The notes below the pieces were generated by a model, which did not search any database, was not told the DNA's origin, and was given only the letters and a program-made list of their open reading frames with translations. DNA of 64,000 nucleotides from an uncultured Erythrobacter sp. (GTDB taxonomy: Bacteria; Pseudomonadota; Alphaproteobacteria; Sphingomonadales; Sphingomonadaceae). The DNA is taken from NCBI RefSeq assembly GCF_958304185.1, contig NZ_OY284433.1, positions 1,984,001-2,048,000 of the forward strand, read 5' to 3'. Of the stretch, positions 1 to 64,000 are shown piece after piece. The stretch's first letter is position 1, and each line of letters starts with the position of its first letter. The position numbers were made by a program, and so were the translations under genes.

Positions 1-344
1 GCATCCAGAGCAGCGCTGAACGGCGTTTCGCGCGCGGTGATGTCGTTGCTTTCATCCACCGCCGACACGTCGGCTAGGCCAAGCGTGGTGACGGTCGCGA
101 ACAAGCCGGGGGTGACCCATGCGCCGCCCGCGTCGATGACAACATCGGTCGAGAAGGTCTGGCCTGGGGTAGGCGCTCCCGCGAACACCACCTTGCCATC
201 GTCCACGATCACGACGCCGCCCTCAATCGGGGCGCCGCCGTCACCGACCACCAGTTTGGCGTTGGTGACGACCATGTCCTGGGCGAAGGCAGGCGATGCG
301 GTAAGGGCCAGAACGCTGGCCGCTGTGATGAGGAGGCGCTTCAC
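1..344 (-). CDS. Secreted amidohydrolase, N-terminal part (cut by window edge)
   Basis: Only the first ~114 residues lie in the window; the gene runs off the left edge. It starts at a GTG (344) that overlaps the TGA of the upstream amidohydrolase in a GTGA arrangement, so the two are probably translationally coupled. The N-terminus (MKRLLITAASVLALTA... AFA/QD) is a clear Sec signal peptide. The following residues (VTNAKLVVGDGGAPIEGGVV, then VIDAGGAWVTPGLF) are the small beta-sandwich region that opens amidohydrolase-superfamily proteins of the imidazolonepropionase-like group. The metal-binding residues lie outside the window, so the substrate cannot be judged. It is inferred to be a periplasmic metal-dependent hydrolase acting with its upstream paralogue. 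Confidence 0.85.
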   Translation of the reverse strand, partial: MKRLLITAASVLALTASPAFAQDMVVTNAKLVVGDGGAPIEGGVVIVDDGKVVFAGAPTPGQTFSTDVVIDAGGAWVTPGLFATVTTLGLADVSAVDESNDITARETPFSAALD

Positions 345-1765
345 TTCACATCTCCTTCGCCGGGCTGGCCAAGCTCGAAATCGCTGACGGGCCGTGTCTT
401 GGGGTTCATCGCATCGAACATCAGCGCGCCGTCGATCCAGACCTTCTCGGGCCGCGAATAGACGCTCAGCGGATCGCCGTTCCACAGCACCACATCGGCC
501 ATCTTGCCGGTCTCAAGGCTGCCGGTCATGTCGGAAATGCCCATCGCCTTGGCCGCGTTGTAAGTGAGCCACTGGATCACGGTCGCATCGGGGATGTCGA
601 TCCCGACCCGCGCACCGGCGGCTTGCGCCTTGGCGGCTTCCTGATTGAGGCGTTGGATATCGTTCTGGTCATCCGAGTGGATCACCACGCAGGCGCCCTC
701 GCGCTGGAGGAAGGCCGCGTTTTCCAGAATGCCGTCGTAGCTTTCCATCTTGAAGCCGTACCAGTCGGCCCAGATCGCGCTGCACACGTCGTTTTCGCGC
801 AGCAGATCGCCGATCTTGTAAGCCTCGACCGCGTGGTGGAAGGCGGCGACCTTGTAGCCCATCTCCTTGGCCATATCGAGCACCAGCGCCATTTCGTCCG
901 CGCGGTAGCAGTGGTTCTGGATCAGGATTTCGCCCTTGAGCACGCCTACCAGCGTCTCCTTGCCGAGATCGCGCTTGGCTTTCGGGTCGTTGGCATAGTC
1001 AATCGCGCCGAGCCACGTTTCGCGGTTGACCGCAAGGTTGCCCATCCGGGTCGAAGGCATCCGGCCACGGCTGCCATAGACCCGCTTGGGGTTCTCTCCG
1101 CAGGCCATCTTCATCGAATAGGGCGCGCCGGGGAACTTCATCCCCTGCATGGTGCGCGCGGGCACGTTCTTGAGCGTCACCGACCGCCCACCCATCAGGT
1201 TGGCCGAGCCGGGGAGGATTTGCAGAGCAGTGATCCCGCCATTCGCCAGCGCGCGGCTGAAGCCGGGGTCTTGAGGCCAGACGGAATGTTCGGCCCAGAC
1301 TTCGGGCGTGGTCGGCGCGGTGGCTTCGTTGCCGTCGGAATGGGCTTCCACGCCGGGCGAGGGATAGTCGCCCAAGTGCGAGTGGATGTCGATGATGCCG
1401 GGGGTGACGAACTTGCCGGTGCCGTCGAACACCGCAATGTCGGCCGGGATCGGCGTATCGGGGCCGCCGACCGAGGTGATCTTGCCGCCCGACATGAACA
1501 CCACGCCGTTCTCGATCTTGCCGCCCTTGCCATCATAGATCGTCGCGCCGCGGATCGCGGTGGCGATGTTGGGGTAGGGCTTGTAGGTCGACGCGAAGAC
1601 CGGATCGCCTGCCGGCGCGGCGGCGAATTCCTTGTCATCGGACTTGTCCGATGCGCTGGCGGTATCGCCGCTACCGCCGGTGGTCGCGCAGGCAGACAGC
1701 GCCAACGCGCTTGCCAAAGTGGCCAGCGCGCCTGTGCGCGCTCGCAATTTGAAGTGTGAAAGCAT
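341..1765 (-). CDS. Amidohydrolase-family lipoprotein
   Basis: A full-length amidohydrolase (474 aa from the chosen start). The ATG at 1765 has a GGGAAAGG ribosome site just upstream; a frame extension to 1792 lacks one. The N-terminus carries a lipobox (LALSAC followed by ATTGG), so the protein is probably a lipoprotein exported to the cell envelope. VTPGIIDIHSHLGDYPSPGV contains the HxH metal site, and later histidine/aspartate motifs (IQNHCYRADE, AFHHAVEAYK, VIHSDD) match the metal and catalytic positions of imidazolonepropionase-like amidohydrolases. The C-terminal GSLETGKMADVVLWNGDPL closes the beta-sandwich. Its stop overlaps the next amidohydrolase start, so the two form an operon. The substrate is unknown; cyclic amides or dipeptides are possible. 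Confidence 0.9.
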   Translation of the reverse strand: MLSHFKLRARTGALATLASALALSACATTGGSGDTASASDKSDDKEFAAAPAGDPVFASTYKPYPNIATAIRGATIYDGKGGKIENGVVFMSGGKITSVGGPDTPIPADIAVFDGTGKFVTPGIIDIHSHLGDYPSPGVEAHSDGNEATAPTTPEVWAEHSVWPQDPGFSRALANGGITALQILPGSANLMGGRSVTLKNVPARTMQGMKFPGAPYSMKMACGENPKRVYGSRGRMPSTRMGNLAVNRETWLGAIDYANDPKAKRDLGKETLVGVLKGEILIQNHCYRADEMALVLDMAKEMGYKVAAFHHAVEAYKIGDLLRENDVCSAIWADWYGFKMESYDGILENAAFLQREGACVVIHSDDQNDIQRLNQEAAKAQAAGARVGIDIPDATVIQWLTYNAAKAMGISDMTGSLETGKMADVVLWNGDPLSVYSRPEKVWIDGALMFDAMNPKTRPVSDFELGQPGEGDVK

Positions 1766-1855
1766 CGAAAACCTTTCCCGTTTCCCTGTCACATTGTGTG
1801 ACGGGAAACGGGCAGGTTGTCTATGCAGCTCGACGATTAAAGTGTCAGGCCAGCG

Positions 1856-3466
1856 TTACTCGGCGGGACGAGTAGCGGGATAGCCCTCGTCCGCACCTTC
1901 AAACGTGGGGGCGACCTTTTCGTCCGCAAGCGTATCGAGGTGCATCCACTTCTTCACAATCGGGCTGACCAGCAGCACGGCCACAGCCGCACCGATCGCG
2001 ATCCAGCCGAACACTTCGTAGATGTCGAGCAGGCCCTGCTTGGTCATCACCCCGTCATGGCCGCCGGTCGCTTCGCCGATCTTGCCAGCGACGAAATTGC
2101 CGACCGCGGTCATGTAGAACCAGGCGCCCATGATGAGGCTGGCAAGGTGCTTGGGCGCGAGCCGGTTCATGGCTGACAGGCCGACAGGCGAAAGGCACAG
2201 CTCGGCGGTGGTGGCGAAGAAGTAATAGGCAAAGACCAGCAGAACCGGGGTCATCGCGGCAATGCCATAGGCTTCCGCCCCCCACACCAGCACGAGATTG
2301 GCAAGGCCCATCTGCGCCAGCGCCAGCCCGAACTTGGCGGGAGCTGAAGGCTCTTTGCCCTTGCGCCCCAGCCACTGCCACAGCCCGGCAAACAGCGGGG
2401 CAAGCAGGATGATGTAGATCGGGTTGATCGACTGGAAGATACCCGCAGGCACCCCGCTGCGATCGACAAACTTGTCGGTGAACTGGTTCATCGACCCGCC
2501 CGCCTGTTCAAACAGGCCCCAGAACAGCGGGTTGAGGCTGATCAGGAACAAGATCGCGAACATCCGTTCACGCGGCTCTTTTTCGAGCTTGAAGCTTTCG
2601 AACAGCACATAGCCCAGCAGCGACAGGCCTGAGACGATCAGCAGCGTCTGGATGACGTCCTGATACTGCACCAGCGCCCAGATCACGGCGACTGCAGCGA
2701 CACCGATACCATAGAGGCTGTATTCCGTCCCCTTGGCGAGCGGCCGGGGAGCTTCACCCGCGCCGCCCAGCGTTGACTTGCCGAGGACGAAGACAACGAG
2801 GCCCAGCAGCATCCCGATCCCGGCAAGGCCGAAGCCGAAGCCCCAGCCAACCGTCTGGCCGAGATAGGCGACCAAGATCGTCCCGATCGCCGCGCCGACG
2901 TTGATGCCCATGTAGAAGATCGTGTAAGCGCCGTCGCGGCGGATATCGGTCATCGGGTAAAGTTGGCCGACCATCACCGAGATGTTGGCCTTCAGGAAGC
3001 CCGAGCCGACGATGATGAAGGCCAGCGCCGCCCAGAATATGTTGATCGTGGGATCGTCCTGCCCGCCAGTGCCTTCCACCGCCATCAGCGAGTGGCCCAC
3101 CGCCAGCAGCAAGCCGCCGAACAGAACCGCCTTGCGCTGGCCGAGATAGCGGTCAGCCAACCAGCCGCCGAGCACCGGAGTGATGTAGACGAGGCTGGCA
3201 TAAGCACCGAGGATCAGGTTCGACTTGCCCTCGGTGAAGTCCCAATGCTGGGCCAGATAGAACACCAGAATCGCACGCATGCCGTAGTAGGAAAAGCGTT
3301 CCCACATCTCGGCGAAGAACAGCATGTAGAGGCCCTTGGGGTGCCCGGCGAACTCGGGCTCCTTCTGCACCGCGATCTTGCTGCCAATCGCAAGAAACAC
3401 GATCAGCACGACCACGGCGATGGCCGCAATCCAATCGGCCTCCGCCCACAGCGAAATATCTTTCAT
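1856..3466 (-). CDS. POT/PTR2-family proton-dependent oligopeptide transporter
   Basis: A 536-residue polytopic membrane protein. Near the N-terminus it has the POT signature EMWERFSYYGMRAILVFYL with the E-x-x-E-R-F motif used for proton coupling. A dozen or more hydrophobic segments follow, with the second signature region around FYMGINVGAAIG and the GLFEQAGGSMNQF segment typical of bacterial di-/tripeptide:H+ symporters. The ATG at 3466 is preferred because GGGGA lies 8 nt upstream; an upstream ATG (MGIEF) has no ribosome site. It faces the GntR-type gene across ~200 bp, so that regulator may control it. Together with the neighbouring exported amidohydrolases this suggests use of peptides or cyclic amides (inference). 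Confidence 0.93.
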   Translation of the reverse strand: MKDISLWAEADWIAAIAVVVLIVFLAIGSKIAVQKEPEFAGHPKGLYMLFFAEMWERFSYYGMRAILVFYLAQHWDFTEGKSNLILGAYASLVYITPVLGGWLADRYLGQRKAVLFGGLLLAVGHSLMAVEGTGGQDDPTINIFWAALAFIIVGSGFLKANISVMVGQLYPMTDIRRDGAYTIFYMGINVGAAIGTILVAYLGQTVGWGFGFGLAGIGMLLGLVVFVLGKSTLGGAGEAPRPLAKGTEYSLYGIGVAAVAVIWALVQYQDVIQTLLIVSGLSLLGYVLFESFKLEKEPRERMFAILFLISLNPLFWGLFEQAGGSMNQFTDKFVDRSGVPAGIFQSINPIYIILLAPLFAGLWQWLGRKGKEPSAPAKFGLALAQMGLANLVLVWGAEAYGIAAMTPVLLVFAYYFFATTAELCLSPVGLSAMNRLAPKHLASLIMGAWFYMTAVGNFVAGKIGEATGGHDGVMTKQGLLDIYEVFGWIAIGAAVAVLLVSPIVKKWMHLDTLADEKVAPTFEGADEGYPATRPAE

Positions 3467-3667
3467 GAATTCGATCCCCATCGAATGGTTAAGCGGTGCC
3501 TCACCACACCGCCGCAATGGGACGGCACCCTAGCGCCTGTTGCGCCCGTGTGAAGCTTTTGTTGCGCGGGCACGTAACGCTTCATGCATCGCTGCGCACA
3601 AGCCTCCTCGCCTTGACCGCATGGCTGTATTATGGCACTGATGCACCTCGCAAGGGACACTGCTGCT

Positions 3668-4021
3668 ATGAACCCCAACCGCCCAAGCTCCAACCGGCCC
3701 GTCTATCTCAAGCTGCGCGATCAGATCGCCGCTGCCATCATTGATGGCGTTTATCCGGAAGGCGCGATGCTTCCCTCGGTGCGGGCGCTGGCGGCGGAGC
3801 AGGGGGCGAACCCGCTCACAGTCGCCAAAGCCTATCAGCAATTCCAGAACGACGGCTTCGTCGAAGTGCAGCGCGGCGTCGGCATGTATGTCGTGCGCGG
3901 CGCGGCCGAGCGGCTGCGCGCCACTGAACGCGAGACGTTTCTGCGCGAGGAATGGCCTGAAATCCGCAGTCGGATGCGACGCCTTGGCCTTGATCCAGCA
4001 AATCTCGCGATCGTTTTGTAA
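3668..4021 (+). CDS. Small GntR-family (YtrA-type) transcriptional regulator
   Basis: 117 residues from the ATG at 3668, which has AAGGGA about 10 nt upstream; in-frame ATGs further upstream are possible. The protein is essentially one winged helix: PVYLKLRDQIAAAIIDGVYP, then LPSVRALAAEQGANPLTVAK as the helix-turn-helix and FVEVQRGVGMYVV as the wing. After that comes only a short ~35-residue helical tail, too small for a FadR- or HutC-type ligand domain. This is the YtrA subgroup, which usually regulates a neighbouring transporter. The divergent POT transporter is the obvious candidate target. Confidence 0.85.
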   Translation: MNPNRPSSNRPVYLKLRDQIAAAIIDGVYPEGAMLPSVRALAAEQGANPLTVAKAYQQFQNDGFVEVQRGVGMYVVRGAAERLRATERETFLREEWPEIRSRMRRLGLDPANLAIVL

Positions 4022-4100
4022 GGTTCTGGCTTACTGACATTAATGCAGGTTGCGGGCTTTCCCGATTTCTGACAGTTTGCCCATACTCTTCAGCAACGGG

Positions 4101-4115
4101 TTGCATATCTTGCAA
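4101..4115. promoter_or_regulatory. Short inverted repeat upstream of ihfB
   Basis: TTGCATATCTTGCAA is a perfect 5-bp inverted repeat around a 5-nt centre, lying ~120 bp before the ihfB start in the 212-bp gap after the GntR gene. It looks like a dimer-binding operator, but no regulator can be assigned from sequence. It may be chance. Confidence 0.25.
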
Positions 4116-4233
4116 AGCTGAGAGTAAAGGGGGCCGCTCCTCGGGTCGGGGGCGCGTAAACGAAACGACGGGGTAACCCGCATTTGCGACGTGATATGGC
4201 GGCGAGACCGTCCGTGGGCGTCGGGAGATCGCG

Positions 4234-4512
4234 ATGATCAGATCCGAATTGCTGCAGGAACTGCACAAGGATAATCCAGAGCTTCGCGCGGATGAAATCG
4301 AACAGGTGGTCGACATCTTCTTCGATGAAATCGCGCAACGGCTGGCCGAAGGCGGCCGGGTCGAACTGCGTGGCTTTGGTGCCTTTTCGACGCGAGAGCG
4401 TGAAGCGCGGAGCGGACGCAATCCGCGCACCGGCGAAACAGTGGACGTGCCTTCCAAGCGCGTGCCCTATTTCAAGGCCGGCAAGGAAATCCGCGAGCGG
4501 CTGAACAAGTAA
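4234..4512 (+). CDS. ihfB: Integration host factor, beta subunit
   Basis: 92 residues, the normal length for an HU/IHF subunit. The sequence begins MIRSELLQELHKDNPELRAD, has the beta-arm region RVELRGFGAF and the DNA-intercalating arm signature GRNPRTGETVDVPSKRVPYF, and ends GKEIRERLNK. The N-terminal MxxSEL and C-terminal FKxGKEIRxR pattern fit the IHF beta subunit better than HU. GGGAG lies 6 nt before the ATG. IHF heterodimers bend DNA at specific sites in transcription, replication initiation and recombination; the alpha subunit must be encoded elsewhere. Confidence 0.92.
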   Translation: MIRSELLQELHKDNPELRADEIEQVVDIFFDEIAQRLAEGGRVELRGFGAFSTREREARSGRNPRTGETVDVPSKRVPYFKAGKEIRERLNK

Positions 4513-4672
4513 GCGGCCCTGCGCTTCGCCAAGAGCGGTTATCGGGACCGCCTCTGGACGAAGCGCAAGGAACAGCTGCACCGCTGCCGTCGCGATGATC
4601 GGCCAACACGGCCGTAAGGAGCCGTGTGTCCGCCGAGTGCAACCGCACCGATAACTGCCAGCACCACCCAAA

Positions 4673-4750
4673 CCGGCCCAAAGGGCCGCGAGGGCACGCG
4701 CCCGACCCGCAGGCGCTCAAGCCCGCAGGGCTTGAAACAGCGCCGAGGAC
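4673..4750. repeat. Structured intergenic repeat, copy A
   Basis: This sits between the converging ihfB and antiporter genes. It contains GGCCC-AAA-GGGCC, then a second stem TCAAGCCC-GCA-GGGCTTGA, and ends GCGCCGAGGA. The same order of blocks recurs at 63167-63236 in the same orientation and the same context. There the second stem is shortened symmetrically (TCGCCC-GAA-GGGCGA). It may work as a bidirectional 3'-end or terminator element, or be a mobile palindromic repeat. A further GC hairpin (GCGCCCGC/GCGGGTGC) follows at about 4751-4770. Confidence 0.65.
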
Positions 4751-4780
4751 GCGCCCGCGGAGGCGGGTGCGCAACACAGA

Positions 4781-6466
4781 TCACGCCACCTTGCGCGGCC
4801 GCACTTCGTCATGAGCGAGGCTCGGCACCGGCAGCGCGCGTTGTTCGCCCAGGGCGGCGAAGACCAGTTCGATCATCCGCTCTCCCCCGCCGCTCAGGCT
4901 CATATCGACTGGCAGCATACCGAGCGCAGCGATCTCGTCGATCTCGTCCGACCCCGGCACCGCGATGATCCGCGCCAATCCGGGCATCCGTTGCTGCGCT
5001 AAGGGCGTGACCTCACGCGAGACCGAGGTATCGCCGGTCGCCACCACCAGCACCTGCCGCCGGTCGATCCCGATCGCGTCCCAGCTGCGCGGGTCGGCCG
5101 GGTTGGCGCGGTGGACGTGGTAGCCATCGGCCAGCGCCAGCTGGAAGCGGTCATGATCCGCTTCGAGTGCGAGGTAGCCAATTTCATTGAATGCCAGCGC
5201 ATCGGCTAGCGTACGACCCGCCGACGTCATGCCGATGATCAGCACCGGCGCGTCATCACCCGCCAGCTTCATGTCCGGCGGCCCGGCGCGCAGGCGTCCG
5301 GCCAGCTTGCGCCCGATGTTCGACACCAGCGGCGTGACCGCTAGGCTGATCGCGATCGCGGTGACCATCGCCGAAACCAGCCGTGGCTCAGCCAGTCCCG
5401 CCACCGCAGGCAGCGCCAGCAGCACCAGCGTGAACTCGCTCCCCTGCCCGAGCAGGAAGCCCAATTGGATCGAGCCGGGCACCGACCAGCGGTTGAGCAG
5501 CGCGGCCACCACGTTGAAGGCGCATTTGAGCACAATCATTCCGAGCGTCACCGCCACCACCAGCATCCAGTCCGCCACCAGCAGCGCCGGATCGATGCTG
5601 AGCCCGACCGAGATGAAGAAGAAGCTGAGGAACAGCCCGCGAAACGCGTCGATTTCGGTCTGCACCAAGATGCGATAGCGCGAATCCGCCACGGCCATCC
5701 CGCCGAGGAACGCCCCCAGCGTCAGCGATAGCCCCGCCATCCCCGTCGCCCACCCAGCGGCGAGCGCGATGAACAGCGCGGTTGCGGTATAGACCTCGGT
5801 CGTTCCGGCGCGGGCGATCAGGTTGAACAACGGCTCGGTCAGGTAACGCGCGAACAGCACCGCGATTCCGAATGCGGCGAGCGCCTTGGCCCCCGCCAAC
5901 CCCAGCGCAGGCGCCAGCGCCCCACCGCTCGCCAATGCACCGGCGGTCACCAGTAGCAGAATCGCGGCAATGTCCTGAAAGATGAGGATCGATTGCGCGG
6001 CGCGGCCGACCGGGCAATCCTCCTGCCCACGCTCACGCACCAGTCCGATCACGACGGCGGTGGAGGACAGGCCCATGCCGAACCCGGCAATGATCGCAAA
6101 CGCCACCGGCAGGCCGAACGCGATGAACAGCGCCGCAAAGGCCCCGCCCGCCACCACCATCTGCAAGCTGCCAAAGCCGAAGATATTGCCCGCCTCAGCG
6201 CGGATCCGCCCCAGCGAGAAGTGCAGGCCGAGATTGAACAGCAGGAACATCACCCCCGCCTCGGCCATCGCGGCCACCACCGGCCCGCGAAAATCGGACG
6301 CCATGCCGAGGCTCGCCAGCCCGAGCCCCAGCCCGAGATAGCCGACGATTGGGTTCAGCCGCAGCGCCCGGCTCGCCAGCGCCGCGCCGATCCCGAGGCC
6401 CAGCAGCGAAATCGCCGGCTGGATGGTCGCCACCACCGAATGCGCGTCAGATGCTTCGCCCGCCAT
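4781..6466 (-). CDS. CPA2-family monovalent cation:proton antiporter (KefB/YbaL-like)
   Basis: 561 residues. The ATG at 6466 is chosen because GGGG lies ~7 nt upstream. The first ~390 residues form about 12 membrane segments of a Na+/H+ exchanger domain, including GFGMGLSSTAVVIGLVRERG, LFNLGLHFSLGRIRAE and FFFISVGLSIDP, all hallmark CPA2 stretches. The C-terminal ~150 residues form a cytosolic Rossmann-like RCK/TrkA-N domain (APVLIIGMTSAGRTLADAL). Its glycine pattern is GxTSAG rather than the usual GxGxxG, so nucleotide binding may be altered. It most likely extrudes K+ or Na+ for pH or electrophile stress. It converges on ihfB with a structured repeat between them. Confidence 0.88.
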   Translation of the reverse strand: MAGEASDAHSVVATIQPAISLLGLGIGAALASRALRLNPIVGYLGLGLGLASLGMASDFRGPVVAAMAEAGVMFLLFNLGLHFSLGRIRAEAGNIFGFGSLQMVVAGGAFAALFIAFGLPVAFAIIAGFGMGLSSTAVVIGLVRERGQEDCPVGRAAQSILIFQDIAAILLLVTAGALASGGALAPALGLAGAKALAAFGIAVLFARYLTEPLFNLIARAGTTEVYTATALFIALAAGWATGMAGLSLTLGAFLGGMAVADSRYRILVQTEIDAFRGLFLSFFFISVGLSIDPALLVADWMLVVAVTLGMIVLKCAFNVVAALLNRWSVPGSIQLGFLLGQGSEFTLVLLALPAVAGLAEPRLVSAMVTAIAISLAVTPLVSNIGRKLAGRLRAGPPDMKLAGDDAPVLIIGMTSAGRTLADALAFNEIGYLALEADHDRFQLALADGYHVHRANPADPRSWDAIGIDRRQVLVVATGDTSVSREVTPLAQQRMPGLARIIAVPGSDEIDEIAALGMLPVDMSLSGGGERMIELVFAALGEQRALPVPSLAHDEVRPRKVA

Positions 6467-6581
6467 GCTGCGCCCCTGTTGTGTGAATATCCTCGCCGAA
6501 ATGGGCGATGATGCGCCGACTGGCAAGCTTTCGGGCAAGCTCTGGCATTGGAACGGTATTCTGTGGCAAGGGCCTGATCAT

Positions 6582-6666
6582 GCGGGCGTGGCGGAATGGT
6601 AGACGCCGGGGACTTAAAATCCCCTGAGCTTTGCTCGTGCGGGTTCGAGTCCCGCCGCCCGTACCA
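6582..6666 (+). tRNA. tRNA-Leu (anticodon UAA)
   Basis: A complete 85-nt class II tRNA. The acceptor stem GCGGGCG pairs with CGCCCGT (one G-U pair), followed by discriminator A and an encoded CCA. The anticodon loop ACTTAAAAT is flanked by GGGG/CCCC arms and gives anticodon TAA. A long variable arm (TGAGCTTTGCTCGTG) marks a leucine/serine-type tRNA, and the T-arm GCGGG-TTCGAGT-CCCGC is canonical. It reads UUA codons, rare in a genome this G+C-rich. No duplicated 3' end or integrase is seen nearby, so it is not visibly used as an attachment site. Confidence 0.96.
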
Positions 6667-6757
6667 GATAAGTGATTCAGCCTAAGTAATGCAGTTTGAT
6701 GTCTAGGCAGTCATTATCTCCCCCTTAACGTCTTCTACCTATTTCCGTTCTGGGAAC

Positions 6758-6777
6758 ATGGGACAGGCGCGTCCCAT
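6758..6777. promoter_or_regulatory. Inverted repeat in the leader of the PilZ gene
   Basis: ATGGGAC and GTCCCAT form a perfect 7-bp inverted repeat around a 6-nt centre, between tRNA-Leu and the PilZ gene. If the PilZ protein starts at 6830, this lies ~55 nt upstream in a likely 5' leader. It could be an operator or an RNA hairpin. If translation instead began at 6758, the repeat would be coding. Confidence 0.3.
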
Positions 6778-6829
6778 ACATGTCTCGCCAGTGCCAGGAC
6801 CAGGGGCTGTCGGGTTGGGACAACAGGGC

Positions 6830-7471
6830 ATGGACATAGCGACGAATACCGCACGTCTCGAAGAAGCACCCGATACGCTCGGCGCGGAACAGCGCGCCGC
6901 GCCGCGTTTCACATTACTGATCCGCGCAGCCAAACTGGTCTCGGCGCAGGGGGAGTTCGTGTGCGTGATCCGCGACGTTTCGGAAACCGGGGTAAGCGTT
7001 CGCCTGTTCCATGCCCTGCCCAGCTGCAAAGATTACGCGCTGCACATGCCCGCCGGAGCGACCTACGAAGTCACCTGTGTGTGGCAGCGGGAGAACGAAG
7101 CCGGCTTCACCTTTGCGCACAGCGTTGAGGTCGGCCAACTGGTCAATGAAGCGAGCGATTATCCCAAGCGCGGGCTCAGGCTCGGCGTGTGTTTCCCGGT
7201 GATGGTCCACACCTTGTCGGGCAGTTTCGATGCGGTGGTCGAAAACCTCTCACAGCAGGGTGCGCGGATCACCTGCGACCAGCTGCTGGCGATCGACCAG
7301 AATGTGCGGATCGCTGCGCCGGGCCTGGCGGACAAGACCCGCGAAGTCCGCGCCAAGGTGCGCTGGCGGCGTGAACATCAGTATGGAGTGGTGTTCGACG
7401 ACACCTTCACCTTAGGCGAATTCGCGCGGCTGGCGGCCCAGCTTCAGGCACCGGCACTGCTCGGCGAGTAG
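6830..7471 (+). CDS. Tandem PilZ-domain protein (c-di-GMP receptor candidate)
   Basis: 213 residues from the ATG at 6830; the frame is open upstream to 6758, but that extension is low-complexity. Two PilZ-like domains follow each other. The first has RAAPR (the RxxxR motif) and DVSETG (D/NxSxxG), the consensus for cyclic-di-GMP binding. The second has NLSQQG but a weaker arginine motif (KRGLR). There is no attached enzymatic domain, signal peptide or membrane segment, so the protein is probably a cytosolic effector or adaptor. It has no operon partner. The ribosome site is weak (GGGA ~10 nt upstream), so the start is uncertain. Confidence 0.82.
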   Translation: MDIATNTARLEEAPDTLGAEQRAAPRFTLLIRAAKLVSAQGEFVCVIRDVSETGVSVRLFHALPSCKDYALHMPAGATYEVTCVWQRENEAGFTFAHSVEVGQLVNEASDYPKRGLRLGVCFPVMVHTLSGSFDAVVENLSQQGARITCDQLLAIDQNVRIAAPGLADKTREVRAKVRWRREHQYGVVFDDTFTLGEFARLAAQLQAPALLGE

Positions 7472-7482
7472 CTTGCCCGAAA

Positions 7483-7971
7483 TCAGGCCGGCACGAACTT
7501 CATCGCGACCCCGTTGATGCAGTGGCGCTTGCCGGTAGGCTTAGGGCCGTCGTCGAAGATGTGCCCCAGATGCCCGCCGCAATCGGCGCAGTGCACTTCG
7601 GTGCGGGGGTAGCCGATCACGTAATCGGTCGACGTGCCGACCGCGCCCTTGTCGATCGCCTGCCAGAAACTCGGCCAGCCGGTGCGGCTGTCATACTTGT
7701 GCGCCGAGGCATAGAGCGGGTTCGCGCAGCCTGCGCACGCGAAGGTGCCCTTGCGCTTTTCCTTGTCGAGCGGCGAGGTGAAGGCGCGTTCCGTCCCTGC
7801 CTGCCTCAGCACATAGAACTGATCCTTGGTCAGCGCCTTGCGCCATTCGGCCTCGGTTCTGCCCTTGGGATAGTTCTTGGCTTCCGCGGGCGCGGCGGAG
7901 CAGGCGCCGATAAACGGCAGCGCAGCGCCAATGGCGAGCAGGCGGCGGCGATCAATCACAGGCAGGCGCAT
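7483..7971 (-). CDS. msrB: Peptide-methionine (R)-S-oxide reductase, exported Tat lipoprotein
   Basis: 162 residues. The core is a complete MsrB domain: EAEWRKALTKDQFYVLRQAG, two zinc CxxC pairs (CAGC and CADC), GWPSFWQAI and the catalytic cysteine in RHCINGVAMKF. Unlike the common cytosolic MsrB it has an N-terminal twin-arginine signal (DRRRLLAIGA) ending in a lipobox (PFIGAC/SAAP), so it is predicted to be exported folded and lipidated. Its role would be repair of oxidised methionine in envelope proteins. The start at 7971 is favoured over 7986 because GGAAC lies ~8 nt upstream and the signal peptide is then of normal length. Confidence 0.93.
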   Translation of the reverse strand: MRLPVIDRRRLLAIGAALPFIGACSAAPAEAKNYPKGRTEAEWRKALTKDQFYVLRQAGTERAFTSPLDKEKRKGTFACAGCANPLYASAHKYDSRTGWPSFWQAIDKGAVGTSTDYVIGYPRTEVHCADCGGHLGHIFDDGPKPTGKRHCINGVAMKFVPA

Positions 7972-8057
7972 CGGGTGGTGTTCCATCTAGGGGGCTTGAA
8001 CGTCCTGTCCTTAATACGCCCGGAACACGCCTGAGGTTTCACCTGCCCATCCCGCGA

Positions 8058-9410
8058 TTAGAAAGTTGTGATCTCAACCTCGAGCTTGCGGAAGCCGTGG
8101 ACGAAGTTGGCGCGCACCCGCTCGACATCACCGGCGACGTGCACCCGCATCCGGCGCTTGTGCATTTCCTCCAGCAGCACCCGCAATTGCAGTTCGGCCA
8201 GCCGCGCGCCGACGCAGCGGTGGATGCCATAGCCGAAGGCGAGGTGACGGCGGGCGTTATCGCGGGTGATGTCGAGCTTGTCAGGGTTCTCGAACACGTC
8301 CCCATCGCGATTGGCGCTGATGTACCACAGCACCACCTTGTCGCCCGCCTTGATGGTCTGGCCGAACACCTCGGTGTCCTCGGTACAGGTGCGGCGCATA
8401 TGGGCCAGCGGCACCTGCATCCGCAGGATTTCCTGCACGGCATTGGGGATCAGTTCGGGGCGTTCCTCGTAGAGTTTGCGCTGATCGGGGAACTTGTCGA
8501 GCGCGTGGATGATGCCGCTCATGGTGTTGCGGGTGGTGTCGTTCCCGCCCACGATCAGCAGCACCAGATTGCCCATGAATTCTTCCGGGCTCATCTGGTT
8601 CATCGCGGGCGAGTGGATCATCATCGAGATGAGATCATTGCCCGGTTCCTTGTCCATCGTCCGCTCGATCCAGAGCGACTGGAAATAGCCCGCCATTTCC
8701 TGAAGGATCCCCCAGCGCACCTCGTCGAGCGATCGCACCGCACCCAGTTCGGTATCGCCCGCCCAGTCGGACCAGAAGGTCAGCAAGCGGCGGTCCTCCC
8801 ACGGGAAGCCGAACAGGATTGCCAGCATCCCGGTGGTGAGTTCGATCGAGACGGTGTCGACCCAATCGAACACTTCGCCGCGCGGCAGGCGGTCAAGCAC
8901 TTCGCCCGTGCGTTGGCGGATTTCGGCTTCCATCTCGGTGATAGCGGTAGGGGTGAACTTGGGCGCGACGGTGCGGCGCTGCCCGGTGTGCTGCGGGCGG
9001 TCCATCGCAATGAACATCGGCAGCTCGCGGCGCTGGGCGCCCATTTCGGCCAGCTGCGCATCATCGGGCCGTTCGAGGATGGTGATACCGCCATGCTCCC
9101 AGCTCGACGAGAAGGTTTCGGGCAGGGCCTCGATATGCTGGATCGCCTTATGGCCGACCACTGCCCAATAGGGGCCGAATGGGCTTTCGGGGATCCAGTG
9201 GAGCTGGCCCGCCGCGCGCATTTCGGCGAAAACCGGCTGCCAGGTATCCTCGGCATAGATTTCCGAGCGGCTCACATCCCACGGGTGCGAATGGCGGAGA
9301 CGTTCTTCGGGATGGGCGGCGAAGTGCGCTTTGAGCGCGTCGTAAGAACTCGGCTCGCGGCGCACTTGCGGGCGCTGAACAGGGGGCGGGGTGGGGGCGA
9401 TGGTGGCCAT
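8058..9410 (-). CDS. Cytochrome P450, CYP153-like
   Basis: 450 residues, a full soluble bacterial P450. The I-helix oxygen-activation motif is VGGNDTTRN, the ExxR is EILR, and the haem loop is FGYGIHRCVGARLAE with the axial cysteine. Several stretches (FIAMDRPQHTGQRR, EVFDWVDTVSIELTT, PLAHMRRTCTEDTE, RLAELQLRVLLEE) resemble CYP153 alkane/fatty-acid terminal hydroxylases; that sub-family call is from memory of the family, not a search. It needs a ferredoxin and a ferredoxin reductase; a fitting reductase is encoded at 13021-14265, but no ferredoxin for it is in the window. GGGAG precedes the ATG. A palindromic operator lies ~70 bp upstream. Confidence 0.88.
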   Translation of the reverse strand: MATIAPTPPPVQRPQVRREPSSYDALKAHFAAHPEERLRHSHPWDVSRSEIYAEDTWQPVFAEMRAAGQLHWIPESPFGPYWAVVGHKAIQHIEALPETFSSSWEHGGITILERPDDAQLAEMGAQRRELPMFIAMDRPQHTGQRRTVAPKFTPTAITEMEAEIRQRTGEVLDRLPRGEVFDWVDTVSIELTTGMLAILFGFPWEDRRLLTFWSDWAGDTELGAVRSLDEVRWGILQEMAGYFQSLWIERTMDKEPGNDLISMMIHSPAMNQMSPEEFMGNLVLLIVGGNDTTRNTMSGIIHALDKFPDQRKLYEERPELIPNAVQEILRMQVPLAHMRRTCTEDTEVFGQTIKAGDKVVLWYISANRDGDVFENPDKLDITRDNARRHLAFGYGIHRCVGARLAELQLRVLLEEMHKRRMRVHVAGDVERVRANFVHGFRKLEVEITTF

Positions 9411-9476
9411 GTCTGTCTCCCGTCAGGCAGCCTCGTGCATGGGCCGCTCCGATCCGAGTCGCATCCTCAGACTAAC

Positions 9477-9491
9477 TGACAGCAATGTCAA
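9477..9491 (-). promoter_or_regulatory. Palindromic operator overlapping a -35 element before the CYP153-like gene
   Basis: TGACA-GCAA-TGTCA is a perfect inverted repeat, extended imperfectly to ACTA...TAGT on its flanks. On the minus strand its outer half supplies a consensus -35 hexamer (TTGACA, 9491-9486) pointing toward the P450 start at 9410. The -10 candidate 17 nt on (GAGGAT) is poor. The site has the look of a TetR-type operator; no matching regulator gene lies next to it. Confidence 0.5.
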
Positions 9492-9512
9492 TAGTCGGTT
9501 GCGAATGGAGAC

Positions 9513-10793
9513 TTATTCGGCAGGTTCAACCGGGGCAGGCGCACGGCGGGCGAACCAGCTCTTCTTGGCGCGCCCGGCCCCGCCCGACTTCATCACCCGC
9601 TTGCGGAACAATAGCGATCCGCCCTTCACCAGCAGAAGCACCGCAATCCCCTGCCACAAGACCGCAAGCGCATGGGGCCACAGCGTCTCCTCCAGCGCGG
9701 CGCGGGCCAGCATGGCGAAGGGCGAAGACAGCGGGAAGGCGATCGCCCCCAGCTCCAGCGGGGTGCCGGTCTGGCCGATATTGGCCGCCGACAGGAAGAA
9801 CACCATCAGTTGCAACATCGTCACCGGCATCGACAGGGTCTGCACCTCGCGCACCGAGGCGGCCATCGCCCCAATCGTCAGGAACAACGAGCCGAGCAGC
9901 AGATAGGCCATCGTGAAATAGATCAGCCCCAGCACCATGAACATCGGCCAGCCGACCGCCGGGCCGGGCAGTTCGCGGAAATTGGTCTGGGTGACGGTGA
10001 CAATCGCGTCTTCGGCAATCGCCCAGAACGCCCAGCCGACCGTGCCCCACACCGCAATCCCGACGAAGGACACGCCTAGCATCGCGAACAGCTTACCCAT
10101 GAACACCGCATCCATCGGCAAGGCCGCGGCGAGGATTTCAATGATCTTGTTGCCCTTTTCCTCGGCGAGGTTGGACAACACCATGCCGCCCAGCAGCATC
10201 GTCAGCAGGAACAATACCATCTGCGCTGCCTGAGCGGTGCGCACCCGGTTGGTGCGTTCGGACGCGGCGCTGGTGGCGACCACTTCGCTGGTGGCCGTGG
10301 GGAACCGCGAGGGCGAAGCGCCGCTCGCTGTCGCTGCGATCAATTCAATCGGCCCCGACCAACGATCAATCTGACCCTTCGTGCCGACCAGTTGCGGCGC
10401 GGCCAGCGATCCGGTCAGGATCGCGGCGTAATTGCCCCGGCGCTGATCCAGAAAGGCGCGCGCATCGAAATTGCTGTCCTGCGCAGCCTCTTTGATCACC
10501 CGCAATTCGGGCACCTGACCGCCGAGCTGCGGGCGCAGGACATTGGCAGCCGCAATCATCGCCGCGTTGTCGTCAGGCGAAAGGGCCAGGCCGACTTCGA
10601 TGCTGACAGCACTGCGTTGCACCTGCCCGCCGATACTGCCCGCCAATCCGCCGATCAGCACCGGGAAGAGCGGGCCGAGCAGGAAAAACAGGAAGGCGCG
10701 GCTGAACAGCACCGCGACGAAATCGCGCCGGGCGATGACCCAGGCGGCTTCCAGCGTGGTGAGGCGCGGGCGAAGCATTTCGGTATCGCTCAT
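9513..10793 (-). CDS. ABC-2 type transporter permease (NatB-like)
   Basis: 426 residues. After a short cytosolic start (AWVIARRDFVAVLFSRAFLF) the first membrane segment leads to a large ~150-residue extracytoplasmic loop. Five further hydrophobic segments follow (for example AAQMVLFLLTMLLGGMVLSN and MFMVLGLIYFTMAYLLLGS). This is the topology of NatB/COG1668-type export permeases. Its start overlaps the stop of the ATPase gene by ATGA, so the pair is translationally coupled. Such pairs export sodium, drugs or peptides; the substrate is not evident here. Confidence 0.88.
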   Translation of the reverse strand: MSDTEMLRPRLTTLEAAWVIARRDFVAVLFSRAFLFFLLGPLFPVLIGGLAGSIGGQVQRSAVSIEVGLALSPDDNAAMIAAANVLRPQLGGQVPELRVIKEAAQDSNFDARAFLDQRRGNYAAILTGSLAAPQLVGTKGQIDRWSGPIELIAATASGASPSRFPTATSEVVATSAASERTNRVRTAQAAQMVLFLLTMLLGGMVLSNLAEEKGNKIIEILAAALPMDAVFMGKLFAMLGVSFVGIAVWGTVGWAFWAIAEDAIVTVTQTNFRELPGPAVGWPMFMVLGLIYFTMAYLLLGSLFLTIGAMAASVREVQTLSMPVTMLQLMVFFLSAANIGQTGTPLELGAIAFPLSSPFAMLARAALEETLWPHALAVLWQGIAVLLLVKGGSLLFRKRVMKSGGAGRAKKSWFARRAPAPVEPAE

Positions 10794-11800
10794 GCGCGGT
10801 TCCCCTGATTATCGGCTTCCAGCTGACGCGCAGCGGCCTCGCCCGCGATGGCGACGAAGGCATCGTGCAGGCCAGCGCGCTCGATGGAGAGCGAGAGAAT
10901 CCCCGCCTCGCCTTCGATCAAGCCCTTGAGCAGCGGTTCGATCCCGCTTTCGGGCAGCGGGAACTGGAAGAAATCGCCATTGCGGCGGGTGTCGGTAGGC
11001 AGGGCCGAAAGCCATGCGCCTTCGCGCGCCCGCGTCTCCAGCCGCACCTGCGCTGGGATGCGGTCGCGCGCGGCCTCGACAGACCCTGCGTAAGGCACCT
11101 TGCCGCCTGCAATGATCGCCACGCCTTCGCACAGGCGCTCGGCATGGTGGATCACATGGGTCGAGAAGATCACGGTCACGCCATCCTCGGCCAGCGCGCG
11201 GATCATCAGTTCCAGCTTGCCCTGATTGATCGCGTCGAGGCCGGAGAATGGCTCGTCCAGCACCACCAATCGCGGACGGTGCACCAGCGTGCCGAGCAGC
11301 TGGACGGTCTGCGCCATGCCCTTCGACAGTTGGCGGATCTGGCGGTCAGCCGCATAGCCGAGATCGTGGCGTTCCAGCAGTTCGGCAGCGCGTTTGCGGC
11401 CCTCCTTAAGCGGAAGCCCGCGCAGCGCGCCCATGAAGGCAATCGCCTCGATGCACTTCATCGCCGGATAGAGCCCGCGCTCCTCCGGCAAGTAGCCGAT
11501 CAACCGGCCGATATCATGCGGGCGATCATGCCCGAACACGCGGCGCACGCCTTCGTCCGGGTCGATGATGCCTAGCAGCATCCGCAGCGTCGTGGTCTTG
11601 CCCGCGCCGTTCGGCCCGAGAATCCCGTAAATCGCGCCTTCGGGGACAAAAATGTCCACCCCATCAACCGCGCGGGTGCCGTCAAAGCTTTTGACCAGCC
11701 CGCGGGCTTCGATTGCGAGGGGGCGCGCATCGGCCGGGATGGCACTGAAGCCGTCCGCCCGATTGCCCGATGCTGTGTGATCGCTTACCGCCATATCCAT
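10790..11800 (-). CDS. ABC transporter ATP-binding protein (NatA-like)
   Basis: 336 residues with Walker A GPNGAGKTT, a Q-loop region LIGYLPEERGLYPAMK, an ABC signature variant LSKGMAQTVQLLG, Walker B LVVLDEPFSGLD and the switch histidine in FSTHVIHHAE. After the ~230-residue nucleotide-binding domain comes a ~90-residue C-terminal extension common to the NatA/COG4152 group. It energises the downstream permease. A second ATG two codons in (11794) is an equally good start. Confidence 0.9.
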   Translation of the reverse strand: MDMAVSDHTASGNRADGFSAIPADARPLAIEARGLVKSFDGTRAVDGVDIFVPEGAIYGILGPNGAGKTTTLRMLLGIIDPDEGVRRVFGHDRPHDIGRLIGYLPEERGLYPAMKCIEAIAFMGALRGLPLKEGRKRAAELLERHDLGYAADRQIRQLSKGMAQTVQLLGTLVHRPRLVVLDEPFSGLDAINQGKLELMIRALAEDGVTVIFSTHVIHHAERLCEGVAIIAGGKVPYAGSVEAARDRIPAQVRLETRAREGAWLSALPTDTRRNGDFFQFPLPESGIEPLLKGLIEGEAGILSLSIERAGLHDAFVAIAGEAAARQLEADNQGNRA

Positions 11801-11846
11801 AGCCTACGCGGTTAGCGGGAAGGATTAAACGGGAGCCTCTCCGAAT

Positions 11847-12902
11847 ATGGTTAATGCTCCGGTAGCATCTGACCTTGCAGACAGGATTGCGGGGGAGGCG
11901 GCCGCCTTGGGCTTTGCCGTGTGCGGCTTTGCCAGCGCAGGCGAAGACCCGCTGCGCGCCGCCCGGCTGGAACAATGGCTGGGCGAAGGGCAGCACGGTT
12001 CGATGGAGTGGATGGCCGCGCGGCTCGACCACCGCCGCTCGCCCCAAGGACTGTGGCCTGAGGCGCGCAGCGTGATCGCGCTGGGGATGAGCTACGCCCC
12101 GGCCCATGACCCACTGGCGCTGGAGGGGTCAGACACCCACGCGCGGATTTCGGTTTACGCGCAGGGCAAGGATTACCACGATGTGGTGAAGAAGCGCCTG
12201 AAAGCCCTCGCCCGCTGGCTGGTGGGGGTCGAACCGGGGGCCGAGGTCAAGGTCTTCGTCGACACCGCCCCGGTGATGGAAAAGCCGCTGGGTGAGGCGG
12301 CGGGGATCGGGTGGCAGGGCAAGCACACCAACCTCGTCAGCCCCACGCACGGCAGCTGGCTGTTTCTGGGCGCAATCTACACGACGCTCGACCTGGCCCC
12401 CGCTGAGCCGCACCGTGACCAATGCGGCAGCTGCCATGCGTGCCTTGACGCCTGCCCAACGGACGCCTTCCCCGCCCCCTATCAGCTCGATGCGCGGCGC
12501 TGCATTTCCTACCTCACCATCGAACACAAAGGCCCGATTGCAGAGGAATTCCGCGTTGCCTTGGGCAACCGCATCTATGGCTGCGACGATTGCCTTGCGG
12601 TCTGCCCGTGGAACAAGTTCGCGAGCGCCGCGCAGGCCATCCGCGAATTCCTCCCCCGCGCCGAACTGGTCGCCCCGCGCTTGGGCGAGTTGCTGGCGCT
12701 GGATGATGCGGGCTTCCGTGCGCTGTTTTCCGGCTCGCCGATCAAGCGCATCGGGCGCGACCGGTTCGTGAGGAACTGCCTCTATGCAGCGGGCAATAGC
12801 GGCAATCGGGCGCTAACCGCGCAGGTCAGCGCGTTAACGAGCGACCCCGATCCGGTGGTGGCAGAGGCGGCCGAGTGGGCTTTGGCGAGGCTCGGCGCCT
12901 GA
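11847..12902 (+). CDS. queG: Epoxyqueuosine reductase
   Basis: 351 residues. The N-terminal cobalamin-binding reductase region includes [27 protein letters not shown] and [13 protein letters not shown]. Two 4Fe-4S cluster motifs follow: [16 protein letters not shown] and [15 protein letters not shown]. The C-terminal ~80 residues form a HEAT-like helical tail. This is the standard QueG order. The enzyme carries out the last step of tRNA queuosine synthesis, reducing epoxyqueuosine in the anticodon loop. The gene diverges from the ABC ATPase gene; downstream it converges on the ferredoxin reductase. Confidence 0.95.
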
Positions 12903-12906
12903 CCTC

Positions 12907-13016
12907 CCCCTCCCCTTGCGGGAGGGGGTCGGGGGGAGGGGGCTCCACGCCAGCGGCTAGGCAAACGAGGCCTGCGGCCTCGACCCCTCCCCCAGCCCCT
13001 CCCGCAAGGGGAGGGG
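12907..13016. repeat. Large G/C inverted repeat filling the queG/reductase gap
   Basis: The left arm (12907-12941, beginning CCCCTCCCCTTGCGGGAGG) and right arm (12984-13016) are near-perfect inverted complements of ~33 bp. Between them is a smaller perfect hairpin, GAGGCC-TGC-GGCCTC (12967-12981). The element starts 4 nt after the queG stop and ends 4 nt before the reductase stop, so it fills the whole convergent gap. It would form a strong hairpin on either transcript and may act as a bidirectional terminator. Its sequence style is that of dispersed repeats of this bacterial group. Confidence 0.75.
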
Positions 13017-13020
13017 AGAT

Positions 13021-14265
13021 TCAGATCAAATCCTTGATCGCCACCTCAGGGTCAGCCAACAGCGCCGGATCGATCCGGCCCGCCCCGCTCTCCAGCAGCT
13101 TCCGCGCCTGGACATAGTCCTTCATCGTCCCCACGCAGTCGAAGGCGATCGGCTTGCCATCCTTGAGGTAGACCACCGTGAACTTGCGGGTCTCGGGATC
13201 GCCGCGCAGCACCGTCTGATCAAAGCCGAGGCTCAGCCCTGCGGTTTGCAGCTTCAGATCATACTGGTTCGACCAGAACCACGGCAGCGCGTGGTAAGGC
13301 TCCTTCTCGCCCATGATCGCGCGTGCCACGGTGTTCGCCATGTCATGCGCGTTCTGGACCGATTCCAAGCGGATCACCGCGCCATCGGCAAAATCGTTGG
13401 AGTGAGCGGCGCAGTCCCCGATGGCGTAGATGTCATCAAGCGTGGTGCGACAGCAGAAATCCACATCGACCCCGTTGCTCCCCGCCGCGCCCGCTGCAAT
13501 CAGCGGCGCGACCGCAGGCACCACCCCGATGCCGACGATCACCATGTCGCAGGCGACCTCCTCGCCATTGTCGAGCCGCACGCCCGTCACCCGGCCCGCT
13601 TCCTCGCCCAGCACGGCGTGGACGCCGGTGCTCAGCCGCACGTCGACGCCCTGACGGCGGTGCTCCTCGGCATAGAAGGTCGACAATTCTTCACCCGCCA
13701 CGCGTGCCAGCAAGCGGGGGAGCATCTCGACCAGCACCACCTCGCAGCCGAGCTTGCGTAGCACAGCCGCCGCCTCCAGCCCGATATAGCCGCCGCCGAT
13801 CACCACCGCACGCTTCGCCCCATCGGCGAGGGACTGCATCATCGCATCGGCATCGGACTTGTCGCGCACGTAGAACACGCCCGGCAGCACCGCACCCGGC
13901 ACCGGCAAGCGCCGCGGGTCGCCCCCGCCTGACCAGATCAGCTTGCGATAGGTCACCTGCGCACCATCGCTGAGAGTGAGCGTGTGCGAGGCCGGGTCAA
14001 TCCCCGTCACCGCCGCACCGAGGCGCAGGGTGATGTTCTTCTCCGCCCAGAACTTCTCGGGCCGGATCATGATCCGCTCGAACCCCTTGTCCCCGGCGAG
14101 ATACTCCTTGGAGAGCGGCGGGCGTTCATAGGGCGGCGCATTGTCGCGCCCGATCATCAGGATCGAACCTTCGTGGCCGTGCTGGCGCAAGGCAATCGCC
14201 GCCTGCGCCCCGCCGTGGCCGGTGCCAACGATCACGACATCTGCGTGTTGCGTGGTTGTGGTCAT
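13021..14265 (-). CDS. NAD(P)H-dependent FAD ferredoxin/rubredoxin reductase
   Basis: 414 residues from the ATG at 14265. The FAD Rossmann motif [19 protein letters not shown] opens the protein, [13 protein letters not shown] is the family hallmark, [21 protein letters not shown] is the NAD-binding fold, and [10 protein letters not shown] is the second FAD motif. A C-terminal reductase domain ([17 protein letters not shown]) identifies the ferredoxin-reductase subgroup that serves P450s and dioxygenases. Its proximity to the CYP153-like gene (3.6 kb away) suggests it may feed electrons to that enzyme through an unlinked ferredoxin (inference). Confidence 0.93.
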
Positions 14266-14348
14266 GTGCTTGCTATGCCCCTCCGGCGTCTTGCGGCCCT
14301 TGATGTGGCGCAAACAGCCGGAGGGTCAACCCGCCATAACGACGAGTG

Positions 14349-17300
14349 CTACCGTTCGAGCAAATTGCGGGCCTGGCTGGCGATCTGGGCGAGCATTGCC
14401 GCACCCACCGGCGGGCGGGCCTGTGCACGGGCGATCATGGCGCGGAACTGCGCCACGCCTTGCGCATTGCGCTCGGCCCATTCGGCGACAGCACCGCGCG
14501 GGTCATCTGCACCCGACTTGGCCTGCATCAGCCGCCGCAGGAACTCGATCCGCATCTGCTGGAAATCCCGCGCGAGGCCGGACACCAACAGCCGCTCCCA
14601 CACATCAGACGGTGACATATAGGCCGCCGTTCCCTGCGCCCAGTCGAGCCCCAAGCGGGTGCCGATATCGGTGAAGGCGTGGGTGAGCAGCTTGGTCTCG
14701 ATCCCGGCGACGAGCGCGCCTTGCGCGAGGCCCACCGCCCCGTCAAAATCGAACAGGTTGGCGACCTTGGCAGCCAGCGCCTGGGGCGCTCCGGCGGCGA
14801 CAAAGCGGTCCCGCAGGGCCCGCGAGCGGGCACGCGGCTCGTCGGTGAGCAATTCGTCACGGCCTGAAACCAGCGCTGCAACGCCGCTCTGCAATTCGCC
14901 GATCATCGCCCCGGCAGCAACCTTGCCCGACGCGGTGCGCAGCACGTCCGACATCAGGTTGCCGACCGCCGCCGCCAGTCGGTCGAACAGCACCAGGCGC
15001 GCCGCTTCGGGGATGTCGGCCCCATCAAGCTCGCGCCACAGCGGGTCGAGCCCGAACAATCGCTCGGCCACCACAAAGGCGGCGGCAACTTCCGCAAGGC
15101 CCACGCCCTCTTCCTCGGCCAGTTCGAAGGGGTGAACCATGCCGAGCCGGTTGACGATGCGGTTGGACAGGCTGGTGGCGATCATCTCGGACCGCAGCCG
15201 GTGGCCGCGAATCTCGGCGGCATAGGTCTTGCGCATGGCCGAAGGGAAGCGCGCCAGCAGCACAGGCTCAAGCACCGGATCGTCGGGCAGCGTGCTCGCT
15301 TCAATCGCCGATTGCAGCGCCAGCTTGGCCGAAGACAGCAGCACCGCGAGTTCGGGACGGGTCAGCCCCTGCCCGTCCGCCGCGCGGCGGCTCAGGGTCT
15401 CGCCATCGGCGAGCCCTTCAGTGCGGCGGTCGAAATCGCTGACTTCCTCCAGCTGCTCGATCAGGCGGATATAGGACGCCGTGGCGCCAGCCCCGCCGCT
15501 CGATGCGACCGAAAGCGCAAGCGCCTGCAAGCGGTTGTCTTCGAGCACCAGCGCGGCGACTTCGTCCGTCATCGCGGCCAGCAGCGTATTGCGCTTCTTC
15601 GGGGCGAGCTTGCCCGAAGCGGTTGCCGCCGCCAGCGCGATCTTGATATTGACCTCGTTGTCCGAGCAATCGACGCCGGCCGAATTGTCGATGAAGTCGG
15701 TGTTGATGCGGCCCCCATTGAGCGAAAACGCGATGCGCCCGGCCTGCGTCACGCCGAGGTTCGCGCCCTCACCGATCACGCGGGCGCGCACTTCGGTGGC
15801 ATCGACGCGCAGGCCATCATTGGCCGGATCGCCGACCGCGATGTTGTTTTCCTGCGGCGCCTTCACATAGGTGCCGATCCCGCCGAACCACATCAGGTCG
15901 ACGGGCGCGCGCAAGATCGCGCTGATCAAGGCTTCGGGCTCGATTTCCTTCGCCTCGATCCCCAGCACTTCACGCGCCTGCTTGGGCAGCTTGATCACCT
16001 TGGCCGAGCGCGGGAACACGCCGCCGCCCTTGGAGATCAGCGACGCGTCGTAATCCTCCCAGCTCGACCGGGGGAGTTCGAACATCCGCTTGCGCTCTTT
16101 CCAGCTCGCAAGCGGATCGGGCGAGGGGTCGATGAAGATGTGGCGATGATCGAAGGCGGCAACCAGCTTCAGCGCCTTGGACAACAGCATTCCGTTGCCG
16201 AACACATCGCCCGACATATCGCCGCAGCCTGCTACGGTGACGGACTGGGTCTGCACGTCGATGCCCATTTCGCGGAAGTGGCGCTGGACCGAAACCCACG
16301 CGCCGCGCGCGGTGATGCCCATCGCCTTGTGGTCGTACCCGTTCGAACCGCCGCTGGCGAAAGCGTCATCCAGCCAGAAATCACGACTTTGCGCGATCCC
16401 GTTGGCGATGTCGGAGAAGGTCGCGGTGCCCTTGTCGGCGGCGACGACGAAATAGGGGTCTTCGCCGTCGAGCACTTGCACGCAGTCGGGGTGAACAACT
16501 GTCCCGCCAATGATGTTGTCGGTTACCGACAGCAGGGTGCGGATGAAGATTTCATATGCGGCGCGGCCCTCTGCCGCCCAGCCTTCGCGGTCGATCGCAG
16601 GAGAGGGGAGCTGCTTGGGATAGAACCCGCCCTTCGCGCCGGTGGGCACGATCACGGCGTTCTTCACGCGCTGCGCTTTCATCAGGCCGAGGATTTCCGT
16701 GCGGAAGTCGTCGCGCCGGTCAGACCATCTGAGGCCCCCACGCGCCACCGCGCCCGAGCGTAGGTGAATGCCCTCGACCCGGCGCGAATAGACGAAGATT
16801 TCGCGCCACGGCACCGGCTTGGGCAGGCCGGGGACGAGCGCGGAGTCGATCTTGAACGCCAGCGCCTCAGCCGCCGCCGGGGCGAAGGCATTGGTGCGCA
16901 GCACTGCGTCGATCACCGCGCGGTAGAGCCGCAGCAACCGGTCGTCATTGATCGCCGTGACCTTGGCGAGGCCGCGGGTGAAGGCGCTTTGCGCAGCGGC
17001 AATCGCCTCGTTCCGATCACCGGCGAAGGTCGGATCGTGGCGCGCGGCGAACAGGTCGATCATCGCCCGCGTCACCTGCGGCGCGGCGACCAGCGCATCG
17101 ACCACGGTGTAGATCGTGTAACTCACTCCGGTCTGGCGCAGATAGCGATAGACCGCGCGCAGCCAGTTGGCGCTGCTCGGGGCGAGACCGGCGGCGGGGA
17201 TGAGGCGGTTGAAGGGATCATCCTCCGCCGTGCCATTCAGCACTTCGGCCAGCGCGCCTTCGATCAGGCCTGCACGCTCCAGCAGCGCGCCCGCATCCCG

Positions 17301-19067
17301 CCCGGCGGGCACGGTGAGGATGAAATCGTGGATCGAACCGAGGCTCGCATCGGTCAGGAAGGTCGGCACTTCGGCAGCGACCCGGAAGCCGAAGTTCTCC
17401 AGCGCCGGGACCGCATCAGACAGCGCCAGCGTGCCGGTCATCACATAGACCTTCAGCCGCAGCGTATCGGCCCCGTCACCATCGAGCCGGTAGAGCCGCA
17501 CCGTGCGGGTGGCGCGGGTCACTTCGCCTTCGGCCACCACCAGCGTGCGCAGCTTGGCGATGTCGCGCGCGGCTTCCTGCGGGCCATAGGTCAGGCGGTA
17601 ACCGGTCGGGAATGCAGGCGCATAACGCGCGGCGAGCGCAGCGGCGCGGCCTTCTTCCTCGCTGGCCGCAAGATGGCCTGCCACCGCCTCGTTCCAGCCG
17701 CGCAGCAGATCGACCAATTGCGCTTCAATCGCGGCATCATCGGGCAGATCGGCGCAGGCGCGCACATCGACCAGGAAGCGCAGCAGGGCGAGCGAGGAGC
17801 TTTCGACCTCAAGGCTCCAGTCAAGCAGCGCCGCACCGGGCGTGCCGAGCAGCATCGCCTGAATCTGCAAGCGCACATCGGTCGACAGCTGATCGCGCGG
17901 CAACCACACGAAGGCGAAGACGTGCCGCTCCAGCGTGGCGCGCACCATGATGAGGCGCGGGCGTGGACGGTCGATCAGGGCCATCTTGGCGGTCACCAGA
18001 TCGGCGACCCGCGCAGGCTCAAAGGCGGTCAAAAGGTCATTGGGCAGCGAGGTGAAGGCGTGCACCAGCGCCTTGCCATTATGCCCCGCCGGATCGAAGC
18101 CGAGCTGCTGGGTCATGCCTGCAACGATCGCGCGCAGCACCGGCACTTCGCTCGGCCGCGCGTTCAGCGCCGCGCTGGTCCACAACCCGGCATGGATCGA
18201 CAGCGCGGTAATCGCGCCACTTTCGCGCACCGGCACGATGAACAGATCGAGCGGGCTGAAGCGGTGCACCCGCGCCTGCACATTGGACTTGATCGCCAGC
18301 AGCGCCTTGGGCGTGCCAGCCGTCTCGTGCCGGTCGAACCATTCGAACGCGCGGGCAAAGCTGACTTCGGCGAGCAACTCGCCCGCCGAAGCGCGGCAGA
18401 TGCCGAGCTGCTGGGCGGTCGTCCCGTCACGGTGGCGGGTGAGGTGGCCGAGCTGGGTCAGCATCCCGCCGCCCAGCCAGCCGAGCAGCGCGCTCGCTTC
18501 GGGGTCAATCGCCCCGGCCAGTACCGCATCGGCGTTGATCGCGGTCTGCATCGCGGGCCAATCGCTGACAGCGGCATGGACATCGGCGAGGGTGGATTGC
18601 AACGCTTCGAGCAGGTCGCGCCGTTGGCGGGCATCGACGCGCGGGGTTTCGATATAGATCAGCGATTCGCGCGTGCCGTCCTTGCCCAGCCCGGTGATCC
18701 CACCTGCGCCATCGCGCTCGACCGGGATGACGGGGTGCAGCAGCCGATCAATCGCGAGCCCCTGCGCGGCAATCGCCGCCGCAATCGAATCGACCAGAAA
18801 CGGCATGTCATCATTGATGATGGCGATGCGCAGGTGGCGCCGGTCGCCGGTTGCGGATTCGATCTGGACCAGCGATTGGCCGGGCGCGCGGGTGGCCGCA
18901 GCGGCGAGCAGCCAGGTGGCGGCTTCTTCCAGCGCAGGCTTCTCTACCGGCGCGTCACCGGGAAGCAGCGAAGCTTCAAGCTGAAGGCGCAAGGCCTTGA
19001 TCAACGCGCGTTGTGGCGCTTGGCCCGTGGATTTGGGCGCCGCGGCGGCAACGGTCTTGGACCCCAT
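14349..19067 (-). CDS. gdhB: NAD-specific glutamate dehydrogenase, large GDH-180 type
   Basis: 1572 residues, close to the ~1600 usual for GDH-180 enzymes. The frame is open upstream to 19496, but the ATG at 19067 has AGGAG 8 nt away and starts a plausible protein (MGSKTVAAAAPKS). The N-terminal ~700 residues hold the regulatory ACT-like modules (LRIAIINDDMPFLVDSIAAA). The catalytic core contains GGLRWSDRRDDFRTEILGL, VKNAVIVPTGAKGGFYPKQL and the NAD-binding stretch around MWFGGIGTYVKAPQE. It oxidatively deaminates glutamate to 2-oxoglutarate and ammonia, a catabolic role. It stands alone, with ~130 bp of leader before the LLM oxidoreductase gene. Confidence 0.95.
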   Translation of the reverse strand: MGSKTVAAAAPKSTGQAPQRALIKALRLQLEASLLPGDAPVEKPALEEAATWLLAAAATRAPGQSLVQIESATGDRRHLRIAIINDDMPFLVDSIAAAIAAQGLAIDRLLHPVIPVERDGAGGITGLGKDGTRESLIYIETPRVDARQRRDLLEALQSTLADVHAAVSDWPAMQTAINADAVLAGAIDPEASALLGWLGGGMLTQLGHLTRHRDGTTAQQLGICRASAGELLAEVSFARAFEWFDRHETAGTPKALLAIKSNVQARVHRFSPLDLFIVPVRESGAITALSIHAGLWTSAALNARPSEVPVLRAIVAGMTQQLGFDPAGHNGKALVHAFTSLPNDLLTAFEPARVADLVTAKMALIDRPRPRLIMVRATLERHVFAFVWLPRDQLSTDVRLQIQAMLLGTPGAALLDWSLEVESSSLALLRFLVDVRACADLPDDAAIEAQLVDLLRGWNEAVAGHLAASEEEGRAAALAARYAPAFPTGYRLTYGPQEAARDIAKLRTLVVAEGEVTRATRTVRLYRLDGDGADTLRLKVYVMTGTLALSDAVPALENFGFRVAAEVPTFLTDASLGSIHDFILTVPAGRDAGALLERAGLIEGALAEVLNGTAEDDPFNRLIPAAGLAPSSANWLRAVYRYLRQTGVSYTIYTVVDALVAAPQVTRAMIDLFAARHDPTFAGDRNEAIAAAQSAFTRGLAKVTAINDDRLLRLYRAVIDAVLRTNAFAPAAAEALAFKIDSALVPGLPKPVPWREIFVYSRRVEGIHLRSGAVARGGLRWSDRRDDFRTEILGLMKAQRVKNAVIVPTGAKGGFYPKQLPSPAIDREGWAAEGRAAYEIFIRTLLSVTDNIIGGTVVHPDCVQVLDGEDPYFVVAADKGTATFSDIANGIAQSRDFWLDDAFASGGSNGYDHKAMGITARGAWVSVQRHFREMGIDVQTQSVTVAGCGDMSGDVFGNGMLLSKALKLVAAFDHRHIFIDPSPDPLASWKERKRMFELPRSSWEDYDASLISKGGGVFPRSAKVIKLPKQAREVLGIEAKEIEPEALISAILRAPVDLMWFGGIGTYVKAPQENNIAVGDPANDGLRVDATEVRARVIGEGANLGVTQAGRIAFSLNGGRINTDFIDNSAGVDCSDNEVNIKIALAAATASGKLAPKKRNTLLAAMTDEVAALVLEDNRLQALALSVASSGGAGATASYIRLIEQLEEVSDFDRRTEGLADGETLSRRAADGQGLTRPELAVLLSSAKLALQSAIEASTLPDDPVLEPVLLARFPSAMRKTYAAEIRGHRLRSEMIATSLSNRIVNRLGMVHPFELAEEEGVGLAEVAAAFVVAERLFGLDPLWRELDGADIPEAARLVLFDRLAAAVGNLMSDVLRTASGKVAAGAMIGELQSGVAALVSGRDELLTDEPRARSRALRDRFVAAGAPQALAAKVANLFDFDGAVGLAQGALVAGIETKLLTHAFTDIGTRLGLDWAQGTAAYMSPSDVWERLLVSGLARDFQQMRIEFLRRLMQAKSGADDPRGAVAEWAERNAQGVAQFRAMIARAQARPPVGAAMLAQIASQARNLLER

Positions 19068-19197
19068 TTTTGGCTCCTGCTCATCCTGCGTTCCGGCTGC
19101 GCTTTGCGCGCAATATTGTTGTTCCGGATTGTTGTTATCGTGTCTGGCGCGATACCCGCTTTCGTGCGTCTGGCGCAAGCGTGATGATTGCGCAGTG

Positions 19198-20193
19198 TTA
19201 CGCCGCGAGGACGGTTTCGCAGGCTTCCACAGTGAGTTCGAGGCTGCGGATACGTGCCGCTGCGTCATAGGTCGCACCGCAGAGCAGGATCTCGTCCGCG
19301 CCGGTGCGGGCGACGAAAGCCGCGATCCCTTCGCGCACCTGCGTAGGCGTGCCCACGGCTGCGGCTTGCCCCAGATGGGCGAGCATCGCCTGCGCCTGGG
19401 CGGGCAGCGTGTCGGTATATCCCTCAATCGGCGGCGGCAGCTTGCCGGGCGAGCCGCTGCGCAGGCGCACGAAGCTTTGTTGCTGGCTCGTCGCAAGCAA
19501 GCGGGCTTCGGCCTCGGTCTCGGCGGCGAACACGTTCATCGCCACCATCACCTGCGGCTTGGCGAGCGCTTCAGACGGCTGGAAATCGCGGCGATAGACG
19601 GCGAGCCCGGCGTCGAGGTGGTCGGGCGCGAAATGGGCGGCAAAGGCATAGGGCAGGCCCAGTTTTGCCGCGAGGCTCGCGCCAAACAGGCTCGAGCCCA
19701 GCATCCACAGCTCCACCTGCGCGCCAAGGCCCGGCGTGGCGTGGATCGGTAGGTCGTAATCCCCCGTCAGCAGCGCGCGCAGTTCGACCACGTCCTGCGG
19801 AAAATATTCGGCGGCCTGATGGAGGTTCTTGCGCAAGGCCCGCTGCAATTCCGGCCCAGCACCCGGCGCGCGGCCCAACCCGAGGTCAATCCGGCCGGGG
19901 AACAGCGCGTCTAAGGTGCCGAATTGCTCGGCGATCTGGAACGGGGTGTGGTTGGGCAGCATGATCCCGCCCGATCCGATCCGGATGCGGCTGGTGGCAT
20001 TGCCGATATGGGCGAGCACCACTGAGGTCGCCCCGCCCGCGATCCCGTCCATCGCGTGATGTTCGGCGACCCAGAAGCGGTCACACCCCAAGGCTTCGGC
20101 GGCGCGGGCGAGATCGGTGGTGTCGGCGAAGGCCTCTGAAAGCGTGCCGCCTTCGCGCACCGGCACCAGATCGAGCACGGAAAATCGGGTCAT
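19198..20193 (-). CDS. LLM-class flavin-dependent oxidoreductase
   Basis: 331 residues of the bacterial luciferase-like monooxygenase fold (FMN TIM barrel). LDLVPVREGGTLSEAF at the start, WVAEHHAMDGIAGGATSVV, RIRIGSGGIMLPNHTPFQIA and FPGRIDLGLGRAPG are hallmark stretches of the YhbW-like subgroup. The start overlaps the stop of the TPR gene (ATGA), placing it third in a hydrolase-TPR-oxidoreductase operon. The substrate is not predictable. Confidence 0.9.
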   Translation of the reverse strand: MTRFSVLDLVPVREGGTLSEAFADTTDLARAAEALGCDRFWVAEHHAMDGIAGGATSVVLAHIGNATSRIRIGSGGIMLPNHTPFQIAEQFGTLDALFPGRIDLGLGRAPGAGPELQRALRKNLHQAAEYFPQDVVELRALLTGDYDLPIHATPGLGAQVELWMLGSSLFGASLAAKLGLPYAFAAHFAPDHLDAGLAVYRRDFQPSEALAKPQVMVAMNVFAAETEAEARLLATSQQQSFVRLRSGSPGKLPPPIEGYTDTLPAQAQAMLAHLGQAAAVGTPTQVREGIAAFVARTGADEILLCGATYDAAARIRSLELTVEACETVLAA

Positions 20194-21047
20194 GATTGGG
20201 GAGCCTCCTTGGACGCAGTCTCGCCTGCCGGACCAAGCTGCGCAAGGTAATCCTTGGCTGTCACGGCGGCAGGACTTTCGGGCGCGAGAGCGAGCACGGA
20301 TTGCCAGCTCGCCCGCGCAGCATCATCACGCCCGGCGAGGATCGCGATCACGCCTGCCTCAAGCCCGATATCCGGATCGCCCGGGGTGAGCAGGGCGGCG
20401 CGTTCGATGGCGGTCTGCGCGTCGGAGAGCCGGTCGAGCCGCCGGAGCAGGGTGGCTTTCAGAAGCCAGCCCTCGGCCCGTTCGGGCGCGAGCGTAGTTG
20501 CCGCTTCCAATGCGCCAAGCGCGTCCTCGCCGCGCGACAGGGCCACCAGCGCGCGGGCGCGGTCGATGGCAGCGATCGCTTCGAGCGGGGAGGAACGGGC
20601 GGCGCGGGCATCGTTCTGCGCCTGAGTCAGCAGATCGAGCGCGCCTTCGGCATCCCCGCCCGCCAGCGCGGCATTTCCGGCGAGCGCGGCAAAGCGCGCG
20701 CGGGTGCGGGTCTCGTCCGAAGGCGTTTCATCGCGTGCGGCGAGGAAGGCGGTGCGCGCATCCTGCCACAGCCCCAGCTCGCTCGCAGCGGTGCCGAGAC
20801 AGTGATTGGCGAGCACGCGGTCGGCGCCCTTGGTCTCGCTCCGGCGGATCTGCGCCATCGTGTGGGCGCGCGCCGGGTCTTCCGCCAGCTGATCGAGGCA
20901 TCTCTGGAGCCAAGCGCTGGTGGCATTCATATCGCCCTTCACCCCATCGGCACGGGGCGGACGATCACGCACCAATTCGTCTCCCGGCATCCCTCCGACC
21001 AGAGGATTGGGGCCAACCTGAAGCAGCAATGCGAGGAGCAGGGACAA
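20190..21047 (-). CDS. TPR-repeat protein with signal peptide (TTG start proposed)
   Basis: About 285 residues if translation begins at TTG 21047, 5 nt after the hydrolase stop, giving an N-terminus SLLLALLLQVGPNPLVGG that looks like a signal peptide. An internal ATG (20936, MNATSAW) would give a 248-residue cytosolic form. The body consists of alanine-rich helical repeats consistent with about five TPRs (for example AEGWLLKATLLRRLDRLSDA and DPDIGLEAGVIAILAGRDDA). It is probably a periplasmic scaffold protein. The neighbouring genes overlap or nearly abut it, so it belongs to an operon with them. Confidence 0.72.
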   Translation of the reverse strand: MSLLLALLLQVGPNPLVGGMPGDELVRDRPPRADGVKGDMNATSAWLQRCLDQLAEDPARAHTMAQIRRSETKGADRVLANHCLGTAASELGLWQDARTAFLAARDETPSDETRTRARFAALAGNAALAGGDAEGALDLLTQAQNDARAARSSPLEAIAAIDRARALVALSRGEDALGALEAATTLAPERAEGWLLKATLLRRLDRLSDAQTAIERAALLTPGDPDIGLEAGVIAILAGRDDAARASWQSVLALAPESPAAVTAKDYLAQLGPAGETASKEAPQS

Positions 21048-21052
21048 ATGAT

Positions 21053-21799
21053 CTATCCGTAGAATTCGGCCACGATGGCCTTGAGGGCGGCAATGTCGGC
21101 GGAGCGCGACAGGCGGTGGTCGCCGTCTTCTATCAGTGTCACCTGAACATCGTCCGACCGCAGCGCCGCTTTCAGTTTGAGGCTGATCTCCCACGGCACA
21201 TCGGCATCCGCCTTGCCGTGCAGCAGCCGCACGGGGCAGGTGATATCAATGCCGCTCTCCAGCCGGAGGTGGCATTCGGCGTCAGCGAAGAACTTGGCAT
21301 AAGTCGGCGTGGGTTCGGGGCCATAGGGGTTGGGCTCGAAGATCGTCTCGCCCGCTGCCAGCGCTGCGCGTTGTTCTTCGCTATAGCTCCAGCGGGTGAA
21401 ATCGGGCGCAGGGGCGATGCCGATTAGCCCGGCGAGGCGGTGCTTCAGGTGCTCCGCCACCAGCAGCATCAGCCACCCGCCCATCGACGATCCGACCAGC
21501 AGCACCGGACCACTGACGTAGGAAGCGACCAACGCCAGCACCTCATCGCGCCAGCCGCTCAGCATCCCCTCAGCAAATTCGCCGTCACTCAGCCCGCAGC
21601 CGGAATAGTCGAGTAGCAGGCAGGCGCGGCCCTTTTCCTGCGCTTCGGCAAACAGCGCGGTCGCCTTGCTGCCGCTCATGTCGGACATATAGCCGGGCAG
21701 GAATACGAGGCACGGGCCCCCGGAACCTTGGGCGCCATCCGTGTAGCGGAAGGCCACGCGGCGGCCATCATAAAGGGTGTGGTGCAGATGATCGGTCAT
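21053..21799 (-). CDS. Alpha/beta hydrolase (serine hydrolase)
   Basis: 248 residues from ATG 21799. The nucleophile elbow is VLLVGSSMGGWL (GxSxGG), the acid lies in LLHGKADADVPW and the histidine in IEDGDHRLS, forming a full catalytic triad. The N-terminal LVFLPGYMSDMSGSKA provides the oxyanion-hole strand. There is no signal peptide. The overall plan resembles ABHD10-like thioesterases/esterases; the substrate is unknown. It heads the operon with the TPR protein and the LLM oxidoreductase. Confidence 0.9.
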   Translation of the reverse strand: MTDHLHHTLYDGRRVAFRYTDGAQGSGGPCLVFLPGYMSDMSGSKATALFAEAQEKGRACLLLDYSGCGLSDGEFAEGMLSGWRDEVLALVASYVSGPVLLVGSSMGGWLMLLVAEHLKHRLAGLIGIAPAPDFTRWSYSEEQRAALAAGETIFEPNPYGPEPTPTYAKFFADAECHLRLESGIDITCPVRLLHGKADADVPWEISLKLKAALRSDDVQVTLIEDGDHRLSRSADIAALKAIVAEFYG

Positions 21800-21894
21800 G
21801 CGCGCAACCATGCCTTGCTAGGCTGCGCAAAGGCAACCATTGTCGGCGCGCGACTGTCACAGCAGCGCAACGGGAGAGGATTACGCGACACGCC

Positions 21895-23559
21895 ATGTTC
21901 AAAACCGACTCTGCCGCTCAGCCGGCCCCCTCGCACACGGCTCTTACCCGCCGCAACCTGTTCACGCTTGCGGGAGCCTCCGCCGCCTTGGCAGCGACTC
22001 CGCTCGCCGCGCGGAGCTTCGGTTCGGGTTTCACCCATAATGTCGCCAGTGGGGAGCCTTCGGCCACCAGCGTCTTGCTGTGGACCCGTTATGTCGCCGA
22101 AGCGGAAACCGCGCTGACGTGGCAGGTGAGCGAAACCGAGTCCTTCACCAAGCCGATTGCCGAGGGCAGCGTGGCTGCCTCCCCGGCGCGCGATTGGTGC
22201 GCCAAGGGCGTGGTGACGGGCCTGTCGCCGGATCGCTGGTATTTCTACCGCTTCCTCGCGCCCGATGGCGCCGCTTCGCCCGTGGGCCGCACCCGCACCT
22301 TGCCTGAGGGGCCTTCCGCGACGTTCCGCCTCGCAGTGTTCTCCTGCTCCAACTTCGGGTTCGGCTGGTTCAACGCCTATGGCCACGCCGCCGAAGCGAA
22401 TGACGCTGACTTGGCGGTGCATCTGGGCGATTACATCTACGAATATGGCGCGGGCACCTATCCCGACACCGAGCAAGGCGTGGCCGAGCGGGTGCTGGCG
22501 CCCACCACAGAAATCGTGGCGCTCACCGATTACCGCCTGCGCTACGCCACCTACCGCGCCGATCCCGATTGCCAGCGCCTGCATCAGGTGCTGCCGATGA
22601 TCGCGGTATGGGACGACCACGAAAGCGCCAACGACAGTTACGAAACCGGCGCGCAGAACCATCAGAGCGAGACCGAGGGCGATTGGGCCGCGCGCAAGGC
22701 CGCCGCCAAGCAGGCCTACCGCGAATGGATGCCGGTGTCGGATGCGCCCTATGCCGCCTATCAGGTCGGCGATCTGGCGACGCTGTTCCGGCTCGATACC
22801 CGGCTGGAGGGACGCGAGAAGCAGTTCAGCCTTGAAACCGTGCTGGCGGGCAAGACCGATCCGCAAGCCGCCATCGCCGCCCTCGACGCGTTCCGGACGG
22901 GCGACTGGGCCAATCCCGATCGCCAGTTGCTCGGGCAGGCGCAGGATGCGTGGCTAGCAGAAGGCCTCGCCGCCTCCACCGCCAAAGGCACCGCATGGCA
23001 GGTGCTGGTGCAGCAGGTGCTGATCGGCAATCTCAAAAGCCCGCAATCGCTGTACGCCCAGATCGGCGGCGACTTGCCCGATTACGTCCGCCAGCGCCTC
23101 ACCGCCTCGGCCATGGCGAGCAAGGCGGGACTGCCGCTCAACATGGATGCATGGGACGGCTATCCCGCCGCGCGCGAACGGGTGTTCAAGGCCGCGCTGG
23201 CGGCGGATGCGAACCTGATCGTGCTGGCGGGCGACACGCACAACGGCTGGGCGTTCGACCTGACGCAGGACGGCGCGAAGGTCGGCGTGGAGCTGGGGGT
23301 CTGCTCGGTCAGTTCGCCCGGATTCGAAACCTACCTGTCCTCCATCTCGCCCGACACGCTGGCCGCCGCGCTGGTGGCGGAGAACGAACAGCTCAAATGG
23401 GCCGATACCGCGCAGCGCGGTTACATGATGGTGGAACTGACCCCCGCCCGCGCGACGACCGAATATCGCTTCAGCACCGGCGTGAAGCAGCGTTCGACAA
23501 AGCTCGCAGGCACGAAGCGGATCACGACCAAGAAGGGTTCGGGCACGCTGGCGGTTTAA
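21895..23559 (+). CDS. phoD: Alkaline phosphatase D family protein (PhoD-like phosphatase/phosphodiesterase)
   Basis: 554 residues. A Tat signal (TRRNLFTLAGASAALAA) precedes the N-terminal fibronectin-like PhoD domain (FTHNVASGEPSATSVLLWTR). The catalytic metallophosphatase core follows: FSCSNF, DLAVHLGDYIYEYG, IAVWDDHESANDSY and VLAGDTHNGWAF provide the metal ligands. The exported enzyme should release phosphate from phosphodiesters or monoesters in the periplasm. The gene diverges from the hydrolase operon and its 3' end overlaps the converging hydrolase gene by 4 nt. Confidence 0.93.
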   Translation: MFKTDSAAQPAPSHTALTRRNLFTLAGASAALAATPLAARSFGSGFTHNVASGEPSATSVLLWTRYVAEAETALTWQVSETESFTKPIAEGSVAASPARDWCAKGVVTGLSPDRWYFYRFLAPDGAASPVGRTRTLPEGPSATFRLAVFSCSNFGFGWFNAYGHAAEANDADLAVHLGDYIYEYGAGTYPDTEQGVAERVLAPTTEIVALTDYRLRYATYRADPDCQRLHQVLPMIAVWDDHESANDSYETGAQNHQSETEGDWAARKAAAKQAYREWMPVSDAPYAAYQVGDLATLFRLDTRLEGREKQFSLETVLAGKTDPQAAIAALDAFRTGDWANPDRQLLGQAQDAWLAEGLAASTAKGTAWQVLVQQVLIGNLKSPQSLYAQIGGDLPDYVRQRLTASAMASKAGLPLNMDAWDGYPAARERVFKAALAADANLIVLAGDTHNGWAFDLTQDGAKVGVELGVCSVSSPGFETYLSSISPDTLAAALVAENEQLKWADTAQRGYMMVELTPARATTEYRFSTGVKQRSTKLAGTKRITTKKGSGTLAV

Positions 23560-24410
23560 TCCGCCAGTCCCTCCCGCAGCGCCGCTTCGAAGGCCGCGGG
23601 CTGATCGAACATGATGAAGTGGAAACTGTCCTCGATATAGGTCAGCGTCACGCCCGGCAGCCCGGCATAGGCCGGGGCGAACAGCGCCTCGACCCGGTCG
23701 CGCGGGGCGTAGGCGTTGGCGGCGGCAAGCACATTGACGGGCACGGTGATTTCGCCGAGGCGCGGGCGCAGGTCGGTGGTCATCAAGGTGTGAAATGCGC
23801 CTGCAAAGCTCGCACGGTCGCTGGCGAGTGACCACCCGACCACCTGCTCGTGAAAGCGCGTCTCGCGAACAAGCGATTGCACGCCCATGCGCTGGTTGGC
23901 GGCGAAGCTCGGCTCGTCCATCGCCAACATCGAATCGCGGATGACGCCCGCTTGCCCGGCGGTGCGCTCAGGCGTGAGCCTGGCATCGAAAATCAGCGGA
24001 TAGAACGGCAGCGAATCGACCACGACAACGCGGGAAATCCGGTCGGGATGGTCAGCGGCCAGCATCAGGCCGAGAAACCCGCCGAGCGAATGGCCGACAT
24101 AGGCGGCGCGAGTCACCTTCTGGCAATCAAGATGGCGGATCACCTCCGCCTCGGTGCGGGCGACCAGCGTGGCCGGATCGCCTTCCGGCGCGCGTCCGGC
24201 AAAGCCTGCGACATGGACCAGATGGACGCGGTAATCCTTAGCGAGACTGTCCTTTACCCCGTCCCACACGGCGGGGGACGAACCAAGGCCGGGGACCAGC
24301 ACCAGATCGGGGCCGCTGCCCGTCACCTCGAACGGCGGGCAAGCATCCTCGGCGAAAGCAGCAGCGGGTAGGCACAGCGCGGCAAGCGCAGCGAACATGG
24401 CGCGGGTCAT
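23556..24410 (-). CDS. Secreted alpha/beta hydrolase
   Basis: 284 residues with a signal peptide (MTRAMFAALAALCLPAAAFA/ED). GPDLVLVPGLGSSPAVW is the oxyanion region, AAYVGHSLGGFLGL the nucleophile elbow, and EDSFHFIMFDQP near the C-terminus carries the catalytic histidine. Its ATG overlaps the stop of the Xre-type regulator (ATGA), so it is the last gene of a tightly coupled four-gene operon. The periplasmic substrate is unknown. Confidence 0.9.
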   Translation of the reverse strand: MTRAMFAALAALCLPAAAFAEDACPPFEVTGSGPDLVLVPGLGSSPAVWDGVKDSLAKDYRVHLVHVAGFAGRAPEGDPATLVARTEAEVIRHLDCQKVTRAAYVGHSLGGFLGLMLAADHPDRISRVVVVDSLPFYPLIFDARLTPERTAGQAGVIRDSMLAMDEPSFAANQRMGVQSLVRETRFHEQVVGWSLASDRASFAGAFHTLMTTDLRPRLGEITVPVNVLAAANAYAPRDRVEALFAPAYAGLPGVTLTYIEDSFHFIMFDQPAAFEAALREGLAD

Positions 24411-24610
24411 TCGGGAGCTCCGTTTCTCAGGAAAATCGCCTCGATCGGCAGGCCGAACACATCGGCAATCGTAAAGGCGAGCGGGAGTGAGGGATCATAG
24501 CGGCCGGTCTCGATGGCGTTGACGCTTTGGCGGGAGACGCCCAGCCGGTCGGCCAGATCCTGCTGGCTCCAGCCGTGTTCGGCGCGCAGCACCTTGAGGC
24601 GGTTGTTCAT
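24407..24610 (-). CDS. Small Xre-type helix-turn-helix regulator
   Basis: 67 residues: one HTH_3 domain (LRAEHGWSQQDLADRLGVSR, then SVNAIETGRYDPSL) followed by VFGLPIEAIF. This is the compact YozG-like type commonly paired with a small membrane protein. It overlaps its upstream membrane gene and its downstream hydrolase gene by ATGA at both ends. The regulator probably controls its own operon from the promoter at 25412. Confidence 0.9.
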   Translation of the reverse strand: MNNRLKVLRAEHGWSQQDLADRLGVSRQSVNAIETGRYDPSLPLAFTIADVFGLPIEAIFLRNGAPE

Positions 24611-25185
24611 TCGCCGCGCACCTTCATCCACAATTGCGCCAAGCCAAGGCCCCCGGCCCACACCGGCAGCACCCACCACGCCCAGACGTGCGGGACGAGC
24701 TCGAACATCTCGAGGAAGCCCCAGAAGATGCCGATTGTCAGCACCAGCCCGAGGCTCATGATCGCCGCGCGCACGGTGCGGTAGCGCAGATATTCGTCGG
24801 TTTCCTCGACCAGATAACGGCCCATCGCCCAGATCATTGCGAAGGTCGGCAGGGTCGGTAGCAGGGCGATGGCGAAAACCATCGCGCCGGTGAGCTTGTA
24901 GCTGTTCCACACAGCAATCGCGATGCCGAGGCCGAGGACATAGCCGAAGGATGCGATCAGAAACCGCCGGTTGTAACGGATGATGACGGGGTTGGCGCAG
25001 TTCCGGCGCTCACCCGCCAGGACCAGCGGGATCAGCAGCCCCATCGCGCCCAGGAACAAGATCATGGCGATGGGGGCTGTGATGGCGTCAGTCAGCTTGA
25101 GCACAACGATGATGGCTGACGAAGCCAGATAGTTTCCGGCCCAGAACCACGGGCTGCGCCCTGAAGGAGTTGTTGCCTTTTCCAT
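24607..25185 (-). CDS. Integral membrane protein of the Xre-regulator operon
   Basis: 192 residues from ATG 25185; a GTG three codons earlier is possible. There are about six hydrophobic segments (for example APIAMILFLGAMGLLIPLVL, FLIASFGYVLGLGIAIAVW and SLGLVLTIGIFWGFLEMFEL). I do not recognise a named family. Membrane proteins of this sort often sit directly before a small HTH regulator, as here. Only 2 nt separate it from the stop of the 54-residue gene. Confidence 0.8.
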   Translation of the reverse strand: MEKATTPSGRSPWFWAGNYLASSAIIVVLKLTDAITAPIAMILFLGAMGLLIPLVLAGERRNCANPVIIRYNRRFLIASFGYVLGLGIAIAVWNSYKLTGAMVFAIALLPTLPTFAMIWAMGRYLVEETDEYLRYRTVRAAIMSLGLVLTIGIFWGFLEMFELVPHVWAWWVLPVWAGGLGLAQLWMKVRGE

Positions 25186-25187
25186 GG

Positions 25188-25352
25188 TCAGCACGCCCTA
25201 CCGGCGCAGGCGTTGCGGCGGCGCAGGACTAGCGGCACCACCGCCAGCGGGGCGTGTTGGGCGACAGCCTCGGGGATCACATCAAACACGGCCAGCAGCG
25301 CGACGGCGATCAGGGCGGCACCGAGCAGCAAGGCTTCTTGTATAGGCGACAT
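25188..25352 (-). CDS. 54-residue single-span membrane peptide
   Basis: It begins MSPIQEALLLGAALIAVALL, giving one membrane span, and ends with a basic, cysteine-containing tail (LRRRNACAGRAC). A strong ribosome site (AAGGAGC, 5 nt spacing) decides the ATG at 25352. It is the first gene after the promoter at 25385-25412 and ends 2 nt before the membrane-protein gene. This position makes it a believable small protein rather than noise. It could also act as a translated leader for the operon. Confidence 0.65.
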   Translation of the reverse strand: MSPIQEALLLGAALIAVALLAVFDVIPEAVAQHAPLAVVPLVLRRRNACAGRAC

Positions 25353-25384
25353 GGAAAGCTCCTTTTGCATAATGGCAAGGGTCC

Positions 25385-25412
25385 TTTACATGTGAGTCGT
25401 CGAACGTGTCAA
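25385..25412 (-). promoter_or_regulatory. Promoter of the Xre-regulator operon
   Basis: On the minus strand, a consensus -35 TTGACA (25412-25407), a 16-nt spacer and a -10 TGTAAA (25390-25385) lie ~33 nt before the ATG of the 54-residue gene. The -35 is perfect and the -10 is moderate. Confidence 0.55.
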
Positions 25413-25507
25413 GGATGCTTTCCATTGATACGCCCAAAACCCCGGTTCACGGTGTGTTTCATCAACTTGCGCGTGACTTATCGCAGTGGGAGGCCTATTT
25501 TCCGGCA

Positions 25508-25582
25508 ATGGCTATGCTGCTGACCACCACCCGCACCACCACGACCCGGACGACTATCCGGGGGCGGCGGCGCGCGGGTTAG
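25508..25582 (+). CDS. Threonine-rich leader peptide upstream of thrS
   Basis: A 24-codon ORF ending in TAG whose core reads LLTTTRTTTTRTTIRG: nine threonine codons within eleven consecutive codons (25523-25555). It lies ~130 bp before thrS on the same strand. It has the hallmark of an amino-acid attenuation leader like ThrL, but is placed before the cognate tRNA synthetase. GGGAGG lies 14 nt upstream of the ATG, which is a loose ribosome site; ATG 25514 and an in-frame GTG at 25454 are alternative starts. The downstream RNA can form two mutually exclusive pairings (see the attenuator entry). The rest of the 341-nt gap before thrS (25371-25712) holds a divergent promoter and the attenuator. 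Confidence 0.75.
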   Translation: MAMLLTTTRTTTTRTTIRGRRRAG

Positions 25583-25616
25583 ACCCAAGCAGCTCGCCGC
25601 CCGGTTCGGGGCGGCG
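25562..25616 (+). promoter_or_regulatory. Candidate attenuator of thrS
   Basis: CGCCGCCC (25595-25602) pairs perfectly with GGGCGGCG (25609-25616) around a 6-nt loop. The identical 8-mer GGGCGGCG also occurs at 25562-25569, inside the leader ORF just after the Thr codons. The two pairings exclude each other. A ribosome stalled on Thr codons would leave 25562-25569 free to sequester the 5' arm. A ribosome reaching the TAG (25580-25582) would cover that region and let the hairpin form. No U-run follows the hairpin, so termination may need Rho or the mechanism may differ. Confidence 0.6.
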
Positions 25617-25712
25617 CGGTGTTCTCCCTGATCCGGTTACTCGCTCAACACCGCTCTTCCGGTGCGCCTGCCTTTGCCCTAAGGCGCGCCCAAACGAGAC
25701 GGAACTGCGACG

Positions 25713-27710
25713 ATGACCGAACTGCTCAAGATCAGCCTGCCCGATGGATCGGTGCGTGAAGTGCCCGCCGGATCGACACCGGCGGATATCGCCGCCGCCA
25801 TCGGCCCCGGCCTCGCCAAGGCGGCGCTGGCCGCGCGCGTCGATGGCGAACTGCGCGATCTCACCCGACCATTTGATGGCGACGCCGAACTGGCGCTGAT
25901 CACCGCGCGGGACGAGGCTGATGCTCTCGAACTTGCCCGCCATGATTACGCCCACGTCCTCGCCGAAGCGGTGCAGGCGCTGTTCCCCGGCACGCAGATC
26001 ACCTTCGGCCCTTCGACCGACGATGGCTTTTATTACGACGTGAAGGCGCCCGACAGCCGCGAGCCGTTCAGCATGGACGATCTCCCCGCGATCGAGGAGG
26101 AAATGCGCCGCATCATCCGCGCCGACAAGCCGCTGCGCCGCGAAGTGTGGAGCCGCGAGGCGCTGATCGCCAAGTGGGCGGGTGAAGGTGAGACCTTCAA
26201 GGCCGAATGGGCCAAGGAACTGCCCGAAGGCGAGGAACTGACGGTCTATTGGTCAGGCTCCGACTGGCTCGATATGTGCCGCGGCCCGCACCTGCCCTCG
26301 ACCGGCAAGCTCGACCCGGAAGCCTTCAAGCTGATGCGCGTCGCGGGCGCTTACTGGCGCGGCGACCAGAACAATGCGCAGCTGACGCGCATCTACGGCA
26401 CCGGCTGGCTCAACAAGAAGCAGCTTCAGGCGCACCTGACGCGCCTTGAAGAGGCCGCCAAGCGCGACCACCGCAAGCTGGGCCGCGAGATGGACTTGTT
26501 CCACTTGCAGGAAGAAGCCCACGGCAGCGTCTTCTGGCACCCCAAGGGCTACCGCATCTGGCGCGAGCTCGAAGCCTATATGCGCCGCAAGATGGACGGT
26601 TCTGGCTACCGCGAGATCAAGACCCCGCAGCTGATGGATGTGCGCCAATGGACCCAGTCGGGCCACTGGGGCAAATATGCGCAGAACATGTTCGCCGTCC
26701 CCGACATGGTGCCCGAGGTCGATGAGGACAGCGGCGCTGCGTCTCCCAAGGTCGCCGATGATGCCGAGTGGCTGGCGATCAAGCCGATGAATTGCCCGGC
26801 GCACGTGATGGTGTTCAAGCAGGGCATCACCTCCTACCGCGATCTGCCGATCCGGCTGGGCGAAATGGGCTGCTGCCACCGCAACGAGCCGCACGGGGCG
26901 CTCCACGGGCTGATGCGCGTGCGCCAGTTCACGCAGGACGATGCGCATATCTTCTGCACCGAGGCGCAAGTCGTGGCCGAAGTGCAGAGCTTCCTCGCGC
27001 TGGCGGATTCGGTCTATCGCGACTTCGGTTTCACCTATGACATCAAGCTCGCCCTGCGCCCCGAAAAGCGCTTCGGCAGCGAGGCGGATTGGGACAAGGC
27101 CGAGCAGGAATTGCGCGATGCTTTGACGGCGAATGGCCTCGCATGGGAAGAACTCCCCGGCGAGGGCGCGTTCTATGCGCCCAAGCTGGAATGGCACCTC
27201 ACCGATGCGATCGGGCGCACCTGGCAGGTCGGCACGATTCAGTCCGACCGGGTTTTGCCCGAGCGGCTCGATGCCAATTACATCGGCGAGGATGGCGAGA
27301 AGCACCGCCCGGTGATGCTCCACCGCGCGATCTTCGGCTCCTATGAGCGCTTCATCGGCATCCTGATCGAACACTTCGCCGGACGCCTGCCTGCGTGGCT
27401 CGCTCCGGTGCAGGCTGTGGTGGCGACCATCGTTTCAGATGCGGATGGCTATGCCCAAGACGTCGAGGCACAGCTGAAGGCGGCAGGCATCCGGGTCGAA
27501 ACCGACACCCGCAACGAGAAGATCAACTACAAGGTGCGCGAACATTCCTTGGCGAAAGTCCCGCACCTGCTGGTGGTCGGCAAGCGCGAGGCTGAGGAAG
27601 GCACCGTGGCGGTCCGCACGCTGGGGGCTGAGCACCAGAAGGTGATGCCGCTCAGCGAGGCCATTGCGATGCTGAAGGGCGAAGGCACGCCGCCCGATCT
27701 GCGCGGATGA
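25713..27710 (+). CDS. thrS: Threonyl-tRNA synthetase
   Basis: 665 residues, a complete class II ThrRS: an N-terminal TGS domain ([20 protein letters not shown]), the editing domain beginning [20 protein letters not shown], the catalytic domain with the zinc-site region [15 protein letters not shown] and the class II motif 2 region [18 protein letters not shown], and a C-terminal anticodon-binding domain ([20 protein letters not shown]). It charges tRNA-Thr. The ATG at 25713 has GGA ~9 nt upstream. The threonine-rich leader and hairpins upstream suggest that its expression senses charged tRNA-Thr. A small membrane gene follows after 1 nt. Confidence 0.97.
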
Positions 27711-27711
27711 T

Positions 27712-28062
27712 ATGCGCGCGCTGATTGTCGCCTCGCTCGGGCTCAACATCGCGGTGTTGGTGCCGGTGTGCTTCGGCCTGATCACCCGCGCGGGCTGGAC
27801 GCTCGCGGCCTATGGCCCTGAAACCCCAGCGCGCGGCATTCTGCTGTCGGTCTATCTGGCGATCCTCGTCGGGTCGGCTGGGCTGCTGCTCAAGCCCGTG
27901 CCGGCGATGGTGGCCGCGCTGCTGCTGGTGCAGATCGCGTACAAGCTGACGACGCCCTTCACCGTGGGAACGCTGGCCAATCCGGTGGTCATGAGCAACC
28001 TCGCGATTGCCGCGTTCCACACGGTGACGGTTGCGGTGATCCTCAAGAGCGCCGGACAGTAG
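27712..28062 (+). CDS. Small four-span membrane protein
   Basis: 116 residues, almost entirely hydrophobic with about four spans (for example VASLGLNIAVLVPVCFGLIT, ILLSVYLAILVGSAGLLL, VPAMVAALLLVQIAYKL and NLAIAAFHTVTVAVIL). I recognise no family. It begins 1 nt after the thrS stop and its stop overlaps the start of the TSUP gene, so the three are probably cotranscribed. Confidence 0.75.
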   Translation: MRALIVASLGLNIAVLVPVCFGLITRAGWTLAAYGPETPARGILLSVYLAILVGSAGLLLKPVPAMVAALLLVQIAYKLTTPFTVGTLANPVVMSNLAIAAFHTVTVAVILKSAGQ

Positions 28063-28805
28063 TGGAGGTTTTCGGGGGCTTTACCGCGCTGCAAATCGCC
28101 GTTGCGCTGGCTGCGGCGCTGGGGTCTGCCTTCGTGCGCGGCCTCACCGGGTTTGGCATGGCGATCTTGCTGGTGCCGGTGCTGGCCTTGGCGCTCCCTC
28201 CGGTCGAGGCGGTGGTACTCGCCAATGCGCTGTCGCTGATGATCGGCGCGACCGAGATCCGCAGCCTCGTCCGCGATGCCGAGCCGACCGCCTGGGCGAT
28301 TGGCGGGTTGGTGGTGCTAACCGCGCCGCTCGGGCTCTATGCCCTGTCGCTGACCGGCAAGGATGTCGCGCGGCTGGCGATTGCGCTGATCGCCCTCAGC
28401 GCCTTTGTCGCGATCCTGCTGCCGAAGCGCGGGGCGGCCGTGCCGGGGCGCTTGGTGACGGGCGGCGTCGGCGTCCTGAGCGGTTTGATGACAGGCTTTG
28501 CCGGGATGCCCGGGCCGCCGGTGGTGCCTTACTATGCCGGGCGCGACCTGCCGCGCCCGACCATCAAGGCATCGATGCAGCTGATCTTCACCATCGCGGC
28601 CTGCGCGGGCCTGGCCAGCGCAACCTGGCTCGGCATCCTGCGACCGGAATTGCTGCTGTTCGCGCTGCTGATGCTGCCGATGATCATTGCGGGCAATCGG
28701 CTGGGCGCGCGGGTATCGGGGCGGATCAGCGATCCGCTGTGGCGGGTGACGGTGGGCCTGATCCTTGGCGGGGCAGCAGTGGCGGCGTTCGCCCGCCTGA
28801 TTTAG
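28062..28805 (+). CDS. TSUP-family (TauE/SafE) membrane exporter
   Basis: 247 residues with about eight membrane segments arranged as two halves, each with the glycine-rich motif of the family: FVRGLTGFGMAILLVPVLAL in the first and GLMTGFAGMPGPPVVPYYAG in the second. It starts at GTG 28062, sharing one base with the preceding stop. TSUP proteins export sulfite, sulfoacetate and other anions; the substrate is unknown here. The stop overlaps the converging DUF1223 gene by 4 nt. Confidence 0.88.
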   Translation: MEVFGGFTALQIAVALAAALGSAFVRGLTGFGMAILLVPVLALALPPVEAVVLANALSLMIGATEIRSLVRDAEPTAWAIGGLVVLTAPLGLYALSLTGKDVARLAIALIALSAFVAILLPKRGAAVPGRLVTGGVGVLSGLMTGFAGMPGPPVVPYYAGRDLPRPTIKASMQLIFTIAACAGLASATWLGILRPELLLFALLMLPMIIAGNRLGARVSGRISDPLWRVTVGLILGGAAVAAFARLI

Positions 28806-29578
28806 GTGAGCCAGCGCGCCGCGAACACCTTGCCGCCGCCCGGTGCGCGCAGCACCAGCGCATAGGCATCGGCGCCCGCCACCTTGAGCTGATCGGCACG
28901 AACGACCATCTGCGCTGTGCCGCCCTGCCAGTCGGCGATATTGCGTTCGGCGCGCAGGACGTTGGTGTAGCCGACCTTGCGCCCGCCATTCTCGCCGCTG
29001 CCGATCCCGACCATCACCTTGCGCGTCACAGCGACCAGCACCAGCTCGCCCTTAGCCTCCCCCGTGCCGGAGAGGCTGACCGCGTAGCCGCCTGCGCCGC
29101 GCTTCGCGACCCGGATCGTCGCATCGCCCGCGCTGCCATAGCGCTTGACCCCGGCGGCGATATCCTCGGACCGCGATCCGACCGCGCCGAAGCGGCCGTC
29201 CACCACCAGCTGCGGGGTGTAGACCCCGTTGCGCCCGGCCAGCCCGCGACGGGCGTAATCCTGTTGCAGCGTCGTGTTATCCTCGCGCGCCAAGGTGTCC
29301 TTCCAGCCGAGCCGGTCCCAATAGGTCACCGGCCGGGCGATCAAGACCAGATTGGGATTGGTCGCCAGCTTCTCCGCTAACCGGTCCGCCGGGGGGCAGG
29401 AAGAACAGCCCTGACTGGTGAACAGTTCGAGCAGCACCGGCTCGCCTGAAGCGGCAATGGCGGGCGCATCAGGCTGGGCCCCGGCCACAGCGGGCGCGCT
29501 CTGCGGCCAAACAAGGGCGGCCGCGCCGAGCATGACAAGGCTGCCGAGCACAGCGGTAAGGGTGTGTTGGCGGGTCAT
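28802..29578 (-). CDS. DUF1223 protein with thioredoxin-like CxxC
   Basis: 258 residues. A membrane anchor or signal (AVLGSLVMLGAAALVW) is followed by LLELFTSQGCSSCPPADRLA, the conserved DUF1223 start with a thioredoxin-type CxxC. RPVTYWDRLGWKDTLA and VYTPQLVVDGRFGAVGS are also typical of the family. The fold is probably an exported thioredoxin-like domain plus a C-terminal beta domain. Its redox partner is unknown. It diverges from nothing: a small ORF and agmatine deiminase lie upstream on the same strand. Confidence 0.88.
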   Translation of the reverse strand: MTRQHTLTAVLGSLVMLGAAALVWPQSAPAVAGAQPDAPAIAASGEPVLLELFTSQGCSSCPPADRLAEKLATNPNLVLIARPVTYWDRLGWKDTLAREDNTTLQQDYARRGLAGRNGVYTPQLVVDGRFGAVGSRSEDIAAGVKRYGSAGDATIRVAKRGAGGYAVSLSGTGEAKGELVLVAVTRKVMVGIGSGENGGRKVGYTNVLRAERNIADWQGGTAQMVVRADQLKVAGADAYALVLRAPGGGKVFAARWLT

Positions 29579-29644
29579 GTGGTCATCCTCGTCACATTGC
29601 GAGGATGGTTCGCGGCAAACCGTGATCCGGTTACGCGAAAGGTG

Positions 29645-29779
29645 TCAGAACGGCAGCGCCTGCCCTGCAAGGATGAGAGCCGCCGCGCAGCCCAGCACGA
29701 TCACGCGCCGCGCCAGATCGAGCGAATCGATGCGGGTCGCAACGGAGAGCGGCAAAGCAAGGGCGAGTGCGCGGGTCAT
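29645..29779 (-). CDS. Possible 44-residue membrane peptide
   Basis: An ATG at 29779 opens a 44-codon frame: MTRALALALPLSVATRIDSL, then an arginine pair and a hydrophobic span (VIVLGCAAALILAGQALPF). AAGG lies ~9 nt upstream. It occupies most of the 236-bp gap between agmatine deiminase and the DUF1223 gene, on the same strand. The amphipathic first half plus one span looks protein-like, but only conservation would prove it. Confidence 0.4.
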   Translation of the reverse strand: MTRALALALPLSVATRIDSLDLARRVIVLGCAAALILAGQALPF

Positions 29780-29814
29780 GACCTGCACCTTCGCCCCAAT
29801 GTGCTAACGAAGCG

Positions 29815-30816
29815 TTAATTTGGCCCCGGCAGCGACGGCATCTGTTGGCTGGCGCAGTGGAATCCGCCCCCGCCGGCCAGCACCGCCTCGCCCGGCAGGC
29901 CGATGGTGTCACGGTCAGGGAACAGCGCAGCAATGGCGGCGACGCCCTCCGCATCATGGGGCGAGCCGAAGGTCGGCACCACCACCAGATGGCTGGTGAT
30001 CGCGAAGTTCACATAGCTGGCGGGCTCGATCACCCCGTCGCGGGTCAGCAGGCCGGGAGAGGGGATGCGGACGACCTCGACCCCGGCAGCTTGGGCGCGG
30101 GCAGCGGCATCGGCATAGATCGCGGCGTTGGGATCGTCCGTGCCGGTCGCTTCCGGCACCACCAGCCGGTTCGGGCCGACGAACCGCGCCAGGTTATCGA
30201 CATGGCCATCGGTGTGGTCGTTGATGAGACCATCGCCCAGCCACAGCACGCGGGTGAAGCCGAGCTGCTGGCTAAGTTCCGCTTCGATCTTCTCGCGGCT
30301 CAGGTGCGGGTTGCGGTTGGGGTTGAGCAGGCATTGCTCCGTCGTCGCGACAAGGCCCGTGCCATCGCCATCCACCGCTCCGCCCTCGAGGATCATCGAC
30401 GTGTGCGTGACCGCCAGCCCTGCATCCCGCGCCAGCTCCGTGCCGATCTCCTGATCGCCCGGCATCAGATACTTGCCGCCCCAGCCGTTGAAGCCGAACC
30501 GGCGCGCGGTGCGCTTGGCCCCGTCCGACACCACCAGCGGACCGGTGTCACGCAGCCAGACATCGCCATAGACGCGGCGCTCCAGCGTCACCTTTGCGCT
30601 CACCAGCCAGCGGGCGCGGGCTTCGTTGGCTTCGTCGCGGACCAATAGGCGTACCGCTTGGCCGCTTTCCGCCACGGCAGAGGCGAAAGCCGCCATCTGC
30701 ACCTGCGCGGGTTCGAGCCAGCCGGGCCATTCCTCGGCCAAGTGCGGGAAGCCGATCCACAGCCAGTCCTGCGGGGCCCATTCGGGGGGCATGATCATGG
30801 TCATGCCGCGCCCCAT
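29815..30816 (-). CDS. aguA: Agmatine deiminase family protein
   Basis: 333 residues. All family hallmarks are present: PPEWAPQDWLWIGFPHLAEE at the start, YGDVWLRDTGPLVV, ILEGGAVDGDGTGL, INDHTDGHVDNLARF with the catalytic His/Asp, and the C-terminal nucleophile in GGGGFHCASQQMP. The enzyme hydrolyses agmatine to N-carbamoylputrescine and ammonia on the route to putrescine. The partner N-carbamoylputrescine amidase is not in the window. GAGG lies 7 nt before the ATG at 30816. It diverges from glnE with 50 bp between starts, an unusual pairing of two nitrogen genes. Confidence 0.93.
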   Translation of the reverse strand: MGRGMTMIMPPEWAPQDWLWIGFPHLAEEWPGWLEPAQVQMAAFASAVAESGQAVRLLVRDEANEARARWLVSAKVTLERRVYGDVWLRDTGPLVVSDGAKRTARRFGFNGWGGKYLMPGDQEIGTELARDAGLAVTHTSMILEGGAVDGDGTGLVATTEQCLLNPNRNPHLSREKIEAELSQQLGFTRVLWLGDGLINDHTDGHVDNLARFVGPNRLVVPEATGTDDPNAAIYADAAARAQAAGVEVVRIPSPGLLTRDGVIEPASYVNFAITSHLVVVPTFGSPHDAEGVAAIAALFPDRDTIGLPGEAVLAGGGGFHCASQQMPSLPGPN

Positions 30817-30866
30817 CGCAGAGCCTCAGTGGACACGCAAGCGCAGCGGGGCCAGAGAGGCAGGCG

Positions 30867-33626
30867 ATGGGAGAGAACCGAAACCTCGACTGGGAAAGCG
30901 CGCTCCACCGCGCCCGCAATCACGCGCCGTTTCTGGCGCGGGCGCTGGATCGCCAGCCGGAGTTGGCCGCCTTGCTCGCCAAAGGAGAGGGCGAAGCAGC
31001 GTTGGCATGGGCCCGGGTGCAGGGCGATGGGGGCGACGCCGAAGTCGCGCTGCGGCGTGAGCGGCTGGCGCTGGCGGCGGCGCTCGCGGTGGGCGATCTC
31101 GCCGGGGCCTTCCCGCTGGCGCAGGTCGTGGGCGAACTCACGGCCTTCGCCGACCGCGCTCTGGACCGGGCGATCCGCACCGCGATTGCCGAGCGCACCG
31201 ATTCCGACACGGCCGATGGCTTCATCGCATTGGCCCTCGGCAAGCAGGGCGCGGGCGAGCTGAACTACTCCTCCGACATTGACCCGATCCTGCTGTTCGA
31301 CCGCGAGCGCCTCGCCCGCCGCGCCACTGACGATCCGGGTGACGCGGCGCAGCGTTACGCGCGCCGGATCGTGGCGTTGCTCTCCTCCAGCACCGCCGAT
31401 GGCTACGCGCTGCGGGTCGATCTGCGGCTGCGGCCCAATAGCGAGGTCAGCCCGCTATGCGTCCCCGTCGGCTCGGCCATGACCCATTATCAGGGGCACG
31501 CGCTGGCATGGGAGCGGGCCGCCTTCACCCGCGCCCGTGCGGCGGCGGGGGACATCGCGGCGGGCGAGGATTTCCTCAGCCAGATCCGCCCCTTCGTCTG
31601 GCGCGCCCAGCTCGATTTCGGCGCGATCGAGGAAATCCGCGCGCTTACCCACCGCATCCGCCACAGCCACGAAGGCCCGCCCGCGCCCGGCCCCGGCTTC
31701 GACGTGAAGCGCGGGCGCGGCGGTATTCGCGAGATCGAGTTCTACGCGCAGACCCACCAGCTGATCCACGGCGGGCGCGACACATCGCTCAGGGTGCGCG
31801 GCACCCGCGCCGCGCTGGATGCGCTGGCAAGCGCTGGGTGGATCACATCCGAAAACGCTGCGACCTTGGGCGAGGCCTATGACCGGCTGCGGCAGGTCGA
31901 ACACCGGCTCCAGATGGTCAATGACCGCCAGACCCACGCGCTGCCCGAAGCCGCGGCGCTCGACAATGTCGCGCAGCTTGACGGGCTGGCAGACGGTGCG
32001 GCGCTGGTGGCGGAACTGACCGCAATCACCGCCCGCACCGCGCGCATTTATGAAGAACTGATCGGCCAGCCCGAAACCGTGGCGGTGCCGGTCGCCATGC
32101 CGGTTAGCGCGCTGACCCACCAGCTCGGGCAATGGGGCTATCCCGAGCCTGATACCCTCGCCGAACGGATCGAGACGTGGCGTGACGGGCGCCACGCGGC
32201 GATCCGCAGCCCGCAGGCGGTGGCGGCATGGGACCGGCTTGCCCCCGCGCTGCTCCAAGCGATGGCGGCGAGCGACGATCCAATGCGCGCAATCACCCGG
32301 TGGGAACGGATCATCGAAAGCGTGCCGTCTGCGATCACGACCTTCCGCCTGCTCGACGCGCGGCCCGATCTCACCCGGCGGCTGGTCGCGGCACTCACCC
32401 TCGCCCCGGTGCTGTCGGACGAATTGGCGCGCAAGCCCGAACTGCTCGACACACTGATCGATCGCGACGCGCTCGACCTGCCGGGGGATGTGCCGCAGAT
32501 CATGGCGCGGATGCGCGGCGCGGCGATCCGCGCGGATTACGAGGCGCTGCTCGATGCCATCCGCATCATCACCGGGGAGATCCGTTTCGCGCTCGGCATC
32601 CAGCTGATCGAGGGGCTGGCCGATCCGCTCGATATCGCCCGCGCCTTGTCACGCACCGCCGAAGCGGCGATGCAACTCGCGGCGCAGGCGACGGTGCAGG
32701 AATTCGCGGCCAAGCATGGGCGCGTGCCGGATAGCGAGCTGCTGATCCTCGGCCTCGGGCGGCTGGGCGGCGGGGCGCTGACCCATGCTTCCGACCTCGA
32801 CATCGTTTACCTGTTCACCGGCGATTTCGCCGCGCAATCGGACGGCGCGCGGCCCTTGGGCGCAACAGTCTATTACAACCGCCTCGCCAGCCGGGTCAGC
32901 GCTGCACTCTCGGTGCCGACCGCGCAAGGAGCCCTCTACGAGGTCGATACCCGGCTCAGGCCGCAGGGCAACCAAGGGCCACTGGCGGTCAGCTGCGCAG
33001 CGTTCGGCAAGTATCAGCGCGAAGCGGCGTGGACGTGGGAGCACATGGCGCTCGCCCGTGCGCGGGTGCTCTATGGTTCGCCGCAAGCGCGCGCCGAGCT
33101 GGAGGATGTGCTCGCCGAAGTGCTCCACGCGCCGCGTGACCGGGCGGCCCTGCGCGATGCCGTGCTCGAGATGCGCGCCGAGATGGCGAAGCACAAACCC
33201 GCCAGCGGCCCGGTGGATGCCAAGCTGGCGCGCGGCGGCCTCGTCGATATCGAATTCCTCGTCCACTATCTGCAATTGAAAGGCGAAGCGGCCGACGGCA
33301 CCCCGCTGGCCGAGACCGCGCGCCGCGCGCTCGATCCTGATCTTGCTACGGCGCTCGACGGACTGATCGCGGCCGGCCTGCTCCCCGCCAGCCTCGCCGC
33401 GCCCCATGCACTGATGAGCCGAATGCTGGTCGCCGGACGCCTGCTTGCCCCCGATGGCCGCGAACCTCCGCCGAGCGGCGCGCGGGCGTTGGCGCGGGCC
33501 TGCGGCTATGAAAGCTATGAAGCCTTGCTCGATGCCTTCGCCGCCGCGCGCCACGAGGTCGCACAGGCATGGAAACAAATCTTGGGCACAGACATTCTCG
33601 CTACCGAACAGGAGAACCCCGCATGA
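30867..33626 (+). CDS. glnE: Bifunctional glutamine synthetase adenylyltransferase/deadenylase
   Basis: 919 residues, the usual size. Two nucleotidyltransferase domains are seen. The N-terminal one, with LGKQGAGELNYSSDIDPILL, removes AMP from glutamine synthetase. The C-terminal one, with LGRLGGGALTHASDLDIVYL, adds AMP. Each is followed by its helical bundle (VKRGRGGIREIEFYAQ and LARGGLVDIEFLVHYLQL). The protein tunes ammonia assimilation under PII control. The stop overlaps the start of bcp (ATGA). Confidence 0.96.
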   Translation: MGENRNLDWESALHRARNHAPFLARALDRQPELAALLAKGEGEAALAWARVQGDGGDAEVALRRERLALAAALAVGDLAGAFPLAQVVGELTAFADRALDRAIRTAIAERTDSDTADGFIALALGKQGAGELNYSSDIDPILLFDRERLARRATDDPGDAAQRYARRIVALLSSSTADGYALRVDLRLRPNSEVSPLCVPVGSAMTHYQGHALAWERAAFTRARAAAGDIAAGEDFLSQIRPFVWRAQLDFGAIEEIRALTHRIRHSHEGPPAPGPGFDVKRGRGGIREIEFYAQTHQLIHGGRDTSLRVRGTRAALDALASAGWITSENAATLGEAYDRLRQVEHRLQMVNDRQTHALPEAAALDNVAQLDGLADGAALVAELTAITARTARIYEELIGQPETVAVPVAMPVSALTHQLGQWGYPEPDTLAERIETWRDGRHAAIRSPQAVAAWDRLAPALLQAMAASDDPMRAITRWERIIESVPSAITTFRLLDARPDLTRRLVAALTLAPVLSDELARKPELLDTLIDRDALDLPGDVPQIMARMRGAAIRADYEALLDAIRIITGEIRFALGIQLIEGLADPLDIARALSRTAEAAMQLAAQATVQEFAAKHGRVPDSELLILGLGRLGGGALTHASDLDIVYLFTGDFAAQSDGARPLGATVYYNRLASRVSAALSVPTAQGALYEVDTRLRPQGNQGPLAVSCAAFGKYQREAAWTWEHMALARARVLYGSPQARAELEDVLAEVLHAPRDRAALRDAVLEMRAEMAKHKPASGPVDAKLARGGLVDIEFLVHYLQLKGEAADGTPLAETARRALDPDLATALDGLIAAGLLPASLAAPHALMSRMLVAGRLLAPDGREPPPSGARALARACGYESYEALLDAFAAARHEVAQAWKQILGTDILATEQENPA

Positions 33627-34096
33627 CCACTTTCCCCGGCGTCGGCGACGCCATCCCCGACATCGCCATGGAAACCCCCGAGGGCGGCCACGTGAAGCCG
33701 TCCGACTTTGCCGGATCGAAGCTGGTGATCTTCTTCTATCCCAAGGACGACACCCCCGGCTGCACCACCGAGAACAAGGATTTCTCCGCGCTGAAAGCTG
33801 AGTTCGAGGCGGCGGGCACCAAGCTGCTCGGCGTCAGCAAGGACCCGGCCAAGAAGCACGCCAAGTTCATCGCCAAGCACGGCCTTACCGCCCCGCTGGC
33901 AACCGACGCCGAAGAAGGCGGGCTGTCCGACGCGCTCGGCGTGTGGGCGGAAAAGCAGATGTACGGCAAGACCTACATGGGCATGGTCCGCTCGACCTAT
34001 CTGGTGGGCACCGACGGGAAAATCGCGCGCATCTGGGACAAGGTGAAGGTCGCGGGCCACGCCGAAGAGGTTCTGGCGGTAGCTAAAGCGCTCTAA
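33623..34096 (+). CDS. bcp: Thioredoxin-dependent peroxiredoxin (Bcp/PrxQ)
   Basis: 157 residues from the ATG that overlaps the glnE stop. The catalytic block is VIFFYPKDDTPGCTTENKDF. The cysteine in PGCTTE is the peroxidatic residue; the position where many PrxQ have a resolving cysteine five residues later is N/K here (ENKDF), so this is a 1-Cys-type Bcp. RSTYLVGTDGKIARIW is the C-terminal core. It reduces peroxides in the cytosol. Confidence 0.95.
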   Translation: MTTFPGVGDAIPDIAMETPEGGHVKPSDFAGSKLVIFFYPKDDTPGCTTENKDFSALKAEFEAAGTKLLGVSKDPAKKHAKFIAKHGLTAPLATDAEEGGLSDALGVWAEKQMYGKTYMGMVRSTYLVGTDGKIARIWDKVKVAGHAEEVLAVAKAL

Positions 34097-34105
34097 CGCA
34101 CCATC

Positions 34106-34897
34106 ATGACAACGATAGCCCGCGCCATCCGTTCAGCCCTGCTGACCGCCGACCCGCGCGCCAAGTGCTTCGCCACCCGGCAGGTGGCGCGGGACTGGCG
34201 CAAGGGCGCGCTGGCGTGGGAGTTCGACGTGGCGATGCCGGACCAGCCCGCTTGGCCCGCTTCGCCCGAATTGCTGGCGCCCGGCCAGATGCCCAAGCGC
34301 CGCAAGGGCGGCTCCGAGCGCGGACGAATCGCGCTGTGGCACAGCCTTGCCCATATCGAATTCGTCGCGATTGATCTGGCGCTCGATATGGCGGGGCGGT
34401 TCGGGGCCGAGATGGGGCGCGAATTCGTCACCGATTTCATGGATGTGGCAGCGGATGAGGCGATGCATTTCGCCCTGCTGGCGCGGAAACTCGAACAGCT
34501 CGGCAGCCATTACGGCGCGCTCCCGGCGCACGCGGGGCTGTGGGAAGCGGCCCATGCCACCCGCGACGATGTCGCCGCGCGGCTCGCCGTGGTGCCGATG
34601 GTGCTCGAAGCGCGGGGGCTGGATGTGACGCCCGCCACGCTCGACCGGGTCCGCGCGAGCGGCGATGAAGGCGGCGCCAAAATCCTGACGCGCATACTTG
34701 ACGACGAAATTCGCCACGTCGCGGCAGGCACCAAACACTTTTTGCGATGCGCCGCGTTGGCGCTGTCTAAGCCCGAATCCCTTTGGCAAGACCTCGTAAA
34801 GCAGCACTTCAAAGGTCACGTTAAGCCACCGTTCAACGACTCAGCGCGTCTTGCAGCCGGTTTGTCGCGTGGTTTCTATGCAGAGATTGCGCATTAA
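34106..34897 (+). CDS. DUF455 ferritin-like protein
   Basis: 263 residues, 9 nt after bcp. Regularly spaced carboxylate/histidine motifs fit a ferritin-like di-iron four-helix bundle: LAHIEFVAIDLALD, DVAADEAMHFALLARKLE, MVLEARGLDVTPAT and ILDDEIRHVAAGTKHF. It belongs to the DUF455 family, distantly related to MiaE-type di-iron proteins. Its biochemical role is not established. Its position after a peroxiredoxin suggests oxidative stress or iron handling (inference). Confidence 0.87.
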   Translation: MTTIARAIRSALLTADPRAKCFATRQVARDWRKGALAWEFDVAMPDQPAWPASPELLAPGQMPKRRKGGSERGRIALWHSLAHIEFVAIDLALDMAGRFGAEMGREFVTDFMDVAADEAMHFALLARKLEQLGSHYGALPAHAGLWEAAHATRDDVAARLAVVPMVLEARGLDVTPATLDRVRASGDEGGAKILTRILDDEIRHVAAGTKHFLRCAALALSKPESLWQDLVKQHFKGHVKPPFNDSARLAAGLSRGFYAEIAH

Positions 34898-34990
34898 CGA
34901 CTCACCCGGATAACAACGCTTCAACAAAGGCGCGCAACAGACGTGCTGGGGCATCCAACGGCGAAAGCCGCTATCGGGAACCGGGTCAGT

Positions 34991-35731
34991 ATGAAATTTG
35001 CCGTGCGCCACATGTTGAAGCTTGCTGTGTCAGCTGCTTCAGCAATTCTGGTTTCCGCTGCCGCTCCGGCGCTTGCCAACACCGCCAATTCCGCCGCCAC
35101 TACAACCAGCGCTGACGTGACCCAGCCGCTCCGCGAAGGTCAGCCCGAAGTGGTCGACACGGGCGATGCGCGCTTCAAGTCGATCTTCTCCAGCTGGACC
35201 GCGATGGAGCGTACCAGCCCCACCTTCGGCAGTAGCGCAGAGGTGACCGCCTATTCCTCCCCGATCCCGCAGCGCGCCGTTTCGGTGCCGTCGCGGATGC
35301 CGCTTGAAGGCGCATCGTTGACCAGCGGCTTCGGGATGCGCACGCACCCGGTGCTCGGTGGACGCCGCGCTCACGCCGGAATCGATCTCGCTGCGCCGAC
35401 CGGCACCCCGGTCTATGCCACCGCCGACGGCGTGATCGGCCGCGCGGACTGGTATTCGAGCTACGGCCTCTACATCAGCATCAATCACGGCGCTGCGATG
35501 GAAACGCGCTACGCCCACCTCTCGCGTCTCGCCGTGGCTGCGGGCGACAATGTGAAGAAGGGCGACCTCATCGGCTACGTCGGTTCGACCGGCCGTTCGA
35601 CGGGTCCGCACCTGCATTACGAAGTCCGCGTCGAGGGTCTTGCAGTCAATCCGATTCCGTATATGGTAGAGAGCGAAGCACAGCTGGCTTATGCCCGCGA
35701 TGCGCGTCTGACCGGCCAGGGTGGCGAATAA
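34991..35731 (+). CDS. Secreted M23-family metallopeptidase (LytM type)
   Basis: 246 residues from ATG 34991. The frame is open upstream to 34943, but the signal peptide (MLKLAVSAASAILVSAAAPALA) fits the later start. The M23 zinc motifs are RAHAGIDLAAPTGTPV (HxxxD) and GPHLHYEVRVEG (HxH), separated by the usual ~75 residues. All zinc ligands are present, so it should be an active peptidoglycan endopeptidase. A structured region and a strong intrinsic terminator follow. Confidence 0.93.
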   Translation: MKFAVRHMLKLAVSAASAILVSAAAPALANTANSAATTTSADVTQPLREGQPEVVDTGDARFKSIFSSWTAMERTSPTFGSSAEVTAYSSPIPQRAVSVPSRMPLEGASLTSGFGMRTHPVLGGRRAHAGIDLAAPTGTPVYATADGVIGRADWYSSYGLYISINHGAAMETRYAHLSRLAVAAGDNVKKGDLIGYVGSTGRSTGPHLHYEVRVEGLAVNPIPYMVESEAQLAYARDARLTGQGGE

Positions 35732-35754
35732 GCGACCCTCGCTATAGGCTCCGG

Positions 35755-35848
35755 CGAGTAGGCTTCACGAGATTGCCCGCTGTAAGTGGGCCGGACATTG
35801 GAGAGGGTGTCCGATCATTGGCGGCGGGTTTACCCGCCGCCTTTTTTT
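35755..35848 (+). ncRNA. Candidate small structured RNA ending in an intrinsic terminator
   Basis: Three consecutive hairpins occupy the segment after the M23 gene: GCCC...GGGC (~35776-35791), GGACA...TGTCC around an unpaired purine-rich loop TTGGAGAGGG (~35793-35812), and the terminator at 35820-35841 with its T-run. A terminal hairpin preceded by a stem exposing a GGAGAGG-like anti-Shine-Dalgarno loop is the architecture of alphaproteobacterial sRNAs such as the suhB/mmgR group. Assignment to that family is only a guess. It could instead be the structured 3' UTR of the peptidase mRNA. No promoter is obvious. Confidence 0.4.
35820..35848 (+). terminator. Strong intrinsic terminator
   Basis: GGCGGCGGGT (35820-35829) pairs perfectly with ACCCGCCGCC (35832-35841) around a 2-nt loop, followed directly by seven T residues. 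It ends the M23 peptidase or sRNA transcript. Confidence 0.93.
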
Positions 35849-35987
35849 GTGCCCCTCATCAGCGCCAGCATTGCGCCTCGCTCCCCACACGATGAGTAGC
35901 ATTTTCCGTACCGATTTTGCTTGCGGGGCAGCGCGCCTCGCGTAATTTCCTCTCCAAGCCATGCAAATGGCAAGGGAGAGAGAAACC

Positions 35988-37535
35988 ATGTCGATGCATC
36001 CGATCGCGCACGCCGCGACCCGCCCTGATCATCCCGCTGTCATCATGACCGGGTCGGGCCAGCAGATCACCTATGGCGAAATGGAAGCGGAATCGAACCG
36101 CTTCGCCCACCTGCTGCGCGCCCGGGGGATCAAGCAGGGCGATGCCTTTGCGGTGCTGCTGGAAAACCGGATCGAGTATTTCACGATCATCTGGGGCTCG
36201 CAGCGCGCGGGCACGATGCTGGTGCCAATCTCCTCGCGCCTGACCGCGCCCGAGGCTGCCTATATCATCCGTGATGCGCAGGCGACGGTGCTGATTACCA
36301 GCGGCTATTTCAGCAGCATTCTCGGCGACATCCGCAAGGAGTGTCCGGGGCTTGAGGTGCTGATGATGGACAGCAGCGACGCGGAAGATTTCGCCGCTGC
36401 ACTGGCCGCGCAGCCAACCACCCCGATCCCCGATCAGCGCGCCGGGATGGTGATGCTCTATTCCTCAGGCACCACCGGCCGTCCCAAGGGCATCCGCCCC
36501 GCCCCGCCCGAGGATCCCGATCCGATGGCGCCCGTCCCGCTGCTCGGCCTCGCGACCATGGGCGCGGGGATGCCGGCGGATGGCACGATGGTCTATCTCT
36601 CCCCCGCCCCGCTCTACCACGCGGCCCCGATCGGTTGGTGCTCGATCGTCCACCGTCTCGGCGGGACCGTGGTCATGATGGAGAAGTTCGACCCGGAAGA
36701 GGCTTTGAAGGCCATCGAGCGCTACAAGGTGACCGACAGCCAGTGGGTGCCGACCCATTTCGTGCGCTTCCTCAAGCTCGATCCGGCGGTGCGCACCCGC
36801 TACGACCTCTCGAGCCACCAACGCGCGCTCCATGCCGCTGCGCCCTGCCCCGTGCCGATCAAGCGCGAGATGATCGAGTGGTGGGGCCCGATCGTGAACG
36901 AATACTACGCCGGCTCCGAGATGATCGGGATGACGCTGGTGAAGTCGCAGCATTGGCTCGCCAAGCCCGGCACGGTCGGCATCGCGGTGCATGGCAAGGT
37001 CCACGTCTGCGGGCCGGAGGGCGAGGAGCTGCCTGCGGGGCAGGATGGCCTCATCTTCTTCGAGAACATCAATCTGCCCACCTACCACAACGACTCGGCC
37101 AAGACCGCCGAGGCGATGCATCCCAGCGGGTGGATGACGCTGGGCGACATCGGCCATCTCGACAGCGACGGCTTCCTGTTCCTGACCGACCGCAAGAGCC
37201 ACATGATCATCTCCGGCGGAGTGAACATCTACCCGCAGGAGATCGAGAACCTGCTCGTCACCCACCCCAAGGTGATGGACGCCGCCGTGATTGGCGCGCC
37301 TTGCCCTGACCTGGGCGAGAAGGTGGTGGCGGTGGTGCAGCCCAAGGATATGGAGCAAGCCGGACCGGGACTGGAGGCGGAACTGCGCGACTTCCTCTCC
37401 GCCAGCCTCTCCAAGATCAAGATGCCCAAGCTGTTCGACTTCCGCCCCGAACTGCCGCGCGAAGCCAACGGCAAGCTCTACAAGCGCGAATTGCGGGATG
37501 AATACGCGGCCAAGGCGAAAGAAACCGCAGCATGA
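35988..37535 (+). CDS. Acyl-CoA synthetase / AMP-dependent ligase
   Basis: 515 residues from ATG 35988 (GGGAGAGAG upstream). The adenylation motifs are in order: the P-loop-like MVMLYSSGTTGRPKGI, the A5 region NEYYAGSEMIG, A7-A8 GWMTLGDIGHLDSDGFLFLT with DRKSHMIISGGVNIYPQEIE, and the catalytic lysine in REANGKLYKREL. It activates a carboxylic acid to the acyl-CoA via an acyl-AMP. Its stop overlaps the start of a P450 (ATGA), which suggests that both act on one hydrophobic substrate such as a terpenoid, steroid or fatty acid (inference). Confidence 0.93.
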   Translation: MSMHPIAHAATRPDHPAVIMTGSGQQITYGEMEAESNRFAHLLRARGIKQGDAFAVLLENRIEYFTIIWGSQRAGTMLVPISSRLTAPEAAYIIRDAQATVLITSGYFSSILGDIRKECPGLEVLMMDSSDAEDFAAALAAQPTTPIPDQRAGMVMLYSSGTTGRPKGIRPAPPEDPDPMAPVPLLGLATMGAGMPADGTMVYLSPAPLYHAAPIGWCSIVHRLGGTVVMMEKFDPEEALKAIERYKVTDSQWVPTHFVRFLKLDPAVRTRYDLSSHQRALHAAAPCPVPIKREMIEWWGPIVNEYYAGSEMIGMTLVKSQHWLAKPGTVGIAVHGKVHVCGPEGEELPAGQDGLIFFENINLPTYHNDSAKTAEAMHPSGWMTLGDIGHLDSDGFLFLTDRKSHMIISGGVNIYPQEIENLLVTHPKVMDAAVIGAPCPDLGEKVVAVVQPKDMEQAGPGLEAELRDFLSASLSKIKMPKLFDFRPELPREANGKLYKRELRDEYAAKAKETAA

Positions 37536-38836
37536 GCGGCGAGGCGGTTCTCTCCGGTGAGTTCGCCCGCAAGGTCATCGATCCGCACGCCTATGCCGAA
37601 TGGGACGGGCTGCTCGACACCTTTGATCACATCCGCGCCGCCACCCCGGTGGCCAAGGTGCAGCCCGACACGCCGGGGCTGTTCGATCCGTTCTGGCTGG
37701 TCACCGCCTATGACGATGTGATGCGCATCTCGAAGGACAACGCCGCCTTCCTCAACAACCCGCGCCCGGTCGTCTTCAGCTTCAACCAGGCCATCGAGTT
37801 CAGCCGCGCCGCCACCGGATCGAACATGTTGGTCGATTCGCTGGTGGTGTTCGACGCGCCGATCCACCCCAAGTACCGCAAGCTGACCCAAGAATGGTTC
37901 ATGCCGAGGAACCTCGCCCGGCTAGAGGGTGAACTGCGCGCACTGGCCGCGCGGACGGTCGACCGGATGCTCGAACGCTCGCAGGACCTGGGAGGCGAAG
38001 TCGACTTCGTGAAGGAGGTCTCCGGCCCCTACCCCTTGCGCGTCGTCATGCAGATCCTCGGCGTCCCGCCCGAGGATGAATTCCGGATGCAGATGCTCAC
38101 CCAGCAATTGTTCGGCGGGCAGGACAAGGACCTGTCGGGCTCCGGCATGGACCAGATGACGCCGGAGCAAGTGGTGCAGATTGTCGCCGGCGCGGTGAAG
38201 ACCTTCGAGGATTACTTCGCCGGGATAGCCGAGGATCGCCGCAAGCACCCGACCGAGGATGTCGCCAGCGTCATCGCCAATGCGCTGGTTGACGGCCAGC
38301 CGCTCCCGCCGCGCGACATGGCGGGATACTACATCATCGTCGCCACCGCCGGGCACGACACCACCTCGGCCAGCACGGCGGGCGCAATGCAGGCGCTGGC
38401 CAATGACCCGGAGCAATGGGCGCGGGTCAAGGCCGACCGTTCGCTCCTGCCCGGCATCGTCGAGGAAGCGATCCGCTGGACCTCCCCCGTCCAGCACTTC
38501 ATGCGCACCGCCGCCGAGGATGTGGAGCTGGGCGGGCAGCAGGTGAAGCAGGGCGACTGGCTGATGATCAACTACGTCGCCGCCAATCACGACCCCGCGC
38601 AATTCCCCAACCCCCGCCGCTTCGACGCCGCCCGCTCCCCCAACCGACACTTGGCGTTCGGCGCAGGCGCGCACCAGTGCCTCGGCCTGCATCTGGCGCG
38701 GCTGGAGATGCGGATTCTGTTCGAAGCCCTGCTCGATAAGGTGGCCAGCGTGGAACCGGCAGGCGAGGCCAAGCGCGCCAGCAGCACCTTTGTGGGCGGG
38801 CTGAAGACTCTGCCGCTGCGGGTGACGGCGGCCTAG
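37532..38836 (+). CDS. Cytochrome P450 coupled to the acyl-CoA synthetase
   Basis: 434 residues. The I-helix motif is VATAGHDTTSAS, the ExxR is EEAIRW, and the haem loop HLAFGAGAHQCLGLHLARLE holds the axial cysteine. It is clearly a different family from the CYP153-like enzyme at 8058-9410; it resembles bacterial class I P450s of terpene or steroid degradation. Translational coupling to the ligase gene implies that the two act stoichiometrically. No ferredoxin is adjacent. Confidence 0.92.
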   Translation: MSGEAVLSGEFARKVIDPHAYAEWDGLLDTFDHIRAATPVAKVQPDTPGLFDPFWLVTAYDDVMRISKDNAAFLNNPRPVVFSFNQAIEFSRAATGSNMLVDSLVVFDAPIHPKYRKLTQEWFMPRNLARLEGELRALAARTVDRMLERSQDLGGEVDFVKEVSGPYPLRVVMQILGVPPEDEFRMQMLTQQLFGGQDKDLSGSGMDQMTPEQVVQIVAGAVKTFEDYFAGIAEDRRKHPTEDVASVIANALVDGQPLPPRDMAGYYIIVATAGHDTTSASTAGAMQALANDPEQWARVKADRSLLPGIVEEAIRWTSPVQHFMRTAAEDVELGGQQVKQGDWLMINYVAANHDPAQFPNPRRFDAARSPNRHLAFGAGAHQCLGLHLARLEMRILFEALLDKVASVEPAGEAKRASSTFVGGLKTLPLRVTAA

Positions 38837-38903
38837 CTAACCCACGCCAACGCCTTGCCATTCCGCCAGTAATTGACCAAGCAGGCACAGGAGGGGTTGA
38901 TCC

Positions 38904-41294
38904 GTGTCACTGCTTGAAGAACTTGCGCGCGCCCGCACCGAAGAGGACGTCAAGGACGCCTATATCAAGGCGCTTGGTCTGAAAGGCGTGTTCAAGGGGC
39001 TGGTCGATATCCAGACCCCGGAAATCTGGTTCGAGGCCAAGGAGTCGTCCACCCCGCCGCTGCTGATGTTCGCGCAGCTGCTCACCTATGTCCGCGCCGC
39101 CCGCAAGCGCGGCGAGGCGATCCCCGGCTTCCTGTGCGTGATCGACCGCGAGAAAGCCGCGCTGATGGCGACCGAGCACGCCCTGCCGCTGCTGGATGAC
39201 AAGACCATCATCTGGCCCAAATCCGGTTCAGCCGCAGACAAAGCTCTGGCGGCCCAGATCGCGCCGACCATCGAAACCCATTTCATCCTCTACCAGATCG
39301 ATGGATACGAGGCGGAGTTCATCAAAGCCGCCAAGGATGCGGTGCGTGAAGGCCGGATCATCCGCACTCCCATCACGCCGAACAACCTGCGGCAGGTGTT
39401 CGACAAGTGGGTGGCGATGATCGGCGTCGAGCTTGGCGTGAAGAAACAGGCCGATTACGCCGTGCTGTTCTTTGCCGACATCATGCACGATGGCACCAAC
39501 GAAGCGATGCGCAATCTGCCCGCCCGCCTGCTGTTCAGCGGCGACAAGCCGGTGTTCATCATCGGGGCCGATCAGTACGAATTGGCGAGCGAGCGCGGCT
39601 ATCGCAATTTCTGGAACATCTACCACCGACCGCCCGAACAGAAGCATCGGCACTATCTGCTGGAACGGCGCGACAGCCTGCTGCCGATGGACGATCAGAA
39701 GTTCAAAGGCGCGTTCTACACCCCCCTGCATATCGTCGACAAAGCCTATGACCAGCTCAACGCCACGCTGGGCGAGGACTGGCAGCAGAAATACATCGTC
39801 TGGGATATGTGCGCGGGCGTCGGCAATCTGGAGGCCAAGCATTCCAACCTGCGCAACGTCTATATGTCCACGCTCGACGCCGAGGACGTGACGATCATGC
39901 GCAGCAACCCGGCCTTCGCCGGGGCAGAGATTTTCCAGTATGACTACCTCAACGACGATGTGACCGACTTCGGCGAGATTGATTACGAGTTGTCGGGCAA
40001 GGTGCCGCAGGCGCTGCGACAGGCGATTGCTGATGCGCGGGAAGGCAAGAAGGGCGCGAAGCCGATCTTGGTGCTGATTAATCCGCCTTATGCGGAAAGC
40101 GGATCGGGGATTGCGCGAGGCGACGAAAACAAGATTGGGGTCGAGAAAACTCGCATCAATGGCTGGATGCGCGAGATGAACTTTGGCTACGCCAGCAAAG
40201 AGCTTTTCACGCAATTTCTCGTTCGCATTCGCCAAGAATTGCCAAAAGCTAAGCTGGCCATGTTCAGCACGCTCAAATACCTAAACGCACCGAATTTTGA
40301 GAAATTTCGACGGGTTTGGCAGGCGAAATTTATCGACGGTTTTGTCGTTCATAGCCGTGCATTCGATGGCTTGGATGGTGATTTCCCGATTGGCTTTCTT
40401 GTCTGGGATACAAGCCAAAGGGTGCCTGTTGCCGAGGTGGCCGTTGGAGCAGTTGACCGGTTTGGATATCTCGTTGGCGAAAAGCTCTACGTCGCTCGAC
40501 CTACTGAAACGCTTCTCAACACTTGGTTGGCAAAGACACCTCCAAACGGTGGGCCAGCGTTGCCGCTATCAAACGCTTTGAAAGTCTCGAAAAATCCGAG
40601 ACCGAAGCGCGAATTGGTCGGGGCGTTAGGTTACCTTTACGCTAGCAATAACGACCTGCAACATTCGGCCATCGAAACCCTGATTACCTCATCAATCTAC
40701 ACGGGTGGCAATGGCGGCGGGGTCTATCTGACCCCCGAAAACCTCTGGCAAGCCGCCATCGTCTTTTCCGTCCGCCGCCTCATCAAGCCGACATGGCTCA
40801 ACGACCGCGACCAATTCCTGCAACCCTCGCAACCGCTCTCTGACACCTTCAAATCCGATTGCCTCGTCTGGATGCTGTTCAACGGCAGCAACCTCACGGC
40901 AGGCGCGGACGGGCTGCGCTGGAATGATCGCGACTGGAGCCTCACCAATCACTTCATCCCCTTCACCGAAGCCGAAGTCGGGGCGAAGGCGCGGTTCGCA
41001 AGCGACTTCATGGTGCGCTATATGGCGGGCATGACCTTCTCGCCCGAGGCGAAGGCGGTGCTCGACGAAGGGCGCAAGCTGTTCCAGCGCTTCCACGCCA
41101 CGCAATTCCCCAACAAGATCAGGCAGGAATACAAGCTGGGACGGGCGGACGCCGGCTGGTATCAGGTGCGCCGCGCGCTCGAGGCTTACGGCGATATCGA
41201 ACTCACCGACTTCGACCCCTTCAAGAAAGCCTACGCCGCGCTCACCGAAAAGCTGCGCCCGATGGTGTACCAGCTCGGGTTCCTGCCGGAATAG
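38904..41294 (+). CDS. Solitary fused restriction-modification enzyme (type IIG-like)
   Basis: 796 residues. The N-terminal ~180 residues contain a PD-(D/E)xK-like nuclease signature: D35 followed by WFEAKES (E44-x-K46). A DNA N6-adenine methyltransferase domain follows: FKGAFYTPLHIVD (~268-280), SAM motif I VWDMCAGVGNLE (~299) and catalytic motif IV INPPYAES (~392). The last ~350 residues would hold target recognition. Nuclease and methylase in one chain, with no separate S or R gene, is the type IIG/BREX-PglX-like plan; no other defence gene adjoins. Base composition drops visibly over ~40080-40690, unlike all neighbours, suggesting recombination of the specificity part or acquisition. Confidence 0.8.
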   Translation: MSLLEELARARTEEDVKDAYIKALGLKGVFKGLVDIQTPEIWFEAKESSTPPLLMFAQLLTYVRAARKRGEAIPGFLCVIDREKAALMATEHALPLLDDKTIIWPKSGSAADKALAAQIAPTIETHFILYQIDGYEAEFIKAAKDAVREGRIIRTPITPNNLRQVFDKWVAMIGVELGVKKQADYAVLFFADIMHDGTNEAMRNLPARLLFSGDKPVFIIGADQYELASERGYRNFWNIYHRPPEQKHRHYLLERRDSLLPMDDQKFKGAFYTPLHIVDKAYDQLNATLGEDWQQKYIVWDMCAGVGNLEAKHSNLRNVYMSTLDAEDVTIMRSNPAFAGAEIFQYDYLNDDVTDFGEIDYELSGKVPQALRQAIADAREGKKGAKPILVLINPPYAESGSGIARGDENKIGVEKTRINGWMREMNFGYASKELFTQFLVRIRQELPKAKLAMFSTLKYLNAPNFEKFRRVWQAKFIDGFVVHSRAFDGLDGDFPIGFLVWDTSQRVPVAEVAVGAVDRFGYLVGEKLYVARPTETLLNTWLAKTPPNGGPALPLSNALKVSKNPRPKRELVGALGYLYASNNDLQHSAIETLITSSIYTGGNGGGVYLTPENLWQAAIVFSVRRLIKPTWLNDRDQFLQPSQPLSDTFKSDCLVWMLFNGSNLTAGADGLRWNDRDWSLTNHFIPFTEAEVGAKARFASDFMVRYMAGMTFSPEAKAVLDEGRKLFQRFHATQFPNKIRQEYKLGRADAGWYQVRRALEAYGDIELTDFDPFKKAYAALTEKLRPMVYQLGFLPE

Positions 41295-41491
41295 CAATCA
41301 CCCGCGCACCCCGCTTTCCTACTCGGCCTGTCGGTGGCAAGTTCGCGGGCGATGGTCCCCGTTCGCTGCCTTGATCTACCGCTTGTTCGTCGCCGCGCCG
41401 CCGCGTGCGGGCGGGGGGTTTTCCTGTTCTGGACAGTGTCTCATGTGTCTCAAGGGCCTGCGAACCTGAACGAAACGGCAGGCAGGCAGGG

Positions 41492-42370
41492 CTACTTCAG
41501 CAAGTCCAGCGCAATCGCCCGCACTGCGGCGCCCATGTCGGGGCGGGCGAGCGCGATGGCGAGGGTCGCCTCGACGAACCCGACCTTGCTGCCGCAGTCA
41601 TACCGTGCGCCGTCGAAGGTGACGGCGTGAAACGGCTGGGTGCCGATCATCTTGGCCATCGCGTCGGTCAGCTGGATCTCGCCGCCCGCGCCCTTGCCCT
41701 GGTTCTCCAGCACCCGCATCACCTCGGGCTGGAGGATGTAGCGGCCCGAGACGATCTTGTTGGACGGCGCGTCGGCCTGCGCAGGCTTCTCGACCAGCCC
41801 GCGCACTTCGGTCAGCGCACCGTTTGCGGCACCGGGGTCGATCACGCCATAGGACGAGACCTGCGCCATCGGCACTTCGAGCACAGAGATGAGGTTGCCG
41901 CCCACTTCGCTATAGGCCTCGACCATCTGCTTCATGCAGCCGGTGCCGCCTTCGCGAGCGACCATCAACTCGTCAGGGAGGAAGATCGCAAACGGCTCGT
42001 CCCCGACAATCGCCCGGGCGCACCAGATCGCATGGCCCAGGCCGAGCGGCACCTGCTGGCGCACCGCGATCACATCGCCGGGCGTGGCGCGGGTGCAATC
42101 GAGCACGCTGAGATCCTTGCCCCGCTCCGTCATGGTCTGTTCGAGCTCAAAGGCGATGTCGAAATGCTCGACAATCCCGGTCTTGCCGCGCCCGGTGACG
42201 AAGATCATCTGCTCGATCCCCGCCTCGCGCGCTTCGTCCACCGCATACTGGATCAGCGGGCGGTCAACGACGCAGAGCAGCTCCTTGGGCACCACCTTGG
42301 TCGCGGGCAGGAAGCGGGTGCCAAGACCGGCAACGGGGAAAACGGCTTTCCGGATCGGCTTGGGAGACAT
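41492..42370 (-). CDS. galU: UTP-glucose-1-phosphate uridylyltransferase
   Basis: 292 residues. The nucleotide-binding start KAVFPVAGLGTRFLPATKVV with the PKELL motif, the sugar-phosphate site VEKPAQADAPSNKIVSGRYI and the EIQLTDAMAKM stretch are all GalU hallmarks. It makes UDP-glucose for polysaccharides and envelope glycolipids. It is divergent to murA, another nucleotide-sugar gene. The 197-bp gap on its 3' side, toward the restriction gene, holds nothing I can identify. Confidence 0.96.
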   Translation of the reverse strand: MSPKPIRKAVFPVAGLGTRFLPATKVVPKELLCVVDRPLIQYAVDEAREAGIEQMIFVTGRGKTGIVEHFDIAFELEQTMTERGKDLSVLDCTRATPGDVIAVRQQVPLGLGHAIWCARAIVGDEPFAIFLPDELMVAREGGTGCMKQMVEAYSEVGGNLISVLEVPMAQVSSYGVIDPGAANGALTEVRGLVEKPAQADAPSNKIVSGRYILQPEVMRVLENQGKGAGGEIQLTDAMAKMIGTQPFHAVTFDGARYDCGSKVGFVEATLAIALARPDMGAAVRAIALDLLK

Positions 42371-42505
42371 GAACTGCCCTCGTTGCTTGCTTCTGGTTGC
42401 CTTGTGTCCCGCGACCCGTGCCTTGCGCCATAACCGAGGTCAATGATTGATCGGAAACCGGCCCCGGCGAGTTGCACGAAAGGCACTTTTCGCTAAGGCG
42501 GAATC

Positions 42506-43786
42506 ATGGACAAACTCATCATCCGCGGCGGCAACCGCCTTTCCGGCACCATCCCGATCTCCGGCGCCAAGAATGCGGCGTTGACGCTGATCCCCTGCGC
42601 GCTGCTGACCGAAGAGCCGCTGACCCTGCGCAACCTGCCACGGTTGGCGGATATCGACGGGTTCCAGCATCTGATGAACCAGTTCGGCGTGACCACCGTG
42701 ATCCAAGGCACGCGGCCTGAGGATTTCGGCCGGGTGATGAGCCTTGAGGCGACCCGCATCACCTCCAACGTCGCGCCCTATGATCTGGTGCGCAAGATGC
42801 GCGCGTCGATCCTCGTACTCGGCCCGATGCTGGCCCGTAGCGGCGAGGCGACTGTGTCAATGCCGGGCGGCTGCGCGATCGGGAACCGCCCGATCGACCT
42901 GCACCTGAAGGCATTGGAAGCATTCGGGGCCAAGATCGAGCTGGCGGCGGGCTATGTCCGCGCGATCCAGCCTGATGGCGGGATGCCGGGCGGGGACTTC
43001 GACTTCCCGGTGGTCAGCGTCGGCGCGACCGAGAATGCGCTGATGGCCGCGGTGCTGGCGAACGGCACCAGCCGGTTGTTCAACGCCGCGCGTGAGCCGG
43101 AGATCGTCGATCTGTGCAATATGCTCGTCGCGATGGGCGCGGAGATCGAAGGGATCGGTACCTCCAACCTCACCATCCACGGGGTCAAGCGCCTGCACGG
43201 CGCGACCTACCGCGTGATGCCGGACCGGATCGAGGCGGGCTCCTACGCCTGCGCTGCCGCGATCACCGGGGGCGAAGTGCGCTTGGAAGGCGCCAAGGCT
43301 GACGACATGATGGCGACGATCCACGCCTTGCAGGCCATTGGCTGCGACGTGACATGGGACGCCAAGAGCATCACCGTGGGCGCGAATGGCGCGCTGAAAG
43401 CGACCAACCTCACCACCGCGCCCTACCCGGGCCTTGCCACCGACATGCAGGCCCAGCTGATGGCCCTTCTGTGCAAGGCCGAAGGCGCGAGCGTGTTGAA
43501 GGAGACGATCTTCGAAAACCGCTTCATGCACGTGCCCGAACTGGCGCGGATGGGCGCGGACATCACCACCGAGGGCCGCACCGCGATCGTCAAGGGCGTC
43601 GACCGCCTGACCGGCGCCGAAGTCATGGCAACCGACCTGCGCGCCTCGATGAGCCTCGTGATCGCAGCGCTGGCGGCTGAGGGTGAGACGACCGTGCGGC
43701 GGCTCTATCACCTTGATCGCGGGTATGAGCGGCTGGAGGAAAAGCTCCAGCTGGTGGGCGCGGATATCGAACGGGTGGACGATTGA
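42506..43786 (+). CDS. murA: UDP-N-acetylglucosamine 1-carboxyvinyltransferase
   Basis: 426 residues, the normal length. The start [20 protein letters not shown] with the GAKNAAL motif is diagnostic. The catalytic cysteine, target of fosfomycin, is C123 in [15 protein letters not shown]; it is Cys rather than the Asp found in some resistant enzymes. [15 protein letters not shown] and [17 protein letters not shown] are C-terminal hallmarks. It performs the first committed step of peptidoglycan synthesis. Confidence 0.97.
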
Positions 43787-43803
43787 GCCTTTGCTCCCCT
43801 CCC

Positions 43804-44046
43804 TCAAGGAAGGGGGCTGTTCACCACCAACCACACCCGAATCGCACTGGCCAGCCCCGGAGGTGTGGGTGACTTGATCCGCTCGGCATCGATGCGGGCG
43901 ACCAGCGCGGCAATTGCCAACCCCTCGCGCAGGGCGGCGGCTTTCAGCATCTCCCAGAACAGCGGTTCAAGGCTGATCGAGGTCTGGTGGCCCGCGATGC
44001 TCAACGAGCGTTTGACCGGGGGGTGGTAAGGGGAGGGCGTCTCCAT
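43804..44046 (-). CDS. Ribbon-helix-helix domain protein
   Basis: 80 residues from ATG 44046. PPVKRSLSIAGHQTSISLEP, then FWEMLKAAALREGLAIAALV matches the small RHH_4 family of putative DNA-binding proteins common in alphaproteobacteria. Basic residues on the strand (KRSLSIAGHQTSISL) would contact DNA. The stop codon lies in a C/G-rich hairpin (CCCCT...AGGGG) shared with the murA 3' end. No toxin partner adjoins, so an antitoxin role is unlikely. Confidence 0.8.
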   Translation of the reverse strand: METPSPYHPPVKRSLSIAGHQTSISLEPLFWEMLKAAALREGLAIAALVARIDAERIKSPTPPGLASAIRVWLVVNSPLP

Positions 44047-44062
44047 CCCGCCACGTCTAGAC

Positions 44063-44575
44063 TCAGGCCGCTTCGAAGTCGTCCACATATTCGGGAAGGA
44101 ACCCCGGCTCGCGCTCCGACCAGCCCGGCGCAGTTGCCGCGGCTTCGCTTAAGGATTGCAGCAGCAGCTTGCGGCGCTCCGGGCGGATCGAAGGCAGCGC
44201 AGCGGCGGCGCAGAAGGCGGCGGGCAGATAGGGCCGCGCGCGTGCGCCGAGCAGGCGTTCGTACAGGAACCGGAAGGCGGAAAAGCACCCGAGCCGTTCC
44301 TGTTCGAGATCGAAGGCGGCCACCCGAACCAGCTTGCCGAGGAAGCGTTCGACCTCCTGCGGGGTGCCTTCGTGCGGGATCAGCGCGCGCAGGGACTTCA
44401 AGTCCTGATAGGCGACATATTGGCGGCGGATCGCGGTATTCTCGCTCTCGCTGCGGCCCCAGCGGCGGAACGCATCGGTGCGGGCGAGGCCGATATCGAG
44501 GCTGCGCTTGATGTAACGCTGTTCGGCCGGAGCGAACCCGGCAAACTCCCGCATTTCGGCAATCGGCATCATCAT
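44063..44575 (-). CDS. Uncharacterised soluble protein
   Basis: 170 residues from the first of three consecutive Met codons (44575), with AAGGAG ~9 nt upstream. It is charged and helical, with no signal peptide or membrane span: an N-terminal EMREFAGFAPAEQRYIKRSL and a middle EGTPQEVERFLGKLVRVAAF are the most distinctive parts. I recognise no family. It ends 16 nt before the RHH gene, so the two may be cotranscribed. A CtrA-like motif lies ~45 nt upstream. Confidence 0.72.
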   Translation of the reverse strand: MMMPIAEMREFAGFAPAEQRYIKRSLDIGLARTDAFRRWGRSESENTAIRRQYVAYQDLKSLRALIPHEGTPQEVERFLGKLVRVAAFDLEQERLGCFSAFRFLYERLLGARARPYLPAAFCAAAALPSIRPERRKLLLQSLSEAAATAPGWSEREPGFLPEYVDDFEAA

Positions 44576-44618
44576 GGCGCGTGTCTCCTTCAGACAGGGA
44601 GAACGTCGCACGCCATGG

Positions 44619-44633
44619 TTAATTTATAGTTAG
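44619..44633. promoter_or_regulatory. Weak CtrA-box-like motif
   Basis: TTAA-N7-TTAG (one mismatch from the TTAA-N7-TTAA consensus of the alphaproteobacterial cell-cycle regulator CtrA) lies 44 nt before the start of the uncharacterised gene, in an otherwise A/T-rich patch that may be its promoter. Confidence 0.25.
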
Positions 44634-44643
44634 GTAGTCAGGT

Positions 44644-44792
44644 GGGTTCGCGCCAAGTCGCCAAGGGGCCAAGATGGGGCGCTTGCGGCGAAGCCGCATT
44701 TCTCATTGACTATGGCGCAAGTTGAAAGACTGCGCCTGCGGCGCGGGCTACCCTCTTGGCCCCTTGGCGACTTGGCGACTTGGCGCGAACCC
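44644..44792. repeat. 149-bp palindromic element behind thiSG (MITE/REP-like)
   Basis: The left arm (44644-44674, beginning GGGTTCGCGCCAAGTCGCC) and right arm (44754-44792) are inverted complements. The right arm has one extra tandem copy of the 8-mer AAGTCGCC (on the complementary reading). Inside are two perfect small hairpins, TGCGGC-GAA-GCCGCA (44684-44698) and GCGCC-TGC-GGCGC (44732-44744). The right arm ends one base before the thiSG stop codon. It has no coding capacity. The arms could fold into one long stem, as in a miniature inverted-repeat element. Confidence 0.75.
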
Positions 44793-44793
44793 T

Positions 44794-45771
44794 TCAGATC
44801 AATCCCGCGAGCGGCGAGGAGGGATCGGCATACATCCGCCGCGCCATGCGGCCTGCGAGATAAGCCTCGCGCCCGGCCTCAACCGCCAGCTTCATCGCGC
44901 GGGCCATGCGGATCGGGTCTTTGGCTTCGGCGATGGCGGTGTTCATCAGGATGCCGTCGCAGCCGAGCTCCATGCCGACTGCCGCGTCCGACGCCGTGCC
45001 GACGCCCGCATCGACCAGCACCGGCACTTTCGCGCCTTCAACGATCAACCGGATCATCACCCGGTTCTGAATGCCGAGGCCCGAACCAATCGGCGCGCCG
45101 AGCGGCATGATCGCCACAGCGCCCGCGTCCTCAAGCTGCTTCGCCGCAATCGGATCATCGGCGCAGTAGACCATGGGCAAGAAGCCCTCCTTGGCCAACA
45201 CCTCAGTCGCCTTCAGCGTCTCGCGCATATCGGGATAGAGCGTGCGCGCCTCGCCCAGCACCTCCAGCTTGACCAGATCCCAGCCCCCCGCCTCACGCGC
45301 CAGCCGCAAAGTGCGCACCGCGTCCTCGCCAGTGAAGCAGCCTGCGGTATTGGGGAGGTAGGTGATTTTCTTGGGGTCAATGAAGTCGGTCAGCATCGGC
45401 GCCTTGGGATCGCTGACGTTCACGCGCCGCACCGCCACGGTGACGATCTCTGCGCCCGAAGCTGCAACGGCCGCCGCGTTCTGTTCGAAGCTCTTGTACT
45501 TGCCGGTGCCGACGATCAGCCGCGAGGTGAAGGTGCGACCCGCGACCGTCCAGGTATCTGCGGCATGATCGCCCCCGCCAACGAAGTGCACGATTTCCAG
45601 CCTGTCGCCATCCGCCAGCGGCGCGTCACCCAGCGTCGAGCGCGGGACGATTTCGCCATTGCGTTCCACCGCGACCTTCTCGGGCGCAAGGTCGAGTTCG
45701 CGGACCAGATCGGCGATGGTGGTGGCGGCGGAACGGTGCGGCGCGCCATTCAGGGTAAGGCTCTTCGTCAT
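44794..45771 (-). CDS. thiG: Fused sulfur carrier ThiS - thiazole synthase ThiG
   Basis: 325 residues from ATG 45771. The first ~66 residues are a ThiS ubiquitin-like domain ([19 protein letters not shown] to [13 protein letters not shown]); the rest is complete ThiG ([66 protein letters not shown]). The Gly-Gly that is normally the free C-terminus of ThiS is internal (GGG-DHA), so thiocarboxylate formation would need cleavage or another mechanism. Such fusions are known in annotated alphaproteobacteria. No TPP riboswitch is visible in the short upstream gap. Confidence 0.92.
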
Positions 45772-45843
45772 GGGACGGGACATAGGCGCTCAGGCCGAGG
45801 CTGCAACCCAAGTGTTTTGAGAGGCTGCGTTTGGATTGGAGCG

Positions 45844-46233
45844 TCAGCGCGCGGCGCGCAGGTTCAGCACATGGCCGACCGAAACCAGCGCCACACCCAC
45901 CAGCGTCAGCAGGAATTCATTGGTCCCATGCGGCACCACCAGCGCGGCTGCCATCAGCACCAGACCGACCACCGCGACGAGGAACGGCAGCATCCGCCCG
46001 TGGCGCAGCAGGCCCCAGCCGATTGCCGCCGTCGCCACCGCAACCGCAACGGCGAGGCCGATACGGTGGATGTTCTCCTCCAGCAGGAAATGCCCGCCAA
46101 GACCCAGCGCCGAGACCAGGAACAGCGTCGCGAGGCAATGAATCGCGCACAGGCCCGCCAATCCGATCCCGAGCTGATCGAGTCGGCGACGGAGCGAGGT
46201 CCGACTCGCAGGGGGAAGCGCATTGTGGGGCAT
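45844..46233 (-). CDS. MerC-domain membrane protein
   Basis: 129 residues with about four membrane spans. The MerC hallmark is the first span, GIGLAGLCAIHCLATLFLVS with its Cys-x-x-His-Cys arrangement; ENIHRIGLAVAVAVATAAIG and PFLVAVVGLVLMAAALVV are further spans. MerC proteins move mercuric ions, but in genomes without mer genes they may handle other metals. A Zur-like palindrome 21 nt upstream suggests a link to zinc. There is no merA or merR nearby. Confidence 0.85.
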   Translation of the reverse strand: MPHNALPPASRTSLRRRLDQLGIGLAGLCAIHCLATLFLVSALGLGGHFLLEENIHRIGLAVAVAVATAAIGWGLLRHGRMLPFLVAVVGLVLMAAALVVPHGTNEFLLTLVGVALVSVGHVLNLRAAR

Positions 46234-46253
46234 GATCTCAGCCGCACATATGT

Positions 46254-46267
46254 AATGTTGTTACATT
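46254..46267. promoter_or_regulatory. Zur-like operator
   Basis: AATGT-TGTT-ACATT is a perfect inverted repeat close to the proteobacterial Zur core (AATGT-TATA-ACATT); the flanks CACA...TGTG extend the dyad. It lies 21 nt before the MerC-domain start and ~90 nt before ctaA. Repression of the MerC-domain gene under zinc sufficiency is the simplest reading. Confidence 0.55.
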
Positions 46268-46355
46268 GTGCAAGGCGGACTTGCGCGCAGAGCATTTGCA
46301 TTTGCGCCGAACAGGCTTGCACTGGCGCAGCGCGCAGCACAAAGAGCGAGCCACC

Positions 46356-47438
46356 ATGGCCACCTCCGCCTCCGTGTCGAACCTGTTCAAACCCGCCCCG
46401 CACACCCGCGCCCGGCCCCTGGCGATTGCGCGCTGGCTGGAGCTGGTGGCGCTGCTGGTGGTGGGCATCGTGGTCGTCGGCGGGATTACCCGGCTGACAG
46501 AGAGCGGCCTTTCGATCACCGAATGGAACGTGGTCAGCGGCATCCTCCCCCCTTTGAACGAGGCGGCATGGCAGGCCGAATTCGCCAAGTATCGGCTTAC
46601 CGCCGAATTCCGGATGGAAAGCGGCCCGGCGGGGATGGATCTGGCCGCATTCAAGTTCATCTTCTTCTGGGAATGGTTCCACCGCATCCTTGGACGGGTG
46701 ATCGGGCTTGCTTATCTGTTGCCGCTGATCGTATTTGCCGCGCGGCGGGCGATCCCGGCGGGATATGGCTGGCGGCTGGCGGCGATGTTCACGCTGATCC
46801 TCGGGCAGGGGGCGCTGGGGTGGTACATGGTGTCCTCGGGCGTCGGGAATACCGATCTGACCGATGTGAGCCATTTCCGCCTGTCAGCGCATTTGCTGAC
46901 GGCGCTGTTCCTGCTGGCGGGGCTGGTGTGGACGTCGCGCGATTTGCGCCTGCTCGCCGGCGATCCTGCCGCAGGGCCGGCGCCGCTGACGGCAGGCGCG
47001 GCGCTGGTTGCGGCCGTCTTGTTCGTCCAGCTATTGCTTGGTGCCTGGGTCGCGGGGCTTAACGCGGGCCTCGCCGCCAATGACTGGCCGCTGATGAACG
47101 GGCAGCTGCTGCCCGAGGTCGACTGGTCGCAAGGCGCGCTGTGGACGCTTACGCATGATCCCTTCCTGCTCCATTTCCTCCACCGCTGGTGGGCATGGGT
47201 GGCCGTCGCGGCGCTGGTGTGGCTGGGGCGGGCGGTGCGCAAGACGGATCGGTTCGCGAGCATCGCGGTGCACACTGCGTTTGGGACGATGGTGCTGCTG
47301 GGGATTGCGACCGTGATGAGCGGGGTCTCCCTGTGGATCGCCGCTGCGCACCAACTGGTCGGCGCGCTGACGGTCGCCGCGACCGTGTGGGCGATGCACT
47401 GCAACGGCATCGCACGGCGGGGCGGAGCTGCCGCCTGA
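46356..47438 (+). CDS. ctaA: Haem A synthase
   Basis: 360 residues from ATG 46356. Eight membrane spans are seen. GGITRLTESGLSITEWNVVS is the diagnostic N-terminal block; WEWFHRILGRVIGLAYLLPL and LLHFLHRWWAWVAVAALVWL carry haem-ligand histidines. The Cys pair of Bacillus CtaA is absent, as expected for the alphaproteobacterial/COX15 type. It oxidises haem O to haem A for cytochrome c oxidase. It is separated from the cox genes. The stop shares a base with the cutA start. Confidence 0.94.
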   Translation: MATSASVSNLFKPAPHTRARPLAIARWLELVALLVVGIVVVGGITRLTESGLSITEWNVVSGILPPLNEAAWQAEFAKYRLTAEFRMESGPAGMDLAAFKFIFFWEWFHRILGRVIGLAYLLPLIVFAARRAIPAGYGWRLAAMFTLILGQGALGWYMVSSGVGNTDLTDVSHFRLSAHLLTALFLLAGLVWTSRDLRLLAGDPAAGPAPLTAGAALVAAVLFVQLLLGAWVAGLNAGLAANDWPLMNGQLLPEVDWSQGALWTLTHDPFLLHFLHRWWAWVAVAALVWLGRAVRKTDRFASIAVHTAFGTMVLLGIATVMSGVSLWIAAAHQLVGALTVAATVWAMHCNGIARRGGAAA

Positions 47439-47755
47439 TGGCCGCCGCGCTGGTGTGGTGCCCCTTCCCCGACGTTGAAAGCGCCCGCGCCGCTGCCGAC
47501 GCGCTGCTCGATGAAGGGCTGATCGCCTGCGCCAATATCCTCGGCACGATTGAATCCCGCTTCGTGTGGGAGGGCGCCCGCGCATCGGGCACCGAGACCC
47601 CGGTGCTGTTCAAAACCGTCGCCGAGCGGCTGGAGGACGTGATTGAGCGGGTCGGCGAGCTGCATCCCTACGATACGCCCGCCATTCTTGGTTGGCGGGT
47701 CGATGAGGCCCATCCGGCAACGCTCGCATGGCTGACCGGAGCCGTTTCCAGCTAG
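47438..47755 (+). CDS. cutA: CutA1 divalent-ion tolerance protein
   Basis: 105 residues starting at the ATG that overlaps the ctaA stop (TGATG). [56 protein letters not shown] and [14 protein letters not shown] are all CutA hallmarks. It is a small trimeric ferredoxin-like protein of uncertain role, historically linked to copper tolerance. Its location beside a MerC-domain/Zur-box gene and haem A synthase gives a loose metal theme. Confidence 0.93.
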
Positions 47756-47793
47756 CGGTATTATTTTACCGCATTGCGAAATGGCGCTTTTGC

Positions 47794-47822
47794 TTGACTT
47801 TCACGGGGGTCGGCGACATTTG
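47794..47822 (+). promoter_or_regulatory. Candidate rplM-rpsI promoter
   Basis: TTGACT (47794-47799), then a 17-nt spacer and ACATTT (47817-47822), ~90 nt before rplM. The -35 is good and the -10 is poor. Confidence 0.35.
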
Positions 47823-47913
47823 CGCCCCACTTCTCCGCCCGGCCGTGTGCCGTGTGGGGGCGATTCTCCCGGACATTTGCCGGCAGAACAGTTTCGAACC
47901 AAGGACACATGCC

Positions 47914-48393
47914 ATGAAGGCGCTCAGCAAGCAGACCCGGTCGATCAAACCGGCCGAGGTCGAAAAGAACTGGCACATCATCGACGCCGACGGTCTCGTC
48001 GTCGGTCGCCTCGCCGCGATCGTCGCCAACATCCTGCGCGGCAAGACCAAGCCGACCTACACCCCGCACGTCGATTGCGGTGATCACGTGATCATCATCA
48101 ACGTTGAGAAGGTGAAGTTCACCGGCAACAAGATGGGCAACAAGATCTATTACAAGCACACCGGTCACCCCGGCGGCATCAAGGAAACCACCCCGGCCAA
48201 GGTGCTCGGCGGTCGTTTCCCCGAGCGTGTGCTTGAAAAGGCGATCGAGCGGATGATCCCGCGCGGCCCGCTCGGCCGTGATCAGATGCGTGCGCTGCAC
48301 CTCTATGTCGGCACCGAACACCCGCATGACGGCCAAAAGCCGCAGGTGCTCGACGTCGCTTCCATGAACCGCAAGAACAAGGTGGCCGCATAA
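47914..48393 (+). CDS. rplM: Ribosomal protein L13
   Basis: 159 residues from ATG 47914, with AAGGA 8 nt upstream; the longer frame from 47728 is not needed. [59 protein letters not shown] and [20 protein letters not shown] are typical. It is an early-assembly 50S protein. It is coupled to rpsI by TAATG, the standard rplM-rpsI operon. Confidence 0.97.
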
Positions 48394-48908
48394 TGTCCGA
48401 TGAAACCACCACCGTCTCGGATCTCGCCGATCTGAAGGACATCGCCGCTGGCGTGCCGCAGGGCGACGCTGCTGAAATCGCTCGCGTTGCCATGCCGCTG
48501 CGTGATCGCGAAATCGACGCGCAGGGCCGTTCCTACGCCACCGGCCGCCGCAAGGATGCGGTTGCCCGCGTGTGGGTCAAGCCGGGCACCGGCAAGATCA
48601 CCATCAACGGCCGCGATCAGGAAACCTACTTCGCGCGTCCGACCCTGCGTCTGGTGATCAACCAGCCCTTCACCATCACGGACCGCAGCGGCCAGTACGA
48701 TGTGATCTGCACCGTGCGCGGTGGCGGGTTGTCGGGTCAGGCCGGCGCTGTGAAGCACGGCATCGCCCAGGCGCTGACCAAGTACGAGCCGGAATTGCGC
48801 TCCGCCGTGAAGGCTGAAGGCTTCCTCACCCGCGACAGCCGCGTGGTCGAGCGTAAGAAGTACGGCAAGGCCAAGGCCCGCCGCAGCTTCCAGTTCTCGA
48901 AGCGTTAA
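48393..48908 (+). CDS. rpsI: Ribosomal protein S9
   Basis: 171 residues; the ~40-residue acidic N-terminal extension ([20 protein letters not shown]) is usual in Sphingomonadales. The S9 domain is [40 protein letters not shown], and the tRNA-contacting C-terminus [17 protein letters not shown] ending in Lys-Arg. A terminator follows. Confidence 0.97.
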
Positions 48909-48930
48909 GCTCTTCCCGCAAGGGATACGA

Positions 48931-48968
48931 AAAAGGGCGGCCCCGCAAGGGAGCCGCCCTTTTCTTTT
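48931..48968 (+). terminator. Intrinsic terminator after rpsI
   Basis: AAAAGGGCGGC (48931-48941) pairs with GCCGCCCTTTT (48953-48963), followed by CTTTTGCC. The A/T flanks make it usable in both directions, so it may also end the opposing small membrane gene. Confidence 0.88.
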
Positions 48969-48990
48969 GCCGCCCGGGGGACTCGGGCGC

Positions 48991-49188
48991 TCAGCGTTGC
49001 AGCAGCGAGATCCCGAAGGTCAGCCCGCTCGCCGATAGGAATATCGGCCACGACCAGTACATTTTGGCATCTGCGAAGTGCACCGCATGAATCGCCAGCG
49101 GACCGGCGCTCGATCCTTGTGAGCCGATCACCAGCGCAATGATCGCAGACAGGATCGCGCCGAAGGTCATCGCCTTGATCAAATCCAT
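48991..49188 (-). CDS. Small two-span membrane protein
   Basis: 65 residues from ATG 49188, chosen because AAGGGA lies 6 nt upstream (an ATG two codons earlier overlaps that site). Spans: AMTFGAILSAIIALVIG and a C-terminal YWSWPIFLSASGLTFGISLL. The middle holds a His-x-x-His stretch (IHAVHFADAKM). No family is recognised; it appears to be a genuine small protein given the ribosome site and composition. The ~200 bp upstream to 49386 is A/T-richer and probably holds its promoter. Confidence 0.7.
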   Translation of the reverse strand: MDLIKAMTFGAILSAIIALVIGSQGSSAGPLAIHAVHFADAKMYWSWPIFLSASGLTFGISLLQR

Positions 49189-49386
49189 CGCCATTCCCTT
49201 CGTCGCACCAGCCGCACCGGGGGGAGACTTGCCCCAAGCAGCCGTCGGTTGAACAGGGCAGGCAGGAAAGGACCAGCGGATGCATACCGTCCCAGCCTGC
49301 ATCCGCGATTTGACCAACAAAACCTTAAGGCCAATCCTAGGGAAAAGGTTAAGGCGCAGCCCCGAAATGTTACCGATGCGCGCGGA

Positions 49387-50247
49387 TCAATGCACCGACG
49401 GATCGACCGGGGGGACACGATCGACCGGCGCGACCGGTTCGCCCGGCGTGCGCGGCGGGGTGGCATCCTCGGGGACATCCTCGATCAGCATGTCGCGCGT
49501 CGGCACACCTTCGAGATTGCGCACCGCCACCTCCAGCCGCACGCCGTCCCACGTCAACTCGTTGAAGCTGGGCGGGGTCGAGCGGGTGCGCTGCGACAGC
49601 GTTCCCGCACCGATCATCCGGACGGGGCCTTCGCTGGTCGGCTCGGCGATGTCGAACGCGTCATGGACATGGCCCGACAGCACGCCGAGCACATTGCGCC
49701 GCGCGAGTTCGCGCAGGGCATTCTCGCCCCCGCGAGTCAGCGCCGTGCCGTGCGTTCCGGCCTCGCGCAGCGGGTGGTGCACCGCCACCAGCGCCCGCGT
49801 TCCGGCAGGCAGCCGGTCGAGCGCAGCGAGGCAATCGGCCAGCGCCGGGGCGGTCACCCAGCCTTTCGACCAGTTCATGCGCGGCTGCCAGCGCCGCACA
49901 GTCTTGAGCGGCACGATCGCCAGCCCCGCGAGGTCGATTTCGCGTTCAACCAGCGATTTCATCCCCTCGAACCGTTTGTAGGGATCGAAAAAGCGCTCGA
50001 TCAGGTTGAAATAGGGCATATCGTGATTGCCGATGCTGATCGTCACCGGAACGTCGAGCGCGGTGATCCAGCGGGTTGCGGCGGCGAATTCGTGATGGCG
50101 CGCGCGCATGGTATGATCGCCTGTGATTACTACGGCAGCGGGGCGCTTTGCAGCGATCTCGTCGCGCACCCATGCCAGCGCATCGCGGTCCTCCAGCCCG
50201 AAGTGGATGTCGGAGAGGTGGAACAGACGCAGCCGGTCAGAGCTCAT
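49387..50247 (-). CDS. Metallophosphoesterase (calcineurin-like)
   Basis: 286 residues from ATG 50247. Metal-binding blocks: FHLSDIHFG (DxH), VVITGDHTMR (GDxT variant), ISIGNHDMPYF (GNHD), VAVHHPLRE and VLSGHVHDAF (GHxH). All ligands of the calcineurin-like family are present. The C-terminal ~25 residues are Pro/Val/Asp-rich and probably disordered. Its start overlaps the stop of the diacylglycerol-kinase-like gene by 11 nt, so the two may act in one pathway of phospholipid or nucleotide turnover. Confidence 0.9.
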   Translation of the reverse strand: MSSDRLRLFHLSDIHFGLEDRDALAWVRDEIAAKRPAAVVITGDHTMRARHHEFAAATRWITALDVPVTISIGNHDMPYFNLIERFFDPYKRFEGMKSLVEREIDLAGLAIVPLKTVRRWQPRMNWSKGWVTAPALADCLAALDRLPAGTRALVAVHHPLREAGTHGTALTRGGENALRELARRNVLGVLSGHVHDAFDIAEPTSEGPVRMIGAGTLSQRTRSTPPSFNELTWDGVRLEVAVRNLEGVPTRDMLIEDVPEDATPPRTPGEPVAPVDRVPPVDPSVH

Positions 50248-51091
50248 GCGATGTCGCCAGCAGATCCACTCCGCATGGTTCGACCGAGAATCGCGAACCG
50301 GAGGGGCATTCGCTCGGCTCACCGTCGATCAGGCAGGCCAGCGGGCCGCCATCGGCGCTGACGAGCGTAATGCTGTCAGCGATCCCGAGCCGGTCGTGCG
50401 GCCCTTCGCGGAAGCGGCGGCGCACCAAGGCCCAGGCCTGCCCGGCATAGTCGAGTGCGGCCTCGGCGAAGTATCCGTCGATCTGCACACCGTGCTCGCC
50501 GGGGGTCAGTTCGACGAGCGGATAGCCGCCGTCGCGCGATAGGCGGCTGTCGGCCAGCATGACGCCTGCCCCGGTGGTGGTGTGGCGCAGCGCCTCGACC
50601 GTTTCCTTCGCTATGTCCGCAATATCGCGCCTGCGCATCGATTCGCGCACCCGGCTCCATGCGGTGCCCGGCCCGACCAGCAGCCCCGCCAGCGCCAGCC
50701 CGGCCTCGCAACGCACGCAGTCCAGCCGCCGCGCTCGCGCACCGCCGCCCGCAACAATATCGAGGATCGTGTCGAGGTCTGTCGTCCGGTGAAGCCGCAG
50801 TGGGAGCAGGTTCATCGTTCCGCCCGGCAGCACCAGCACCGTGCCGCCCCAACCCGACAGCTGATTGATCAGCGTGTTCATGGTGCCGTCGCCAGTGTAG
50901 ATCACCACATGCGCGATCCCGGCCGCATCCAGCGCGGCGGCATCGGGCAGGGGATCGTCGGGAAAGGCCACCACCCGCTCGACCGGCCAGCCCCGCGCTG
51001 TCAACGCGGCGGTGAGCGTTTCGGCAGAGGTCTGGTCATTGCTCCCGCTTGCAGGGTTGACCACGAGCCAGCAGGGGGTGTGCGTATCCAT
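50237..51091 (-). CDS. Diacylglycerol kinase-like (DAGK catalytic domain) protein
   Basis: 284 residues. WLVVNPASGSN, VVIYTGDGTMNTLINQL and VLVLPGGTMNLL are the nucleotide-binding hallmarks of the DAGK/sphingosine-kinase fold. The C-terminal beta domain ends DGEPSECPSGSRFSVEPCGV. The lipid substrate cannot be read from the sequence; bacterial members phosphorylate diacylglycerol or related lipids. In sphingolipid-making Sphingomonadales a sphingoid substrate is conceivable (inference). Confidence 0.88.
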   Translation of the reverse strand: MDTHTPCWLVVNPASGSNDQTSAETLTAALTARGWPVERVVAFPDDPLPDAAALDAAGIAHVVIYTGDGTMNTLINQLSGWGGTVLVLPGGTMNLLPLRLHRTTDLDTILDIVAGGGARARRLDCVRCEAGLALAGLLVGPGTAWSRVRESMRRRDIADIAKETVEALRHTTTGAGVMLADSRLSRDGGYPLVELTPGEHGVQIDGYFAEAALDYAGQAWALVRRRFREGPHDRLGIADSITLVSADGGPLACLIDGEPSECPSGSRFSVEPCGVDLLATSHEL

Positions 51092-51125
51092 TGTCGTTTG
51101 TGCTCCGGCGCCCCCGGCTTGGGCG

Positions 51126-51440
51126 CTATACCCGCCCGCTCAGGATCAACCAAGCGGCACCGGCATTGAAAAAGGTGTAGGCGGCATAGGCCCAGGCATA
51201 GCCCGGCCAGCCCTCGACCGAGAGCAGCAGCGCGAAGAACAGCACCGCAAATTCGCTCACCAATGCAGCGCGGCTGCCCAGTGTCTGGCTGACCTGCGGC
51301 AGGCGTGCGAACAGCGGGTGGCCGCTTGCGAACACAGCGCGATTGATCGCGAAGTTTCCGATTCCCAGCAGAAAGATGATGATGGTGGCCGAACCCATCG
51401 CAACACTATGGCGCTGCGCTGGTCGATTGGGAACCGCCAT
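51126..51440 (-). CDS. Small membrane protein
   Basis: About 104 residues if started at ATG 51440 (GGGA 5 nt upstream); ATG 51398 would give 90. Three hydrophobic stretches: SATIIIFLLGIGNFAINRAV, ALVSEFAVLFFALLLSV and WAYAAYTFFNAGAAWLIL. No family is recognised. It lies 34 nt upstream of the lipid-kinase-like gene on the same strand and may be its operon partner. Confidence 0.65.
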   Translation of the reverse strand: MAVPNRPAQRHSVAMGSATIIIFLLGIGNFAINRAVFASGHPLFARLPQVSQTLGSRAALVSEFAVLFFALLLSVEGWPGYAWAYAAYTFFNAGAAWLILSGRV

Positions 51441-51628
51441 TTGTCCCGCCAACAGCACCATTGGTCATCGGGCCGCCGCGTCTGTCGACGGCGGTACACG
51501 GGTTGATCGAAGGCCGAATGCAGGCGGCAGGAAGGCGGCGTATCAGGGGTTTCAGCAGGGCGCTTGGCACCCCGCCGGATCGGACCCCCGCCCGATCTCA
51601 GGCCCCTGCGAGATGGAGGAGATGAAAC

Positions 51629-51952
51629 ATGAAACCCCTTGCGAAAACACTCACTCATGCCCTTGCCGCGCTTGGCCTTGCCGGCGCGGCGATCAGCCCG
51701 GCGCTGGCCGGTGACATCCAGAAGACGACGATCCGGGTCAGCACTTCGGACATCGATCTCGGCACAGCGAAAGGTCAGAAGATCCTCGACAAGCGCGTCG
51801 AAAAGGCTGTGCGCCAGGTATGCCGCACCACCAGCCTGACCACCGGTTCGCGGGTGATGAGCAAGGACGCCCTCGCCTGCCTCGCCAAGGCGCGCACCGA
51901 CGCCAAACAACAGGTTGCCGCCCGGACACTCGAACAGCAGCGCGGCGGCTAA
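51629..51952 (+). CDS. UrcA-family secreted protein
   Basis: 107 residues with a signal peptide (ALAALGLAGAAISPALA/GD). The mature part TIRVSTSDIDLGTAKGQKIL, then RVEKAVRQVCRTTSL fits the UrcA family of small alphaproteobacterial exported proteins; two cysteines probably form a disulfide. GGAGGAGAT precedes the ATG. Function unknown. A strong terminator follows 45 nt after the stop. The ~190 bp upstream (to the small membrane gene) should hold its promoter; I see no clear hexamers. Confidence 0.88.
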   Translation: MKPLAKTLTHALAALGLAGAAISPALAGDIQKTTIRVSTSDIDLGTAKGQKILDKRVEKAVRQVCRTTSLTTGSRVMSKDALACLAKARTDAKQQVAARTLEQQRGG

Positions 51953-51996
51953 CCGCAGCTGCAATCCTGCGCCTTACCTCAAGGCGCAGTCGATAC

Positions 51997-52045
51997 GGCC
52001 CGAACCCTTCCAGTCCCTGGGGTTCGGGCCGCTTTTTGTTTTTGG
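51997..52045 (+). terminator. Intrinsic terminator after the UrcA gene
   Basis: GGCCCGAACCC (51997-52007) pairs perfectly with GGGTTCGGGCC (52020-52030), followed by GCTTTTTGTTTTTGG. Confidence 0.92.
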
Positions 52046-52097
52046 ACCACCTTCGGTGGAGCAGACCCCCGGCCCGCCTCAGCGCGACGAGAAAACA

Positions 52098-52853
52098 CTA
52101 CCTTCCCGCCATCGCCTTGACGCGGGCGAGATAGGTCCGGCCGATGCGCAGCGCCTCGCCGTTGACCAGTTCCGCCGACCACACGCCGAGGCCATCGTGC
52201 CGCAGTCCGCGAATATGATCGCGGCGCAAGATGGTTGAGCGGTGGATGCGGATGAACTGTTCGGGGTCGAGCCGTTCTTCCAGCCCTGCAATGGTCTGGA
52301 GCAGCAAATAAGACCGCCCCGCTTCCGGCCCGCCAACGTGCAAGCGCACATAGTCACGCTCGGCATCGATCTGGTGGACTTCGCTCACCGCGATGCGCAG
52401 CAGCTCGGACCGGTGCGGCACCCACAATTCATCGAGATAGCGGCTCGCCTTCTGGCGGCGCTGGCCGCGGCGGGCGACCGCACGCTCGATCGCGCGTTCC
52501 AGCCGGTCGGCCGAGACGGGCTTCAGCACGTAATCGACCGCCTCCAGATCGAAGGCCTCGACCGCGAAGTGATCGTGCGCGGTGACGAAGATCACCACCG
52601 GCGATTGCGGCTGATTGGCGAAGTGGCGCGCAACGCCCAGCCCGTCCAATTCGGGCATAGTCATGTCGAGCAGCACCAGATCGGGTTCGAGCTTCTCGGC
52701 AAGGCGCAGCGCCGCGGCGCCATCGCTCGCGGTGCCGACCACGCGGACGGCGGGGATTTCGGCGCAGATGACCTGCACCCGCTCAACCGCGAGCGGCTCG
52801 TCATCGACGATCAGGGTGCGCAGCGCAGTGGTTTCCGTGTCGGTCTCAGGCAT
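52098..52853 (-). CDS. LytTR-family response regulator
   Basis: 251 residues. The receiver domain has TLIVDDEPLA, the phospho-acceptor aspartate in DLVLLDMTMPELDGL, and the conserved VTAHD and KPVS switch residues. The LytTR DNA-binding domain follows (VSEVHQIDAERDYVRLHVGG, QFIRIHRSTILRRDHIRGLR). It forms a two-component pair with the overlapping kinase gene (8-nt overlap). Confidence 0.93.
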   Translation of the reverse strand: MPETDTETTALRTLIVDDEPLAVERVQVICAEIPAVRVVGTASDGAAALRLAEKLEPDLVLLDMTMPELDGLGVARHFANQPQSPVVIFVTAHDHFAVEAFDLEAVDYVLKPVSADRLERAIERAVARRGQRRQKASRYLDELWVPHRSELLRIAVSEVHQIDAERDYVRLHVGGPEAGRSYLLLQTIAGLEERLDPEQFIRIHRSTILRRDHIRGLRHDGLGVWSAELVNGEALRIGRTYLARVKAMAGR

Positions 52854-54102
52854 GGCGGGCTGTCATTCTGGTCAGGGGGATGCGGATTTCGGTGCGGTAG
52901 CCACCCGGTACGGGGGCGGAGGAAAAGCCGATATCGGGGCCGAAGCGGGCCTCGAGCCGGTCGCGGACATTCGCAAGGCCGATGCCGAAGCCATGCGGTG
53001 TCCCCTGCGGCACGCCGGGGCCATCATCGCTGACGGTGATCACCAACCGGTCAAACTCCTCGCGCGCTGCCATCGTGATCGTCACGGGGCGCGACACCGG
53101 CGAAACGGCGTATTTCACCGAGTTTTCGACCAGCGGTTGCAGGATCATCCCCGGCACCCGCGCTTCCTCAAGCTCCTGCGGCAGATCAAATACACAGACC
53201 AGCCGGGTCGGGAAACGCACCGCTTCGATATCGAGGTAGAGCTTTTGCAGATCGAATTCGTCGCGCAGGGCAACATCGGCGGTCGGTTCAGTGGCGAGGC
53301 TATGGCGGTAGAAGCGGCTGATCGTCTGGATCATCCGCTCGGCCCGGTCGGCCTTGCCCGTCATCACCAGCGCCGACAGCGAATTCAGCGTGTTGAACAG
53401 GAAATGCGGGTTCACCTGATAGCGCAGGCTCAGCAATTCGGCAGCCTTGGCGGCAGAGCGGAACTTGTTTTCACGCTGCTGCGCCGCGCGCGCCTGGACG
53501 CCAGCGAGCAAGGCAAAATAGGTCGAAGCCCAGGCCAGCAGCAGGAAATACCGCCCCAGCGCGACGTCGAGCAGCTTGCGCCAGAAATCCGCATAGGTTT
53601 CCGCTTCCTCGATCAGCACGCTCTGCGAGTCGGTGGGCTGATCATTGGCCTCGCCCGCCGCAGGATCAGCGCGGCGCACCGGCACGTCGATCAGCAGATT
53701 CCCGGATTCGTCGCGCCGCAGATTGAGGTTGTACCGTTCGGCATAGGCCTGTCGCTGGGCGAATTCCATGTCCTTGAAGACAACGTAATTCACCTGCCCG
53801 ATCGCCAAGGCCACCGGCATCGCCAGCACAATCGCGCCCGAGATCTTGAGCCACAAGGGCCGATTATCGAACAGGCGTAGCAGCAGCCACAGCACCAGCG
53901 TCAGCAGGACGCCAACCCCCGTGACCAAAAGCCGCCGCCAGCCGAGTTCGAACTGGAGGCCGAAATCCATCACCAGCGCGCGGACCGTGGTGAGCGCAAA
54001 GTAGGTCGCCCACAGCACCACCATCGAAAACAGCACCGTGCGGAAAGACACGGTGGGGGCGGGCGGATCAAGCACTGCGTCGCTGGTCGGGTTCGTTGCC
54101 AT
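52846..54102 (-). CDS. LytS/YehU-type sensor histidine kinase
   Basis: 418 residues. Three N-terminal membrane spans (TVLFSMVVLWATYFALTTV and others), a periplasmic segment rich in acidic residues (~130-170), and a fourth span. The cytosolic part has the LytS-type phospho-acceptor block SLRYQVNPHFLFNTLNSLSA, the N-box VENSVKYAVSP and the G-box VSDDGPGVPQG with GFGIGLANVRDRLEARFG. It signals to the downstream LytTR regulator. The stimulus is unknown. Confidence 0.92.
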   Translation of the reverse strand: MATNPTSDAVLDPPAPTVSFRTVLFSMVVLWATYFALTTVRALVMDFGLQFELGWRRLLVTGVGVLLTLVLWLLLRLFDNRPLWLKISGAIVLAMPVALAIGQVNYVVFKDMEFAQRQAYAERYNLNLRRDESGNLLIDVPVRRADPAAGEANDQPTDSQSVLIEEAETYADFWRKLLDVALGRYFLLLAWASTYFALLAGVQARAAQQRENKFRSAAKAAELLSLRYQVNPHFLFNTLNSLSALVMTGKADRAERMIQTISRFYRHSLATEPTADVALRDEFDLQKLYLDIEAVRFPTRLVCVFDLPQELEEARVPGMILQPLVENSVKYAVSPVSRPVTITMAAREEFDRLVITVSDDGPGVPQGTPHGFGIGLANVRDRLEARFGPDIGFSSAPVPGGYRTEIRIPLTRMTARHA

Positions 54103-54123
54103 TGTGACGGCCAGCGATAACGC

Positions 54124-54171
54124 CCCCGCCCGCTCAGCGCCACTGGCACTGGCGCTTATTGTCGGGCGGGG
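54124..54171. terminator. Bipartite hairpin between fumC and the kinase gene
   Basis: CCCCGCCCG (54124-54132) pairs with CGGGCGGGG (54163-54171), and inside it AGCGCCA pairs with TGGCGCT. It lies in the 138-bp gap 3' of fumC. There is no T-run on the minus strand, so it is a candidate rather than a proven terminator. Confidence 0.4.
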
Positions 54172-54240
54172 TCAGGTCTTGGTCGAATTATGAACGGCTG
54201 TTCAGACACGCCGAACGACTTGCGATGCTCGGTCGTGGCC

Positions 54241-55656
54241 TCAATCCCGGGGACGAATCATGTCCGCCGGCACCACCCACTCGGCAAACTGCTCCTCGGT
54301 GAGGAGGCCCAGCGCCAGCGCCGCCGCCTTCAGCGTGGTGCCTTCGCCGTGCGCCTTCTTGGCGATCTTGGCGGCGTTGTCGTACCCGATATGCGGGTTC
54401 AGGGCCGTCACCAGCATCAGGCTTTCGTTGAGCAGCTGGGTGATGCGATCCATGTTCGCTTCGATCCCGACCACGCAATTGTCGGTGAAGGCATGGCTGG
54501 CATCGCCCAGCAGCTTCATCGATTGCAGCACGTTGTAGATGATCACCGGCTTGAACACGTTGAGTTCGAGATGCCCGTGCGATCCGGCGACGGTCACGGT
54601 CATGTGATTGCCCATCACTTGGGCCGCGACCATCGTCATCGCTTCGCACTGGGTCGGGTTGACCTTGCCCGGCATGATTGACGAACCCGGCTCGTTAGCG
54701 GGCAGGGAGAGTTCACCAAGGCCCGAACGCGGGCCGGAGCCGAGCAGGCGGATATCATTGGCAATCTTCATCAGGCTGACGGCGAGCACATTCAAAGCGC
54801 CCGAAATCTCCACCATCGCATCATGCGCGGCCAATGCTTCAAACTTGTTGGGCGCGGTGACGAAGGCGTGGCCGGTTTCGGCCGCAGCCTCGGCAGCGAA
54901 GGCGGTGTCGAACCCGACCTTGGCGTTGATGCCGGTGCCGACCGCCGTGCCGCCCTGCGCCAGCTCCAGCACCCGCGGCAGGGCGGCACGCACGCGGGCG
55001 ATGCCGTATTCGACCTGCTTGGCGTAGCCTGAGAATTCCTGCCCCAGCGTCATCGGAGTCGCATCCTGCAAGTGGGTGCGGCCGATCTTGACGATGTCGG
55101 CGAATTCCTGCGCCTTCGCGTCGAGCGCGCCGTGGAGCTTCTGCAAGGCTGGAATCAGGTGATCGAGCGCTTCACTCGCCGCAGCAATGTGCATCGCAGT
55201 GGGGAAGGTGTCGTTGGACGACTGGCCCATATTGCAGTGATCATTGGGGTGAACCGGGCTTTTGCCGCCGCGCTGGCCGGTCAGCATCTCGTTCGCGCGG
55301 CTGGCGATCACCTCGTTGGCGTTCATGTTCGACTGTGTGCCCGATCCGGTCTGCCACACCACCAGCGGGAACTGGTCGGCGAGCGTGCCGTCGATCACTT
55401 CACGCGCGGCGGCGACAATCGCCTCGCCCAGCTTGGCATCGAGCACACCGAGCTTCATGTTTGCCTTGGCCGCTGCAAGCTTCTGGATTCCCAGCGCCCG
55501 CACCAGCGCTGGCGGCATCTTCTCGCCGCCGATCGGGAAGTTGACGATCGAGCGCTGCGTCTGCGCCCCCCAATGGACATGCGCCGGAACCGCCACTTCG
55601 CCCAGCGAATCCGTCTCGATCCGTACGTCCTGCCCAGCTGCCGTCATGTCACTCAT
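54241..55656 (-). CDS. fumC: Fumarate hydratase, class II
   Basis: 471 residues from ATG 55656 (GAGGG ~10 nt upstream; the ATG at 55665 overlaps that site). [20 protein letters not shown], the [13 protein letters not shown] substrate loop and the superfamily signature [17 protein letters not shown] are all present. It is the iron-independent fumarase of the TCA cycle and stays active under oxidative stress. It is divergent to the pcm-tolC operon. Confidence 0.96.
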
Positions 55657-55774
55657 CGAAGCCATCCCTCATTAAGTCGAATACAATCCCGAAGGGTTCG
55701 GCGCTCCCCTAAGCACTCCGCGCCAGCGAGGTCAAAGGCCTTGGAACACGGCCCCCGCGCGTTTAAGGAGAGGG

Positions 55775-55804
55775 TTGACGGACTGTATTGCGTCACTAAT
55801 ACAG
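55775..55804 (+). promoter_or_regulatory. pcm-tolC promoter overlapped by a palindromic operator
   Basis: -35 TTGACG (55775-55780), a 16-nt spacer and -10 TAATAC (55797-55802). A perfect inverted repeat, CTGTATT-N8-AATACAG (55783-55804), covers the spacer and the -10. A repressor bound there would block RNA polymerase directly. Translation starts at 55820. Confidence 0.65.
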
Positions 55805-55819
55805 TTAGCCCGAGAGACG

Positions 55820-56422
55820 ATGAACACCATGACCACGACTTTGCCCGATACTCATCTTGCGCGCCGCGCCATGATCGACAGCCAGCTGCGCACCAGCGGG
55901 GTGAACGAGGAATATGTGCTGGCGCGCATGATCGCTGTCCCGCGTGAGGATTTCCTCCCCGCGGACAAGGCGGCTCAGGCCTATATCGACCGTGCGGTGA
56001 TGCTGGGTGATGCTGGCCACCTCGCCGCACCCCTGTTCTATGGCAAGCTGCTGCTCGAAGCCGCGCCGATGCCGAATGACCGCGTGCTGGTGGTCGGCGG
56101 CGGCACCGATTACCTCGCCGCGCTGCTGCGCCCGCTGGTGGCTGAACTGCATGAGATCAGCGCCGCAGAGGCGGTGAACGCAGGTGGCACCGGCGCCTAT
56201 TCGCTGATCGTGATTGATGGCGCGATCGAGCAATTGCCCGATGCCCTCGCTGCCCAGCTCACCGATGAAGGCCGGATCGTGACTGGCCTCGTGCTGCGGC
56301 AGGTCACGCGGCTAGCCACGGGCCGCAAGGTCGCCGGCAAGGTCAACCTCCAACCGGTCGAGGATCTCGGCATCCCCGTCCTCCACGCCTTCGACGCGCC
56401 CAAGACCTGGACCTTCGCGTGA
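55820..56422 (+). CDS. PCMT-like protein (protein-L-isoaspartate methyltransferase family), degenerate
   Basis: 200 residues from ATG 55820. The N-terminal ARRAMIDSQLRTSGVNEEYV and MIAVPREDFLPADKAAQAYI match PCMT. The SAM motif is altered (VLVVGGGTDYLAALL instead of the usual GxGSGYxTA). The stretch between motif I and the post-motif acidic region is much shorter than normal, jumping to YSLIVIDGAIEQLPDAL. It may have lost methyltransferase activity. It is coupled to tolC by a GTGA overlap, a position suggesting a role in outer-membrane or efflux function rather than general repair. Confidence 0.82.
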   Translation: MNTMTTTLPDTHLARRAMIDSQLRTSGVNEEYVLARMIAVPREDFLPADKAAQAYIDRAVMLGDAGHLAAPLFYGKLLLEAAPMPNDRVLVVGGGTDYLAALLRPLVAELHEISAAEAVNAGGTGAYSLIVIDGAIEQLPDALAAQLTDEGRIVTGLVLRQVTRLATGRKVAGKVNLQPVEDLGIPVLHAFDAPKTWTFA

Positions 56423-57891
56423 ACCGCAAGCCCGCCTCACTGATCTGGGCCGGTTCGGGCAGCCTGCTGGCGCTTGCCGCTATGGCCGCGCCCGCGCAGG
56501 CCGATAACCTGCGTGATGCGCTGGCAGCGGCTTACACCACCAACCCGACGCTCGAATCCGCCCGCGCGACCCAGCGCGCGATCGACGAAGGCGTGCCGAT
56601 CAACCGCGCGCAGGGCCTGCCCTCGGTCGCGGTCACAGCGACGCATATCGAGTTCATCCAGCAATCGGCGAACTCATTCACCGCGCCAGAACGCAACCTC
56701 GGCGTGAATGCGCAGCTGTTGGTGCCGGTCTATTCGGGCGGCGCGGTGCGTAACGGGATCGCAGCTGCCAAGGAACGGGTTGAAGCCGGGCAAGCCGATC
56801 TGCGCAACACCGAAAGCACGATCTTCAGCCAGGTCGTCGCATCTTACATGGATGTGCTGCGGACCGAGGCGCTGGTGGCGCTGGCGCGCAACAATGTCGC
56901 CGTACTGCGCACCAATCTGGAGGCGACCAGTGACCGGTTCCAGATCGGCGATCTGACCATCACTGACGTCGCACAGTCACGCTCGCGCCTCGCGGTGGCG
57001 GAAGGCGATTTGCAAGGGGCCGAGGCCAACCTGATCGCCGCGCGGGAAACCTATATCCGGCTGGTCGGCAACGAGCCCGGCGAGCTCGAAGCCCCGCCGC
57101 CGCTGCCCGGCCTGCCTGATACTGTGGGCGACGCCATTGTCGCTGCGCTGGAGAACAACCCCAACCTTGATGCGGCCAAGCAGCGCGCACAGGCCGCCGG
57201 GTTCGACACCAAGGCGGCCGGGAGTGGCCGGTTGCCGTCGGTCAATGTGTTCGTCAACGGCGATTACAGCGACTTCTTCGGCACGTTGGGCGGCCCGGTT
57301 TCGTCCGACTTCGCCCAAAGCGAAAAGACCGCCAATGCCGGTGTGCGGGTGACGATCCCGCTGTTCCAAGGCGGGCTGCCCGCCGCGCAAAAGCGTCAGG
57401 CTGGCGCACGCGAATCCGCCGCGCTCGAAGATGTGATCGCGGCCGAGCGGCAGATCATCGCCGAAACCCGCGCGACCTATTCCAATTGGCTGGCCGCGGG
57501 CGCCATCATCAAGAGCGCGCAGTCCGCCGTCGAAGCCGCCGAGCTCAGCCTTGAAGGCGTGCGTGCGGAAAACTCGATCGGCAACCGCCAGATTCTCGAC
57601 GTGCTCAACGCCGAACAGGAGTTGGTCAACGCCCGCGCGCAATTGGTGACCGCGCGGCGCAATGCCTATGTCGCAGGCTTCAACCTGCTCGCCCTGATGG
57701 GCCGGGCCGAAGCGCGCGATCTCAACCTTGATGCCGGTGTGCTCTACGACCCGCAAATCAACGCCGACCGGGTCAGCAGCAAGATGTGGGACTGGGACCG
57801 CGACCCCAAGGCTGAAGCGAAATCGACCAGAACCGTTGACATTCCCCCCGCCAACGCAACAATCGGCCCGCAATTGCTGCCCGGTGAGTGA
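56419..57891 (+). CDS. tolC: TolC-family outer-membrane channel
   Basis: 490 residues starting at GTG 56419 inside the preceding stop. Signal peptide SLLALAAMAAPAQA/DN. Two OEP repeats with the internally duplicated pattern: NLRDALAAAYTTNPTLESAR and ARNNVAVLRTNLEATSDRFQ in the first half, GDAIVAALENNPNLDAAKQR and ENSIGNRQILDVLNAEQELV in the second. It is the trimeric exit duct for efflux pumps and type I secretion. The C-terminal ~50 residues are a charged tail. Confidence 0.94.
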   Translation: MNRKPASLIWAGSGSLLALAAMAAPAQADNLRDALAAAYTTNPTLESARATQRAIDEGVPINRAQGLPSVAVTATHIEFIQQSANSFTAPERNLGVNAQLLVPVYSGGAVRNGIAAAKERVEAGQADLRNTESTIFSQVVASYMDVLRTEALVALARNNVAVLRTNLEATSDRFQIGDLTITDVAQSRSRLAVAEGDLQGAEANLIAARETYIRLVGNEPGELEAPPPLPGLPDTVGDAIVAALENNPNLDAAKQRAQAAGFDTKAAGSGRLPSVNVFVNGDYSDFFGTLGGPVSSDFAQSEKTANAGVRVTIPLFQGGLPAAQKRQAGARESAALEDVIAAERQIIAETRATYSNWLAAGAIIKSAQSAVEAAELSLEGVRAENSIGNRQILDVLNAEQELVNARAQLVTARRNAYVAGFNLLALMGRAEARDLNLDAGVLYDPQINADRVSSKMWDWDRDPKAEAKSTRTVDIPPANATIGPQLLPGE

Positions 57892-57941
57892 GTGCGATCC
57901 CGATTCGGGACGGGCTAGGCGGTATGACGACGGGGCGATAA

Positions 57942-58442
57942 ATGGCGCAGGATAACGAAGCTTCGGTCGAAGAAATCCTTGAATCGATCAAGAAAGTGAT
58001 CGCGCGCGATAACCGCGTCGGTGCGCTGGAAGCCCGGCGTCGGCGGATGCTGGTGTCCGAAGACGATTCGGCTGAGCCCGCTCCGCTCGCTCGCACCCAT
58101 CAGGTGCGCGATGCCGCAGAACCGACCGACGAAGTGCTCGATCTGTCCGAAATGGAATATCAGGCCGAGCCTTCGGCGCTGCCGCTCGAACAGGCGGACG
58201 AAACCCCGCTGATTGCCGAGACGGTGCGCGATGCGATGCAGGAAAACCTTGCCGCGTTGGCGATGCTGGCGGAGCCCGGCGCAAGGCCGCAGATCGTGCG
58301 CTCGGGCGAAACCTCGCTCGAAGGCCTGACCCGCGAATTGCTGCGCCCGATGCTGGCGGAATGGCTCGAAGCCAACCTGCCCACGATGGTCGAAAGCCTC
58401 GTGCAGGCGGAAATCGCCCGGATCGTCGGCAAGCGCCGCTGA
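57942..58442 (+). CDS. DUF2497 / PopZ-like polar organising protein
   Basis: 166 residues. The N-terminal helix ASVEEILESIKKVIARDNR and the C-terminal helices LEGLTRELLRPMLAEWLEAN and MVESLVQAEIARIVGKR are the conserved PopZ ends. Between them is an acidic, proline-containing linker (~40-105) that is probably disordered. In Caulobacter PopZ forms polar condensates that anchor the chromosome origin. Whether this shorter sphingomonad protein does so is inference. It follows tolC by ~50 nt. Confidence 0.82.
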   Translation: MAQDNEASVEEILESIKKVIARDNRVGALEARRRRMLVSEDDSAEPAPLARTHQVRDAAEPTDEVLDLSEMEYQAEPSALPLEQADETPLIAETVRDAMQENLAALAMLAEPGARPQIVRSGETSLEGLTRELLRPMLAEWLEANLPTMVESLVQAEIARIVGKRR

Positions 58443-58495
58443 TACTGGCGCCCAAAGGCTAGCCGGATCGGCAAAGGCGGGCTAATCCCGCCGCC

Positions 58496-60646
58496 ATGCG
58501 TAACCTCACTGCTTTCGGCGCTGTCATCGCCGCCGCCCTTATCGCCGCGCCGCTTGCCGCGCAGGACACCGCCACCATCCCGGGCCTCACCGCACCGCCG
58601 ATGAGCGCTGCGGATCTCGTCACCCTGCCGCGTCTGGGTGCGCCGGTAGTCAATGCCGCAGGCACGCTGGCGGTCTACAGTGTCACCGTCACCGATCCCG
58701 AGAGCCTGTCGCGCAGCCCCGCCCACTATCTGCTCGATCTGAGCACGCCGGGCGCCGCGCCGACTGCGCTGACGCTCCCGCTCAAGGGCAGCGATCTCGC
58801 CTTCGGCTCGGACGGCCAGCTCTATTTCCTGAGCAGCGCGCATCCCGAAGCAGGCGCGCCGCAGCGTAGCCGTGTGTGGCGGGTGACGCTGGCAAAGGAT
58901 GGGACGGTTGGCACCCCGCAGATCGTCGCGGACGCACCCCATTCCGCCATTGCCGGGTTCAAGCTCGCCCCCAATGGCACTGCCATCGCCCTGTGGGGCG
59001 AAGTCGCGCGCGATTGCCCGACCTTCGGCTGCGCGGATGCCAAGCCGCAGCACCTCCCCGGCCCAGGCACCGGACGGCTGTATGACGCCAAGGATGGCTT
59101 CGTGCGCCACTGGGACCGCTGGGCAACGCCGGGCACCCCCAACCGCATCTTCACCTTCCCGCTGAAGAATGGCGTCGCGCAAGGCGAAGGCGTTCCGGTC
59201 GACGGCACCGATCCCGCCACTGGCATCACCGCCGACACCCCCACCATGCCGTTTGGCGGGGCCGAGGAAATCGCCTTCACCCCCGATGGCAGCGCGCTCT
59301 ATTTCACCGCGCGCCTTTCGAACGCGGACGAGCCGACCTCGACCAATCTCGACATTTACGCCGCCGACCTTTCCGGCAGCGCGCCGAAGCTGTTGACCGG
59401 GAACAACAAGGCGACCGACACCACCCCCGTCGTCTCGCCCGATGGCCACTATCTCGCATGGCTGGCGATGGAGCGTCCGACCTATGAGGCTGACAAGCTG
59501 GCGGTGCAGCTGCTCGATCTTAAGACCGGGCAGATGCGCAATCTGACCAAGGACACCGACCTCAGCTTCGGCAGCCTTGCTTGGAGCGCCGATGGCAAGC
59601 ATCTGATCGCCACCGCGCAAAAGGTGCTCGACACCCCGGCCTTCAACATCGACCCTAAGACCGGCAAGGTCACCGAATTGAACCTGATGGCCGGGAACGA
59701 GGCGCATATCGCCAATCTCGTGCCGCTGCCTGGTGGCCGGGCGCTATTCACCCGCGATTCGCTCGGGCAACCGGCTGAGCTTTATCTTTCGGACGGCATG
59801 GGCCAGGCCCGCCCGCTGACCGATGTGGCGACCACGCGGATGGGCGGCCTTGCCAGCATCGTCACCCGCCGCTTCAGCTTCAAAGGCGCCAATGGCGACA
59901 CGGTGTGGGGTCAGATTACGCGGCTTGCGGATCAGACCGGGCCGATCCCGGCGCTGCTCTATATCCACGGCGGGCCGCAGGGCAGCTACAACGACAGCTG
60001 GTCGAACCGCTGGAACCCGCGCGTCACCGCCTCGCAGGGCTACGCCGTGATCTCGGTCGATTTCCACGGGAGCACCGGATACGGGCAGGCCTTCACCGAC
60101 GCGATCAACAAGGACTGGGGCGGCGGGCCGCTGGAGGACTTGCAGAAGGGCCTCGACGCCGCGCTCAAGCTCGATACCCAGATCGACGGCGACCGCGCCT
60201 GCGCAATGGGCGCGAGCTATGGCGGTTACATGGTGAACTGGATCGCCGGACAATGGCCCGATCGCTTCAAGTGTATCGTCCAGCACGACGGCCTGTTCGA
60301 TATGCGCAGCATGTATTATTCGACCGAGGAACTGTGGTTCCCCCGCTGGGACTTCGGCGGATCGTATGATGAAGCGCGCGAGACCTACGAAAAGTGGAAT
60401 CCTTCCAACCACGTCGCCAAGTGGAAAACCCCGATGCTGGTCGTCACCGGCGAAAAGGACTTCCGTGTGTCCTACAGCCAGGGCCTGATGAGCTTCACCG
60501 CCTTGCAGGAACGCGGCATCCCCTCGCAATTGCTGGTCTTCCCGGATGAAAACCACTGGGTGCTGGGCGCGAAGAACTCGCTGCAATGGCACAGCACCGT
60601 GTTCGCGTGGCTGGATCGCTGGTTGAAGGCGGAGGCCGCGAAGTGA
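58496..60646 (+). CDS. Secreted S9-family (prolyl oligopeptidase-like) peptidase
   Basis: 716 residues with a signal peptide ([16 protein letters not shown]). Residues ~30-450 form a beta-propeller with repeated WD-like segments ([34 protein letters not shown]). The C-terminal alpha/beta hydrolase domain carries the nucleophile in [17 protein letters not shown] (GxSxGG), the acid in [16 protein letters not shown] and the histidine in [10 protein letters not shown]. It is probably a periplasmic dipeptidyl- or acylaminoacyl-peptidase. Its stop overlaps the next gene (GTGA). Confidence 0.93.
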
Positions 60647-61056
60647 GCCGTCAGGAACTGCTCTCGGCGCAAACCGCGCTCGCCAAGCATTATGGCGATC
60701 CGGCCAAGGGGACGCAGATCACCCGGCACATCATGCTGTGTTCGGTATCGGACAAGCAGAAGTGCTGTTCGCGCAAGGACGGCGAGGAGGCGTGGGGCTT
60801 CCTGAAGTCACGTCTGAAGGAACTTGGCCTCGTCGGCCCGGAGCGCACAGAAGAAAGCAAGCGCGGCGCGGGCGGGGGCGTGCAGCGCTCCAAGGCCGAT
60901 TGCCTGCAAATCTGTGCGGCAGGGCCGGTCGCGGTCGTATGGCCGGACGGGGTGTGGTACCATTCATGCAGCCACAAGGTGCTCGAACGGATTATTCAGG
61001 AGCATCTGGTGGGGGGAGTGCCGGTCGAGGACTTCCGCCTCAACCCGCCCTCCTAA
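60643..61056 (+). CDS. Thioredoxin-like 2Fe-2S ferredoxin-domain protein
   Basis: 137 residues starting at GTG 60643, which overlaps the peptidase stop. [20 protein letters not shown], then [20 protein letters not shown] supply the four cysteines of the (2Fe-2S) thioredoxin-like ferredoxin family, and [20 protein letters not shown] is the usual C-terminus. It is a soluble electron carrier of unknown partner. Coupling to an exported peptidase is unexpected; being translationally coupled does not by itself imply a shared pathway. Confidence 0.88.
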
Positions 61057-61364
61057 TCATCTTTCGGCGACCAGAACTCGTCCTTGCCGGGCAGCTGATT
61101 GTCGACCGATTCGTCGTGCCCCGTGCCGTTGCTGAGAAACACCAGCCCCATCAGCCCGCCGCCCAGCAGCATGGTGAGGCTGATCCCCAGCGCCACGGCG
61201 ATGTAGAAATGCACCGAAATCATGCCGTTATAGGCAAATAGCAGGCCCATCGCGATGGCCACAGTCAATATGGTCGCGGCCAGCAGAACCTTCATGATCT
61301 GCCGATACCGCGCCCAGGCGTGGGCGGCGTTCACAGGATCGTCGAGCGGGGATTTGCGCGTCAT
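61053..61364 (-). CDS. Two-span membrane protein
   Basis: 103 residues from ATG 61364; upstream frame to 61436 looks non-coding. A basic/polar N-terminus ([20 protein letters not shown]) is followed by spans [19 protein letters not shown] and [20 protein letters not shown], then a charged tail. No named family is recognised. It converges on the ferredoxin gene with a 4-nt overlap of stops. Confidence 0.75.
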
Positions 61365-61510
61365 GCGCCCGACATGGCGTGCCGCTGCCCGCTTGGCAAC
61401 GCGCGAAAGCTGCAAGGGCTGATACGTGCGGTGCAAGACGAGTGCTGACGCGGATTCGCTTTTTGGCCGCGATCATGGCACCTTCCCTGTCTGAGAGAGA
61501 GGGAGTCGTT

Positions 61511-61942
61511 ATGACCATTGCTCGAATCATCGCCCATCGCGGCTCATCCGACATCATCGCCTGCGACGTCACCACCCCGGTGAGCCATGCGGTTGCCATT
61601 CTGGCCACCCGGCGCATCGGTGCGCTGCCGGTCCTGCGTGATGGCAAGGTGGTCGGCATCGTGTCGGAACGCGATGTGATCTATCGCCTTGCCGACCATG
61701 GCGGGGCGTGCCTCGATTTGCCGGTCGAGCAAATCATGACATCGCCCGCGATTACCGTAGAGCCAGCCACGACGATCGACGATGCGCTGAGCCTGATGAC
61801 CCGCCGCCGCTTCCGCCACTTTCCGGTGGTCGAGGGGGGACAATTGATCGCCTTCATCTCGATTGGCGACCTCGTGAAGCACAAGATGGACGAGGTGCAG
61901 CACGAAGCCGAAGCGCTGCGCAATTACATTCAGGCGGTGTGA
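61511..61942 (+). CDS. CBS-pair domain protein
   Basis: 143 residues from ATG 61511 (GGGAG with 5-nt spacing). Two CBS motifs fill the protein: AVAILATRRIGALPVLRDGK with VGIVSERDVIYRLA, and ALSLMTRRRFRHFPVVEGGQ with IAFISIGDLVKHKM. Stand-alone CBS pairs bind adenosine nucleotides and act as energy or redox sensors. It belongs to the group often seen in alphaproteobacteria; no partner is adjacent. Confidence 0.9.
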   Translation: MTIARIIAHRGSSDIIACDVTTPVSHAVAILATRRIGALPVLRDGKVVGIVSERDVIYRLADHGGACLDLPVEQIMTSPAITVEPATTIDDALSLMTRRRFRHFPVVEGGQLIAFISIGDLVKHKMDEVQHEAEALRNYIQAV

Positions 61943-61981
61943 CCGCTTGAGGAACGCGCCTGCGCGCCCTAAATGAGAGCC

Positions 61982-62314
61982 ATGACCGCCGCGCCCCTGA
62001 TCCTCACCCCGTCCGCCGCCAAGCGCGTCGCGCTGATCGCCAGCAAGCAATCGCGCCCCGCGATCCTGCGGCTGGCTGTGGAAGGCGGGGGCTGTTCGGG
62101 CTTCCAATACAAGTTCGACTTGGCCGATGGGCCCGAGGCTGACGACTCCATCTCGGAAACCGATGGCGTGAAACTGGTGGTCGATTCCGTCAGCCTGGAT
62201 CTAATCGCGGGCAGCACGGTCGATTTCGTCGAATCGCTCGGCGGCGCGGCCTTCAAGGTCGAAAACCCGCAAGCGGCCGCCGGCTGCGGCTGCGGGGCGA
62301 GTTTCGGGATTTAG
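61982..62314 (+). CDS. erpA: A-type iron-sulfur carrier (HesB/IscA/ErpA family)
   Basis: 110 residues from ATG 61982; a start three codons earlier is possible. The three conserved cysteines are in EGGGCSGFQYKFDL and GCGCGASFGI. The acidic loop (DGPEADDSISETDG) fits ErpA/IscA. It delivers Fe-S clusters to target apoproteins. The gene is separate from any isc or suf operon in the window. Confidence 0.88.
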   Translation: MTAAPLILTPSAAKRVALIASKQSRPAILRLAVEGGGCSGFQYKFDLADGPEADDSISETDGVKLVVDSVSLDLIAGSTVDFVESLGGAAFKVENPQAAAGCGCGASFGI

Positions 62315-62352
62315 GTTAGACCCGCGCGGCGCTTTGAGGCATCAGAGCGGCC

Positions 62353-63147
62353 ATGAAAATCGCCACCTTCAACATCAATGGTATCAAGGCGCGCCTGCCG
62401 CGCTTGCTCGAATGGCTGGAAGAAACCCGCCCGGCGGTCGCCTGCTTGCAGGAGATCAAATCGCAGGACGATGGCTTCCCCGCCGCTGATATCGAGGCGC
62501 TGGGCTATTCCGCGATCTGGCACGGGCAGAAGAGCTTCAACGGGGTCGCCATCCTGGTCGACACGGCTGCGGGCTACACCCTTACCGAAGTGCAGCGCGG
62601 TCTCGGCATCCCGGGCCCGAACGAGGGCGACGAGGAACAGGCGCGCTATCTCGAAGCGGACGTCAGCGGTGTGCGCGTCGCATGCCTCTACTTGCCCAAC
62701 GGCAACCCGCATCCGGGGCCAAAATTCACCTACAAGCTGGCGTGGATGGACAAGCTGCGTGCGCGGATGGCCGAAATCTGGGCGGAGGAAGTGCCTGCCG
62801 TGGTGCTCGGCGATTTCAACGTGATTCCCGAGGATGACGATGTCTGGTCTGTGAAAGCGATGGCGGGTGATGCGCTGATGCAACCCGAATCGCGCGCCGC
62901 CTATGCGCGCTTCCTCACCGATGGGTGGACGGACGCGCTGCGCACCCACAATCCGCGCGGGGGTGTGTGGACCTATTGGGACTATCAGGCGGGCGCCTGG
63001 CAGCGTGACCACGGCTTCCGGATCGACCACATCCTGCTGTCACCCGAATGCGCGGACAGGCTGGAAGCCTGCGGCGTCGACAAGGCGCATCGCGGGCGGG
63101 AGAAGGCCAGCGACCACGCGCCTGTTTGGGTGAAATTGCGCGGCTGA
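62353..63147 (+). CDS. xthA: Exodeoxyribonuclease III
   Basis: 264 residues. MKIATFNINGIKARLPRLLE, CLQEIKSQDDGFP, GVAILVDTAAGYT, YLPNGNPHPGPKF, VLGDFNVIPEDDDVW, RIDHILLSPECADRL and EKASDHAPVWVKL are the full set of AP-endonuclease (EEP fold) motifs with Asn, Glu, Asp and His active-site residues. It repairs abasic sites and 3' blocked ends. It lies 38 nt after erpA on the same strand. Confidence 0.95.
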   Translation: MKIATFNINGIKARLPRLLEWLEETRPAVACLQEIKSQDDGFPAADIEALGYSAIWHGQKSFNGVAILVDTAAGYTLTEVQRGLGIPGPNEGDEEQARYLEADVSGVRVACLYLPNGNPHPGPKFTYKLAWMDKLRARMAEIWAEEVPAVVLGDFNVIPEDDDVWSVKAMAGDALMQPESRAAYARFLTDGWTDALRTHNPRGGVWTYWDYQAGAWQRDHGFRIDHILLSPECADRLEACGVDKAHRGREKASDHAPVWVKLRG

Positions 63148-63166
63148 CCTAACCAATAGGTTGCCC

Positions 63167-63236
63167 CCGGCCCGCAGGGCCGCAAGGGCGACGGCCCGCC
63201 CGCAGCCGCTCGCCCGAAGGGCGAATCGCGGCGAGG
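63167..63236. repeat. Structured intergenic repeat, copy B
   Basis: GGCCC-GCA-GGGCC (63169-63181), a linker GCAAGGGCGACGGCCCG, then TCGCCC-GAA-GGGCGA (63210-63224) and GCGGCGAGGA. It matches copy A at 4673-4750 block for block in the same orientation. It ends at the stop codon of the converging hydrolase gene, 20 nt after the xthA stop. The second stem is two pairs shorter than in copy A, with both sides changed. Confidence 0.68.
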
Positions 63237-63237
63237 A

Positions 63238-63885
63238 TTATCTATAGAAAATATGCGTGTCGATCTGCGCCAGCCGCGTCTTGGTGCGGCTCCAGCTCGG
63301 GCGGACGTAGCGGGCGTGGAAGAACACGGCATTGCCCGCTTCCGATTCCCACAGACCCTGATGCGCGATTTGCGCGACAGCGACGGCGCGATCCCACGCG
63401 GCGGTGCCGGTGCGGATGGCGGGCATCCGGCTTCCGCGCATGAAGGAAAATTGACCCGGCTGGGCGACAACGCCGCAATAGGAACGCGGGAAGCGGCCAT
63501 CTTCGGTGCGGTTGATGATCACCTGCGCCACAGCCAGCTGGCCCGCCAGCGGCTCACCGCGGGCTTCGAAATAGACCGCGCCAGCAAGGCAGCGCAGCTG
63601 TTCGTTCATCGGAGCGTCGGTATCAACCATGCCGACCAGCTCCGTGAGCGATCCGGCTTCGGTCAGCGTCGGCGATGGCGTCTCGGCGGGGAGGGGTTGC
63701 ACCACCGGCTCGGAGACGAAGCTGATCGCTTCAGGGACGAGCTCGACCTGTTCGGCCAAAGCGGGGAGAGTGGGCTGATCCGTGGCGGCTTGCGCCAGTG
63801 CGGCGGCATCGCGGCCGCTCGGAAACATCGTGGTTGCGAAAGCCAGCCCGGCAATCGCGACAATCGTGGCAGTCTTACGGCGCAT
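63238..63885 (-). CDS. SleB-type cell-wall hydrolase
   Basis: 215 residues. A signal/anchor (TATIVAIAGLAFATTMF) is followed by a ~75-residue low-complexity linker and the Hydrolase_2/SleB domain: CLAGAVYFEARGEPLAGQLA with the catalytic Glu, VAQVIINRTEDGRFPRSYCG, QFSFMRGSRMP and NAVFFHARYVRPSW. It probably cleaves peptidoglycan as a lytic transglycosylase or amidase-like enzyme in the periplasm. The last 115 bp of the window upstream of it (63886-64000) show no gene. Confidence 0.9.
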   Translation of the reverse strand: MRRKTATIVAIAGLAFATTMFPSGRDAAALAQAATDQPTLPALAEQVELVPEAISFVSEPVVQPLPAETPSPTLTEAGSLTELVGMVDTDAPMNEQLRCLAGAVYFEARGEPLAGQLAVAQVIINRTEDGRFPRSYCGVVAQPGQFSFMRGSRMPAIRTGTAAWDRAVAVAQIAHQGLWESEAGNAVFFHARYVRPSWSRTKTRLAQIDTHIFYR

Positions 63886-64000
63886 TCAATCTACAAATTG
63901 GGCGGTGAGCGCGCACAGTCGCAGGCGGGAACCTTATCCGGATGAAATCGGGATGTGGGGGTTCAAAGAAGCCTGCCGGCCGCTCCCCGTCTGCGTGCTG

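Follow-up and report, generated by a model that had tools for sequence, protein, structure and literature searches.

The 64-kb window, that is, the whole stretch of DNA analyzed here, carries a very short ORF dominated by threonine codons ahead of a gene for threonyl-tRNA synthetase, and this raises the question of whether translation of that ORF could adjust thrS expression to the supply of charged tRNA. Leader-peptide attenuators are known at the trp, his, thr and ilv operons; thrS is controlled in Escherichia coli through a ThrRS operator and in Gram-positive bacteria through a T-box, and the Rfam database includes both Thr_leader and T-box families. The locus contains the following elements:

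25508..25582, + strand: leader ORF, with ATG at 25508 and TAG at 25580-25582 (24 codons plus the stop; product MAMLLTTTRTTTTRTTIRGRRRAG*).
25523..25555, + strand: control-codon block TTTRTTTTRTT, with nine Thr codons in eleven and synonymous drift over 84 leaders.
25713..27710, + strand: thrS, coding for a threonyl-tRNA synthetase according to its Pfam domains, the putative regulated gene.

A 24-codon ORF with nine Thr in eleven, some 130 bp before thrS and on the same strand, had been described in the sequence-only reading, and re-reading the coordinates proved that description exact, with 130 nt between the leader stop and the ATG of thrS (25713), both on the + strand. The thrS product is a full ThrRS, containing TGS, SAD, class II core and anticodon-binding domains in Pfam, and is 98% identical to the enzyme from Erythrobacter ramosus and 97% to that from Porphyrobacter sp. 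SLTP; these identities make an Erythrobacter-like bacterium of the Sphingomonadales the probable source of the window. According to the ORF list, the leader frame is open upstream to a GTG at 25406 (58 aa), but the ATG at 25508 is favored because of the homologs and of the spacing to the -10-like box (see below). The leader block is the single site in the six frames of the 64-kb window with at least six Thr per nine codons. A six-frame scan of the window also retrieved 10 clusters with at least seven identical residues in nine (four of R and one each of P, T, V, S, G and L); since single-residue runs are not rare in this GC-rich window, the Thr cluster alone proves little, and it is conservation that carries weight.

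We found thrS-like matches in 145 of the 147 genomes of the order and inspected the upstream DNA at 90 of these loci, 64 from the same family as the window and 26 from other families of the order. Within 400 nt upstream of thrS, a Thr-cluster ORF occurs at the matching place, as judged by position and alignment, in 25 of the 64 own-family genomes and at none of the 26 loci from the other families. Locus L017, whose leader lies 573 nt upstream, behind another gene and outside the 400-nt scan, raises the own-family total to 26 of 64; loci L008 and L030, with five Thr in nine codons, were excluded from the count because their ORFs start with GTG and are located elsewhere. Even among same-genus relatives, one of five (G127, locus L013) is without the leader.

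A sequence-only alignment of 22 of the 25 leaders (A1; L043, L046 and L048 were omitted as divergent) was used to build a covariance model, R1, which matched 88 of 249 family genomes, once in each. When all 88 matches were checked against thrS, 82 were directly upstream of the gene, five were separated from it by one gene and one was false; the latter, in G153, sits inside a receptor-like ORF and was discarded. R1 gave no match in 161 of the 249 family genomes, G127 among them, in a search whose filters lose weak matches. The leader is present at 22 of the 80 named thrS loci, its carriers including Erythrobacter, Porphyrobacter, Parerythrobacter, Pelagerythrobacter, Altererythrobacter, Croceicoccus, Allopontixanthobacter and Novosphingobium, together with Sphingopyxis sp. 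LC363 and Blastomonas natatoria. Its presence within the family is patchy. A search with R1 over 385 genomes of the class retrieved five matches, four from the same family and a weak one; the weak match is outside the order, at G511:C4:359474-359535 (L235), with an E value of 7e-4.

The five loci with an intervening gene are L017 and those of four genomes of genus g61, and the presence of a gene between the Thr leader and thrS in g61 and G114 implies that the switch may control an operon there. This gene, of about 150 codons and starting MRYYIDTEFNGT, was seen in g61 and G114 (L127:474-920, L017, L130, L132, L134); it looks exonuclease-like by eye, and the L127 copy is without a Pfam match.

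The alignment of 85 R1 matches, designated A2, contains a Thr-rich ORF of 15-35 codons at the same place in 84 of the 85 leaders, L149 being the exception; where there were several possible starts, the script chose the most Thr-rich ORF. Threonine makes up 593 of the 1938 residues of these 84 leaders and is encoded by ACC (306), ACT (136), ACG (127) and ACA (24), and block position -3 is occupied by ACC in 39, ACT in 37 and ACG in 2 (n = 84 leaders). Residues of the ORF other than Thr drift, and the Thr codons swap synonymously. A comparison of thrS leaders had been proposed from the sequence of the window, and its outcome agrees with what was anticipated: as in an attenuator, a short ORF clustering the codons of the cognate amino acid is retained ahead of thrS while other residues drift, and this is the case in 87 of the 249 family genomes. 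The CAC-rich sequence could also be read as His codons in another frame, but we rejected this candidate, as start, stop and synonymous drift fit the Thr frame. As a separate observation, ACT represents 4 of the 128 Thr codons in six genes of the window vs. 136 of 593 in the leaders, where slowly decoded codons may be favored at control positions.

Two further elements were delimited by sequence around the ORF:

25473..25500, + strand: putative leader promoter (GTGACT at 25473-25478 and CTATTT at 25495-25500), proposed from its sequence and from the spacing of the -10-like box in relatives.
25673..25689, + strand: block TTTGCCCTAAGGCGCGC, located after the switch and before thrS and conserved in the leader alignment.

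In 84 of the 85 aligned leaders, 13-15 nt separate the beginning of the -10-like box from the start codon of the ORF. This distance leaves hardly any room for a Shine-Dalgarno site, and the leader transcript thus probably starts at, or next to, the ATG of the ORF, which would then be translated leaderless. A scan with a sigma-70-type consensus did not call the proposed leader promoter and gave one match, at 25346-25373. The block at 25673-25689 may, in turn, be a second, thrS-proximal and unregulated promoter. It has a counterpart in L008, from a genome without the leader and without an R1 match, and the conservation there of the thrS-proximal block suggests that the leader was lost by deletion.

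In Sinorhizobium meliloti, the trpL/rnTrpL transcript has been reported to be leaderless and to open with the leader ORF, in two papers that also show a trans-acting RNA and a trans-acting peptide from this locus (PMC7298713, PMC10117765). Both are alphaproteobacterial attenuators, the leaderless start being reported for trpL and proposed for the thrS leader; conversely, trpL contains Trp codons and precedes a biosynthetic gene, and the trans-acting RNA and peptide are, as far as these texts go, those of trpL.

Seven segments, from the end of the Thr block to a point upstream of thrS, could form the helices of an RNA switch:

25545..25550, + strand: segment A, CCCGGA, pairing with B.
25558..25567, + strand: segment B, CCGGGGGCGG, in the late part of the ORF, pairing with A or C.
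25595..25604, + strand: segment C, CGCCGCCCGG, pairing with B or D.
25601..25616, + strand: segment D, using 25609-25616 to pair with C and, alternatively, 25601-25611 to pair with E.
25617..25623, + strand: segment b, CGGTGTT, which supplies the 5' arm for the second stem of the pseudoknot.
25626..25636, + strand: segment E, CCCTGATCCGG, pairing with D.
25647..25653, + strand: segment b', AACACCG, 3' arm of that stem, pairing with b.

Helix A:B lies within the end of the ORF, b is located between D and E, and b' comes after E. A:B and C:D exclude B:C and, with D:E and b:b', there are five helices in all; the model with which A2 was made contained A:B, C:D and b:b', and not B:C or D:E. In 82 leaders (three of the 85 rows, L043, L048 and one duplicate, were omitted), duplex energies were computed for same-species segment pairs and set against those obtained with permuted partners. 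Out of 20000 permutations, those as good as the own pairing were 4 for A:B, 0 for B:C, 2 for C:D, 0 for D:E and 0 for b:b'. The permutation test ignores phylogeny, the sole guard being 12 control segment pairs, which showed no own-species advantage in the same 82 leaders (1311 to 19844 of 20000). A smaller permutation run with A1 gave p values of 0.0012 for B:C, 0.0002 for D:E and 0.0002 for b:b', with weaker values for C:D (0.047) and A:B (0.12).

RNAalifold on A1 alone yielded A:B, C:D and b:b'. In this alignment, 94.2% of the cells of the state composed of B:C, D:E and b:b' are paired, a share that drops to 40-60% upon sliding; two-sided changes affect 21 cells, the shuffled mean being 6.3. 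The state composed of A:B, C:D and b:b' is likewise 94.2% paired, with 18 two-sided changed cells vs. 6.5 in the shuffles; two of its five column measures fell within the shuffles (pairs changed on both sides, 38/500; further pair types, 171/500). Column covariation also supports C:D; D:E has changes on both sides in four of seven pairs, and b:b' covaries (CG:17/UA:5 and UA:9/CG:6). The medians over 77 leaders are 12 bp for the D:E stem, 2 nt for loop 1, 1 nt for the junction and 12 nt for loop 3. Sterically, such loop lengths should allow D:E and b:b' to form together as an H-type pseudoknot, and in our model the two helices can interlock in this way. The fold of the whole leader from the window is not unusually stable (z -1.36), and own-species pairing had no clear advantage for a candidate sixth helix behind b' (bp:P6; p 0.11).

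The effect of a ribosome on these helices was computed with a stall scan of 81 of the 85 leaders, in which the RNA was masked to 14 nt past the start of the A-site codon and pairing probabilities were obtained. For a transcript reaching the end of E, C:D exceeded B:C in all 81 leaders with the ribosome at the stop codon, and B:C exceeded C:D in 76 of 81 with the ribosome stalled on the Thr codons of the block (averaged, the last one excluded). The leader from the window adopts the B:C plus D:E state with the ribosome over codons 4-14 (counting from 0) and a mixed state at codon 15; the Thr block corresponds to codons 5-15. With a transcript ending at b, a Thr stall led to B:C exceeding C:D in just 56 of 81 leaders, and C:D prevailed in that from the window; this loss of preference indicates that E matters for the switch. 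In a similar scan to the end of b, the C:D level with the ribosome on Thr codons was surpassed by that at the stop in 71 of 81 leaders and by that of the ribosome-free RNA in 55 of 81. For a transcript to the end of E and no ribosome, the mean numbers of pairs were 3.6 for B:C, 3.2 for C:D and 4.3 for D:E, and the window leader forms D:E (8.4); being a mixed state, it does not predict a firm OFF state in the absence of translation. By computation, then, mutually exclusive helices are flipped by a stall on the codons of the cognate amino acid, most consistently when E is included.

We infer from this that the leader senses Thr-tRNA. With ample Thr-tRNA, the ribosome would reach the stop codon and cover B, allowing C:D to form; D would then be unavailable and thrS would stay low. 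With scarce Thr-tRNA, the ribosome would stall in the Thr block and cover A; B:C would form and leave D free for D:E, and b:b' would then complete the H-type pseudoknot, favoring thrS expression. This scheme matches the cascade of his-type attenuators, where A:B and C:D alternate with B:C and D:E. The proposal, made from the window alone, that a Thr-codon leader acts as a regulatory element at thrS thus gains support from its conservation, from the covarying helices and from the coincidence of the stall-sensitive position with the Thr block. It seems to us very probable that the locus bears a ribosome-controlled RNA switch by which the supply of threonyl-tRNA would set thrS expression, upward when the charged tRNA is short.

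The output step is the least certain part of the scheme. No site resembling a terminator was detected between 24900 and 26200 on the + strand, nor is C:D followed by a U-tract: the best 8 nt after D hold 2-4 T in 77 of 82 leaders and more than five in none, and there are few T behind b' too. An intrinsic terminator, understood as a GC hairpin followed by a U-tract, was thus not detected ahead of thrS; the leader, lacking the U-tract, does not simply replicate the thr or ilv attenuator of E. coli, although it is attenuator-like up to the output step. Additionally, E begins about 10-14 nt after D and yet both D:E and b:b' are maintained, which suggests that the decision is probably taken after b' and not directly behind C:D. 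The likeliest output is escape from a downstream, probably Rho-assisted, termination, in which the pseudoknot would prevent premature termination downstream of the switch. More fully, we tentatively propose, granting the whole of it a little less than an even chance, that a Thr stall on a leaderless ORF turns thrS on through the H-type pseudoknot (D:E plus b:b'), which would itself be the ON signal and would guard against Rho or unmask the thrS start, and not by breaking an intrinsic terminator; and that Thr-codon control of thrS arose more than once in the Alphaproteobacteria, with different output devices.

The main alternative, possible although we doubt it, is a translational output, with free E masking the thrS start under Thr-replete conditions and D:E exposing the start codon upon stalling. 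Masking by E would account for the missing U-tract, and in some relatives E is complementary to the thrS start region in addition to D. Against positions -25 to +12 of thrS, E from the same species paired better than permuted partners, with 21 of 10000 permutations as good, E being one of nine segments tested; the other eight gave 787 to 9759 of 10000 and none stands out. The figure was 4 of 10000 against positions -9 to +9, a region picked after seeing the data, in which 24 of 77 leaders reached -8 kcal/mol vs. 16.2 expected, a count equaled by 70 of 10000 permutations. However, the effect is small and confined to a subset of leaders, neighboring control stretches gave 360, 1799 and 1520 of 10000, and the E:start duplex from the window itself is weak (-6.7). 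Likewise, in five genomes the gene directly after the leader is not thrS.

Plain attenuation by an intrinsic terminator, with C:D playing the part that a terminator hairpin has in the thr, ilv and his leaders of E. coli, appears unlikely to us. C:D is a GC-rich hairpin with the right topology, and leaders from family f72 (see below) have a hairpin with T6 at the corresponding place, but C:D is not followed by a U-tract, no terminator is predicted at the locus, and the strong maintenance of D:E and b:b' is at odds with an E that comes too late to stop termination directly behind D. Much less probable still is autoregulation of the E. coli kind, in which ThrRS would bind a tRNA-like operator and the presence of Thr codons would be incidental: the loop of C:D is often GGU, a Thr anticodon, and E. 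coli ThrRS represses its own mRNA, as is also mentioned in PMC2965389, but by eye this loop varies in sequence and size (GGTTC, GGTATC, GGCTTC, GGGACC and others) and it covaries with E, and an operator for ThrRS leaves the conserved Thr ORF unexplained. A chance low-complexity repeat without function, conceivable insofar as the 10 clusters of the six-frame scan show that single-residue runs are not rare, has a negligible probability given that, over many genera, the ORF keeps its position, frame, start and stop with synonymous drift and the helices are maintained too.

We then return to the preferred reading, a ribosome-controlled RNA switch at thrS, and to how it compares with known systems. 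At gathering score, the sole Rfam match in the whole window is a tRNA gene at 6582-6663, with none at the leader; no match appeared at E values up to 5 within 25350-25750, nor at gathering score in seven related loci. No Thr leader at thrS was found among the matches listed from the titles and abstract beginnings of the open-licence literature. The combination of a Thr-rich ORF and a conserved RNA switch at thrS was found neither in Rfam nor in the literature searched. Lopatovskaya et al. 2010 (Mol Biol 44:128) reportedly dealt with attenuation at aminoacyl-tRNA operons, and some thrS attenuators may possibly have been predicted before.

The principle of leader-peptide attenuation at synthetase genes is already known. 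Such attenuators are predicted or known at pheST, and at trpS and leuS in Streptomyces (PMC1262725), and at hisS in bacilli (PMC2965389). The sequence-only reading knew of no description of a Thr-codon leader at thrS, and we found none in the literature searched. The amino acid and synthetase attenuators share with the window type a short ORF with a run of cognate codons, a gene for the same amino acid, and exclusive helices with the same stall logic (A:B plus C:D vs. B:C). In contrast, the window type is located at thrS, is without a U-tract terminator, and has the additional covarying helices D:E and b:b', with pseudoknot geometry.

The LEU element of actinobacterial leuA combines a leader ORF containing a codon run with a candidate pseudoknot, and its base stem is formed by the codon run and the Shine-Dalgarno box (PMC1262725). 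It thus resembles the window type in having a codon-run leader ORF with a candidate pseudoknot beside it, predicted here from covariation and loop lengths, and differs in amino acid, gene and phylum, as well as in the pairing of its codon run with the Shine-Dalgarno box; in our leaders, pairing of the Thr block with the thrS start gave no own-species signal (own -7.46, permuted -7.61).

If the preferred reading is true, the leader would provide a further mode of sensing the supply of threonyl-tRNA at thrS, in addition to the operator of E. coli and to the T-box of Gram-positive bacteria. It would also be a natural case, with 85 aligned examples, where translation of a leader seems to govern a pseudoknot instead of a U-tract terminator, and a fusion to the thrS leader would serve as a simple reporter of threonyl-tRNA shortage in Erythrobacter, Novosphingobium and their relatives.

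Thr leaders are also found at thrS elsewhere in the class. We scanned 500 nt upstream of 67 thrS loci from other families of the class and found clusters of at least five Thr in nine codons at three of them, L182, L186 and L188. Family f72 (L186, L328-L334) has Thr leaders directly upstream of thrS at eight of nine evaluable loci, seven of these eight leaders having terminator-like ends with T6, GGAGGGTTTTTT; by eye, they also contain the antiterminator arms GGAGGG/CCCTCC. These classic-looking thrS attenuators resemble the window type in their Thr-codon leader adjoining thrS and in a -10-like box that, by eye, immediately precedes the ATG; the GGAGGG/CCCTCC arms and GGAGGGTTTTTT are, however, particular to f72. 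Family f73 (L182, L371-L394) has an ORF ending in Arg-Thr at all 25 loci, and in Thr-Thr-X-Arg-Thr at 16 of them. The leaders from f72, f73 and f58 bear no evident sequence relation to the window type, and, by eye, a -10-like box a short distance ahead of the ATG is seen again among the other-family leaders. Thr-codon control of thrS therefore looks to be a repeated occurrence in the class, and these unrelated solutions make possible a comparison of output devices.

Two minor observations concern individual families. Locus L188, from f58, has a Thr cluster leader, MRTHPVLRSTATTTTTATGGRWRMRA, at -322 to -241 of thrS; there was no Thr cluster at 24 loci from 23 of its relatives, with a maximum of three Thr in nine codons. 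The ORF from f73 lies up to about 210 nt before thrS and contains few Thr codons, and in the loci inspected it is followed by a GGCCGGG..CCCGGCC hairpin.
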